Assembly (NCBI GenBank): GCA_030265685.1
Contig: JAJDGO010000007.1
Coordinates: 1 to 46,159, forward strand
DNA length: 46,159 nt
Direction of reading: 5' to 3'
Source: Bacteroidales bacterium OttesenSCG-928-M11
GTDB lineage: Bacteria > Bacteroidota > Bacteroidia > Bacteroidales > Azobacteroidaceae
Below the pieces are notes generated by a model. That model was not told where the DNA came from. It saw nothing but the letters and a program-made list of their open reading frames with translations, and did no database searches. Positions 1 through 46,159 of this stretch are shown here, piece after piece (the stretch's first letter is position 1; the number at the start of each line of letters is the position of its first letter). Position numbers and translations under genes: made by a program.

Positions 1-132
1 TTGAACAACAGTTAGTACAAAAATAAGTAAACGCAAACTTCCCAAAGAATATAGTTGTTTCTTAATTTTCTTTAGTTCTTTGTTTGATTGATCTATTTGT
101 TTAGAATATTCTTCTTTAAGTGGTTGATACAT
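1..132 (-). CDS. N-terminus of a probable MutS-family membrane protein (partial)
   Basis: An open frame on the minus strand starts with ATG at 130-132 and runs off the left edge, giving 44 residues. It begins MYQPLKEEYSKQIDQSNKEL, a charged helical stretch. A hydrophobic segment starts near residue 33 (LRLLIFVLTVV). It lies 15 bases downstream of the recG stop in the same direction, so it is probably the last gene of the xseB-ispD-recG operon. Bacteroidota often carry a MutS-related ATPase with an N-terminal membrane segment whose start looks like this. The identification rests on that resemblance and on position only, because no ATPase motif is in view. Confidence 0.5.
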   Translation of the reverse strand, partial: MYQPLKEEYSKQIDQSNKELKKIKKQLYSLGSLRLLIFVLTVVQ

Positions 133-147
133 TAAGATAAGTTATTA

Positions 148-2250
148 TTAACTGATCATAAACCAGCCTTGATTGTTTTTTGCATTGTTCTTTTTTAGCT
201 GTTCTATGAGCAAAGTATTTTGGGGAGATTTTAATTCCGGGTCTTCATTTAGTATTTCTTGTGCTATTTCTCGGGCCAAAGATAACACCTGACCGTCTTG
301 AGAAAGATTTGCAATTTTTAAATTGAAAGCGATACCGCTCTGTTGTGTCCCATCAATATCTCCGGGTCCTCGTAGTTTCAAGTCTTCTTCTGCTATAATA
401 AAACCATCATTTGTTTCGGTCATGATAGCTATCCGGCGTCTTGTTGTTTCGGATAATTCATATTTTGTGATAAGAATACAATAAGACTGGTCGGCTCCTC
501 GTCCAACTCGCCCTCTAAGTTGGTGTAACTGCGAAAGTCCAAAGCGTTCGGCGTTCTCAATTATCATAACAGATGCATTAGGAACATTAACTCCTACCTC
601 AATAACCGTAGTTGCTACCATGATTTGTGTTTCTCCTGAAAGAAATAGTTGCATTTCTTTTTCTTTTTCGGCAGGTTTCATTTTTCCATGAACCATCGAA
701 ACCTTATATTCGGGAAATATTTCTTGAGTAGTTAAGAATCCGTCCGATAGGTTTTTAAGATCTATTTTCTCACTTTCTTCTATAAGTGGATAAACGATAT
801 ATACTTGTCGTCCTTCTTCTAATTGTTTTCGAACCGAGTCGTAAAGTTTGTCTCGTTTTTCGCTGTATCTATGTATGGTTTTAATTGCTTTTCGTCCCGG
901 AGGAAGTTCATCTATAATCGAAATATCAAGATCTCCGTAAACAGTCATTGCTAATGTTCTTGGGATTGGAGTTGCTGTCATGACCAACACATGCGGTGGA
1001 ATCTTACTATTTTTAGTCCAAAGTTTCGAACGTTGAGCCACACCAAAGCGATGTTGTTCGTCTATTACAACCATTCCGAGATTTGAAAAATCGACAGTAT
1101 CCTCAATAAGGGCATGAGTTCCAATAATAATTGGTGTTGTTCCGTCTTTAATTTTCGGAAGGATTTGTTCTCTTGCTTTCTTTTTTGTAGAACCGGTTAG
1201 AAGAACAACTTCTATATTTAATCCATCGAGCAATTGTTTAATTGTTTCGTAGTGTTGTGTTGCCAAAATTTCGGTCGGAGCCATCAAAGCCGATTGGAAA
1301 CCATTGTCAAGTGCAAGTAACATAGAGAAAAGAGCGACAATCGTTTTTCCACTTCCTACGTCTCCTTGTAAAAGACGATTCATTTGTTTGCCCGAGTTAA
1401 CGTCTTGTCTGATCTCTTTTAGTACTCTTTTCTGAGCACCTGTAAGTGGAAAAGGTAAATTATTGTAATAAAAACCGTTGAAGTTATCGCCTACTTTGGT
1501 AAAATAATAACCTCCCAATTTTCGGTTTCTATACTTAGTTACCAAAAGAATATTGAGTTGTAGGTAAAACAATTCCTCAAACTTGAGTCGAAATTCAGCT
1601 TGACGAAGCATATCATTCGATATAGGTAGATGTATGTTTCTTAATGCTTTGTCTAAAGAAATAGTATTCGAACGCTTAATAATACTCTCGGGCAGCGTTT
1701 CGGGGATAGTATCGATGGTAGCTTCTAATACTTGTGTAACGATTTTCTGAATAGCTCTCGAATGTAGAAACGCATTCTTCATCCGTTCCGTTGTATTATA
1801 TTGCCCTTGAATCCCAACTTCTCCGTGAAAGAAGTTGTCTACGGTTTCTAATTCGGGGTGTGCAATATTGATTCGACCGTTGAAAATCGTTGGTTTTCCA
1901 AATAAAATGTATTCAGTATTTAGTTTATACATATTAGGAATCATACGAATGCTGCGAAACCATACTAAATCTATGCTGCCTGTATCGTCAAAAAAGCGGG
2001 CAATTAACCTTCGGGAATATCCTTCACCCATAGAATCGTACTGTCTTATTTTACCTTTCAGTTGGATATAAGGCATATTTCCGTCGATTTCTTTGATTTT
2101 GAATATCTTGCTTCGGTCTATATATTTATAAGGAAAGTAATACAGGATGTCTTCGAAAGAAACAATTCCGATCTCTTGTTTTAGAACATCGGCTTTTTTA
2201 GGTCCGATTCCTTGCAGATACATAATGTTTTGCTGATTTAAATCCGGCAT
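148..2250 (-). CDS. recG: ATP-dependent DNA helicase RecG
   Basis: This 700-residue protein has the full length of RecG. RecG is a monomeric superfamily 2 translocase that reverses stalled replication forks and branch-migrates Holliday junctions. An N-terminal wedge/OB region (about residues 1-260) precedes two helicase lobes. Walker A is GDVGSGKT with Lys302. The DEQH box (DEQHRFG) is at 397-403. The motif TATPIPRT follows, and lobe 2 carries HGKM, ATTVIEVGVNVP and the QLRGRVGRG box. The start overlaps the end of ispD by 13 bases, so the two are translationally linked in the xseB-ispD-recG operon. Nothing is missing. The identification is secure. Confidence 0.97.
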   Translation of the reverse strand: MPDLNQQNIMYLQGIGPKKADVLKQEIGIVSFEDILYYFPYKYIDRSKIFKIKEIDGNMPYIQLKGKIRQYDSMGEGYSRRLIARFFDDTGSIDLVWFRSIRMIPNMYKLNTEYILFGKPTIFNGRINIAHPELETVDNFFHGEVGIQGQYNTTERMKNAFLHSRAIQKIVTQVLEATIDTIPETLPESIIKRSNTISLDKALRNIHLPISNDMLRQAEFRLKFEELFYLQLNILLVTKYRNRKLGGYYFTKVGDNFNGFYYNNLPFPLTGAQKRVLKEIRQDVNSGKQMNRLLQGDVGSGKTIVALFSMLLALDNGFQSALMAPTEILATQHYETIKQLLDGLNIEVVLLTGSTKKKAREQILPKIKDGTTPIIIGTHALIEDTVDFSNLGMVVIDEQHRFGVAQRSKLWTKNSKIPPHVLVMTATPIPRTLAMTVYGDLDISIIDELPPGRKAIKTIHRYSEKRDKLYDSVRKQLEEGRQVYIVYPLIEESEKIDLKNLSDGFLTTQEIFPEYKVSMVHGKMKPAEKEKEMQLFLSGETQIMVATTVIEVGVNVPNASVMIIENAERFGLSQLHQLRGRVGRGADQSYCILITKYELSETTRRRIAIMTETNDGFIIAEEDLKLRGPGDIDGTQQSGIAFNLKIANLSQDGQVLSLAREIAQEILNEDPELKSPQNTLLIEQLKKNNAKNNQGWFMIS

Positions 2251-2912
2251 TTCAATAAAGTTTCTGCAATTATTAAATCAGAGGGAGTTGTAATTTTTAT
2301 ATTAGACGGATCTCCGGGTATGGCTTGTGGTTTTACTTCGCCCAAGTTTTCAACAACCGAGATGTCGTCGGTAAAGAACTTGGAGTATTTTTGTTCGTAA
2401 GCTTTTAATAAAATACTTGAAGCAAAAACCTGAGGAGTTTGAACATGATGATATTGCGAGCGATCTACGGTAACAGAATTATCAAAACTTCCTTTTCGGA
2501 GAGTATCTGTTACGGGGATTGCCGGATAAACTGCTTGCGCTTTGTTGGCTAATGCAAAAGCATCGTCTATTATTTGGGTAGAAACAAGAGGTCTTACTCC
2601 GTCGTGTATAGCAACAAACGAATTTTTATCGATATGTTGTAGCCCATTTTTTACTGAATGGAAGCGGGTTTCTCCTCCCGAAACTACCGTATGAGGCGTA
2701 TTAATGCCGTGTTTTATTTGGAGTTGCTGCCAATAAGATTGTTGTTCTTCGGGAAGGACTAAAATGATTTTTATCGAGTTGTCGTAACAATAAAACGCTT
2801 CGATAGTATGAGCCAACACAGGTTTCCCCTTTAATAGCAGAAACTGTTTGGGAATTTCCGATCCCATTCTAAGACCTTTTCCTCCGGCAACAATTATAAC
2901 CGAGCGTTTCAC
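2238..2912 (-). CDS. ispD: 2-C-methyl-D-erythritol 4-phosphate cytidylyltransferase
   Basis: This 224-residue cytosolic enzyme couples CTP to methylerythritol phosphate in the non-mevalonate isoprenoid pathway. The N-terminal nucleotide-binding signature (VAGGKGLRMGSEIPKQF) sits at residues 8-24. HDGVRPLVS, VTDTLR, QTPQVF and TDDISVVE follow in the order usual for IspD. Length is normal. It overlaps xseB by four bases (ATGA) and recG by 13 bases, so the three are one transcription unit. Confusion with the related IspF or with other sugar-nucleotide transferases is unlikely given QTPQVF and the HDGVRP motif. Confidence 0.96.
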   Translation of the reverse strand: MKRSVIIVAGGKGLRMGSEIPKQFLLLKGKPVLAHTIEAFYCYDNSIKIILVLPEEQQSYWQQLQIKHGINTPHTVVSGGETRFHSVKNGLQHIDKNSFVAIHDGVRPLVSTQIIDDAFALANKAQAVYPAIPVTDTLRKGSFDNSVTVDRSQYHHVQTPQVFASSILLKAYEQKYSKFFTDDISVVENLGEVKPQAIPGDPSNIKITTPSDLIIAETLLKCRI

Positions 2913-3106
2913 TGAATATTATTTAATACTTTTTGTGTTTCTTCACTAACGATAAGTAGTTTATCTTTGCAGATTTTCAACAACATAGAGGCCTCTTTCA
3001 ACACAACAGTAAGCCCGTCTATACCTAAACTATCGCTTTCTATCTGTTTTTGTATTTCTTGAAGACGGTTAAAAGCTTCTTCGTATGTAAGTTCTTTCTT
3101 TGCCAT
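2909..3106 (-). CDS. xseB: Exodeoxyribonuclease VII small subunit
   Basis: This 65-residue helical protein matches XseB in length and in the core pattern: YEEAFNRLQEIQKQIES near residues 8-24, then L..L...L.EA..L...CK. XseB wraps the XseA catalytic subunit of exonuclease VII, which degrades single-stranded DNA to oligonucleotides. XseA is not in the window. It is the first gene of the xseB-ispD-recG unit, behind a clear Bacteroidota promoter on the minus strand. Confidence 0.93.
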   Translation of the reverse strand: MAKKELTYEEAFNRLQEIQKQIESDSLGIDGLTVVLKEASMLLKICKDKLLIVSEETQKVLNNIQ

Positions 3107-3123
3107 TCCTTTCTATTTGATGA

Positions 3124-3155
3124 CAAATTTAGTTATATTTTACTATGCTTCCAAA
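3124..3155 (-). promoter_or_regulatory. Promoter of the xseB-ispD-recG operon
   Basis: Read on the minus strand, TAAATTTG at 3124-3131 is a perfect Bacteroidota -7 element (TAnnTTTG). TTTG at 3152-3155 stands 20 bases upstream as the -33 element. It lies 18 bases from the xseB start codon, so the untranslated leader would be very short. Confidence 0.75.
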
Positions 3156-3174
3156 TAAATTCGTTATATGACTT

Positions 3175-3205
3175 CTTGATTTTCTAATTCTTAATTGTAC
3201 CTTTG
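3175..3205 (+). promoter_or_regulatory. Promoter of the flippase / Asn-synthase-like operon
   Basis: CTTG at 3175-3178 and TACCTTTG at 3198-3205, exactly 19 bases apart, match the Bacteroidota -33/-7 consensus. The -7 box ends 13 bases before the ATG at 3219, so the mRNA would be nearly leaderless. The TTG at 3195 lies upstream of the expected transcription start. That is why the gene start is placed at 3219. Confidence 0.7.
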
Positions 3206-3218
3206 TCTACCTATAAAT

Positions 3219-4514
3219 ATGAAAGACAAATTTCGGAGCTTCATAAAATCCGACTTAGTAAGAAATAGTTCAATATTAGTTAGTGGGGGAATGATAGGTC
3301 AAGTAATTGCTTTCCTTGCTACAATGGTTTTAACTCGTATTTATACAGATGAAGACTTCGGTTCATTTGCTTTATTTATGAGTGTTGCCTCTATTTTGGG
3401 TCATTTCGGAACCGGAAAATACGAAGAAGCCATCGTTTTATCCAAAACAAAAAGAGAAGCCCATGCGCTTGTAGGCTTTATTAATACATGGCTTCCTATT
3501 TTTTCTCTCTTTTTATTTGTTGTTTTGTTCTTTTTTCGCAAACCCATTTTCTCTCTTTTACATATTGAGGCTATCCATGATTTTTGGTTTTTGCTTCCTG
3601 TTATGGCATTTGTGGTCAGTTTGTCTAATATCTTGACCGGATTAGCCAATCGCGAAAAGCGATTTAAGGCAATAGCCGGAGCCAGTGTTACTCAAAACAC
3701 GGCCAGCTCTTTGTCTAAGATTGCCATAAGCCCGGTTTTTCCCAATGCTTGGGGCTTATTGTCGGGACAAATACTTAGTTATGTCTTATCATGTCTTGCT
3801 TTCTTTCGATTGAGAAAAGACGTTTTTTTGTCGTTCAAACAAAAGTGGGCGAACAAGAAAAAGGCAGCTATCGAGTATAAAGATTTTCCGAAATTTAATT
3901 TGCCCCGTAATGTATTAAACTCTATTTCGTTTAACTTGCCTTTCCTTATGCTGACAAGTTTGTTTGGCGAAGCTCAATTAGGTTTGTTTTTCCTTGCATT
4001 TAATACATCTTTTAGGCCGATCAATTTGGTTGTTAACTCTATTTATCTGGTATTATACGAGCGAAGCGCCCAATTGAAAAACAAAGGCGAAAAAATATCC
4101 CCTTTGTTGAACGTATATGTTAAAAACAATTTGTTATATATATTGCCCTGTTTCGTTTTGTTGTTTATCTTTTCCCCACAAATATTTAGTATCATGTTCA
4201 GCGAAGAATGGAAAGCATCCGGAATATACCTTCGCTATCTTCTTCCCTGGTTATATATGATCCTATTTACAGCACCTTTAGGGTTTATTCCTCTTTTAAT
4301 GAAGAAGCAAAAAGCCTATATGTGGTTCGAAATATTGTATTTTATTTTCAGGGTATTAGGTATTTATATCGGTATTTTGCAAAAGAATTTCCATTTGGCA
4401 ATAATTCTTTTTGCTGCGGTAGGTTTTACTTTCATGACGATACAATACATTTGGTATCGCTGGACTATAAAGCGCTACGAGAAAAGCATCAAGATTGAGC
4501 CGGTTAAGGAATAA
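3219..4514 (+). CDS. Oligosaccharide flippase family protein (Wzx/RfbX-like)
   Basis: This is a multi-pass membrane protein of about 431 residues, with around 12-14 hydrophobic segments spread along its length. The opening (DLVRNSSILVSGGMIGQ) and the following segment with TRIYTDEDFGSFALF are typical of the polysaccharide-biosynthesis flippases of the MOP superfamily. These flip lipid-linked sugar units across the inner membrane. The ATG at 3219 is preferred to the TTG at 3195, which lies inside the promoter. The gene is followed after 10 bases by an asparagine-synthase-like gene, a pairing seen in surface-polysaccharide loci. No glycosyltransferases are adjacent, so the substrate is unknown. 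Confidence 0.85.
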   Translation: MKDKFRSFIKSDLVRNSSILVSGGMIGQVIAFLATMVLTRIYTDEDFGSFALFMSVASILGHFGTGKYEEAIVLSKTKREAHALVGFINTWLPIFSLFLFVVLFFFRKPIFSLLHIEAIHDFWFLLPVMAFVVSLSNILTGLANREKRFKAIAGASVTQNTASSLSKIAISPVFPNAWGLLSGQILSYVLSCLAFFRLRKDVFLSFKQKWANKKKAAIEYKDFPKFNLPRNVLNSISFNLPFLMLTSLFGEAQLGLFFLAFNTSFRPINLVVNSIYLVLYERSAQLKNKGEKISPLLNVYVKNNLLYILPCFVLLFIFSPQIFSIMFSEEWKASGIYLRYLLPWLYMILFTAPLGFIPLLMKKQKAYMWFEILYFIFRVLGIYIGILQKNFHLAIILFAAVGFTFMTIQYIWYRWTIKRYEKSIKIEPVKE

Positions 4515-4524
4515 AAAATAATTA

Positions 4525-6111
4525 ATGATTAAGATTCTTCTCACATATAACTATGGTGTTTCCTGGTATTCCGAAGAAGGAATATATGTAAAAGGGAAAG
4601 CCTTGTTGAATGATACCTTATTAAAAGAGAAATCGCTTGCCGATTATTTTAAAACCGTTGATTCTACCTCCGATTTTGAAGAGAAAGTGAGGCTACTAAA
4701 CGGACTATTTGCAGTTATTGTTCATAAAGGCGGAGAAGTATTCGCAGCAGTTGACAAACTTCGAAGTATTCCCTTATTATATATCACGCAAGAAAACGAT
4801 TTGTTTCTTTCCGACGATTTTTACTTATTGTCTTCTTTCGCTTCTTCCCACACAAAGGACGAAGAAGTAATCCGATTCGACCGATCGTTTGGTTTTACTC
4901 CGGGCGAGCATACTCTTATAAAAGAAATAAAACAACTCCAAACCGGAGAGTACTTATACTATAATGCTTCCCGGTTAGAAGTAAAAGATTACTATACTCT
5001 CCCTAAAATAAATCCCATAACAGAAAACGAAGCCGAAAAGAAATTCCTTAAGATTATCGAAGAAACAGCAGAACGTTTGATAACTCAAATCGAAAACCGA
5101 CCGGTAGCACTTCCTTTAAGCGGAGGGTTCGACTCTCGTTTGATCGGACTAATGCTAAAAAACAAAGGGAAAAGAGATGTTACTTGTTTCACCTTCGGCA
5201 ACAAAAACGATAAAGAAGCCCTTGTATCTGAAAAAATAGCCAAACAATTGGGGTACGATTGGTTTTTTATCGACTATAAAAAATACATCGGGGAGAATTA
5301 TTTAGACTCGTCTCTTTTCGAAGAATACGTCCGTTTCTTCTCCAATGGTGTATCTTTCCCGTTCTTGCAAGAATATTTTGCCGGACGTTATTTAAAAGAA
5401 AATAAAATATTCTCGGAAGATACGATTCTATTACCCGGACATTCGGGCGATATGGTAGGAGGAAGCCACCTATATCCGGATATGAACTATTTTAAATCGA
5501 AAAGGAAATTGGCCATCAATCTCTGTAACCGAAGCGGAGATAGTATTCCTTTGGATAAGAAAGAACGAGAACAGTTGGTTCGAAATATTACTCAATACCT
5601 AAACTTTAACCTAAACTCGGGTGGAGTACAACTTACACATCAGAATCACGACGAATGGAATTGCAGAGAAAGACAATCGAAACACATTATTAATTCTTCG
5701 AAAGCCTGGAACTTCTTTGGTTACGAGTTTCTTTTACCTTTGTGGGACGACGAATTTGTTTCTTTTTTGCTTGCACTTCCTTTTTCGATGCGAGTAAATA
5801 AGAATATGTACGACAAGGTTTTAGTTTCTTTGTTTAAACAAAACAACCTCTTCCTCGAAGAAGAAACCCCTCCATCGGCAGAGCAACATCGTAAAAATTT
5901 TCTGAAGAAAAAGATTCGGGAAGATTATCCGCTTATCAACCGCATCAAGCCCAAAAAACACTTTGCTCACGACTTCTTTTATTTAAAAGAACTTTTACAA
6001 CCCATGATAGACGAGATGCCCGATTATCCTTACAATAATGGTATTGGTATCCTCTCCGAATGGTATATCCGATCCGTATTAAACAAGAACGAAACCAAGC
6101 GCAACGACTAA
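4525..6111 (+). CDS. Asparagine synthase-like protein lacking the glutaminase cysteine
   Basis: This 528-residue protein is related to glutamine-dependent asparagine synthetase (AsnB). The C-terminal synthetase part has the ATP-pyrophosphatase P-loop SGGFDSR at 199-205, where AsnB has SGGLDSS, and LPGHSGDMVGG in place of LSGEGADELFGG. The N-terminal part looks like the Ntn-amidotransferase fold, but residue 2 is Ile. The catalytic Cys2 that would release ammonia from glutamine is absent. The protein probably adenylates a carboxylate and uses free ammonia or another amine, perhaps on a glycan, given the flippase directly upstream. The substrate cannot be deduced. A strong terminator follows. 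Confidence 0.8.
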   Translation: MIKILLTYNYGVSWYSEEGIYVKGKALLNDTLLKEKSLADYFKTVDSTSDFEEKVRLLNGLFAVIVHKGGEVFAAVDKLRSIPLLYITQENDLFLSDDFYLLSSFASSHTKDEEVIRFDRSFGFTPGEHTLIKEIKQLQTGEYLYYNASRLEVKDYYTLPKINPITENEAEKKFLKIIEETAERLITQIENRPVALPLSGGFDSRLIGLMLKNKGKRDVTCFTFGNKNDKEALVSEKIAKQLGYDWFFIDYKKYIGENYLDSSLFEEYVRFFSNGVSFPFLQEYFAGRYLKENKIFSEDTILLPGHSGDMVGGSHLYPDMNYFKSKRKLAINLCNRSGDSIPLDKKEREQLVRNITQYLNFNLNSGGVQLTHQNHDEWNCRERQSKHIINSSKAWNFFGYEFLLPLWDDEFVSFLLALPFSMRVNKNMYDKVLVSLFKQNNLFLEEETPPSAEQHRKNFLKKKIREDYPLINRIKPKKHFAHDFFYLKELLQPMIDEMPDYPYNNGIGILSEWYIRSVLNKNETKRND

Positions 6112-6140
6112 GCTCATCGGCTTCTAAAATCTTTCGACCA

Positions 6141-6179
6141 AAAAGATACTAAAACTTGATTAAAGTTCTAGTATCTTTT
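6141..6179 (+). terminator. Intrinsic terminator after the Asn-synthase-like gene
   Basis: An inverted repeat of about 17 bp with one mismatch (AAAAGATACTA..., answered by ...TAGTATCTTTT) encloses a four-base loop. The T-rich arm ends the hairpin. It lies 30 bases after the stop codon and separates this operon from the ABC-transporter operon. Confidence 0.8.
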
Positions 6180-6297
6180 GAAACTTTTCTGTACAGAAAA
6201 TAGACTAAGTTCTAATATAACTTTGGCGAAAAGATTTAATAACTTGAAAATTTTATCGCTTATTATCGCTAATTAATCCTATAAACGGGTGAGATAT

Positions 6298-6345
6298 ATC
6301 CCCATAAATGGGGATTGCTACTACCGAAAATAGTGATTACCTTTG
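6298..6345 (+). promoter_or_regulatory. Promoter with palindromic operator for the ABC/PepSY operon
   Basis: TACCTTTG at 6338-6345 fits the -7 consensus, and ATTG at 6314-6317, 20 bases upstream, serves as the -33 element. A perfect 18-bp palindrome (ATCCCCAT-AA-ATGGGGAT, 6298-6315) overlaps the -33 element by two bases. That is a natural place for a repressor or activator dimer. Just upstream, TTATCGCT occurs twice in tandem (6253-6270). No regulator gene is adjacent. Confidence 0.6.
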
Positions 6346-6366
6346 CTGCCTTAATTAAATTGCCAA

Positions 6367-7242
6367 ATGGAGACAATTATTCAATGCGACAACATCACCC
6401 ATTACTATGGAAAAAAACGCATTTATGAGAATCTTAATTTTGAAGTAAAAAAGGGAAAGATACTGGGTTTGCTTGGAAAAAACGGAACCGGTAAAACAAC
6501 AATCATCAACATCTTGAATGGTTATTTGAAACCAAAGTCGGGCGTGTGCCGATTGTTTGGAGAAGACATGGAACATATTTCTCCTGCTACAAAAACCCGA
6601 GTAGGATTGCTCCTGGAAGGACATATTCAACACTCTTACTTTAACATTGAACAGATAGAAAGATTTTATAGTCGCTTCTTTATTAAATGGAAAAAAGAGG
6701 CATATTATGAACTATTACAAAAATTGCAAGTAACAAAAACGCAAAAGTTAAGCACCATGTCTTGCGGACAAAGATCACAAGTTGCCTTAGGTTTGTTGTT
6801 TGCTCAAGACCCCGACTTGTTGATCCTCGACGACTTTTCAATGGGACTTGATCCGGGTTATCGTCGCCTTTTTGTAGAATACCTTAAAGAATATGCCACA
6901 TCAGAGGACAAAACGGTTTTCTTAACCTCGCATATTATTCAAGATATGGAATTACTTATCGACGATTGTATTATCCTCGATTACGGAAAAATTCTTCTTC
7001 ATAAAGAAACAAAGTATATTATGGACAATTTCAAGCGCTATGTCTTTCAAGCAGATGCGGAAGAAATGCCAAAACATGAAATCTTATGGAACACCGAGAA
7101 GTTGGGAAGCTATTGGGAAACCTATTCTTTTCAACCGGAAGAGGAAGTAAAAAGTTTACTTGATTCTTATAATGCAAGCAAGATAAAGCAAGAGTCGCTC
7201 AGCTTAGAAGACGCTTTTATTGGTTTAACAGGTAAATATTAA
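6367..7242 (+). CDS. ABC transporter ATP-binding protein
   Basis: This 291-residue protein is the nucleotide-binding half of an exporter-type ABC transporter of the CcmA/DrrA group. Walker A is GKNGTGKTT at 37-45. The signature is SCGQ at 132-135 (canonical SGGQ). Walker B is LLILDDF with Asp155. The usual catalytic Glu is replaced by Asp156. The D-loop (GLDP) and switch His189 (LTSH) are present. The changed signature and the Glu-to-Asp change suggest slow ATP turnover. A C-terminal extension of about 80 residues follows the ATPase core. It is the first gene of a five-gene operon; the permease starts eight bases after its stop. Confidence 0.9.
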   Translation: METIIQCDNITHYYGKKRIYENLNFEVKKGKILGLLGKNGTGKTTIINILNGYLKPKSGVCRLFGEDMEHISPATKTRVGLLLEGHIQHSYFNIEQIERFYSRFFIKWKKEAYYELLQKLQVTKTQKLSTMSCGQRSQVALGLLFAQDPDLLILDDFSMGLDPGYRRLFVEYLKEYATSEDKTVFLTSHIIQDMELLIDDCIILDYGKILLHKETKYIMDNFKRYVFQADAEEMPKHEILWNTEKLGSYWETYSFQPEEEVKSLLDSYNASKIKQESLSLEDAFIGLTGKY

Positions 7243-7250
7243 AAATAAAT

Positions 7251-7925
7251 ATGATACATACATCTCTCTTTTACAAAGAATGGATCAAGACAAAGCGAGC
7301 AATTTATTTATTTGCAGTCTTGTTGGTTGTAATTATAGCATATACGTATATCAATACCAGTCAGCAGTTTCGGATTGATGGTGCAATACAAGTTTGGAGT
7401 AATGTAATATTGAAAGATATGTCGCTTGTTCCGGATATTGTGATGTGGTTTCCTCTCTTGGCAGGCGTTTTGTTGGGGGTAGTTCAATACATTCCCGAGA
7501 TGGTAAATAAACGATTTAAATTGACTTTGCACTTGCCTTTGCCGGAAAGAAATATTGTTGTCTCGATGTTGGTTTACGGCTTGATGATCTTAGTAGCAAC
7601 ATTTGTTGTTTACTATGCCGGACTTTACTCGTTATTAAGTATCTATTACACCGGAGAAATCATAGAAGCGTTTAGTCTTAAAGTATTACCTTGGCTTTTA
7701 GGAGGTATAACTGCCTATTTATTTACTACCTGGATTTGTCTTGAACCTACTTGGAAACAACGAATCTGTAATACTTTGGGAGCAATAAGCGGATTGTCTC
7801 TGTTTTATATAGGAGCAAAGTCGGGAGCTTATAGTCCTTTATTGGTGGTATTGTTTGCGATACTGATCATTAGTCTTTTATTTCCACTTTATTCAACTTC
7901 CCGTTTCAAGGAAGGAGTACAATAA
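7251..7925 (+). CDS. ABC transporter permease
   Basis: This 224-residue integral membrane protein has about six hydrophobic helices: near residues 17-34, 61-80, 103-127, 142-158, 170-188 and 195-213. The pattern is that of ABC-2 type permeases, and it directly follows the ATPase gene. It most likely dimerises with itself or with the DUF4857 protein to form the membrane channel. The motif HLPLPERNIVVSMLVYG in the cytoplasmic loop is like the coupling region of such permeases. The substrate is unknown. Confidence 0.8.
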   Translation: MIHTSLFYKEWIKTKRAIYLFAVLLVVIIAYTYINTSQQFRIDGAIQVWSNVILKDMSLVPDIVMWFPLLAGVLLGVVQYIPEMVNKRFKLTLHLPLPERNIVVSMLVYGLMILVATFVVYYAGLYSLLSIYYTGEIIEAFSLKVLPWLLGGITAYLFTTWICLEPTWKQRICNTLGAISGLSLFYIGAKSGAYSPLLVVLFAILIISLLFPLYSTSRFKEGVQ

Positions 7926-7950
7926 TTATCGAAAAACAAACTCTGTACGT

Positions 7951-9177
7951 ATGAAAAAGATATATTATATCATCTTACTGTTTTTTACTTTGGTCGGTTT
8001 ATGGATTATTCCGTCGTTAGTAAAGAAATCTACCATTACTCCAGATGATTATCCGTTTGTATATTATAGTTCTTTGATGGAAGATTTCGCTATCTTTGAT
8101 TACTCGAACAAAGAGAAACCGATGTCTGATCTAAAAGGAAATTACTATACAACCGAACAATCCGATTCGCTTCTGCCTTTATTTAGCTACCGGCAGTTAA
8201 TGTCTGACGGAAAACTACCGGATAGTTTGGCAGGATACGAACTAACTCCGCAGTTGATCCGTTCCAAATCGGTCGTGTTTCGGTATAGTCCGCGTTCTAT
8301 CAAAACTCCTACAATCGATTTGCACTTTCTTTTCGAGTCAATGCCCAAACGAGTTGGTTTGGAAGTTCCTTCGGATGTTTTTCGTTTGACTGATTGTATC
8401 GAATTTATCGACGACGATTCGAACGAAATTAACCAAGAAAAGAGTCTTGTTTTCCAAAAAGAGTTGAACAAACGAGGTTTTACTTTCCCGGCTCAGTGGT
8501 CTTCCGGAAATCCTAATCCAAGAAAAGCATACGACGAAGGGTATTTTTCTTTAGATGCAGACGGTAAACTTTTTCATATAAAGATGGTAAATGGCCGTCC
8601 TTTTGTTCGAGATACAAAAATCGGAGAAGATATTGATATTACTTATTTTTCTATGCTGGAAGTTAGTGATAAACGTTTTTACGGTTTCTTGTTTGATACG
8701 TCGGGTTTTGTGTATATCTTGGAAAGTATAGACGGTGGTTATCAATCCTTAAAGTTAGATATTGATCCGCTCGACTTGGATAAAGATCAAATGATTATTA
8801 TGGGTAATTTGCTTTATTGGACTATTTCTGTAACAACAGAAGAAGGTCGCCGTTATTTTGCTCTTAAAACAGAGAACTTAGAACAAGTAAGTAGTCATTT
8901 TATCCCTCGCGAAAAAAATAAATGGGATAAAACATCGTCGTATCTTTTTCCTTATTATTTGACATTCGACAGTTCGTACAGTGATTATCTATCGGCTCGG
9001 ATCCATGTTACAGGAGTATTTGGGTTCATTACAAATATTTTTTTGGCAGTAGTAACGTTCGTTGTTTCGAGAAGAAACCGATATAATACTCTATTTAATA
9101 CATTATTTGTAGCACTTACCGGTATTGCCGGATTCGTTGCATTGCTTTTATTACCTAATTTTATTAAAAAACAATAA
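7951..9177 (+). CDS. DUF4857-type membrane protein of the ABC operon
   Basis: This 408-residue protein has an N-terminal membrane anchor (about residues 5-22) and a long extracytoplasmic domain. Two hydrophobic helices lie at the C-terminus (about 350-372 and 383-402), with basic residues between them. The central domain has beta-strand-rich repeats (LFHIKMVNGRPFV, KRFYGFLFDTSGFVYI) that could form a propeller-like fold. I recognise it as the Bacteroidota family DUF4857, which travels with this ABC pair. The family name is from memory. A role as periplasmic partner of the transporter is inferred from the operon only. Confidence 0.65.
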   Translation: MKKIYYIILLFFTLVGLWIIPSLVKKSTITPDDYPFVYYSSLMEDFAIFDYSNKEKPMSDLKGNYYTTEQSDSLLPLFSYRQLMSDGKLPDSLAGYELTPQLIRSKSVVFRYSPRSIKTPTIDLHFLFESMPKRVGLEVPSDVFRLTDCIEFIDDDSNEINQEKSLVFQKELNKRGFTFPAQWSSGNPNPRKAYDEGYFSLDADGKLFHIKMVNGRPFVRDTKIGEDIDITYFSMLEVSDKRFYGFLFDTSGFVYILESIDGGYQSLKLDIDPLDLDKDQMIIMGNLLYWTISVTTEEGRRYFALKTENLEQVSSHFIPREKNKWDKTSSYLFPYYLTFDSSYSDYLSARIHVTGVFGFITNIFLAVVTFVVSRRNRYNTLFNTLFVALTGIAGFVALLLLPNFIKKQ

Positions 9178-9182
9178 TCGAG

Positions 9183-9731
9183 ATGAAACATTTATTATTT
9201 ATTGTAGCTGCTTCTTTTTTGATGGTAGCTTGTAGTGAGAAAAAAACAAACGTTGATACATTGGCATTAGAAAGTAAAAATACAACAACCGATGTTTATA
9301 CTTCGGCTTATACTTTGGATAGCTTGTTAAGTAATGCTGATAATTTGATTGATCAAACCGTAACTGTACGCGGATCAGTTACTCATACTTGTAAACATTC
9401 GGGAAAACGTTGCTTTATCGTTGGCGAAGATCCAAATATTTCGATGCGAGTTGAAGCAAAAGGAGAGATAGGTGGATTTAATCGTGAATTAGTTGGGTCG
9501 GAATTAGCTATAACCGGAGTTGTAAAAGAGCGTCGTTTGTCGAAAGAATATATTGATCAACACGAGAAAGAAGTAAATGAACAAGCATTTAAAGAGGATG
9601 GATCGGCAGAAACTTGTGCGGCCGAACTAAGTAATATCGAAGGTATGCGAGCTTGGATGAAGGCGAATAATAAAGATTATTACGCAATTTATTACATGGA
9701 CGGAGAAAGCTATGAAGTCATTGAAGAATAA
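9183..9731 (+). CDS. OB-fold lipoprotein with a Cys-x7-Cys motif
   Basis: This 182-residue protein has a lipoprotein signal peptide ending in LMVAC, so Cys17 is likely lipidated. The core (about 45-120) has the pattern of an OB-fold: LIDQTVTVRGSV, then CFIVGEDPNISMRVEA, then ELVGSELAITGVVKE. Between the first strands sits HTCKHSGKRCF, two cysteines with two histidines around them, which could bind a metal or heme or form a redox disulfide. It is placed between the DUF4857 gene and the PepSY-type gene and overlaps the latter by 20 bases. A metal or heme role is inferred from this motif and neighbourhood. Confidence 0.65.
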   Translation: MKHLLFIVAASFLMVACSEKKTNVDTLALESKNTTTDVYTSAYTLDSLLSNADNLIDQTVTVRGSVTHTCKHSGKRCFIVGEDPNISMRVEAKGEIGGFNRELVGSELAITGVVKERRLSKEYIDQHEKEVNEQAFKEDGSAETCAAELSNIEGMRAWMKANNKDYYAIYYMDGESYEVIEE

Positions 9732-10269
9732 CACCTCGAAAATAATAATGCGTTGGATACGAATCATACATCGCGACTTAGGTTATTTGATGGTTGGTGT
9801 ATGTTTCGTGTATGGTATATCCGGTTTTATGCTGAATCATATGAATGGAAAAGATCCGGCTTATAAAACTGAAGAAGGTACTATCCAGATAAATCAAAAT
9901 CTTTCTTCCGAAGAAATACCAGTTGCTTGGGAAGAAACCAACTTACCCGCTATAAAAAAAGTATTAAAGGTAGACGATACATACTATCGTTTAATGCTAA
10001 CAGGAGGTGTTGCTGTCTATAATACCGCAACAGGTGCTGTAGATTATGAAACCTATAAGAAGAATACATTTATATATTGGGTCAACAAACTACACTATAA
10101 TAAGGTAAAAGGTTGGAATATAATGGGCGATTTATTTGCTTTTTCGTTGATATTCTTTGCTATATCCGGCCTGTTTATGGTAAAAGGTAAACACGGAATC
10201 CGACAAAGAGGGAAATGGTATCTTATTGTTGGCCTTTTAATCCCAATTCTTTACATATTCTTTTCGTAA
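9712..10269 (+). CDS. PepSY-associated TM helix protein
   Basis: This 185-residue membrane protein has one N-terminal helix (about 22-44, GYLMVGVCFVYGISGFMLNH), a periplasmic domain, and two C-terminal helices (about 139-156 and 166-183). The arrangement IHRDLGYL...SGFMLNHMNG, later KLHYNKVKGWN and SGLFMVKGK, is that of PepSY-associated TM proteins. These often accompany iron, heme or ferric-reductase systems. The start at 9712 overlaps the lipoprotein gene; an alternative ATG at 9748 begins just before RWIRIIHRDLG. It is the last gene of the operon. Confidence 0.8.
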   Translation: MKSLKNNTSKIIMRWIRIIHRDLGYLMVGVCFVYGISGFMLNHMNGKDPAYKTEEGTIQINQNLSSEEIPVAWEETNLPAIKKVLKVDDTYYRLMLTGGVAVYNTATGAVDYETYKKNTFIYWVNKLHYNKVKGWNIMGDLFAFSLIFFAISGLFMVKGKHGIRQRGKWYLIVGLLIPILYIFFS

Positions 10270-10311
10270 ATAGTGTTTTTTTTATCTTCCTGAATATTTT
10301 ATAGGATGATT

Positions 10312-10344
10312 CTTGTTTAATTGTCAAATAAAAGGCTATTTTTG
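10312..10344 (+). promoter_or_regulatory. Promoter of the caspase-sigma-CHAT operon
   Basis: TATTTTTG at 10337-10344 is a perfect -7 element. CTTG at 10312-10315, 21 bases upstream, is a plausible -33. The predicted leader is about 95 bases long, longer than others in this window. Confidence 0.6.
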
Positions 10345-10445
10345 CTGATTAGAATCTCTTACATGAAATAAAGTATCTATCCGAGACGAAAGGGTACTAT
10401 TATGTATGAGTTTCATATGATAATTAAACAAATGAACAACGAGGT

Positions 10446-11357
10446 ATGAATAAGGTTTTTGTTTTGACCGTTTTTCTTTTTGTATTAATCTGGTCAATAA
10501 AAGCTCAGACCAATTTTGCACTATTAGTTGCGGTTGATTCTTATCCGGAATCGTCGGGTTGGACGGATATTCATGCCTCGAACGATATAGATCTCTTACT
10601 TCCTTTGCTAAAGAAACACCAGTTTCCCAATAAAAATATCATTGTCTTAAAAAACGAAGATGCAACCCGGCTTGCAATTGATAAAGCTTTCCTTGATTTA
10701 TATAATAGAGTAGGAGAGGGAGACTTCGTTTATATTCATTTCTCTTGTCACGGACAGCAAATGTTAGACGATAATGGAGACGAACCCGATGGTTTAGACG
10801 AATCTATTATCCCATATGATGCTAAAAGACGTTTTCAGTTAGGGCGATATGAAGGCGAAAATCATTTGCGAGACGATGATTTACAAACTTATTTGGAAAA
10901 AATAAGAAAGAAACTAAGCCAAAGCGGAGACGTATTTGTCGTGATTGATGCTTGTCATAGTGGAACTGCTACTCGAGAGTCAGACAATGATGACTATGTA
11001 CGGGGCACTTCGTACGTTTTTGCTCCCGAAGGATACGAAAACCCGGATGCAAAAACCAATTATACATATATACCTTCTCATAAAACAGACGGCAAACGGG
11101 CGGATATTACAGTCGTTTCGGCTTGTCAACCCGACGAAATTAATTACGAATACAAATCATCAAAACGAAAATATTACGGACGGCTAACTTATACTTTCTG
11201 TAATCTGTTGAAAGAATTACCCGAAAGATTAACAATCGGCGACTTATCAGACCGATTAAATACAAGAATGTCGCTTTTGTCGACCGGTAGAAAAGTAAAA
11301 CAAACTCCTTATTTTGAGACAACTAATAATGAAAAAGAATTCAAATTCGGGAAATGA
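10446..11357 (+). CDS. Secreted caspase-like protease (peptidase C14 family)
   Basis: This 303-residue protein has a cleavable signal peptide (MNKVFVLTVFLFVLIWSIKA). A metacaspase-type p20 domain follows (about 22-270). The catalytic dyad is visible: His102 in SCHGQQ and Cys170 in IDACHSG. The acidic stretch DDNGDEPDGLDESIIPYD after the histidine is typical of calcium-dependent metacaspases and orthocaspases. The signal peptide places it in the periplasm or outside. It is the first gene of an operon with an ECF sigma factor, an anti-sigma-like protein and a CHAT protein. A natural but unproven idea is that it cleaves one of these partners or a periplasmic signal. Confidence 0.88.
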   Translation: MNKVFVLTVFLFVLIWSIKAQTNFALLVAVDSYPESSGWTDIHASNDIDLLLPLLKKHQFPNKNIIVLKNEDATRLAIDKAFLDLYNRVGEGDFVYIHFSCHGQQMLDDNGDEPDGLDESIIPYDAKRRFQLGRYEGENHLRDDDLQTYLEKIRKKLSQSGDVFVVIDACHSGTATRESDNDDYVRGTSYVFAPEGYENPDAKTNYTYIPSHKTDGKRADITVVSACQPDEINYEYKSSKRKYYGRLTYTFCNLLKELPERLTIGDLSDRLNTRMSLLSTGRKVKQTPYFETTNNEKEFKFGK

Positions 11358-11874
11358 ATACGACGAAGCACTTTCCGTTTACAAAAGCTATCGGAATGTT
11401 TTCGTAAGTTATCTGAACAAACGCTACGATGTAAACCGTAATGTTTTAGAAGATTATTACCAAGAAAGCTTTATTGCTCTTTATGATTCGATTCAAAAAG
11501 GAGTTTTCGAGGAAGAATCGGTCTCAATGAAAACATACTTGATCGGTATCGGAAAGAATAAAGTCTTAAATTATTTACGAGGCAAACGAGAAACAGAAAA
11601 TATCGAATCGTTTGCTAACCTCGAAGAGAAAGAAAAACCGGATTCCTTAGAATGGAAAGAAAAACAAGTGATTGCTTTACGCTATGTTTCGACCATGAAG
11701 GAGCCTTGTAGTAGTATACTTTCTCTTTATTATTACGAAGAAAAGTCGATGAACGAGATAGCAGAAGAAATGAATTATAAAAATGCTTCGGTAGCTAAGA
11801 GTCGAAAAACAGAATGTATGAATAAACTTAGGGAGATGGTTACCACCCGCTTTAAGAAGGAGGATTTGTTATGA
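11329..11874 (+). CDS. ECF-type sigma-70 family RNA polymerase sigma factor
   Basis: The protein is about 181 residues. Region 2 is near residues 20-75 (LEDYYQESFIALYDSIQKG, then GIGKNKVLNYLRG). Region 4 is near 120-170, with the helix-turn-helix SMNEIAEEMNYKNASVAKSR. Two residues upstream of region 4 the YYYEEK segment is typical of Bacteroidota ECF factors. The ATG at 11329 is preferred to 11314; either choice overlaps the caspase gene end. The overlap with the next gene is four bases, so the sigma and anti-sigma-like proteins are made together. It probably directs RNA polymerase to its own operon and perhaps others. Confidence 0.88.
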   Translation: MKKNSNSGNEYDEALSVYKSYRNVFVSYLNKRYDVNRNVLEDYYQESFIALYDSIQKGVFEEESVSMKTYLIGIGKNKVLNYLRGKRETENIESFANLEEKEKPDSLEWKEKQVIALRYVSTMKEPCSSILSLYYYEEKSMNEIAEEMNYKNASVAKSRKTECMNKLREMVTTRFKKEDLL

Positions 11875-12545
11875 GCTTACTAAACGAAAAACAGAATAGA
11901 ATTGATGCTTATCTGAGAAATGAATTGACAGAGGCAGAACGTTCGGATTTCGAACAAGAAGTTTGTACGGACAAAGAACTCAGAGAAACATTGGAAGTTG
12001 AAGTACATATCCGGGAGGCTTTTATCCGGAAAGGAGAGCAAAAAGCGTTGGATCAGCTAAAACAACTTACTCCGGAAGAGTTTGATAAACTATTGAAGGA
12101 TGGTAAACCGAAGAAAAAAACAGGAACGATTGTTTGGCTTCCTATTGTTGCTTCGGTAGCCGCTTTGTTTATTATTTCTTTTCTTATTTTTCGCTCCGGT
12201 GTAAATGAATCGCAGGCTTTGTTTTATGCCTATTATCAAACGGAAGAGTTAGAGATTAGTCCCTCGCGAGGATATATTACGGAAGATGAATTGCAAAATC
12301 AAAACCTTTATATGTCTTCGTTAGAAATACTTGAATCGGGTGATTTGCCGTCTGCAATAGATAATTTTAATACTCTTGCTGCTTTGTCCGACTTCGAATA
12401 CAGAGAAGAAGCCGAATGGATCTTAGCCTTAGCATATCTTAAAAACAATCAGAAAAAAGAATCTATTCTTGTCTTGGATAAAATAATTGCACAAGAGGGA
12501 TACTTTGCCGATCGGGCGCAAAAGTTGAAAGACGAATTGAAATAA
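11871..12545 (+). CDS. Membrane anti-sigma-like protein with TPR-like C-terminus
   Basis: This 224-residue protein has an N-terminal cytoplasmic part (about 1-80, RIDAYLRNELTEAERSDFEQ) that resembles Bacteroidota anti-sigma factors. One membrane helix follows (about 88-106). The periplasmic part has a TPR-like helical repeat (LPSAIDNFNTLAALSDFEYREEAEWILALAYLKNN). Four-base overlap with the sigma gene supports a regulator pair. No zinc-finger (HxxxCxxC) is present. The most likely role is to hold the sigma factor at the membrane until a periplasmic signal arrives. That signal could involve the neighbouring caspase and CHAT proteins. Confidence 0.72.
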   Translation: MSLLNEKQNRIDAYLRNELTEAERSDFEQEVCTDKELRETLEVEVHIREAFIRKGEQKALDQLKQLTPEEFDKLLKDGKPKKKTGTIVWLPIVASVAALFIISFLIFRSGVNESQALFYAYYQTEELEISPSRGYITEDELQNQNLYMSSLEILESGDLPSAIDNFNTLAALSDFEYREEAEWILALAYLKNNQKKESILVLDKIIAQEGYFADRAQKLKDELK

Positions 12546-12565
12546 AAGACCAGAATAAACAATTG

Positions 12566-15500
12566 ATGAAATACATACTAAGTCTTTTCTTCTTACTATT
12601 AATTGCTTTCCCAAGTAGAGGACAAATGGATATATCGAGAGAATATGCCAAAGCTTCCTTGTTATATCATGATGGTGATTTAATAAATGCTGAAAAAATA
12701 TTTTCGGAGATATGCAAGGTAGAGAATGGAAATAGTTTGCGAGATAGCCATTTGTGTACTTTGGCCGAAATAGATTGTTATATGGGAGAATATAACAAAG
12801 CCGATTCGATCTTGCTTCATTTGTTGGAAAAAAACGATCCCTACTATCACAATTCTTATGCCTACGAAATAGCACTAAATAAAATCGGAGAACTTTATAC
12901 TCAAACCTATCGATACGAAGAAGCTGAGAAATATCTGCAAGAATCTCTACAATTAGCAAACGAGAAATATGGAAAAAAAAGCGAAGAGTATATAACCGCC
13001 CTTTTGTATTTAGTTCAGCTGTATATGTATCAGGATAATACTCCGGAAGCTGAGAAATTGATTAAAGAAGCTGGAAAAAAAATCAAGTCGTACAAGGATC
13101 AAGATCGTCTGATGGCTCATTACTATCACCTTAAAGGACTTTTGTACTATTATTCGGGAGACATGGAGAAGGCCGAAAAAGAAGTTGTAAAAGCAATTGA
13201 GTTTTGTGACGAAGAAGGTATTGGAAACATACCAATATCTTATACATTAAGATTAACATTGCCCACCATATATCTCAGCTTAAGCAAGTACAGAGAGGCA
13301 GAAAACATTCTTACTCGGCTGATTCCGGTAATAGAGAAAAATTTCGGAAAGAAAAGTGCATTTTATTATAGAGCAAAAGATGATTTGGCTATGTCTTATA
13401 TAGCACTTAGTCAGTATCAGAAAGCGATAGATTTATATATAGATCTGATTTGCGACTTATACGAGTATCATGGAAATACAGACTATTCTCATTATACTTC
13501 GATTAATTTAACTTATGGTTTGGGTAAAGCTTATCATTATGCAGGAGATTTTAACAATGCAATTAATCAATATAAAGAATCCGTAAAGTGGCGTCGGAAA
13601 TTATTCGGAGATAATAGCATATTTGTTGTTAATGCAGTTATTAATATTGGGAGTTTGTACGAGAAAATGAAAAATTGGGATGAAGCTAATGCTCTGTATT
13701 CTGAAGCATCCGATTTCTTTGAAAGAAATAAAGAATATAAATCCCATCTGTTATATCCTTTGTTGTTGTTAAACCAAACTTCGGTTTGCATGGAAAGAGG
13801 TTTTTTTAGCATGGCACAAGATAAACTAAATGAGACGGAGGCTTTGCTCAAAAAGATGGAAATCGGAAAGAATCATATATTATATAGAAATTATATCAAT
13901 ACATTGTCGGTACTAAAATATCGACAAAACTCGAAAGACGAATCATTGGAAGCAATCTTCTTGGAGTCGTTACGATTAACCGAAAGTGCTGAGGGGAAAG
14001 GACAGATATATGCATTCGAATTATTAAATCTTGGCTCTTATTATCAAGAAAACGGAAATCTCCAAAAAGCAATCGAAACAAAAGAGCAAGCTTTGAAGAT
14101 ATTAGAAGAGGTTGCCGGTAACAATCCGTCGTTTTACTTTCATCTAATCGAATTTGCAATCGATCATGAAAGAATGGGAAACTTTTCGGTCGCCCAAGAA
14201 TGTTTTCGAAAAGCAATAGATAAAATACAAACTTATGCCGAAACTAATTTGGCATACCTGTCATCAAACGAGCGGAATACGTATTGGGACTATACAACCT
14301 TAGCATTTGATGTATTATTCGACTGTGTTAATCGTAATAAAGAAAAACATCCGGAAATAATTGATATTGGATATGATTCGCGACTTTTCTCCAACTCGTT
14401 ATTGTTGGATATTGAACGAAAATATCAAGAATTGGCAGATACTAAAACGGATAACGAAGAACAAAACGGTCTTAACCGAGAGTTGCTTGCCAGAAACGAA
14501 GAACTGAAAGAATATGAAGAAACCTTAGATAAAATTCGCAAACAAATATTGATAACCTTGTTTGATAGTTCATATGAATTAACCAAAGAGCTTCTTTCTA
14601 ATTATGAGAACGACATTGATGTTGACGAAATATTAGAACTGATTTATCCTTTCGAAGAAGAGACGAAAGAATTGCTTGAAATGAAAGCAGAGTATTTAAT
14701 TGATCTTAATAAACTGAAGAAGCTAAACGATCAGGAAACCCAACAACTAATAGATGAAATAGAAGGCGAGTTGGAAAAAATAAAAGAACTCGAAGACGAA
14801 TTTGTAAAAGTGATAGAATATACTCGAAGCGAAATGACTCAGGTTGTTTTATTGGCAACGAATTTTCCATCTCGGGAAATAGAAACGGTAGTTGCGAAAT
14901 TAGACAATAAAGAGTTAATGGATCAATACAGACAAGGAGTTGATCTGTATAAAAAGAAACAACGATTAGCTGACGAGATCCGGGAAATGAGACGAAATAC
15001 AAATGCCAACCTATCTTTCAAGTTGAAAAAAGATATTTCCTGGTCTGACGTGAAACAAAGTCTTGAAGATCAAGATGCCGCCATCGAATTTGTTCGTTTT
15101 ATCAGCGTAGAGCAAGAAACGTATGTGTATGCCGCTATGATATTACGACCCGACTTTGAGCATCCGCAAATGATAGAACTTTGTAAAGAAGGACAACTGA
15201 TTAGCACTATTTCCGAATCGCCGGAAGATATATATGAACTAATTTGGAAGCCTATCGAAAATTATTTGGGAGGTGCTACGAATATCTATATCGCAGCTTC
15301 GGGTTTGCTTCATAATGTCTCTTTTGCCGGAATAAAGAAAGAAGAACAGTACTTGATCGACGTGTATAATATTCATAATCTACTATCGACGAGGGATGTT
15401 GTTGTACAAAAACAATCAGATACAAGTAGTTTGAAGACCAAAAGTATGTCTCTATTCGGGGGCGCCGACTACGGATTGCCGGCATCGGAACTTTTGGCAC

Positions 15501-16207
15501 TGAATCATAATATTAATCGCGACCCGACACGAGGACAAGGCTTTGGCTATTTGCCCGGTTCGCGAAAAGAAGTTGAAATGATCAACCAACTCTTATCGGA
15601 TATGAATTGGGAAACCTTTCTTTTTGTTGACTTAGAAGCTACGGAAACAAAATTCAAGTCCCTGTCGTCCAATTCGCCAAGTGTTATTCATATCTCGACA
15701 CATGGCTATTATTTCTCTAAAACAGAAGATGCCGATTACGAATCCCTAAGGAATAGAGGTGCATCAGTAAATAAATATCAACAATCGATTGATCCGTTGA
15801 TGCGCTCCGGTTTAGCTTTCACAGGGGCAAATCATGCTTGGCAAGGAAAAGAAATAACAGCCGACATAGACGATGGCATCCTTACCGCCCACGAAGTTGC
15901 GAATATGAATTTGAGCAACACGGACCTGGTAGTTCTTTCGGCTTGCGATACCGGATTAGGTGATATTGTTGGAGGCGAAGGAGTATATGGTTTGCAACGT
16001 GCCTTCCGTTTGGCGGGAGTCGATTCGATGATTGTTAGTCTCTGGAAAGTTCCCGACAAAGAAACCGTCGAACTTATGTCGCTCTTTTATTCGGAATGGA
16101 CATCCGGTAAAACAATCCGGAACGCCTTTGTTGCTGCACAAAAAAAGATGCGGGAAACTTACCCCGAAGAACCTCGCAAATGGGCTGGCTTCGTCTTGAT
16201 AGAATAA
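12566..16207 (+). CDS. Large secreted TPR-CHAT protein
   Basis: The protein is about 1213 residues and starts with a signal peptide (KYILSLFFLLLIAFPSRGQ). Ten or more TPR-type helical repeats fill about 25-560, with patterns such as YRYEEAEKYLQESLQLANEKYG. A long charged coiled-coil region (about 610-790) follows. The C-terminal CHAT domain (about 830-1213) is a caspase-fold peptidase. Its dyad is His1046 in ISTHGYY and Cys1127 in LSACDTG, followed by GEGVYGLQRAF and SLWKVPD. The ATG at 12566 is preferred to the TTG at 12563. It lies 20 bases after the anti-sigma gene. Such a protein could sense a partner through the repeats and then cleave a target. Confidence 0.9.
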   Translation: MKYILSLFFLLLIAFPSRGQMDISREYAKASLLYHDGDLINAEKIFSEICKVENGNSLRDSHLCTLAEIDCYMGEYNKADSILLHLLEKNDPYYHNSYAYEIALNKIGELYTQTYRYEEAEKYLQESLQLANEKYGKKSEEYITALLYLVQLYMYQDNTPEAEKLIKEAGKKIKSYKDQDRLMAHYYHLKGLLYYYSGDMEKAEKEVVKAIEFCDEEGIGNIPISYTLRLTLPTIYLSLSKYREAENILTRLIPVIEKNFGKKSAFYYRAKDDLAMSYIALSQYQKAIDLYIDLICDLYEYHGNTDYSHYTSINLTYGLGKAYHYAGDFNNAINQYKESVKWRRKLFGDNSIFVVNAVINIGSLYEKMKNWDEANALYSEASDFFERNKEYKSHLLYPLLLLNQTSVCMERGFFSMAQDKLNETEALLKKMEIGKNHILYRNYINTLSVLKYRQNSKDESLEAIFLESLRLTESAEGKGQIYAFELLNLGSYYQENGNLQKAIETKEQALKILEEVAGNNPSFYFHLIEFAIDHERMGNFSVAQECFRKAIDKIQTYAETNLAYLSSNERNTYWDYTTLAFDVLFDCVNRNKEKHPEIIDIGYDSRLFSNSLLLDIERKYQELADTKTDNEEQNGLNRELLARNEELKEYEETLDKIRKQILITLFDSSYELTKELLSNYENDIDVDEILELIYPFEEETKELLEMKAEYLIDLNKLKKLNDQETQQLIDEIEGELEKIKELEDEFVKVIEYTRSEMTQVVLLATNFPSREIETVVAKLDNKELMDQYRQGVDLYKKKQRLADEIREMRRNTNANLSFKLKKDISWSDVKQSLEDQDAAIEFVRFISVEQETYVYAAMILRPDFEHPQMIELCKEGQLISTISESPEDIYELIWKPIENYLGGATNIYIAASGLLHNVSFAGIKKEEQYLIDVYNIHNLLSTRDVVVQKQSDTSSLKTKSMSLFGGADYGLPASELLALNHNINRDPTRGQGFGYLPGSRKEVEMINQLLSDMNWETFLFVDLEATETKFKSLSSNSPSVIHISTHGYYFSKTEDADYESLRNRGASVNKYQQSIDPLMRSGLAFTGANHAWQGKEITADIDDGILTAHEVANMNLSNTDLVVLSACDTGLGDIVGGEGVYGLQRAFRLAGVDSMIVSLWKVPDKETVELMSLFYSEWTSGKTIRNAFVAAQKKMRETYPEEPRKWAGFVLIE

Positions 16208-16215
16208 ATTAGTAC

Positions 16216-16345
16216 AAAGTATAAAGTGCAAAGTATAAAGTAAGTCCTTTACTTCTACTTGTTACTTGTTACTTTTAACTTTCTACTTTCAACTTGTTAC
16301 TCTCTACTTTCTACTTGTTACTTTCAACTTATTACTTTCTACTTA
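16216..16345. repeat. Low-complexity repeat of TACTT/AAGTA units
   Basis: The stretch begins with AAAGTATAAAGTGCAAAGTA and continues into about ten imperfect copies of a 10-12 base unit, (T)TACTT(G/T)TTACTTTC. The two halves are complementary in sense (AAGTA versus TACTT), so a hairpin could form. It lies directly after the CHAT stop codon and may end that transcript. No protein is encoded here. Confidence 0.6.
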
Positions 16346-16348
16346 TTC

Positions 16349-16388
16349 GTTTCATCTATTGATACGATCCGTTTCATCTAATGATACG
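16349..16388. repeat. Two 18-bp direct repeats, period 22
   Basis: GTTTCATCTATTGATACG at 16349-16366 recurs at 16371-16388 with one change (ATTG to AATG). They are separated by ATCC. Between the CHAT gene and the next minus-strand frame, this could be a protein-binding pair or the relic of a longer array. Confidence 0.6.
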
Positions 16389-16449
16389 CTCGCTTTTGTA
16401 GAATAAGAGTCATTTGTCGGTTAAAAAATAGGGAAATCGGTAAAACACA

Positions 16450-16665
16450 CTACGAAAATAATTGCCGTTTTGTATGCAAATTTAGTACCTTAAATTTGTA
16501 CTGTTCTTTGCTTGGAGCAGACTCTGCCGCTTTATCTTCGATAAGAAAGTCAACACTAATCATGAATTTACCATCTCTGTCTATGACAGGAACAAAGACA
16601 TTATAATCGTATCCGATCTGCCGATCACTTGGATTTACCTTTGTGATCTTCAAGACCGTAAACAA
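16450..16665 (-). CDS. Hypothetical small protein
   Basis: An open frame of 71 codons starts with TTG (or a later codon) and reads KITKVNPSDRQIGYDYN near its start. It looks mixed alpha/beta and soluble. I do not recognise a family. There is no ATG start in frame and no clear promoter, so it may be a real gene with an alternative start, a remnant, or chance. It lies in an otherwise empty 650-base gap between the CHAT gene and the AlkC-like gene. Confidence 0.35.
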   Translation of the reverse strand: MFTVLKITKVNPSDRQIGYDYNVFVPVIDRDGKFMISVDFLIEDKAAESAPSKEQYKFKVLNLHTKRQLFS

Positions 16666-16702
16666 TTAAACTAACATTTTTTGTTGTCGTGAGACAATGT
16701 TA

Positions 16703-16768
16703 TGGAGGGTAATATATATGTGTGTGAGAACCATGCGGCGGTTATAAATTACCGCTGCATACCCTCCA
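16703..16768. other. Nested inverted repeat, possible structured RNA
   Basis: An outer inverted repeat (TGGAGGGTA at 16703-16711, TACCCTCCA at 16760-16768) encloses an inner hairpin. The inner arms are ATGCGGCGGT at 16733-16742 and ACCGCTGCAT at 16751-16760, with an eight-base loop. As plus-strand RNA the inner stem is 10 bp with one G-U pair; on the minus strand that pair is a mismatch. This favours a plus-strand RNA, but no promoter was found. The T at 16760 is shared by both stems, so only one can use it. Confidence 0.5.
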
Positions 16769-16858
16769 GTTAAAAGATAGATGGGATGTCTTGGTACCTG
16801 TTCGTCGCCCCAAATAGATATAGATATTGTTTCTTGCTTTCTGTTATTTGGTTAATTA

Positions 16859-17995
16859 TTATTCTACCAGTATAAAGTCATACTTTTCAAACTCCTTTCC
16901 ATTAATTATGATAGCCACCTGATGAAGTCCGAGATGAAGCTTCCGCGTTGTTACTACTTTGAAAGAGTGTTTCCGAGCGATGCATGTAGTTGAGTTGGGC
17001 GAGTAGTCTTTTTCACTGATTTTACAGACTTTCTTCGATAAGGTACCGTTTGCCTTTTGATAATAGAGCCCATATTCGAGTCGTATTTTAGTTTTTTTGT
17101 TGCTGTTATTCAAAAGATTAAAACTAAATTTCAACGATTCGCCAACTTTTACTTGGGGTGTTTCGATCAGAAAGCTTTCGATGTTAATATTCTTTGCCGA
17201 GCCAAGACCGAACAACTCCATTACTGCTGGATTTCCTTGCTTTAGAAGAGTCCGGCAACCGTGCTTAATGATCCAATCGACTTCTTCCGATTCGCCTTGC
17301 CATTTTTTTGCCAAATCAATCACTACTTCGGGATTATCTTTTGCAATATCATTCAAATTATTAGCAACACTTAGTCGAACAAATCTTGCCGGGTCGTTTT
17401 TGAGGTTTTCCAGTATGGGAACAATAGGAGAGGGGTTGGCTTTCAGATTTGGCAAAGCCATTGCCCAAGGCAGGCGCGGGCGGCAACCTTCCGATGCCAG
17501 CCGGCGTACTCCCCAATGTTCGTGCTTCGACCAAATGAGCATTTGCTCCATCATTTTGTTCGGATACTTTATGATAAAAGGATGAGTAACAAATTCGCAA
17601 CTCGTGAACTGGGTGATTCTCTCTATTGCTTTGACAGAGGTCTCGTAATCGTCCAGCCCGTATTGTTCTATATAATTATCCAGTATTGCCCCATACTCCA
17701 ATGTCAAGCCAAACTTTGCATCGTCAATTTTCGAACAATGAGAATATCGGGGTTCTATCCAATTCAATAGCTCAAGTATTTTAGCGATTGCTTCTTTATA
17801 ATCTGTTGGCAGAAATCTTTTGAGTACGGTTGCAATGTGTGCTACGCGCTGCTTGAGTTCTCTGTTTTCCCATTCGTTATCCATAATTTGGGACAGGAAC
17901 GCACGAGCATCAAAGTCGGGAATAACAAGCTGTAAGTCTTTCGTAAATTTATCGAAAAACGGTTCATTATAGAAATTCTTGAAAGGCTCTGCCAT
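16859..17995 (-). CDS. alkC: AlkC-type DNA alkylation repair glycosylase with C-terminal Ig-like domain
   Basis: The protein has about 378 residues, starting MAEPFKNFYNEPFFDKF at the ATG 17993-17995. HEAT-like helical repeats fill about 1-270 (WENRELKQRVAHIATVLKRFLP, WGVRRLASEGCRPRLPW, RFVRLSVANNLNDIAKDNP). This is the AlkC/AlkD fold that removes alkylated bases such as 3-methyladenine without flipping them. The last 100 residues (from about 275) are beta-rich and look like the Ig-like domain of the longer AlkC group. An in-frame upstream start at 18031 is possible but adds only MFLNCHLSRINY. It stands alone, convergent to the CHAT operon and divergent from the phosphate genes. Confidence 0.82.
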   Translation of the reverse strand: MAEPFKNFYNEPFFDKFTKDLQLVIPDFDARAFLSQIMDNEWENRELKQRVAHIATVLKRFLPTDYKEAIAKILELLNWIEPRYSHCSKIDDAKFGLTLEYGAILDNYIEQYGLDDYETSVKAIERITQFTSCEFVTHPFIIKYPNKMMEQMLIWSKHEHWGVRRLASEGCRPRLPWAMALPNLKANPSPIVPILENLKNDPARFVRLSVANNLNDIAKDNPEVVIDLAKKWQGESEEVDWIIKHGCRTLLKQGNPAVMELFGLGSAKNINIESFLIETPQVKVGESLKFSFNLLNNSNKKTKIRLEYGLYYQKANGTLSKKVCKISEKDYSPNSTTCIARKHSFKVVTTRKLHLGLHQVAIIINGKEFEKYDFILVE

Positions 17996-18180
17996 ATAAT
18001 TTATTCTTGATAGGTGACAATTTAGAAACAAGCGAAGTTCATTATTCTATCTCATTTTGTTTACTTTTTGTATAGATACAAAGAACAACTTATGGCAGCA
18101 AAGATAAGAAAGATTATTTGTGCAAAAAAGCTATTAGCGCCTTCCTGTTGATAAATAGAATCTCAAATCTTATTTTTTTC

Positions 18181-18225
18181 GTAACAAAATATACGGTAGC
18201 TTGTAATTTCGTGGGAATACTTTTG
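18181..18225 (+). promoter_or_regulatory. Promoter of the porin gene with candidate Pho box
   Basis: The -7 element is TACTTTTG at 18218-18225. GTAAC at 18181 and GTAAT at 18203 lie 37 and 15 bases before it, 22 bases apart. The same two GTAA positions occur at the pstS promoter, so these are likely binding half-sites of the PhoB-like regulator encoded at 23996. Confidence 0.65.
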
Positions 18226-18249
18226 CATCGTATAATTAAAATATGATGT

Positions 18250-19524
18250 ATGAAGAAAAAAATTATCACAGTATTAAGTTGCTTATGTCTATTAGGTAGT
18301 GCATTTGCACAAGAACAGTTGGAGAGTAATTCAAGTGAAAAAAGAATCGAACAGCTGGAACAGGAGAATAAAGCTCAGAACGAAGCCCTTAAAAAACTTC
18401 AAAAACTAAAAATCTCAGGCTACATACAAGGGCAATACCAATGGGGGCAAGAGGGCGCTTCGCTGAAAGTCGGTTCTGCTAATGAGGACTTAGAAAAGTC
18501 ATTCAATCGTATAGGTATCCGTCGGGGACGTATTAAGTTTACTTATGAAGAAGGCATTGCTTCAGGTGTTTTTCAACTGGACATCACAGAAAAGGGGCTT
18601 GGCATAAAGGATGCCTCTCTTAGTATTAAAGACCCTTGGCTAAAAACAAATTCACTGAAAGCTGGTGTTTTCGATCGCCCCTTTGGAAACGAAATCAGCT
18701 ATTCTTCTTCGCGACGAGAATCACCCGAGCGCTCTACTATTTTCCAAACTCTTTTCCCGGAAGAGCGGGATTTAGGCGCTATGATTACGCTTCAATCAGG
18801 AAATAAATCTCTCCTAAATTTCCTCAAATTAGAAACCGGACTTTTTGCCGGGAATGGTATCAAACAAGAAACCGACAATCAAAAAGATTTTATCGGACAC
18901 TTATCAGCCAATAAAAAATGGAGCAATCTGCAACTGAGTGGAGGTGTCTCTTATTATAATGGCGGCGTATATCAAGGGACTGAAAATGTCTATGAAATGA
19001 AAGAAAACGGCTTTGTTCTCAATAGTGATCCTGATAATAAAGGGAAATTTGCTAAACGGGAATATTTTGGTCTTGATGTACAAGTTGGGATAAAAAGCAT
19101 TTTAGGCACAACGCAGTTAAGAGGCGAATATTTATTAGGTAAACAGCCCGGCACTTCTTCCGGTAGTAAAAGTCCCAATGTATCCGCATTACCTAGCTCT
19201 GATACATATCTTCGCAAATTCGGTGGTGGCTATGTTATATTGGTACAAGATTTAGGAAGATCGCCACTTGCCGCAGTGCTGAAATACGATTGGTACGACC
19301 CGAATACGGAAGTATCAAAAGATGACATAGGATTGAATAATACCGGCAAAGGCGATATTGCGAAAGATACATTTGGTTTCGGGATGCTTTGGAGTATAAA
19401 TACGAACCTTCGCTTACAGGCATATTATGAAATAAACAAAAACGAGAAGACCGAAAACCTGAATGCTTATAAAAAAGACAGGAAAGACAATGTGTTTACG
19501 TTGAGGATGCAATATAAATTCTAA
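18250..19524 (+). CDS. Phosphate-selective porin (OprO/OprP-like)
   Basis: This 424-residue outer-membrane protein has a signal peptide ending SAFAQ. A short coiled coil (SEKRIEQLEQENKAQNEALKK in part, about 27-52) should trimerise the barrel. From LKISGYIQGQYQWGQ on, alternating strands form a porin barrel that ends in an aromatic residue (LRMQYKF), as is usual for outer-membrane proteins. The family is the phosphate-selective porin O/P group. Its place just before pstS and the shared promoter architecture support phosphate uptake across the outer membrane. Ion selectivity itself cannot be read from the sequence. Confidence 0.85.
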   Translation: MKKKIITVLSCLCLLGSAFAQEQLESNSSEKRIEQLEQENKAQNEALKKLQKLKISGYIQGQYQWGQEGASLKVGSANEDLEKSFNRIGIRRGRIKFTYEEGIASGVFQLDITEKGLGIKDASLSIKDPWLKTNSLKAGVFDRPFGNEISYSSSRRESPERSTIFQTLFPEERDLGAMITLQSGNKSLLNFLKLETGLFAGNGIKQETDNQKDFIGHLSANKKWSNLQLSGGVSYYNGGVYQGTENVYEMKENGFVLNSDPDNKGKFAKREYFGLDVQVGIKSILGTTQLRGEYLLGKQPGTSSGSKSPNVSALPSSDTYLRKFGGGYVILVQDLGRSPLAAVLKYDWYDPNTEVSKDDIGLNNTGKGDIAKDTFGFGMLWSINTNLRLQAYYEINKNEKTENLNAYKKDRKDNVFTLRMQYKF

Positions 19525-19533
19525 AAATCATTC

Positions 19534-19589
19534 GTAACAGAACTGTAACAATATAGTCGATCATCTGTAATTTTCCCATCATAAATTTG
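19534..19589 (+). promoter_or_regulatory. pstS promoter with 11-bp-spaced candidate Pho boxes
   Basis: The -7 element is TAAATTTG at 19582-19589. GTAACA occurs at 19534 and 19545, and GTAAT at 19567; GTCGA at 19556 may be a degenerate unit. Starts are at a strict 11-base step (34, 45, 56, 67), one helical turn. The classic Pho box of Escherichia coli also uses 11-base direct repeats. Confidence 0.7.
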
Positions 19590-19628
19590 CACAAAGTTAA
19601 TTAGAAACCAATTTAAAAATATAAAGAA

Positions 19629-20444
19629 ATGAAAAAGACAATTTTAACAACAGTCGTTTTAATAGTAGCTTTATTCAATGTACAAGCACAACGCATCAAA
19701 GGATCTGATACGATGCTTCCCTTATCGCAAAAGACAGCGGAGGAATTCATGAAAATAAACCCGTCTAGTACGGTTACAGTAACCGGTGGAGGAAGCGGTG
19801 TAGGTATTGCAGCTCTGCTTGAAGGTACAACCGAATTGGCACAGCTTTCACGGAAAATTAAATTCGATGAAAAGAATAAACTGAAAGAAAAAGGCAAAAC
19901 AGTAAAAGAAGTGATAGCCGCTTACGATGCTTTAGCCATTGTTGTGCATCCATCTAACAAAGTAAGCAATCTTACTCGTGAACAATTGGAAGGTATATTT
20001 ACCGGAAAAATAAAAAACTGGAAAGAGGTTGGCGGTGCTAATATGCCTATCGTGCCATATTCTCGCGAAACGTCTTCCGGTACATATGAGTTTTTCAAAG
20101 AAAGCGTACTGAAAAAGAAAAATTACATGTCTGGTATTATGAGTATGCCTGCAACTGGAGCCATTATTCAATCCATCAGCCAAACAAAAGGAGCTATCGG
20201 TTATGTCGGACTAGCATACCTGAACAAGGATGTAAAAGCCATTCATGTATCGTATGATGGAGGTAAAACATATGTTGAGCCAACGGTAGCGAATGCTAAA
20301 AACGAAAGCTATCCAATCGTTCGCCCTTTGTATTACTATTATGATGCAGCAATGGAAATTAAAGTAAAACCTTTCATTGACTATGTCTTATCAGCTAAAG
20401 GACAAAAGATTGTTTCCGAGATAGGATTTATTACCGTAAAATGA
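19629..20444 (+). CDS. pstS: Phosphate ABC transporter substrate-binding protein
   Basis: This 271-residue periplasmic protein has a signal peptide (KKTILTTVVLIVALFNVQAQ). The phosphate-binding signatures IKGSDTMLPLSQ, TGGGSGVGIAALLEGTTELA and YSRETSSGTYEF are present. These residues hold phosphate through main-chain amides and Ser/Thr. LTREQLEGIFTGKIKNW starts at residue 115. It delivers phosphate to PstCAB. Its last four bases overlap the start of pstC. The promoter directly upstream carries candidate Pho boxes. Confidence 0.95.
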   Translation: MKKTILTTVVLIVALFNVQAQRIKGSDTMLPLSQKTAEEFMKINPSSTVTVTGGGSGVGIAALLEGTTELAQLSRKIKFDEKNKLKEKGKTVKEVIAAYDALAIVVHPSNKVSNLTREQLEGIFTGKIKNWKEVGGANMPIVPYSRETSSGTYEFFKESVLKKKNYMSGIMSMPATGAIIQSISQTKGAIGYVGLAYLNKDVKAIHVSYDGGKTYVEPTVANAKNESYPIVRPLYYYYDAAMEIKVKPFIDYVLSAKGQKIVSEIGFITVK

Positions 20445-21649
20445 AAAAAATCAGACAAATTATAGAGCGCATGGTAAAGGTAATGCTAACCCTTAGTGGA
20501 AGCATTACCAGCCTTGCTATTCTGCTTATTATTATATTTTTGTTCAAAGAAGGCTTTGGATTGTTTAACAACCCTTCTGTTGAAAAAGGATATGCACTGT
20601 GTATTAATGCTTCCAATCCGGTTGAATATTTAAGCCCGGAACAAATTAAACAGATATTCGATTACGAGATAACTACATGGGATGAAGTGAGTGGTAATAG
20701 AGAAGATATTATTCCTTTTCGTTTTGATGAGATATTCTCCATGTATCCCGAAGAAGAGTTTGGAATAGACTACGAGCTTCTTCCTGAAAAACTTGGCGAA
20801 GTAATTGTCCAAAATCCGAATATCATTGCTTATATACCGGAACAATACCTACTACGGGAAAATGCTTCCGTTAAGACGTTACCACAAGAGAATATACGGG
20901 TTGACAATTTCTTTGGAGGCAAGGAATGGCTACCTACAGCTACACCTTCTCCCCAATTCGGCGTGCTCCCTCTTATAATGGGTACACTGTGGGTTAGTTT
21001 TTTTGCTATCTTGATTGCGTTACCCTTAGGGATGGGAGTAGCTATTTACATGTCAGAACTGGCGGGTACACGCATCCATAAGCTTCTTAAGCCTGCTATC
21101 GAATTATTGGCAGGCATCCCGTCGGTGGTCTATGGATTCTTCGGATTAGTAGTATTAGTTCCCCTTGTTCAGAAAGCCTTAAGCCTACCTGTAGGAGAAA
21201 CTGCTTTTGCCGGCAGCCTGATTCTGGCTATTATGGCCTTGCCAACTATTATTACCATCGCCGAAGATGCCATGAGGGGAACACCTAGAGCCATGCGTGA
21301 AGCCAGTTTGGCATTGGGGGCCACCCGTTGGCAAACTATCTACAAGGTAATTGTGCCTTATGCATCCTCTGGAATTACGGCAGCTGTTGTGTTGGGTATC
21401 GGAAGGGCTATCGGAGAAACAATGGCGGTATTGATGGTAACCGGAAATGCCGCAGTAATGCCCAATTCTCTTTTTCAATCGGTACGGACAATCCCGGCAA
21501 CCATTGCTGCCGAATTAGGTGAAGCTCCAGCTGGTGGAGCACATTATCAGTCCTTATTTCTATTGGGGTGTATCCTGTTTGCTATTACGATGCTAATTAG
21601 TGTATCGGCGGAATTTATTTCAAAACGGCAACACAATAAAGGTATTTGA
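20441..21649 (+). CDS. pstC: Phosphate ABC transporter permease PstC with PstS-like insert
   Basis: This 402-residue inner-membrane protein is longer than a typical PstC of about 300-320. After the first helix (about 15-38) comes an extra periplasmic stretch of about 110 residues. Residues about 49-85 resemble PstS: ALCINASNPVEYLSPEQIKQ here against ALAIVVHPSNKVSNLTREQL in PstS, each followed by IF and a W.EV.G motif. The canonical permease resumes at WLPTATPSPQFGVLPLIMGT and carries the EAA loop (MREASLALGATRWQT). It forms the channel with PstA. Confidence 0.95.
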   Translation: MKKIRQIIERMVKVMLTLSGSITSLAILLIIIFLFKEGFGLFNNPSVEKGYALCINASNPVEYLSPEQIKQIFDYEITTWDEVSGNREDIIPFRFDEIFSMYPEEEFGIDYELLPEKLGEVIVQNPNIIAYIPEQYLLRENASVKTLPQENIRVDNFFGGKEWLPTATPSPQFGVLPLIMGTLWVSFFAILIALPLGMGVAIYMSELAGTRIHKLLKPAIELLAGIPSVVYGFFGLVVLVPLVQKALSLPVGETAFAGSLILAIMALPTIITIAEDAMRGTPRAMREASLALGATRWQTIYKVIVPYASSGITAAVVLGIGRAIGETMAVLMVTGNAAVMPNSLFQSVRTIPATIAAELGEAPAGGAHYQSLFLLGCILFAITMLISVSAEFISKRQHNKGI

Positions 21650-21651
21650 TT

Positions 21652-22506
21652 ATGAATAAAAGATTAAAACAAAAAATAGCATTCGCTGTTTTTCGCATAC
21701 TGGGATTAATGGTTGTGGGTATTCTTTTCTGGATACTCGGATTCATACTCTATAATGGTATTGGTGTGGTAAACTGGGAATTTTTGATAACCGCTCCTAA
21801 AGAAGGTATGACTGCTGGTGGGATTCTTCCTGCTATCGTAGGAACACTTTGTTTGATAGCAGGAAGCGTAATATTTGCGTTCCCTATTGGGGTAATGTCG
21901 GCTATTTATATGAATGAGTATGCCGGGAATGGCTGGATTGTTCGATTTATTCGCATTATGACCAATAATTTGGGAAGCATTCCGTCTATTGTATTCGGAT
22001 TGTTTGGAATGGCATTGTTTGTAAATACGCTAAAATTTGGAGATTCTATTCTGGCCGGTTCGTGTACTCTTGGATTGTTGGTTTTACCCTTAATTATTCG
22101 TACTACGGAAGAAGCCTTAAAAGCCATACCAGATTCTTTTCGGACAGGAAGTTTAGCTTTAGGAGCAAGCAAACTGCAAACCATCCGACGGGTGATATTA
22201 CCAATAGCCTTCCCCAATATCATAACGGGGCTAATTCTTTCCATCGGTAGGGTTTCGGGAGAAACTGCACCTATCTTGTTTACGGTAGCCGCCTATTTCT
22301 TACCTAAACTTCCTAATAGTATATTTGATCAGGTAATGGCTTTACCATACCATCTATATGTGATTGCAACAAGTGGAACAGACATAGAAGCTTCTCGTCC
22401 GATTGCATACGGAACAGCTTTAGTGTTAATTGCCATTGTTTTACTGATGAATCTGTTGGCTACGATTCTAAGGAGATATTTCGGACGAAAAGTAAAAATA
22501 AACTAA
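21652..22506 (+). CDS. pstA: Phosphate ABC transporter permease PstA
   Basis: This 284-residue permease has six membrane helices. The start is placed at the ATG 21652, two bases after the pstC stop; the TTG at 21646 overlaps pstC and is less likely. The second helix follows the conserved stretch [15 protein letters not shown], and the EAA loop is [38 protein letters not shown] matches the PstA signature. It pairs with PstC to pass phosphate to the cytoplasm. Confidence 0.95.
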
Positions 22507-22507
22507 T

Positions 22508-23254
22508 ATGATACAAGCAAAAGATATAAATTTTTATTATGGTGATTTCCATGCCTTAAAGAGTATCGACATGGAGATTGAGACGAATACGGTAACGGCT
22601 TTTATCGGCCCATCGGGTTGTGGGAAATCTACATTCCTGCGCCTGTTCAATCGCATGAATGAGTTGATAGATAATACCCGGCTTACGGGTGAGTGTCTGA
22701 TTGACGGACAAAACATTTACCATAAATCGGTACAGGTGGATGAACTTAGAAAAAAAGTTGGAATGGTATTCCAAAAGCCCAATCCTTTCCCGAAATCTAT
22801 TTTTGAAAACGTAGCTTATGGCTTACGGGTAAATGACATCCGGGATAAGTCGTATATTACTCAGCGAGTAGAAGAATCGCTAAAAGCGGCTGCCCTTTGG
22901 GATGAAGTGAAAGATAAACTAAAGAAATCGGCTTTTGAACTCTCTGGAGGGCAGCAACAGAGGCTTTGCATTGCGCGGGCGCTGGCCATATCTCCGTCAG
23001 TCCTGTTGATGGATGAGCCCGCTTCTGCTCTTGATCCTATATCCACTTCTAAGATAGAGGAACTGATACATTCTCTTAAAAAAGATTATACGATTGTTAT
23101 AGTCACCCATAATATGCAACAGGCTGCTCGCGTGAGCGATAAGACAGGATTTTTTATGCTTGGCGAATTGATTGAATACGATGATACTAAAAAGATATTC
23201 TTAAAACCCGAAAAAGAGCAAACTCAGAATTACATTACCGGCAGATTCGGTTAA
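22508..23254 (+). CDS. pstB: Phosphate ABC transporter ATP-binding protein
   Basis: This 248-residue ATPase of the phosphate importer is of standard length. Walker A is GPSGCGKST (about 33-41). The PstB-specific stretch FNRMNEL follows, then [15 protein letters not shown] with the Q-loop. The signature is LSGGQQQRL, Walker B is [13 protein letters not shown], and the switch histidine is in VTHNMQQ. It starts one base after the pstA stop. All catalytic residues are intact. Confidence 0.97.
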
Positions 23255-23274
23255 TATTATTAAAACAAATAGAT

Positions 23275-23940
23275 ATGAAACATACAGAAAAAGAATTACA
23301 AGAATTAAAAGAGGAAATAAACCAAATGTGGAAATTGGTTCTTTCTCAATTGGAAAAAGCAAAACAATCTTTTCTGAGTAGTGATATTGAATTGGCGATG
23401 GAAATAGCCAGTCGAGAAAAACGTGTCGACGCTTTTGAGCTCAAAATCGATAGTGATTGTGAGAACTACATAGCTCTTTACAGCCCGGTAGCCATTGATT
23501 TGCGGTTGGTACTTTCTCTGATAAAAATCAGCAGTACTCTTGAACGAATCGGCGATTTTGCCGAAGGGATTGCTCGACATGTCATAGATGATGATTGTAA
23601 CAAAATAAGTTCACAGGTGATAGAAGAATTACAGTTGGAAAATATCTTTGATAGCTTAATTTCGATGCTATCTGATAGTTTTGTTGCCCTTGAATCGGAG
23701 AACACAAAAGTTGTAGGCAAAATACTGGCAAAAGATGATGAAATAGATACGTTGTATCACAATTCTCTCGATATACTGACAAACTACATGCAATCAGAAC
23801 CTTCATTTATTCGTTGCGGATTAAAATTAATGCTACTGATCCGTAAACTGGAGCGTATAGGCGACCATTGTAGTAATATTGTAGAAGAAATTGTATTCTA
23901 TGTGGACGCTAAGGTTTTAAAGCATGGAATAAAGAAATGA
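23275..23940 (+). CDS. phoU: Phosphate transport regulator PhoU
   Basis: This 221-residue all-helical protein has two repeated three-helix bundles. Each contains the metal-binding ExxxD-type motif of PhoU: LERIGDFAEGIARHV near 85-99 and LERIGDHCSNIVEE near 194-207. PhoU links the Pst transporter to the PhoR kinase and keeps the regulon off when phosphate is plentiful. It is 20 bases after pstB and ends the transport operon. A short palindrome and a new promoter follow. Confidence 0.95.
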   Translation: MKHTEKELQELKEEINQMWKLVLSQLEKAKQSFLSSDIELAMEIASREKRVDAFELKIDSDCENYIALYSPVAIDLRLVLSLIKISSTLERIGDFAEGIARHVIDDDCNKISSQVIEELQLENIFDSLISMLSDSFVALESENTKVVGKILAKDDEIDTLYHNSLDILTNYMQSEPSFIRCGLKLMLLIRKLERIGDHCSNIVEEIVFYVDAKVLKHGIKK

Positions 23941-23944
23941 AGTA

Positions 23945-23979
23945 TTTGCACTCAAAGTCATTTCGAATGACTATTTTTG
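23945..23979 (+). promoter_or_regulatory. Promoter and palindrome before the phoB-like gene
   Basis: TATTTTTG at 23972-23979 fits the -7 element and TTTG at 23945-23948 may be the -33, with a wide 23-base gap. A 17-bp inverted repeat (AGTCATT-TCG-AATGACT, 23956-23972) fills the spacer and is followed by a T run. It could be an operator for the regulator pair, a weak terminator for phoU, or both. Confidence 0.5.
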
Positions 23980-23995
23980 CAAAAAGTAGAGTCGT

Positions 23996-24679
23996 ATGGA
24001 AAAACAAAAAATACTTGTTGTTGATGATGAAGTCAATATTTGTGAAATTCTATTTTACATGCTAACAAATGATGGTTATGAAGTTATTTGTGCTCGTTCT
24101 GCAGAGGAAGCTTTCGAAAAACTTACTTCGGAATATTCGCTTATCCTTTTGGATGTGATGATGGGAGGAATGTCGGGGTATAAAATGGCAGAGACATTGC
24201 GTAGTAATGGTAACCAAATACCGATTATTTTTCTTACAGCAAAAAATACAGAAAATGACATGTTGACTGGTTTTTCTGTTGGAGGAGATGATTATATCTC
24301 CAAACCCTTTTCGCTCAAAGAAGTTTCAGCCCGTGTAAAAGCTATGTTGAAAAGACAAAAAGTAGAAGTGAAACCGTTAAGTAAATTTTCATATAAAGAT
24401 TTTTCTATTGATTTTAATACAAAAGAAGTTATTGTTGGAATAGAAACAGTTCTATTAACAAAAACCGAGTTTGAGCTTCTGGAGTTTTTAGTTAAGCATC
24501 AAGAGCGTATCTTCTCTCGTGAAGAAATTGTAGATCATATTTGGGAGAAAACACCTTATATAACAGAAAGAACGGTGGATGTTCATATTACACGTTTGCG
24601 GAAAAAATTAGGAAACTATTCATCACTTATCTCTAATCGTTCTGGCTATGGATACAGGTTTAATATCTCCAATATATGA
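23996..24679 (+). CDS. phoB: PhoB-like response regulator (OmpR family)
   Basis: This 227-residue protein has a receiver domain (1-120) and an OmpR-type winged-helix DNA-binding domain (about 130-227). Acidic residues Asp10 and Asp11, phospho-acceptor Asp53 (LILLDVMMGGMSG), the switch Thr in FLTAKN and Lys in ISKPF are all present. The DNA-binding part has LTKTEFELLEFL and ERTVDVHITRLRKKL. Its neighbours make it the phosphate-starvation activator. It overlaps the kinase gene by four bases. The GTAA repeats upstream of the porin and pstS genes are its likely targets. Confidence 0.9.
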   Translation: MEKQKILVVDDEVNICEILFYMLTNDGYEVICARSAEEAFEKLTSEYSLILLDVMMGGMSGYKMAETLRSNGNQIPIIFLTAKNTENDMLTGFSVGGDDYISKPFSLKEVSARVKAMLKRQKVEVKPLSKFSYKDFSIDFNTKEVIVGIETVLLTKTEFELLEFLVKHQERIFSREEIVDHIWEKTPYITERTVDVHITRLRKKLGNYSSLISNRSGYGYRFNISNI

Positions 24680-26403
24680 AAATAACCTATAAGCAAAAGC
24701 TATCATTATATTTTTTCCTCATATTCACATTGTTTACTGTGGGGATAATTGTATTTGAACAATCACGCGAAACAAAATTTCGTACGGAAGCACTGGAAGA
24801 AAAATTGGATGCCTATACGGGGATAATCCAGGTATCACTGAACAAATATTCTGAATATCCCCAACAAGCAATTGATAGCCTATCTGCTCTATTTCCTAAA
24901 AACCTTCGCATGACATTAATCGACCGACAGGGAAATATTACTTATGATAATGCTGTTGCGACGGGATTTTTATCTGAAAATCACGCCGAACGTCCGGAAG
25001 TGCTTCAAGCAAAAACCAACGGAAAAGGTTCTCATATCCGAACATCAGCAACGAACAATCAAAAGTATTTGTATTATGCTAAACGAACGAATGACTACTT
25101 TATCCGAGTAGCACTTCCTTATGATATACAAGTTCATAACTTTTTAAAATCCGATAATCTATTTCTATGCTATATACTCGTACTATTTGTAATTACACTA
25201 CTTCTTATCAATTATGTAGCGGACCGTTTTGGAAAATCTATTAAAAAACTGAAAGAGTTTGCTTCAGAAGAGAATGAACCAGAAAGTATACAAATGGTAT
25301 TCCCGGAAGATGAATTGGGTGAGATAGGGAAAAAGATTATTAATAATTATCGGCAGATAAAAGAAAGAGAAAAAGAAATCACTCTTGAACGAGAAAAACT
25401 GCTGCAACACGTTCACAGTTCCGGAGAAGGCTTGTGCTTTTTCTCTTCGGATAGGGAGGTTGGGCTTTATAATGGGTTATTTATACAATATCTGAATACT
25501 ATTACCGATGAATCTATATCGGATCCTGCAATTATTTACACAGACTCCTCATTTAAAAATATCTTGGATTTTTTATCGAAGACAGGATTAAATAAGAGTT
25601 ACTATGAAACACAGATTAAGAAACAGGGAAAACATTTCAATATACGGGTTAATACTTTTGAAGATCGTAGTTTTGAAATTATTATCAATGATATATCCAA
25701 ACAAGAAAAAACACGTTTGCTAAAACAAGAAATGACATCTAATATTGCACATGAATTACGTACTCCAGTCACCAGTATACGAGGTTTTCTTGAAATAGCT
25801 TTGGAACAGTCCGTAGATGCCAAAGCTGCGCGTAAATTCTTGATTAAGGCTCATGAACAAACTATCGTTTTGTCCGAACTAATTCAGGATATGAGCCTAA
25901 TAACTAGAATAGAAGAAGCTCCTTCAACTTTTAAGCAGGAAGATGTTTCTTTGGAAGAACTCCTTCATTCTCTAAAAGAAGACATGAACGAACTTTTATC
26001 AGAGAAGAATATTGATTTTCAATGGAGAAATATGGCAAATGTGACTGTCTGGGGAAATCGCAATCTGCTCTACTCCATATTTCGTAACCTGACGGACAAC
26101 GCTATACGTTACGCAGGAAGAAATATATCAGTCACAATAAATAAGTACAACGAAGATAAAAGCTTCTATCACTTTTCTTATTCTGATACTGGCATTGGGA
26201 TTAACGATGAACGTCACTTAAATCGCCTCTTCGAACGTTTTTATCGAGTCAACGAAGGACGTACCCGTGATACCGGAGGTTCCGGACTTGGCTTATCCAT
26301 AGTAAAGAATGCGATATTATTTCATAATGGGACTATTATTGTAAAGAACAGAGCTGGGGACGGGCTTGAGTTTTTATTTAAACTTCCTAAAACTCAAGTT
26401 TAA
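24676..26403 (+). CDS. phoR: PhoR-like sensor histidine kinase
   Basis: This 575-residue membrane kinase has a first helix (about 9-25) and a second (about 163-181), with a sensor domain of about 135 residues between them. A HAMP-like/linker region and a PAS-like region (about 235-335) follow. The H-box is NIAHELRTPVTSIRGFLE, with phospho-acceptor His359. The ATPase domain shows N-box NLTDNAIRYA, G1 SDTGIGI, F-box RLFERFYRVNEGR and G2 GGSGLGLSIVKN, all intact. Adjacent phoU and the phosphate transporter suggest that it responds to phosphate through Pst and PhoU. Confidence 0.9.
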   Translation: MKITYKQKLSLYFFLIFTLFTVGIIVFEQSRETKFRTEALEEKLDAYTGIIQVSLNKYSEYPQQAIDSLSALFPKNLRMTLIDRQGNITYDNAVATGFLSENHAERPEVLQAKTNGKGSHIRTSATNNQKYLYYAKRTNDYFIRVALPYDIQVHNFLKSDNLFLCYILVLFVITLLLINYVADRFGKSIKKLKEFASEENEPESIQMVFPEDELGEIGKKIINNYRQIKEREKEITLEREKLLQHVHSSGEGLCFFSSDREVGLYNGLFIQYLNTITDESISDPAIIYTDSSFKNILDFLSKTGLNKSYYETQIKKQGKHFNIRVNTFEDRSFEIIINDISKQEKTRLLKQEMTSNIAHELRTPVTSIRGFLEIALEQSVDAKAARKFLIKAHEQTIVLSELIQDMSLITRIEEAPSTFKQEDVSLEELLHSLKEDMNELLSEKNIDFQWRNMANVTVWGNRNLLYSIFRNLTDNAIRYAGRNISVTINKYNEDKSFYHFSYSDTGIGINDERHLNRLFERFYRVNEGRTRDTGGSGLGLSIVKNAILFHNGTIIVKNRAGDGLEFLFKLPKTQV

Positions 26404-26499
26404 AGTTACGAATTATCAGATATTTGCAATAGACTTAGTCTGATCAACGGCGGGAAAGAAATGGGACAAATGTAAATTTGCAACACAAGTGCAATACTG

Positions 26500-26700
26500 T
26501 GAAAAATAGAAGCCTGTTGATCAATTGACCAACAGGCTTTCGCAAGTATGGACGGAAGCCGAACTAAAACGACAATTCACTGTTAACCAATGTTTTACGA
26601 TAGCATAAAAATCAAGTCCAACACCTAATCCAACGTGCAAACTTTGCTGATTCTCAGTGCTTTACAATAATTTCAAAGAGTTTGAATATCACTCTGATAT
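26500..26700 (-). ncRNA. Candidate minus-strand small RNA, about 200 bases
   Basis: A minus-strand promoter of good quality (26706-26736) points into this gap. A strong hairpin at 26510-26540, followed on the minus strand by CTATTTTT, ends the interval. The expected 5' part contains the hairpin ATATCA-GAG-TGATAT. No start-codon-led frame of note lies between, though 47 codons stay open in one frame (HVGLGVGLDFYAIVKHW). It could instead be the relic of a mobile element. No match to a known RNA family is claimed. Confidence 0.4.
26510..26540. terminator. Strong bidirectional hairpin terminator
   Basis: The arms AAGCCTGTTG and CAACAGGCTT are perfect, enclosing ATCAATTGAC. The T-run lies on the minus-strand side (CTATTTTT, 26501-26508 read in reverse). 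On the plus strand only TTT follows, 107 bases after the phoR stop. Confidence 0.8.
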
Positions 26701-26705
26701 CTGAT

Positions 26706-26736
26706 GCAAAGGTATACAAAATATTGATAATGCCAA
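26706..26736 (-). promoter_or_regulatory. Minus-strand promoter of the candidate small RNA
   Basis: Read on the minus strand, GTTG (26733-26736) and TACCTTTG (26706-26713) are exactly 19 bases apart, matching the consensus. No gene for this promoter is evident other than the small-RNA interval. Confidence 0.6.
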
Positions 26737-26775
26737 CTCTTTCATTGGTTTTCTTTGCAAAATATGCGAAGATAA

Positions 26776-26806
26776 TTTGTGATGCGGAGAAAAAGGTGTA
26801 TATTTG
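26776..26806 (+). promoter_or_regulatory. Promoter of the fic-GNAT operon
   Basis: TTTG at 26776-26779 and TATATTTG at 26799-26806 are 19 bases apart, a perfect match on both elements. The ATG of the Fic gene follows 35 bases later. Confidence 0.8.
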
Positions 26807-26841
26807 TCGCAATAACTGCGTAGAATAAAACTGTAAACTTT

Positions 26842-27939
26842 ATGTATATATATCAGACTAAGGATTGGCCGAATTTCACATGGGACAATGGCAAACTGCT
26901 TATATTGTTAGCTAATGTAAGACATTTGCAGGGTCGTTTATTGGGACAAATGGAAAGTTTAGGGTTTAAATTAAAAGAAGAAGCCGTACTTTCTACGTTG
27001 ACCTTGGATGTTCTGAAATCAACTGAAATAGAAGGAGAAATCCTGAATAAAGACCAAGTGCGTTCGTCTATTGCCCGTAAATTAGGCTTGGAGGTATCCG
27101 GCCTGGTCGATTCGCCCAGAAATGTGGATGGTGTTGTAGAAATGATGCTTGATGCCACGCAAAATTATGCTAAACCGATAACCACTGAAAGGCTATTGGG
27201 TTGGCATGCCGCACTTTTCCCGACCGGTTTTAGTGGTATGTATAAAATAGAGGTCGGCAAGTATCGGAGTGGTGATATGCAAGTCGTTTCCGGCGCAATG
27301 GGTAAAGAGAAAGTTCATTATGAAGCTCCTAAACCGGATCAGGTGGAAGCCGAAATGAATTCATTCTTGAAATGGTTCAATGACACATCATCGGATATAG
27401 ACCCAGTACTGAAAGCTGTAATCGCACATTTCTGGTTTGTTACTATTCACCCATTCGATGATGGGAATGGTCGTATTGCGCGTGCTATAACAGACCTTCA
27501 ACTTGCTCGAAGCGATGGAAGTTCACAGCGTTTCTACAGTATGTCAAACCAGATACTTGTTGAGCGAAAGAGATACTATGAAATTTTGGAAAAGTCTCAA
27601 CATGGAACAAGCGATATAACAGAATGGTTGGTTTGGTTTTTAGTTTGTCTTGAAAATGCCTTACTCAATAGTACTGATGTGTTAGATTCCGTTCTGAAAA
27701 AAGCTCGGTTTTGGGAAAAACACAGCCAAACTCCACTGAATGATCGCCAGCGGTTGATGCTTAACAAATTATTAGATGGGTTTGATGGAAAACTGACATC
27801 TTCCAAATGGGCAAAGATAACTAAATGCTCACAAGATACAGCCATACGGGATATACAAGACCTCATAAACAAGGATATTTTGCAGAAAGAGGCACAGGGA
27901 GGAAGAAGTACGAATTATGAATTGTTAGGAACAATATAA
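26842..27939 (+). CDS. Fic family protein with N-terminal inhibitory motif
   Basis: This 365-residue protein has an N-terminal DUF4172-like helical part, the Fic core and a C-terminal winged-helix-like region (from about 295). The Fic motif is HPFDDGNGR at 203-211, with catalytic His203. Such enzymes usually transfer AMP from ATP to a hydroxyl of a protein. STEIEG at 60-65 matches the inhibitory motif (S/T)xxxE(G/N); with the motif N-terminal to the Fic core this is a class II Fic. The enzyme is therefore expected to be self-inhibited. The target is unknown. It starts an operon with an acetyltransferase gene five bases downstream. Confidence 0.9.
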   Translation: MYIYQTKDWPNFTWDNGKLLILLANVRHLQGRLLGQMESLGFKLKEEAVLSTLTLDVLKSTEIEGEILNKDQVRSSIARKLGLEVSGLVDSPRNVDGVVEMMLDATQNYAKPITTERLLGWHAALFPTGFSGMYKIEVGKYRSGDMQVVSGAMGKEKVHYEAPKPDQVEAEMNSFLKWFNDTSSDIDPVLKAVIAHFWFVTIHPFDDGNGRIARAITDLQLARSDGSSQRFYSMSNQILVERKRYYEILEKSQHGTSDITEWLVWFLVCLENALLNSTDVLDSVLKKARFWEKHSQTPLNDRQRLMLNKLLDGFDGKLTSSKWAKITKCSQDTAIRDIQDLINKDILQKEAQGGRSTNYELLGTI

Positions 27940-27944
27940 ATGAA

Positions 27945-28667
27945 ATGGAGAGAAGATTAATCACATCACCCACTAAAGTGGATTTAGAAATAGTAAAAAA
28001 ATGGTTAATCGAAGAATATAAAACCTTCAATGAGGGGTTTTACTGTAACTGGGATGTAATTGAATACGCTTTTAATAGGGGAGAATTCTTTACTTTTTAC
28101 CATGAGAAAGAAATAATAGGCTTTTCTGTTGTTAGTGAAGTAGATAAACATCTGAAAATAGATATTTTTGAAATTGAACCAAGATATAGAAAACAATATT
28201 TGGGAAGATTTTTCTATACAGAGATTGAGAGCTATTTCAAAAATAAAGGATTTTCTGCGATTCAATTATTTTGTTCTCCAAGAGATTCTGAAAAATTTTG
28301 GAGAAAATTAGATTTTATTCAATTCCCCGAAGTTATTTTCTCTGAATCTGATCTAACATTTTATAAACCCTTGATAAAAACACTTTCTCCAAATAATAAA
28401 GTGAGTTGTGATAGTGTATTGGAATTGTGGAATAAAGAGCCATATCAAATAAAAGAAAAAGACACACCTTCTTGGACATGGGGAGTGAATGAGAAAGGTA
28501 AATTAGAATATCCAATTTTATTCCCATGTAGTTATGATTGGAATTTACGTTGGAGAAGAAATGGCGAAATTATCAGAGAAGATAAAGTGAAATATTTTGG
28601 ACGAAAAGGGGAAGAAATATATTTTAGTGGATACTTATATATTGACACATTAGAAATTTTGCAATAG
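27945..28667 (+). CDS. GNAT family N-acetyltransferase
   Basis: In this 240-residue protein the first half has the GNAT pattern: a strand pair (FFTFYHEKEIIGFSVVSEV), the acetyl-CoA loop (FEIEPRYRKQYLGRFFYTEI, about 76-95) and a following strand (SAIQLFCSPRD). The second half (about 150-240) is an additional, mostly beta region rich in Trp (SWTWGV, YDWNLRWRR) that I do not recognise. It lies five bases after the Fic gene. AT content is higher than in the Fic gene, which suggests a separate origin. A toxin or resistance role is possible but not shown. Confidence 0.7.
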   Translation: MERRLITSPTKVDLEIVKKWLIEEYKTFNEGFYCNWDVIEYAFNRGEFFTFYHEKEIIGFSVVSEVDKHLKIDIFEIEPRYRKQYLGRFFYTEIESYFKNKGFSAIQLFCSPRDSEKFWRKLDFIQFPEVIFSESDLTFYKPLIKTLSPNNKVSCDSVLELWNKEPYQIKEKDTPSWTWGVNEKGKLEYPILFPCSYDWNLRWRRNGEIIREDKVKYFGRKGEEIYFSGYLYIDTLEILQ

Positions 28668-29010
28668 AATAAAAGCCAGATGTAAAAAACAGTTATACCC
28701 AATTGGGTGTTTCTAATTTTACAATACCTAAAAGCAGATTATAGGCAGTTTTCCCCGCTCCTGAATTTCCGACCGAAATGAGAATAAGAATATCAATGAG
28801 ATAATACGCTGTATAACTGCTAATTACAAGAAAGAAAATAGAATACCCAATCTCCTATCACAATACCGTGTAGAAAAACAACTTTCTAAGGTATGGTATA
28901 ATCCTTATAATCAGCACAAAAGAAAATAATCCGAAAATAGTGTACTAAACTTGTGAATACAGGTGATTTATCCTACCGACCTTTGCCATGTATCAATAAA
29001 ATAAAGGATT
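28668..29010. other. Gene-free transition between GNAT gene and ICE
   Basis: No complete gene is visible. The stretch contains the P-loop remnant at 28693-28800 and, on the plus strand, an open frame that ends at 28929 with NPYNQHKRK and looks like the C-terminus of a lost protein. GACCTTTG at 28978-28985 is a near-consensus -7 element for the helix-turn-helix gene. No attachment site is evident. Confidence 0.5.
28693..28800 (-). pseudogene. Remnant of a P-loop ATPase gene
   Basis: The minus strand reads a Walker A box, VGNSGAGKTAYNLLLGIVKL, and then stops at 28693-28695 shortly after. It resembles the start of an ABC or AAA-type ATPase domain. No ATG-led gene surrounds it. The stop lies beside the 12-bp palindrome ACCCAATTGGGT (28697-28708). 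It is probably debris from an earlier insertion or deletion; chance is possible but the motif is complete. Confidence 0.45.
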
Positions 29011-29301
29011 ATGGGAATAGTAATTATGAAATCTGGCGATTTTCAGGCACTAATGGAAAGAATAGAGGCCATAGAGAAATATATCTATCAAGTGGAGCCA
29101 AAGCAAACTCCTTTGCAGGAAATATGGCTGGATAATGAGGTCGTCTGTTCTTACCTGAAGATCAGTAAACGTACCTTGCAACGTTATCGCAGCAATGGAG
29201 TGATTGCTTATTCACTAATAGGCAAGAAAACGTATTATACCATTTCTGAGATAAAGCGGTTGTTGGAAGAAAAACGCATCATGCGTAAAGCAGAACGATA
29301 G
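29011..29301 (+). CDS. Helix-turn-helix (excisionase-family) protein
   Basis: This 96-residue protein has an N-terminal helix (FQALMERIEAIEKYIYQVE) and an HTH_17-type DNA-binding part: WLDNEVVCSYLKISKRTLQR, then GKKTYYTISEIKRLLEEK. Such proteins are common near the ends and control regions of Bacteroidota ICEs, where they act in excision or regulation. It is on the plus strand and runs 67 bases into the convergent methylase-helicase frame. Its last residues (MRKAER) are encoded within the truncated end of that gene. Its natural C-terminus may therefore also be altered. Confidence 0.8.
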   Translation: MGIVIMKSGDFQALMERIEAIEKYIYQVEPKQTPLQEIWLDNEVVCSYLKISKRTLQRYRSNGVIAYSLIGKKTYYTISEIKRLLEEKRIMRKAER

Positions 29302-32300
29302 TCCGTAATTTCGGCATAAAAAGCCGCCAATTCGGGTACTTTGATAAAATACCGGAAACGTTCTTTCTGCACAATCTCGTTTGTTACCGAAAATTCATAG
29401 TCTATCGATTTCTTGGCGAAAATTGCTGCCCACGCATCGAATGTATTAATGCCTTGCCGTTCCAGTTCGTTTGGCCGGAGATACTTGAAAAGCAAGTATA
29501 ACTCTGTCAAACTGTTGGAAATAGTTGTACCCGAAAGGAAAGTAGCCCCCAAATCCTTGCCCGTCTTGTCTTGAATGGTACGCAGTGCGAAAAGCATATT
29601 TAGGGCACGTTGCGAGCCTTCGGCATTCCCCAGACCTGCAACCCTGTCGTGCCGGGTGGTAAAGGTCAGGTTCTTGAAACGGTGGCTCTCATCAACGTAC
29701 AGGTGGTCGATACCCATTAAACGGAAATCTACCGTATCATCTTTTCGGTTTTCAATCTGATAGGCAATATTACTTAACTTGGCTTCAAGATTAAGCTGCC
29801 GTTTGACTAAGCCTTTCTCCATAGCACGGGAAATTTCCTTACCCTGTGTCCGTAATACTTCCAGATTTTCTTCCACGGAATCGAGTTCCGCCTGTAAGAT
29901 ACGTTGCTGTATTTCGGGCGACTGGGGTATCATACCGAATTGTTCGTGTGTTAAAATGATAGCATCCCAGTTGTTGTTCTTCATTTCGTTGAAGATCTTC
30001 GCCCGTTTTGCGGGGGTAAAATCTTCTTTGCCCGGATACAGCACTTTGGCATTGGGGTAAGCCGTACAGAAAGTTTGGGCTATCTCATGCACATTGGCTT
30101 TAAGAGCCATAATGAGAGGTTTGTTTACCAAGCCCAAACGTTTTTTCTCGTAGGCGCTTACGCATATAATGAGGGTTTTACCACCGCCCACCTCGTGGTC
30201 GATTATGCCCCCGCCATTGAGTTTATCCATCCAAATCGCATCCTTCTGACTTTTGTACAAATCAGGAATACCCAAGCCTTTCAAATCAAGTCCCGGAAAC
30301 TCTTGCTGACTTCCGTCATACTCCGGACGGACGAAACAATTAAACGTGCGGTTGTATTTATCTGCCAGTCGGTCTTTGAACTCCTGCGATTGTTCGTTAA
30401 GCCATTCTACAAAACCGTTCCGTATCTCGTCAATCTTGGAGTTGGCGAGTTGGATTGATTCGGAATCACGCACTTTGACCTCTTTGATTTCCCCGTCAAT
30501 CAACTTATTGACTTTCTTCGTAATATCGGGAGAAGTGTTGTGCAGGGCGTGTTTCATCAGGGCGATACCGTCGAAAGTCCGGTTTGTCGATTTAACAGCG
30601 TACTGATCCCATATCTTGATATTTTTGCTGTTAGCTTTCAGAGTGTACTCATCACGGCTTTGTGCGTAATGTACCGATACGTTTGTATCAAACAAATGCG
30701 AAGCATACTTACTGTAAATACCTGACGGAATCCACCGTTCCCCAAAGTTAAAATCCAAATCCTCGAACGGTATCGGGCGGGGTATTGCTTCTTTGAGAGC
30801 CTTTAGTGATTCTTTTGCCGTTTCGTGGTCAGGGTGGTTCTCTATATACCGCTCGACATGTTCTGCTTTGGATATGACGTTACCGCTTCTGAATTTGTCT
30901 TTAATTTCATAAGCTCCTATCATCGGATTGAAAAATACCTGCCCTTTCAGTTCCTCCAATATTTCGTCCGAAGTGCCGCCTGTAAGCCCTGCCGTATATT
31001 CAAGGTTTACCGTTGCATACTTATTAAGCGAAGCAGTCAGGGCTTCCCGTGCATTATCCGCATGGGTTATCTCGTTCGGATTGAAAGCAACCGGTTGTTG
31101 GAAAATATCGGCTTTAACTGCTTTGCCGTTTACATAGCGTTCAAGGGAGAGAATTTCTGTTCCTCCGGCATCCATTTTAATAAGGCTTAGATTTTTCGCA
31201 TCGTTTATATTTCCGAAACGACGTGTAAAATCATCGTAAAGCCTATTCAACATTTCACGCAGGGCGGGATTGGCTTCCAACCGTGTTGCTTCGTTATTAT
31301 ACAGGTGGTGGTAAGTATCCCGTATTTCAATATAAAGGGATGCTTTCGCCTGCTGTGTCCCTGTGAGCTGAAGCGGATGGAACATCGGCTGAAATCCTTC
31401 TAAATCACGCAAATAACCGATACGATTATTTTCGTCTGTTACGAGAGAGCCATCACGGTAATGGGATGGCATATCTTCTGCATTATAGTAGGGAATCGGC
31501 TTCATACGTTCCTGCTGTTCCCGTTCGGCTTCTTCTTTCAGCCGTTCCAGTTGTTCCTCCCGACGGGCATCAAATACCGGATAGGCTGCCGCAGTTTCCT
31601 CTTGTATCTTTTCCCGTTGCTGTGCGGCGTTATGTGCCATTTCTTCCCGCCAGTCCATAAAGGGAAGTTCTTTTGGCTTACTGGCTTGTGATTTAGACTT
31701 TCGACCTCGCTTTTTAGGCTTGCTTACCTGACTGCGTTCCTCTTGGGTAAAACCGAAAAGGTCATAGAGCGTAATTAAAGGTTGCTCTGTAACAGACTTC
31801 GGTTTCGCCTCCGGAGTCGGCTCTTTCTTAATGGCAGGATCGTCCATATCGAAAAGCGTACCCGAATAATTTTGTTGTTGTTTGGGTGGTTCGGGTTTGC
31901 TTTCAATCGCAGGTTTTATCGTTTCGGATTGATTATTGCCGGGAAACCAGTCGTCTTCAATAGCTTGCCAAAATGGATCGAGTTCATCTGCTTGCCAAAG
32001 AGGATTGAGGTCATTGGTATTTGATTCAAGTGTCGGTTGAATTTCTACGGCGGTTGCAACCTGTTGTTCCGGCGAGTTCTGTGCATGGGTTTGGTAACGC
32101 TTCGAATCTAAATGTTGGGAGAAATCTTCTTTCAACATTTGCCGCAGGTCTTTAGCAATACCCTCTACTCCGCCCTCGTGAGTAAAGACAATCGCAGGTT
32201 TGCCGTAAGGGTCGGTATCAATCTTAGAACTGGTTTGTACAACCCTATCGAAATCACGGAACAGATTATTTATAGAAATACCGTTTGACAGCTTGCGGGA

Positions 32301-33239
32301 TTCTATAAAATCCTGCTGCCTTTGGCTCAGAACTATGTTTTTATTGTTCCGTTGCAGGATTATCAGGTCGCTGCCTACATCAGTTCCGGCATGGTCGGAA
32401 AAGAGATTGTTCGGCAAACGGATAGCTGAAACCACATCGCAGGTGTTCATCAGGTATTCCCGTATCGGCTTGTTCTGTTCCGAATTGAGTACGCCCTGAC
32501 TGGTTATAAAGGCGATTATCCCGCCCTCTCTGGCCGACATAACACTTTTTACAAAAAAGTAGTTGTGTATCGCCTGTGTCGATTGTTTGACGGCGGATAT
32601 TTCATGGTTGGATAGAAGCGGATCGAATACCAAAACATCGCCAAGTGGTATATTGGATGCAATCACATCAAAATGCTGTGAGTAGCGTCCTTCCATTTTC
32701 TCGTAACCCTCAATCCGAACTTTGTCATCAGTATAAAGGTGTGTGAGAATTTTTCCAGTCAGCAGATCTTTTTCAAATCCGGTTACTTTCGCTTCAGGTG
32801 CGGTTTCTTTGAAAGAAGAAATAAACGCTCCTGTTCCGGCACTGGGTTCTAAAAAGTGTGTCGGCGTTATGCCGCTATCTTTCAAAGCATCTGCCAACGC
32901 ATCAATGACAGGCTTCGGTGTATAAAATGCGGTCAGGATAGAACTTTTCAGAGAACTGACATAGCGTTTGTAAACTTCCGGAGTGGGAGAACTTTCACGG
33001 AGTACCTCGTGAAGTTCCTGCACCAACGGGAAAAGTTCGACTTCGGATTTAGACCACCGCTGAATATCTTCGGGTTTGTCGGCAGGGTTAAGAATTGCTT
33101 TTATTCCTCCGAACCCTGAATATTTAGCGAGTATTTCCCGTCCTTCGGGTGTTGCCTGTCGTTGTTCCTTATCGAGCCTTAACGCTAACTTAATTGCATC
33201 AATATTCTGACGCAAATGAGTTCGCTTATTGTAACTCAT
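29235..33239 (-). CDS. ICE methylase-helicase (BmhA-like), C-terminally truncated
   Basis: This 1334-residue frame begins with an N6-adenine methylase domain: SAM loop FLEPSAGTGAF near 134-144 and the NPPY-like ASNIPLGD near 194. A Pro/Gln-rich linker lies at about 400-570. A helicase lobe follows with HEVGGGKT, later DESHRFKN and SGTTISN. Relatives of this family in conjugative elements are much longer. This one ends soon after EITDYR with 19 unrelated residues, so the second helicase lobe is missing. The cut coincides with the convergent helix-turn-helix gene. The methylase half may still work; the motor half should not. It overlaps DUF1896 by 14 bases. Confidence 0.85.
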   Translation of the reverse strand: MSYNKRTHLRQNIDAIKLALRLDKEQRQATPEGREILAKYSGFGGIKAILNPADKPEDIQRWSKSEVELFPLVQELHEVLRESSPTPEVYKRYVSSLKSSILTAFYTPKPVIDALADALKDSGITPTHFLEPSAGTGAFISSFKETAPEAKVTGFEKDLLTGKILTHLYTDDKVRIEGYEKMEGRYSQHFDVIASNIPLGDVLVFDPLLSNHEISAVKQSTQAIHNYFFVKSVMSAREGGIIAFITSQGVLNSEQNKPIREYLMNTCDVVSAIRLPNNLFSDHAGTDVGSDLIILQRNNKNIVLSQRQQDFIESRKLSNGISINNLFRDFDRVVQTSSKIDTDPYGKPAIVFTHEGGVEGIAKDLRQMLKEDFSQHLDSKRYQTHAQNSPEQQVATAVEIQPTLESNTNDLNPLWQADELDPFWQAIEDDWFPGNNQSETIKPAIESKPEPPKQQQNYSGTLFDMDDPAIKKEPTPEAKPKSVTEQPLITLYDLFGFTQEERSQVSKPKKRGRKSKSQASKPKELPFMDWREEMAHNAAQQREKIQEETAAAYPVFDARREEQLERLKEEAEREQQERMKPIPYYNAEDMPSHYRDGSLVTDENNRIGYLRDLEGFQPMFHPLQLTGTQQAKASLYIEIRDTYHHLYNNEATRLEANPALREMLNRLYDDFTRRFGNINDAKNLSLIKMDAGGTEILSLERYVNGKAVKADIFQQPVAFNPNEITHADNAREALTASLNKYATVNLEYTAGLTGGTSDEILEELKGQVFFNPMIGAYEIKDKFRSGNVISKAEHVERYIENHPDHETAKESLKALKEAIPRPIPFEDLDFNFGERWIPSGIYSKYASHLFDTNVSVHYAQSRDEYTLKANSKNIKIWDQYAVKSTNRTFDGIALMKHALHNTSPDITKKVNKLIDGEIKEVKVRDSESIQLANSKIDEIRNGFVEWLNEQSQEFKDRLADKYNRTFNCFVRPEYDGSQQEFPGLDLKGLGIPDLYKSQKDAIWMDKLNGGGIIDHEVGGGKTLIICVSAYEKKRLGLVNKPLIMALKANVHEIAQTFCTAYPNAKVLYPGKEDFTPAKRAKIFNEMKNNNWDAIILTHEQFGMIPQSPEIQQRILQAELDSVEENLEVLRTQGKEISRAMEKGLVKRQLNLEAKLSNIAYQIENRKDDTVDFRLMGIDHLYVDESHRFKNLTFTTRHDRVAGLGNAEGSQRALNMLFALRTIQDKTGKDLGATFLSGTTISNSLTELYLLFKYLRPNELERQGINTFDAWAAIFAKKSIDYEFSVTNEIVQKERFRYFIKVPELAAFYAEITDYRSALRMMRFSSNNRFISEMV

Positions 33240-33672
33240 TTTCGAGCAATATCAGGATTGTGCCGACAAGCTCCGTATAGAGCGACTGGTACTCGGTCGT
33301 CTCGGCATAATCATCGTTCAGGTTGTATTTGGCAAATACCGCCTGACATTCAGGCAATAGTTCTTTCGCCTTTGTTTGGGCTTCGCCCGGAGATACTTCG
33401 TCGAAAAACTCGTTCCAAAGGATTTCAACGATTACATTATAAGGTGAAAAGTGTAAGCCTTTGAACAGAGCTTCGTTTGCAATTTCGGTAGCCTGAATAT
33501 GGTCTAAGCCGCTTTTAATGGCTTCACTATATGCTTCGGCTGCCATATCTCCACGCCCTGCAATAAATGAAAGGTCATTGGCTTTGTCAGGGTGTGAATC
33601 TCGTAAATAAGATAGTAGATTGAGCCGGAAATACGACATTTCCGCTGGCTCTAAATTTGAATTGTATTTCAT
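33226..33672 (-). CDS. DUF1896 family protein
   Basis: This 148-residue, mainly helical soluble protein reads YFRLNLLSYLRDSHPDKAND at its start, and LHFSPYNVIVEILWNEFFDEV around 83-103. It matches DUF1896, which precedes the methylase-helicase gene in Bacteroides-type ICEs. The overlap with that gene is 14 bases, so they form one unit. The function is unknown. A conserved regulatory module lies upstream (33685-33862). Confidence 0.85.
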   Translation of the reverse strand: MKYNSNLEPAEMSYFRLNLLSYLRDSHPDKANDLSFIAGRGDMAAEAYSEAIKSGLDHIQATEIANEALFKGLHFSPYNVIVEILWNEFFDEVSPGEAQTKAKELLPECQAVFAKYNLNDDYAETTEYQSLYTELVGTILILLENELQ

Positions 33673-33684
33673 ACTGATAACTGA

Positions 33685-33862
33685 TTTTGTTCTGCATCAC
33701 TATTAATGCGGAATAAAAATACCTGCAATCTGTGAGTAAGAAGATGAATTTGAAGCAGGTGGCAGTATGTGGCTTCGATTTGGATATATGTGGCGTTATA
33801 ATCGTGATTTTGAAATATATCAGTGTGTATAGACTCTGGTTCTTAAATATTTATTAAATTTG
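33685..33862. repeat. Regulatory module, copy 1 (upstream of DUF1896, divergent to cargo)
   Basis: The segment is repeated at 45179-45334. Shared parts in order: TTTTGTTCTGCATCACTATT followed by AATGC.GAATAAAA; AGGTGGCAGT.TGTGGCTTCG followed by ATTTGG and TGTGGCGTT; and CTTAAATATTTA.TAAATTTG. The first block contains inverted ends (TGCAT...ATGC[G/A]). The last ends in a perfect plus-strand -7 element, TAAATTTG at 33855-33862, pointing at the cargo operon. It may control backbone genes in one direction and cargo in the other. Confidence 0.75.
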
Positions 33863-33913
33863 GGGCATGCTAAATAGCATAGTAGCGTTAACCTAAGTGT
33901 GAATAGAAATAAC

Positions 33914-33937
33914 ATGTCTAATAATTTCAAATTATGA
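33914..33937 (+). CDS. Possible seven-codon leader peptide
   Basis: ATG at 33914 opens MSNNFKL and stops at TGA 33935-33937. The stop overlaps the start codon of the following large gene (ATGA). This can couple translation of the large gene to the leader. Too short to judge by coding statistics. Confidence 0.3.
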   Translation: MSNNFKL

Positions 33938-36900
33938 GTTCAAAAGCAAGACAAATTAATCGGAAGATAAAGAAAAATAAAATAGTAGAATTAAATAATA
34001 TTACTTATTATCCCATAAAGTACTTTGCTAATAGAAATGATATTGAAATTCTTTTATCGCAACCAACTTCACAGGATGCTAATTTTTTAAATCTTTTTCC
34101 TAAAAAATACCATGAAATTAGATTAAACAAACCTAGAATTTTTAAAAGTCAGGATTTGCAAAAAGAAATACAATGGCAGTATTTTATTGTTAGAAAATAT
34201 TCTGAGCCGATAAAAAAATATCTTGAAAGAAAAAATATATTCGAAAATAATTTTTTTCTAGGGGATTATAATGAAGCGATGGATGTACTAAATAATATTG
34301 AATCTGAGATTTGTATTTCAGATTGGTCTACAGAAATGAAAATATTAACAGCATATCATGCTAAGGATTACGAAGATTTTAAAAAATATACAATAAATGA
34401 TTTGTTTGCTAAAATTAAGAAAAAAACCAACGAACATCTATTTGCATATTTAAACTCATTACGAATTGAAAAAGAGTTACCCATTGTTAGATTTGAAAAA
34501 GAATTTAAAAAAGTTATTGATGTGTTTGCTGAAAAATCACCTCACTATGTAGATTACTACTACTACAAAGTAAACTTTCACAATCATACAATGTCATACA
34601 ATGATGTAAAATTATTGCAAATAGAGGATATGTCTTCTATTATTGACCGATATGAAACCCTAATATTTATTATCCAGTCCATTTTTTGCAAAAAAATGAA
34701 TAACACAATTTCAAACGAGTGGCTACATGTTATCATTCAAAATTTATATTCATTTACAAACGACAAACGACTCGAAAATTTACTCTTATTTACGGGCAAA
34801 GCTGATTGTGTTAAAATCACAGAAAAAGATCTGGAGTATTGTAATTTGATAGATATTTATACTAATCAAAATTATAACGATTCAAAACAACTTGCAAAAC
34901 AACTTTTATTGAAATATCCCAATTTATTTGATCTTTATAAAATATATGCATTATCGTGTGTTTATTCGAATACTGCCTTAGAAAATGTTTTTTTTGCCAG
35001 AAATTCTATTGCTCATAAAGCATTAGATAACATTTATAAAGTATTATCTAAAAGTGATGAATTGAATGAATCTATTGCTATTTTACGTAATTTATACACT
35101 TCATTGGGTAAAATGTCATGGGCATTCAAATGCTGTTCTTTTGTTTATAATGAAACTTCTTTATATACGAAAGAGTTTAAGTACCGATTATTTTCTATCT
35201 TGAACGATAACATTTTGTATCCGCGAATTGTCAGATATATAAAATCGAAAGAAATTCTTCGATCTATAGTTGATTCTCATGTTTTCAAAATAAATAATAA
35301 CATTAAGTTTCTAATTTATAATCAAGCAAAATGTTTAAAATTCGATGACATTGTCATTGATTATGTTAGTTGTGACTCATTTAGAGAAAGAATAGCCAAT
35401 GCACAAGTGTTAAAATCTTTAAAGAAATACAAATGTGCTAATGAAATTTTTGACGAAATCACATTCAATAAATCTTTTGAAACTCTTTTAAAAATTCCGC
35501 ACAATGAAATCAAAATAGTTCATGGAAAGATGAGATGCTTGGTTGAAATGGGAGAATTTAATGATGCTATAACCCTTGTTACTAATTATATTCTAAAAAA
35601 TAGAGCATATTCAACGAAATTAAGATACGAAACACTAATCAGCGCTGTAATAAATAATCCAAGTTCAGACATTCGAGGAAATGTATTTTCTCCAATATAT
35701 CTACATTTATTTAAGGTTGATGATATATATCAATGGGGTGCATTAGCCAATTATATGTCAGCTAATAAAATACATTCCCCACATGAACTCTCATCAATAT
35801 CAAATGAAAATATTGAAAATATTAAATATGTTCTTAGAAATGTATGTACAAAAAATATTATTGGTAGTGGTGCTACAAAATATACGAGCAGGCAGGGTTT
35901 AATCGAAGAATGTATTGAAGTTTACAACAGACTAATTCAAATTGATAGTGAAAATAAAAAAGATTACGAGGAAGAAATATACAGACTTGAAATAGACAAA
36001 AATGTAATTTCAACACAATATCGAACAAGTCATGGGAAATTAACGGTTAATATTGAAGGGATAAAAAATGATGTAAAATATCTTATATTGAAAAAAAAAT
36101 TCAATGATTTATTTAACGCCAACTATGATAAAATCAACGACAAAAAAACGCAGGCCGTCATCTTCAGCCAAAATTTCAACCGTTTGTTTGAAGACATTCG
36201 TGATATTTTTGTACTTAATAATGATTACGGATTTGATTGGTATTTAGGAACAAGAATTAGACATGGCAATATGCAGAACGCTATACGAACTATTTTTGAA
36301 GAATATAATTTGATTACAATCATAGATTCAAAAACTTCAAAATATTTACAAAATTCTGCATGGGATGCATTATCCAAAGAAAAAAAATTCCAAACTATAA
36401 TGTCCGATTTTTCATCTAAAATTGACAATCTAATAACAGATTTAAACAAAAGAATATTACGCGTTAAAATTGATAAAGAATTGCCATCAGATGCATTATT
36501 TGACTTCTGTTTCAGCGACGAAGAACTTAAAAAAATGTGTAATAAAATTATTAAAACCGACAATATAACATTTGAAAATTTCTTTGACGCCATCGTTGAT
36601 GAGCTTTGGAATAGAAGTAATCAAAATTTAAAAATAGCTAGAGAATTCTTATTAGATAATGTTATAAATAAAATTAACGACTTTAACATTAATCTACAGA
36701 ACGAACTTCAAAAGCATTATAAAAAGCAACAACTTTTTTCTCTTACAGAATCTATTTTAAGTGCGAATACAGCATGTCAGAATAAAATAACAAATATCAC
36801 TAAGTGGTTTAGCATAATGAAACCAGACGATAATCCTTTTAAACTTGAAAATTTAATAGAGGCATGTCATATTTCTTTTTATAAACAGATAAAACTGGAA

Positions 36901-37320
36901 GTCACACTAAGTAATTTTAAAAATTTGATTAATGGAAAATACTTAAATCCATTTTCTGATATATTTCATATTCTATTCAATAATGTTGCCAATCATTCTG
37001 GATTATCGTTAGAGAAAATTAATGTTAATGTTCACCTGAAAGATGAAGAAGGATATTTATCCATTTTAATAAGTAATAATTTATCAAATAATATAGATAT
37101 TGATAAAAAAAACAAAGAAATATCATCTTGTTTAAAAAATTTGGATAATTTAAGTATAGCGGATACCCATAGCGGCTTAGCTCGAATCCACAAATTAATA
37201 ACAAAAGATATGGACTTACAGGATGCAGTAATAGAAATTCCTAAAATAATGAAAAATTATAAAATTGAAGTCTCGATTAAAATGAAAAATACAATTTACC
37301 ATGAGAATACTAATAATTGA
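33934..37320 (+). CDS. Cargo protein A: helical-repeat protein with divergent GHKL ATPase domain
   Basis: This protein of 1128 residues, with no signal peptide or membrane helix, is very rich in Lys, Asn and Ile. Residues about 60-680 are helical and in places TPR-like (CANEIFDEITFNKSF, MRCLVEMGEFNDAITLVTNY). The C-terminal part (about 985-1115) resembles a histidine-kinase ATPase. The N-box is ILFNNVANHSG with Asn1017 and His1021. A G2-like SGLARIHKLI follows at 1080-1089. The G1 Asp is missing: ISNNLSNN stands at 1046-1053. No phosphorylatable H-box is evident. It overlaps gene B by 20 bases. It could be a sensor or an ATP-binding switch acting on the receivers of B and C. Confidence 0.7.
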   Translation: MSSKARQINRKIKKNKIVELNNITYYPIKYFANRNDIEILLSQPTSQDANFLNLFPKKYHEIRLNKPRIFKSQDLQKEIQWQYFIVRKYSEPIKKYLERKNIFENNFFLGDYNEAMDVLNNIESEICISDWSTEMKILTAYHAKDYEDFKKYTINDLFAKIKKKTNEHLFAYLNSLRIEKELPIVRFEKEFKKVIDVFAEKSPHYVDYYYYKVNFHNHTMSYNDVKLLQIEDMSSIIDRYETLIFIIQSIFCKKMNNTISNEWLHVIIQNLYSFTNDKRLENLLLFTGKADCVKITEKDLEYCNLIDIYTNQNYNDSKQLAKQLLLKYPNLFDLYKIYALSCVYSNTALENVFFARNSIAHKALDNIYKVLSKSDELNESIAILRNLYTSLGKMSWAFKCCSFVYNETSLYTKEFKYRLFSILNDNILYPRIVRYIKSKEILRSIVDSHVFKINNNIKFLIYNQAKCLKFDDIVIDYVSCDSFRERIANAQVLKSLKKYKCANEIFDEITFNKSFETLLKIPHNEIKIVHGKMRCLVEMGEFNDAITLVTNYILKNRAYSTKLRYETLISAVINNPSSDIRGNVFSPIYLHLFKVDDIYQWGALANYMSANKIHSPHELSSISNENIENIKYVLRNVCTKNIIGSGATKYTSRQGLIEECIEVYNRLIQIDSENKKDYEEEIYRLEIDKNVISTQYRTSHGKLTVNIEGIKNDVKYLILKKKFNDLFNANYDKINDKKTQAVIFSQNFNRLFEDIRDIFVLNNDYGFDWYLGTRIRHGNMQNAIRTIFEEYNLITIIDSKTSKYLQNSAWDALSKEKKFQTIMSDFSSKIDNLITDLNKRILRVKIDKELPSDALFDFCFSDEELKKMCNKIIKTDNITFENFFDAIVDELWNRSNQNLKIAREFLLDNVINKINDFNINLQNELQKHYKKQQLFSLTESILSANTACQNKITNITKWFSIMKPDDNPFKLENLIEACHISFYKQIKLEVTLSNFKNLINGKYLNPFSDIFHILFNNVANHSGLSLEKINVNVHLKDEEGYLSILISNNLSNNIDIDKKNKEISSCLKNLDNLSIADTHSGLARIHKLITKDMDLQDAVIEIPKIMKNYKIEVSIKMKNTIYHENTNN

Positions 37321-37750
37321 TGACACTCCGAACAAAATGAAAAATCTAGAAGATGCAATATTAGAATACTCTTCTGATATTGCTATTGTAAAAAGGAGAT
37401 CATTTCAATCAGGTCTTAAAGAGATAGAAGATAGTCATTTTGATCTTATTTTATTAGACATGTCTTTACCACCTTATGACATAACTGGAGAGGTTGAAGA
37501 AGAAGTTGTTGTTAAGAGTGGACTTAATATACTCATTGAAATGGAGCGCCAACAAATTAATATTGATGTGGTGGTTATTACTCAATTCCCAAGTTTTGGG
37601 ACAGGAAGAGACATTCTAACATTAGATAATATAAAAGAGCAGATGAAACAATATAAAAATTACAGAAAGACTATTTTTTATGTTCAAAAAGAAACTAAAT
37701 GGAGAATAGAATTGATTAATCATATTAAATTATTAAAGCATCATGGGTAA
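37301..37750 (+). CDS. Cargo protein B: stand-alone receiver domain
   Basis: This 149-residue single-domain response regulator of the CheY type has acidic residues Asp7 and Asp8 (LIIDDTPNK) and phospho-acceptor Asp53 (LILLDMSLPP). The switch threonine follows in VVVITQF. A lysine-containing segment (VQKETKW) occupies the place of the conserved Lys. An insert of about ten acidic residues (TGEVEEEVVVK) follows the acceptor. There is no output domain. It overlaps both neighbours (20 and 8 bases), so A, B and C are one tightly linked unit. It may shuttle a phosphate or act as a decoy or scaffold between A and C. Confidence 0.85.
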   Translation: MRILIIDDTPNKMKNLEDAILEYSSDIAIVKRRSFQSGLKEIEDSHFDLILLDMSLPPYDITGEVEEEVVVKSGLNILIEMERQQINIDVVVITQFPSFGTGRDILTLDNIKEQMKQYKNYRKTIFYVQKETKWRIELINHIKLLKHHG

Positions 37751-40700
37751 ATTGAATGTTATTATTGCGGATGATAATAAAAATAAAACAAAGAGAATAA
37801 AAAGCTTCTTGAAAAGCAACTCGTCAATCTTGTCAGAAGTATATCCTGATGCAAATAGCTGTATTGAAGCATTAAGAAGAAAGCATTATGATATATTAAT
37901 ATTAGATTTGGTAATAGACAACTCTTATGAAGAAGAAGACCCCAAAGCCGAATATGGACTTAAGGTATTGAAATCCTTGCAGATAGAATCGCAAATCAAC
38001 AAGCCAACACATGTAATATTATTAACACACTTCGTCGATATATATGAAAAATATGAAGCGGAAATTAAAAAGTATCCATGCAAGATTATTATTTACAATC
38101 AAAATTCAAATGAATGGGAGTATTCAATCAGCGATTGCATTAATTGCCTGCTAACACTTAAAACGAATCATTATAGCAAATTAGAGACAGAAATATCTAA
38201 TGTTTCTGTCTCTAAACTAGAGTTAGAACAAGAACTAAAATTAAGAGAAGACTCCTTGTATAGTCATTTGAAAGAACAAGGCGATAGTGTTGAATATTCT
38301 GCAAAATCAACAAATGATTACATTAAATTAATAGATGGCTATATTTCGGTTGAAAAATCTAATATAGTAAGAGAATTGTGTGATGTGCTTTGCGAAAATC
38401 TTTGGAGACCTCAACTTAAGGATGCAATGAGTAATTTTACAGATCATAAGTTAGAGCATTCGTACCGAGTTCTAAAAAGAGCACTGCAAATAACAAATAA
38501 TGCAAAGCGATATAAAAATAATTTTATTTATTTAAATGAGAATGAATTATATATATTAGCTCTGTCATCATTATTACATGATATTGCTATGTCTGGACAT
38601 CCCAAAATGGAATTTGATCGAAATATTATGCAATATTTTGATCAAGAAAAATCAGCAAGTATACATTTTGAAGAATATCCTATAGATGCAAAAGATTATT
38701 CAGATCAACAACAGAATGAAGTAAGGAGGTATCATGCATATTTTGCCATTGCAAAAATAAAGCTAGCTCTTAATGAAAAAAAACATTATTTACACAACAT
38801 ACTCAGTAAAGTAGAAGATAAGTATTGGAAATATGTATTTACAATAATAAAATTTCATTCAAAAGAAAAGGTATCAGATATACCTCCATCAATAGAGAAC
38901 AATCCAGAAACCGACCTTATAAGAGTTCCATTTACTACTATTTTATTTCGCATGGCGGATGAGCTGGATTTGGGAAAAGAACGAGATATTGAAGCTGCAA
39001 GAAGGCAGGGAATGCCTTCTGAATCAAGGGCGTACTGGGAAATGGACTACAGAATGAATGTTATTATTGATGAAAATAATTACATCAATATTAAATTTAG
39101 AGCGAATGAAATTGATATTCGAAACCATAGCAAACTATTTAGTACTTTAATAAAAAATCATATTCATAAAAATAGAGAACTTGTTAATAAGCTCCACCAG
39201 TATGGGTTAATATTAGTTTATAATGAATATGACGAACTTACACTTATAGAGAATAAAGAAGAAAGTATACAATCTACAATTATTGACGAATTAAAAAAAA
39301 TAGCCAATCAAGACAAGACAAAAGAAGAGAATGATAATGATAGAATAGCGTTTTTAGAAAATAATTTTATGAGTGGTTTCAAACTCAAGAAAAACTATAT
39401 GGGTATCATTATTCCCCGTATAGGAAATAAGTACAAACTCTATGTGTATAAAGAGTTTTATTTATTTAAGAAAAAGGAGTCAATAAAATGCAAAATTCAT
39501 ATAAACAAAAAGCATAACGAAACATCAACTGCATTAGATGAAAATAACTTAAAATTATCTGCCTATATTTCTTACCATTCAGAAAATAGCAATTTTGATG
39601 AATTTATTAAATGTGATGTGATTGATAAAATAAGTGCTGGTGAAGAATATTTTCACTTTAGATTACATTTTAAACGCAAAAAACAAAATAAAGATATTAA
39701 ATTGCCAATAGAAAAAGGCGATATTATTGCTGTTTTTTACACTTACGAGGTTGATTGTATACATTATGGTAATGAATTAGTCAGAGATTCTACTATTTTT
39801 GCTGATAGTGAATTAATGTGTGAACTTAGTTATCCTGAAAAAAATGAAAGCTTTTACAATATTGATTTTTACGAAAGAGATGATCAGGGGGAATTGACCT
39901 TGTTGAAAGGTAATAATAAATGTAGAACGACATCATCTTCATCAATTTTCAAGAAGTTGCATAAAAACAATAATTTCACAAAAATTATCGATGAATTATT
40001 TTTCGACACAGGTTGCAAATACCTCCAAATGGACTATAAAAAATGGCTTAATAATAATAAAAAAACACATTATAACATATATACCTTTGTCGCTAATTGG
40101 AACTTCGTCCCATTTTTCACAGATCCAGATATGTATTTGAGAATGGAACGTTATGTGAATAACGGTTCTCCCAGTGGATTCACTAAGATAAACAATACAA
40201 GTAAAAAATACACCCCATATTCTAAAACAACAGAATTTGGTGTGCCAATAATTCAAATAGACGATCATAGTTCTTGTAAAGATTTTGGCTTTATTCCCTC
40301 ATGGCTAAATCAAAACGAAATATTAGTGCATCCAGACTATGAAGGATTATTTATGGATAATAAAAAATCAACACTTGCAGTTATTCCTACTGCTAGCTCA
40401 AGAACTGTCTTTGTCACAGACAAAAAATGTTATGCTAAATTACAATATAACAAAAAAATAGGACGAATAGAAAGGGTTTTTACTCCTGAGAAAATAGATA
40501 ATTCAATTAAAATATCAGCACTATTAAAAGAAAAATTCAATCAAAAAGTTTTTTCTGAAGATTTATTTATCTTACCAGAAGAATTTGGGAGAATTATTGA
40601 TTTTGGAGAAAATTTTCAAAAAAGATTTGATAGTCGCTATTTGGGTATGATTATACGTGATTATTTGCCATATCCAAATCACGAAATTGTAGATTCTCAA

Positions 40701-41348
40701 TGGCGATTAATACCAGCATTTTCATTATTTGCAGATACAAATGAAATTATGTCCAAGTCTATTATTGAGTTGCTCTATGATTTCAGAGAAGATACTAGTA
40801 TAAACTACGAGACATTTATTTGTAATAAAATTATAAAACCTGTATATAAATTATATTTCGAATTTCTCTTAAAGACAGGCTTGCATATAGAAGGACATGC
40901 GCAAAATATATTATATTTGATTACAATCAATGAAAACAAATTGAATATTAGAGGAGTTGTTATTCGAGATTTTGAATCTTTTGATAAAGATCTGGATATT
41001 ATTGGGAGTCTAAATATCAAACATAAATTTGGGTCATTAAATGAGAGAACAAACTGTTCGCAAGATAAAGATAGTTATACAAAAAGAAATAGCTTTTTAT
41101 TTGATTTTAAATTAGGAGAATATTTAATTACGCCTCTCTTAGATCACTCTGAAAAAAAAATAGAGAGCTTTAGGAAGAAAAGTGTTATTTCTGAAATAAA
41201 AAAATTTAATGAGGAGTACATAAAGCTACTTCCAGAAGATTTTTTCCCAAAAGGAACATGGTATTCATACAAAAATATAGAAATTGATCGAACACGTTCA
41301 ACTCGCCCTTGGCAAGAACACGCTAAACCTAAGTATAGGAAACGTTAA
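37743..41348 (+). CDS. Cargo protein C: receiver-HD-(unknown)-IucA/IucC-like fusion
   Basis: The protein has 1201 residues. Receiver (1-140): Asp10, Asp11 and acceptor Asp55; the conserved Lys is not evident. HD phosphohydrolase-like domain (about 205-410): His235 and His239 (TDHKLEH), His279-Asp280 (LLHDIA), His331, His372, and Asp406/Asp409 in MADELDL. A beta-rich region of unknown type covers about 500-740. C-terminal ligase-like domain (about 780-1190): VHP at 862-864, Ser885-x-Arg887-Thr888, Lys899, Arg911, Glu1050-x-His1052-x-Gln1054-Asn1055, Asp1076. These match, with the same spacings, the ATP-binding residues I recall for the siderophore synthetase AcsD. The substrates of the HD and ligase parts are unknown. 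Confidence 0.75.
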   Translation: MGKLNVIIADDNKNKTKRIKSFLKSNSSILSEVYPDANSCIEALRRKHYDILILDLVIDNSYEEEDPKAEYGLKVLKSLQIESQINKPTHVILLTHFVDIYEKYEAEIKKYPCKIIIYNQNSNEWEYSISDCINCLLTLKTNHYSKLETEISNVSVSKLELEQELKLREDSLYSHLKEQGDSVEYSAKSTNDYIKLIDGYISVEKSNIVRELCDVLCENLWRPQLKDAMSNFTDHKLEHSYRVLKRALQITNNAKRYKNNFIYLNENELYILALSSLLHDIAMSGHPKMEFDRNIMQYFDQEKSASIHFEEYPIDAKDYSDQQQNEVRRYHAYFAIAKIKLALNEKKHYLHNILSKVEDKYWKYVFTIIKFHSKEKVSDIPPSIENNPETDLIRVPFTTILFRMADELDLGKERDIEAARRQGMPSESRAYWEMDYRMNVIIDENNYINIKFRANEIDIRNHSKLFSTLIKNHIHKNRELVNKLHQYGLILVYNEYDELTLIENKEESIQSTIIDELKKIANQDKTKEENDNDRIAFLENNFMSGFKLKKNYMGIIIPRIGNKYKLYVYKEFYLFKKKESIKCKIHINKKHNETSTALDENNLKLSAYISYHSENSNFDEFIKCDVIDKISAGEEYFHFRLHFKRKKQNKDIKLPIEKGDIIAVFYTYEVDCIHYGNELVRDSTIFADSELMCELSYPEKNESFYNIDFYERDDQGELTLLKGNNKCRTTSSSSIFKKLHKNNNFTKIIDELFFDTGCKYLQMDYKKWLNNNKKTHYNIYTFVANWNFVPFFTDPDMYLRMERYVNNGSPSGFTKINNTSKKYTPYSKTTEFGVPIIQIDDHSSCKDFGFIPSWLNQNEILVHPDYEGLFMDNKKSTLAVIPTASSRTVFVTDKKCYAKLQYNKKIGRIERVFTPEKIDNSIKISALLKEKFNQKVFSEDLFILPEEFGRIIDFGENFQKRFDSRYLGMIIRDYLPYPNHEIVDSQWRLIPAFSLFADTNEIMSKSIIELLYDFREDTSINYETFICNKIIKPVYKLYFEFLLKTGLHIEGHAQNILYLITINENKLNIRGVVIRDFESFDKDLDIIGSLNIKHKFGSLNERTNCSQDKDSYTKRNSFLFDFKLGEYLITPLLDHSEKKIESFRKKSVISEIKKFNEEYIKLLPEDFFPKGTWYSYKNIEIDRTRSTRPWQEHAKPKYRKR

Positions 41349-41363
41349 TTTAAGAAAGTAAAA

Positions 41364-41390
41364 GGCACCGGGGTATCCCTCCCCAGTGCC
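41364..41390 (-). terminator. Terminator downstream of topB
   Basis: On the minus strand GGCACTGGGG pairs with CCCCGGTGCC (one G-T pair) around a seven-base loop, followed by TTTTACTTTC. It would end the topB transcript about 150 bases after the gene. On the plus strand it has no T-run, so the cargo operon may not stop here. Confidence 0.7.
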
Positions 41391-41543
41391 ACCACTAAAA
41401 AAATTCAATAGCACCTGATTTAACAATTTCTCGTCAAACTGTGGCGTATGAACTTTCTTAGTGGCAAATGTACGATTATGCAAGGACAGTACAAAATTCA
41501 TCTTGTATTGTCGAGCATGGGTACATTATGAAAAGATAGCACT

Positions 41544-43643
41544 TTATTTGCGTTTCTTATTGAAGCCCTTCTTTGGAGGGAACTCAAAAATTGTTTTATA
41601 TTCTGCATCAAAAGCTACAATAGCATCGAAAGGTTTGTTTTCTTTACTCTTGAAACCTTTGATTGTTCCTGTCCTACCTTTGGTAAGCAGGTCTTTGAGT
41701 TGCCCGTCGGTTAAGTCTTTACCCGATTTACTCCGAAATACGGTAAGACCACAGCTTTCATTATTACATTTGGCGACCTTTGGATAAAACATGGCCTGAC
41801 CATTCTTACATTTAGGACAGGTACAATTTTCTCTCGTATTACCTCCTTCGATTTTACTTTCGAGTAATTCTGTGGTTATCTGTGCAGCATATACTTCAAT
41901 TCCTCTGTGGAATGTATCGGCACCCATTTCTCCAACTGCAATTTTATTCAGTGCATTTTCCCATTCGCCTGTCATACTTACATCCGCAATCTTTTTATCA
42001 CGGACAGCCAGATGAACTACCAACCCTTTGTTGATAGGAACAAGGGATTTCTTTTCACGTCGGATATATTCACGAGAGAATAATGTTTCGATAATACTGG
42101 CACGGGTAGCAGGTGTTCCGATACCTGATTCTTTGATTGCTTCCCGCTCTTCCTCGTTGGTAAGGTCTTTACCACAGGTTTCCATAGAAGAAAGCAGACT
42201 GCTTTCTGTGTGTAACGGGCGAGGCTTGGTTTGTTTCTCCAATAAGTCCGTTCCATGAATGGGAAGTATGTCGCCATTTGATAAAGACGGAAGTGACAGT
42301 GCATCGTCTTCGCCTTTTTCTTCATCGGGTGCATTTAAGACAGCACGCCAACCGGGAGTAAGGATAACACTACCTTTGACCGAAAACAAAACGCCCGAAG
42401 CATCCAAAGAAACACTTGTATTCTCTTTGGTACATTTACCTGAAAAGGCTTCCAACATACGGGCAGCAATCATATCATATATGATACGCTGGTCGGCTGA
42501 AATATCGCCCGTCATATTTTCCGTAATAATCAGGGCATGGTGGTCGGTAACTTTTTTATCGTTTACCGAACGCCTGTTCAGGCTTACTCCTGACAATGTT
42601 TTTGCGTAACTGCCGAATGGAGCATAACCGGATAGCTGACTGATAAGGGCAGGTATCTCGGCAAAAACATCATCGGAAATATAGCGACTTCCTGTTCTCG
42701 GATAGGAAATGAGCTTCGCTTCATAAAGCGATTGTGCCACCGACAGGGTTTTATCTGCCGAAAAACTATGGCGGCTGTTCGCTTCTTTCTGCAAGGTGGT
42801 CAGGTCGTAGAGCAATGGCGGTTCCTGACTTCCTTGCTTTGTTTCTACGTTTACGACGCTGACTGATTCTGACGAGCGGATACGCTCTAAGATTGTGTCT
42901 GCGTCCTGTTTCGTATTGTATCGTTCTGTGGAAATAGCGGCGAACTGGGTTGCATCTTTTGCCGTATGCAATTTTACCTGAAAATAGGTTTGCGGCTTGA
43001 ACTCTTTGTTTTCGAGGTATCGGCTGCAAATCATGGCGAGTGTGGGTGTTTGTACACGACCTAACGACCATACCCCGTAGCCTGCCGATACCGAAAGGGC
43101 TTGTGAAGCATTTATTCCGACAACCCAATCGGCTTGGCTCCGGGCTTTTGCTGAAGCGTACAGGTTGTCGTACTCTTTTCCCGGACGTAGGTTCTCCAAT
43201 CCTTTGCGGATAGCCTGATCCGTAAGGCTGCTTATCCAAAGACGGTCGAAAGGTTTGGAACAATAAAGATAATCAAATATATATCTGAAAATTAACTCTC
43301 CCTCACGCCCGGCATCGGTAGCAACCACGATTCGCTCACATTTATTGAATAACTCTTTGATAACTTTAAGTTGCTTCATTGTGCCCGGATCGGGTTTATA
43401 TTCCTTACCGTCCTTTATCTGACGAGGTAACAACTTAAATTCGGCAGGAAGTATCGGCAGGTTTTCAGCTTGAAAGCCTGTGATACCATAATCCTGTGGC
43501 ATTGCCAATGTTATGAGGTGTCCAAACGCCCATGTAACGGCATATCCATTACCTTCCAAATAACCGTCCTTGCGGTTACTCGCACCAACGATAGCTGCTA
43601 TATCACGGGCTACCGACGGTTTTTCTGCAATTATTACTTTCAT
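41544..43643 (-). CDS. topB: DNA topoisomerase III (type IA) of the ICE
   Basis: This 699-residue enzyme relaxes or decatenates DNA by passing single strands, probably to help conjugative DNA processing. The Toprim domain has Glu7 (AEKPS) and DAGREGE. The catalytic tyrosine is Tyr314 in LISYPRTGSRYI. A C4 zinc ribbon (CTCPKC, later CNNESC) is near 608-632, followed by a TopIII C-terminal domain (GKDLTDGQLKDLLTKGRTG). All key residues are intact. It follows DUF3945 by 29 bases on the same strand. In relatives of this ICE it is usually near DUF1896; here the cargo operon separates the two. Confidence 0.96.
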   Translation of the reverse strand: MKVIIAEKPSVARDIAAIVGASNRKDGYLEGNGYAVTWAFGHLITLAMPQDYGITGFQAENLPILPAEFKLLPRQIKDGKEYKPDPGTMKQLKVIKELFNKCERIVVATDAGREGELIFRYIFDYLYCSKPFDRLWISSLTDQAIRKGLENLRPGKEYDNLYASAKARSQADWVVGINASQALSVSAGYGVWSLGRVQTPTLAMICSRYLENKEFKPQTYFQVKLHTAKDATQFAAISTERYNTKQDADTILERIRSSESVSVVNVETKQGSQEPPLLYDLTTLQKEANSRHSFSADKTLSVAQSLYEAKLISYPRTGSRYISDDVFAEIPALISQLSGYAPFGSYAKTLSGVSLNRRSVNDKKVTDHHALIITENMTGDISADQRIIYDMIAARMLEAFSGKCTKENTSVSLDASGVLFSVKGSVILTPGWRAVLNAPDEEKGEDDALSLPSLSNGDILPIHGTDLLEKQTKPRPLHTESSLLSSMETCGKDLTNEEEREAIKESGIGTPATRASIIETLFSREYIRREKKSLVPINKGLVVHLAVRDKKIADVSMTGEWENALNKIAVGEMGADTFHRGIEVYAAQITTELLESKIEGGNTRENCTCPKCKNGQAMFYPKVAKCNNESCGLTVFRSKSGKDLTDGQLKDLLTKGRTGTIKGFKSKENKPFDAIVAFDAEYKTIFEFPPKKGFNKKRK

Positions 43644-43672
43644 TTACTATTGGATTTTTTTAGTGGTTGATA

Positions 43673-45166
43673 TTACATTTTATGTCCTGTGGATTTTTTT
43701 ACAGGCTTTTTAACTCCTTGCTGTTGCTTCTGTTCTTTGTTCTGATTCTCGGTAGGCTTTTGCTGACCTTGTTTCAGGGGTTCCTTTACATTCTTTGTCG
43801 CTTCATTGGTTTTGCCTTCGGAATTAACCGCTACCTGTGTCTTATTCCCTTCAGCAACTTTCACATCCGCACCTTGCTTCTTGGCTTTATCAGGATTCCA
43901 TTTGAAAAAGTCGAGTTTGCCTTTTTCATTGTTTACCTTTACATACGCATTGAAAGGCTCGCCCTTTGCATCTTTCAGCATTCCTTGAACATAGACCGCT
44001 TTACCCTCACGGAGTGAGTTCTGCTGTTTTTCATCCAAATCAACGCCTAAGAGTTTTTTGGGAATACGGACTTGGTTCTGTTGTTCCCCGTTTTGGCTCT
44101 GTTCCTGCTTGGCGTTTTGTTGGTACTTATTGCGGTCTAATCCCTCGTAGGAGAAATCGTAACCGCCTTTGGCAGCATTGAACTGAACGTAAGCATCAAA
44201 TTTTCGGGGATTGTCTGTGCCGATTGTGTTTTTAGAGGTCATGCCCTCGACCAATACTTTCTTTCCCTCTTTGAGTGCCTGTTGCTGTTCGGGAGTTAGT
44301 TCCGTGCCTTTCAGGTTTTGAGAAACGGTAAGTTTATCAAGCGGTACGGCTTCTAAACGGTTGGTCAGTTTGTCAATGGAAATAAGCGACGGTACTTTTT
44401 CGCCTGGTCTTGGTTCCAGTTCGACCACACGGCCACCGTTACCTGTCGCCAATAGGTTTTCCTTAACATCGTTCGGAAGCATAATACCCTGAAACGGTTT
44501 ATCCAAATCTACCTGTTGTTGCTGTGGGTGCGGAACGAATTTCAGGCTACCATCAGGTTGTTCCTCTAATGACAGGCGAGCTTTCATCGGATAATCCACG
44601 CCCTCGATTTTCGGATTAATATCCACAAGGTGCGGAGATTTGTACCCGTAACTCATGGCTTTGAGTTCGCCCTCCAAATTTTCAGGCTTGATACCGTATT
44701 TCTGATACTCGCTTTCAGGGATACGGTTCGTGTCGAATTGCTTAAATTCCGTTTTCTGTTCGGTTGTTGCATCCATTTTTTCGTCTTTTTTTTCGGTTAC
44801 TACTTCTTTTTCGTCTTTCTTGGTTGATTGCTCCTGTTCTTTATTCAGGTAATCTCTCGGATCAATACGAAATTTTTCCAACTCCTTATCACTAAGCGAT
44901 AGAACTTTATCAAGCATATCAACTGTTACAGCATAGAATCCCGTATGAGAGGGGTTCTTTGCCTGATTAAAGAAGTTTTTGAAAAAGTTTTCGAGCGGGT
45001 CGGCGTGTTTGTCGATTTTGATAAAATCGGTCTGTTTCGCCTTCATGGGATCAATGGCATCAATCTTTCCTTTCTTGTCAATGCCTTTCACTACTTTGAG
45101 TTTGTTGCCTTCTCCTTCATCCCGCATCAGGAGAACTTTGTCTTTCGGATTTAATTTTTCATCCAT
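43673..45166 (-). CDS. DUF4099/DUF3945 domain protein
   Basis: This 497-residue, highly polar protein has an N-terminal DUF4099-like part (about 30-110, TGFYAVTVDMLDKVLSLSD). A charged linker follows, then repeated DUF3945 units (about 130-430). Two of those units share the core pattern: LTPEQQQALKEGKKVLVEGM with FDAYVQFNAAKGGYDF, and LDEKQQNSLREGKAVYVQGM with FNAYVKVNNEKGKLDF. The C-terminus is Lys/Gln-rich. It precedes topB in Bacteroidota ICEs, and its function there is unknown. The repeated core could bind nucleic acid or partner proteins. Confidence 0.88.
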   Translation of the reverse strand: MDEKLNPKDKVLLMRDEGEGNKLKVVKGIDKKGKIDAIDPMKAKQTDFIKIDKHADPLENFFKNFFNQAKNPSHTGFYAVTVDMLDKVLSLSDKELEKFRIDPRDYLNKEQEQSTKKDEKEVVTEKKDEKMDATTEQKTEFKQFDTNRIPESEYQKYGIKPENLEGELKAMSYGYKSPHLVDINPKIEGVDYPMKARLSLEEQPDGSLKFVPHPQQQQVDLDKPFQGIMLPNDVKENLLATGNGGRVVELEPRPGEKVPSLISIDKLTNRLEAVPLDKLTVSQNLKGTELTPEQQQALKEGKKVLVEGMTSKNTIGTDNPRKFDAYVQFNAAKGGYDFSYEGLDRNKYQQNAKQEQSQNGEQQNQVRIPKKLLGVDLDEKQQNSLREGKAVYVQGMLKDAKGEPFNAYVKVNNEKGKLDFFKWNPDKAKKQGADVKVAEGNKTQVAVNSEGKTNEATKNVKEPLKQGQQKPTENQNKEQKQQQGVKKPVKKSTGHKM

Positions 45167-45178
45167 GATTAAACTGTT

Positions 45179-45334
45179 TTTTGTTCTGCATCACTATTAA
45201 TGCAGAATAAAAGTAGTGGTAATCGGCAGGCTGACAGTAGGTTTTTAGTGAGGTGGCAGTGTGTGGCTTCGATTTGGCAGTGTGTGGCGTTGGGGGAAGA
45301 TATTTTCATGAATCTTAAATATTTACTAAATTTG
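45179..45334. repeat. Regulatory module, copy 2 (upstream of DUF3945, divergent to cargo)
   Basis: This matches copy 1 at 33685-33862. It has the block with TGCATCACTATTAATGCA, perfect inverted ends around CACTATTA. It also carries TGGCAGTGTGTGGC twice, 22 bases apart, and finishes in TAAATTTG at 45327-45334, a plus-strand -7 element. The gene at 45395 is the plus-strand cargo here. Confidence 0.75.
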
Positions 45335-45394
45335 CACTTGTTAAAAGAATTGGGCGAAGAAAACTTTCTGAATCATTTTAACTCAAAATAAAAT

Positions 45395-45712
45395 ATGGAC
45401 AAATTATTACTATCTATTATTATTGGAATTGCAGCTGGAGTGATTGACATTATTCCTATGATTATACAAAAGCTGGAAAAACGAGCAACAATTTCAGCTT
45501 TCTTGCAATATTTTTTTGTGTCGATTATCATTGTGAATATTGATTTGTCACACATCGCGTGGTGGTTACAAGGCGGTTTAATTTCCTTTGCACTTTCCTT
45601 ACCTGTTGTATTTATTATCTCAAAAGAAGACAGAAAATCTGTTCCTATTATTCTGACAATGGCAGTTATATTGGGAACACTGATAGGAATTGCAGGACAT
45701 TTTTTGAAATGA
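45395..45712 (+). CDS. Small four-helix membrane protein
   Basis: This 105-residue protein has hydrophobic helices near 5-23, 37-52, 58-75 and 83-102. Charged loops lie between them (QKLEKRAT, SKEDRKS). I do not recognise a family. It is in the plus-strand cargo position of regulatory module copy 2, between the coupling-protein gene and DUF3945. A strong terminator follows 50 bases after the stop. Possible roles include exclusion or immunity at the membrane, but there is no direct evidence. Confidence 0.65.
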   Translation: MDKLLLSIIIGIAAGVIDIIPMIIQKLEKRATISAFLQYFFVSIIIVNIDLSHIAWWLQGGLISFALSLPVVFIISKEDRKSVPIILTMAVILGTLIGIAGHFLK

Positions 45713-45761
45713 GGATAAAAACAAATGCTATTGTACTTTTAACGTAAATAAGTCAAATAAA

Positions 45762-45789
45762 AAGAGAGTCGAAATTTTTCGACTCTCTT
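45762..45789. terminator. Bidirectional terminator
   Basis: AAGAGAGTCGAAA and TTTTCGACTCTCTT form a near-perfect hairpin with A- and T-rich flanks. It separates the convergent membrane-protein gene and the coupling-protein gene and should serve both. Confidence 0.85.
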
Positions 45790-45810
45790 ACATTATTATA
45801 TATGTGCAGA

Positions 45811-46158
45811 TTATTCCTGTTGTTGCAACAAATGAGCCAACGCAGGGTCATCCTTAATACGTTGTAATTCTTCGGCAACGATTTGTTTGGTTTCCTCTTT
45901 GATACGGTCGTAATTTTCTTTAATCATATCTTTCATGCGATTAACTCCGTTTTCGTCCGTAAAATCGGTAATCACAGGAATGGATTGATACGCCTTTGTT
46001 TCGGCAGCGACTTTCGCATTATCTACCACAATTTCGCAATGGAAAATTTTCTGCTCGATACGCTCATCAAAATTGTCAGCAATCGCACCGACAAACATAC
46101 CCTGTGTTAAGTTACTGATTTTGGACGGTGGTATCAAACTATCCATTTGGGTACTGAT
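45811..46158 (-). CDS. C-terminus of a MobC/TraG-type conjugative coupling protein (partial)
   Basis: The frame is open to the right edge, so the gene is cut by the window. The visible part, about 116 residues, reads IPPSKISNLTQGMFVGAIAD, then NFDERIEQKIFHCEIVVD, then IPVITDFTD. This resembles the C-terminal end of the TraG/VirD4-like ATPases of Bacteroidota ICEs (often named MobC), which bring relaxase-bound DNA to the transfer channel. The ATPase motifs would lie beyond the window. Position next to DUF3945 and topB fits that reading. Confidence 0.8.
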   Translation of the reverse strand: MSTQMDSLIPPSKISNLTQGMFVGAIADNFDERIEQKIFHCEIVVDNAKVAAETKAYQSIPVITDFTDENGVNRMKDMIKENYDRIKEETKQIVAEELQRIKDDPALAHLLQQQE

Positions 46159-46159
46159 A

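Follow-up and report, generated by a model that had tools for sequence, protein, structure and literature searches.

We analysed a window of 46,159 nucleotides, meaning the whole stretch of DNA presented here, from an incomplete Bacteroidales MAG (51.7% complete). Three overlapping genes on the plus strand, here called A, B and C, lie in it between two minus-strand backbone genes, together with the following features:

29235..33239, minus strand: large N6-methylase/SNF2-type gene of the backbone (Pfam)
33226..33672, minus strand: DUF1896 gene, backbone and left insertion border (Pfam PF08989, 2.1e-50); adjoins topB in L054, a locus of another Bacteroidales genome
33934..37320, plus strand: gene A, 1128 aa, DtcA-like putative sensor kinase with a distant GHKL ATPase at the C terminus (PADLOC PDC-M60A and alignment with 10 relatives)
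36259..36264, plus strand: Arg776-His777 of A, in an IRHG motif with the putative phospho-acceptor His; invariant in 11/11 A proteins
36982..37176, plus strand: Asn1017 (N-box) to Gly1081 (G-box) of A, putative ATP-binding part; both residues invariant in 11/11
37301..37750, plus strand: gene B, 149 aa, DtcB-like single receiver with phospho-acceptor Asp53 (Pfam and PADLOC)
37743..41348, plus strand: gene C, 1201 aa, receiver, HD-CE, β-rich middle and NIS synthetase
37758..38042, plus strand: receiver of C, residues 6-100, phospho-acceptor Asp55 (Pfam 4.4e-5; PDC-M60C 9.7e-18)
38430..39140, plus strand: HD-CE of C, residues 230-466, with His239, His279-Asp280 and Asp406 (Pfam PF24391, 3e-19)
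39204..40124, plus strand: β-rich middle of C, about residues 488-794, common to the protein of locus L025 (48% identity)
40125..41345, plus strand: NIS (IucA/IucC-type) synthetase domain of C, about residues 795-1201
41364..41390, minus strand: G-C rich hairpin 15 bases past the C stop, terminator-like on the minus strand
41544..43643, minus strand: topB, backbone and right insertion border (Pfam Topoisom_bac, 3.5e-121; 54.0% identity to the topB of L054)

The earlier note, made from the DNA letters, had described three plus-strand genes overlapping by 20 bases (A/B) and 8 bases (B/C), and our coordinates, strand and protein lengths agree with it. They are the only long genes in the inserted segment, and the longest open reading frame in 100 mononucleotide shuffles of positions 33673-41543 spans 114 aa. 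The AT-richness it had pointed out is equally clear, with GC contents of 26.2% (A), 28.9% (B) and 28.7% (C) against 42.7-44.9% in four flanking backbone genes. The note, which terms the backbone an ICE, further claimed an insertion between topB and DUF1896; Pfam confirms the identity of both border genes, and L054 confirms the insertion, with topB, DUF1896 and the large gene lying in a row there. The gap between topB and DUF1896 in L054 is 15 bases by the longest reading frame, or at most about 190 when the start of the DUF1896 match is taken as the gene start, against 7871 bases in the window; as the two genes are neighbours in L054, the A-B-C segment is an insertion. The genome of the window also has another topB (L051, 68.7% identity), with different genes after it. 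No border repeats of the segment appear among the repeats listed (20 of 39 direct families and 25 of 94 inverted pairs), and promoter-like sites are no more frequent than in shuffled sequence. The hairpin downstream of C would serve topB and, being a hairpin, could also end the C transcript; with three terminator-like sites found against 2.5 expected from shuffles, its call is weak.

All three proteins match the PADLOC family PDC-M60, which we take to be Detocs from its matching composition. The match of A (1.1e-55) covers residues 49-1085, and B is recognized both by PDC-M60B (1.6e-25) and by Pfam Response_reg (8.6e-8). The Pfam match of the C receiver falls under the curated cut-off, and that to PDC-M60C, which extends over residues 5-157, backs the call. 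The same three models also match a Sinorhizobium medicae operon (L004) in which C consists of a receiver and a phosphorylase and aligns to its model over 400 of 406 residues (3.8e-112). Other Detocs effector types are included in DefenseFinder. According to four papers, Detocs is a three-gene anti-phage family comprising the kinase DtcA, the buffer DtcB and the response regulator DtcC; the effector described best in this family is an ATP-degrading purine nucleoside phosphorylase, PNP (PMC11249213, PMC11728103, PMC9966839, PMC10952713).

Relatives of A occur in 32 plasmid records. The order A, B, C is kept in all ten operons inspected, and nine of their C proteins combine a receiver with PNP_UDP_1 (one of these nine, in L017, has the PNP but no Pfam receiver); the tenth, in L020, has a weak alpha/beta-hydrolase match below the cut-off. 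Gene overlaps are similar in a Klebsiella operon (L012; 23 and 8 bases). A search with the C receiver in 392 other Bacteroidales genomes returned six other matches, of which L009 and L010 are ordinary receivers; three Bacteroidales loci found through this receiver also carry PNP, which brings the Detocs-type loci inspected to 13. An 11-protein profile of A recovered, from 385 other Bacteroidales genomes, three clear relatives in the same three PNP-locus genomes and one further weak partial match (G565), and a search of 295 other Bacteroidota genomes with one PADLOC A model gave no relative. The PNP-type locus L008, which holds B and C only, with A on another contig, adjoins a TraG/T4SS coupling-type gene, once more a mobile setting.

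The window operon shares with Detocs its gene order, three overlapping genes, a long kinase-like A, a single-receiver B, a receiver at the start of C, the invariant His and Asp residues, and relatives on plasmids. It differs in its effector: C carries HD-CE and an NIS synthetase in place of the phosphorylase and is 1201 aa long, compared with 384-414 aa in the 13 other loci. As C has no Pfam match to PNP (PF01048), the operon is a variant of the Detocs chassis rather than a PNP-Detocs.

The domain make-up proposed in the earlier note stands for the receivers of B and C, for the HD domain (here HD-CE) and for IucA/IucC. In A itself Pfam finds neither a kinase nor a GHKL domain, and its GHKL part stays putative. 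Among the 11 A proteins, a single one has a GHKL match by Pfam, and a weak one. Comparing a C-terminal profile of the 11 with three ordinary kinases by hhalign gave a P value of 4e-4 at a probability of only 35%, with the N-box and G-box of A in register in this same weak alignment. Sequence alone gives weak support for A being a kinase, and His777 is likely its phospho-acceptor, judging by its invariance. Every one of the 22 receiver sequences compared from B and C has Asp both as its second acidic residue and as its phospho-acceptor.

The HD-CE domain of C matches its Pfam family above the cut-off and has the metal-binding H...HD...D motif expected of it; here it has a receiver in front and an NIS domain behind. 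When aligned with three other HD-CE sequences, His239 and His279-Asp280 match in all three and Asp406 in two. Of two other copies, one is fused with an HSP90-like ATPase (L021) and the second, on a weak match, with a reverse transcriptase (L022), which fits a conflict role of HD-CE. Neither the HD-CE part alone nor the middle part alone has relatives on plasmids. Among the papers listed in our literature search, none was devoted to HD-CE by its title, and the accessible part of PMC7159879 contains nothing on HD domains.

The C-terminal part of C has the NIS fold. It matches IucA_IucC (PF04183; 7e-8) with 32.8 bits against a cut-off of 25, and the ATP/adenylate residues S885, R887, K899, R911, H1052, Q1054, N1055 and D1076 are all present. 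R887, K899, R911, Q1054, N1055 and D1076 are invariant in 16 of 16 NIS sequences and H1052 nearly so, whereas S885 is not. Compared with the siderophore synthetases IucA, AcsD, AsbB and DesD, this domain is shorter (about 400 aa, lacking roughly their first 115-155 residues), sits behind a receiver and HD-CE, and lies in a segment without siderophore genes. The middle of C (488-794) is modelled with low confidence. SidL, considered as a possible NIS-like adenylyltransferase, was rejected, as the part of its description covered presents it as a PAP2-like enzyme.

A scan with four NIS sequences gave 21 loci, 15 of which were used in alignment A5 (L035, L037 and L039-L042 were left out, as other reading frames had been picked there). 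In a tree, C groups with full support with a protein from a Bacteroidetes MAG (L025), next to standalone NIS proteins of Bacteroidales and Clostridia. The L025 protein has 858 aa and is 54.6% identical to residues 488-1199 of C. No further protein with middle-plus-NIS turned up besides C and this one, which lacks a neighbouring A or B and begins with DUF4062 (PF13271, 5.3e-18), for which C has no Pfam match. The downstream neighbours of the L025 gene are AbiEi and AbiEii, and those upstream are metabolic (glycosidase, TonB-type and IPP transferase). A profile of the shared middle-plus-NIS part, run on 175 other relatives, matched only an NIS-only protein of G506.

No full-length relatives of C were found in phage records, in plasmid records or, with C alone as query, in the genome contig collection, and there were none in 394 other Bacteroidota or 392 other Bacteroidales genomes. 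The genome samples searched (394, 392 and 175 other genomes, with possible overlap between them) likewise contained no second A-B-C operon with an HD-CE and NIS effector. A, too, had no match in phage records, and viral contigs scanned with P0003, P0001, A1, A4 and A9 yielded no confirmed relatives. No paper on variant Detocs effectors was found in a literature search that ran without most subscription papers and the primary Detocs paper. The relay is known, whereas the sequences and literature searched contained no Detocs setting with an effector made of HD-CE and NIS. The earlier note's statement that no described system has this composition accordingly has to be narrowed to the effector, since the chassis is of the described Detocs type.

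We propose that the operon is an anti-phage system of Detocs type that travels as cargo on a mobile element of Bacteroidales and is equipped with a new effector, a reading to which we give a probability of about 0.7. The gene order, protein families, invariant residues, ATP-site residues and NIS fold are all seen at the sequence level, and from them we infer a signal flow and a defence role. The sensing and relay steps would follow the Detocs scheme of the published papers. Infection would be sensed by A, leading to autophosphorylation, presumably on the invariant His777, from which the phosphate would pass to Asp55 in the receiver of C; B, through Asp53, would serve as a sink for phosphate and so keep false alarms down, the role described for DtcB. 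Once phosphorylated, C would switch on both of its fused catalytic parts: HD-CE as a metal-dependent phosphohydrolase, and the NIS-type synthetase, by which a cellular carboxylate would be adenylated with ATP and then linked to a nucleophile, releasing AMP and PPi. In this last step, which is our own proposal, a metabolite would be lost or poisoned, and the infected cell would arrest or die before phage release. The suggestion of a signal-controlled enzyme module, perhaps directed against phages, is supported in part, through family membership. Against our reading stand the single full-length example from an incomplete MAG, the lack of a PNP, the weak profile match for GHKL in A, a middle region of C with no fold assigned to it, and the L025 protein, which occurs without A or B and has metabolic genes upstream.

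Which of the two enzymes would do the damage is a closer call, and we put the chance that the harmful step is the NIS reaction, and not HD-CE alone, at roughly even. The strongest alternative, which we consider unlikely, keeps the same Detocs-type relay but makes HD-CE the sole effector, with middle-plus-NIS gating the enzyme that precedes it, as a regulator or a ligand sensor. The shared module indeed stands behind two unrelated domains, HD-CE in C and DUF4062 in L025. As far as the accessible part of a 2026 preprint goes, DUF4062 domains are TIR-like NADases that protect against phages through abortive infection (Swarozyc), with DUF4062 as the NADase, a C-terminal auxiliary domain that is required for defence, and the phage portal as trigger (PMC13174449); neither IucA nor siderophore occurs as a word in its main text. 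The L025 protein starts with DUF4062, as Swarozyc does, and C lacks it. By analogy, middle-plus-NIS may gate whichever domain precedes it, as the Swarozyc auxiliary part may do, and the need for that part together with the portal trigger would suit a sensing or gating role. However, the checked NIS residues are kept in both fused proteins, the NIS part is better conserved between them (63% identity) than the middle (48%), which fits a working enzyme better than a phage-facing sensor, and a sensor is already supplied by A. The presence of two different N-terminal domains on one NIS part with its ATP-site residues kept favours the NIS domain as a working enzyme.

An improbable reading takes the operon out of defence altogether, as a two-component system controlling, in response to stress, the synthesis of a small molecule (a siderophore-like one or another) derived from a carboxylate. 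NIS synthetases are normally siderophore makers, and the short standalone relatives lie among metabolic or resistance genes: NUDIX and histidine phosphatase genes (L026), histidine phosphatase and S66 peptidase (L030/L005), S51 peptidase, YdjC and NT5C genes (L028), and chromate-resistance genes (L002 and L003). These neighbours point to no common substrate. (L005 and L030 are apparently one locus.) The inserted segment, by contrast, holds no siderophore biosynthesis gene that could partner the synthetase and no long genes beyond A, B and C; A and B fall in a PADLOC family in which the relatives have a phosphorylase or something hydrolase-like as effector; and the sister of the NIS part of C is fused to a NADase-family domain. 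That C is a chance or decaying fusion with a dead passenger domain is very improbable, even with one full-length example found, given its 1201 open codons, the kept key residues of the receiver, HD and NIS parts, and changes relative to L025 that fall mostly at third codon positions.

Returning to the Detocs-type reading, we tentatively suggest, at somewhat less than even odds, that NIS-type acyl-adenylating synthetases are a new and portable class of immune effector, attached to Detocs and HD-CE in one case and to DUF4062 in another, which on infection would consume ATP and turn a central carboxylate into a conjugate that is useless or toxic. Defence effectors known to us that attack metabolites do so by cleavage or deamination (of ATP, NAD and nucleic acids), and we know of no described effector that conjugates carboxylates. 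With residues of the relay and active sites identified, and an independent fusion in L025 that isolates the shared part, the locus makes this idea of harm by joining testable. If true, a synthetase placed under an immune relay would represent the opposite chemistry, in which harm is done through joining. It would also widen the effector range of the Detocs chassis and mark NIS as a common partner of DUF4062 and HD-CE. The operon, with its pairing of HD-CE and NIS, may represent a new route to the shutdown of infected cells.

Two parts of protein C, the HD-CE domain and the middle-plus-NIS unit, were found in other arrangements at two comparison loci:

L022:1-2586, +, open frame with RVT_1 and HD-CE, Bacteroidales genome G503
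L025:7687-10263, +, 858-aa DUF4062, middle and NIS protein, adjoining AbiEi/AbiEii

In the L022 frame, HD-CE is matched at 1.4e-25 and the reverse transcriptase part, RVT_1, lies below the cut-off; HD-CE is a possible effector here of a defence-type reverse transcriptase. The L025 protein may be a single-gene defence protein in its own right.

Two further loci concern Detocs-type operons:

L020:8657-9811, +, Detocs-type operon, Enterobacter hormaechei plasmid
L008:1-786, +, TraG/T4SS coupling-type gene adjoining a PNP-type Detocs locus, Bacteroidales genome G710

Gene C of the L020 operon gives a weak alpha/beta-hydrolase match instead of a PNP match.

The minus-strand backbone was compared with L054, the Bacteroidales locus with the empty topB-DUF1896 site:

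Window 29235-33239, -, large methylase/SNF2-type backbone gene
L054:1-1464, -, partial elongation-factor-like GTPase close to the empty site

The window methylase/SNF2-type gene appears truncated, because it encodes 1334 aa, whereas its L054 counterpart encodes 1938 aa, and because it lacks the Helicase_C match present in that counterpart. By eye, the partial GTPase appears similar to a ribosomal-protection tetracycline resistance protein. Left of the backbone genes, the window also encodes a Fic/DUF4172 protein and, directly after it, a GNAT acetyltransferase (26842-28667, +). A 1214-aa protein encoded at 12563-16207 (+) combines TPR repeats with a CHAT domain at its C-terminus.

Further loci carry short NIS genes:

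L002:5555-11130 and L003:5553-11121, +, short NIS gene accompanied by DUF1259, an MFS transporter and genes for chromate resistance, Methylocystis plasmids
L031:6540-8933 and L032:7752-9833, +, 797-aa and 693-aa proteins near short NIS and beta-lactamase-fold genes
L028:2101-11198, +, gene run with short NIS, S51 peptidase, YdjC and NT5C genes

Neither the 797-aa nor the 693-aa protein has a Pfam match; their starts look similar by eye. The L028 run is possibly a biosynthetic cluster and, if so, could point to the substrate of the short NIS enzymes.
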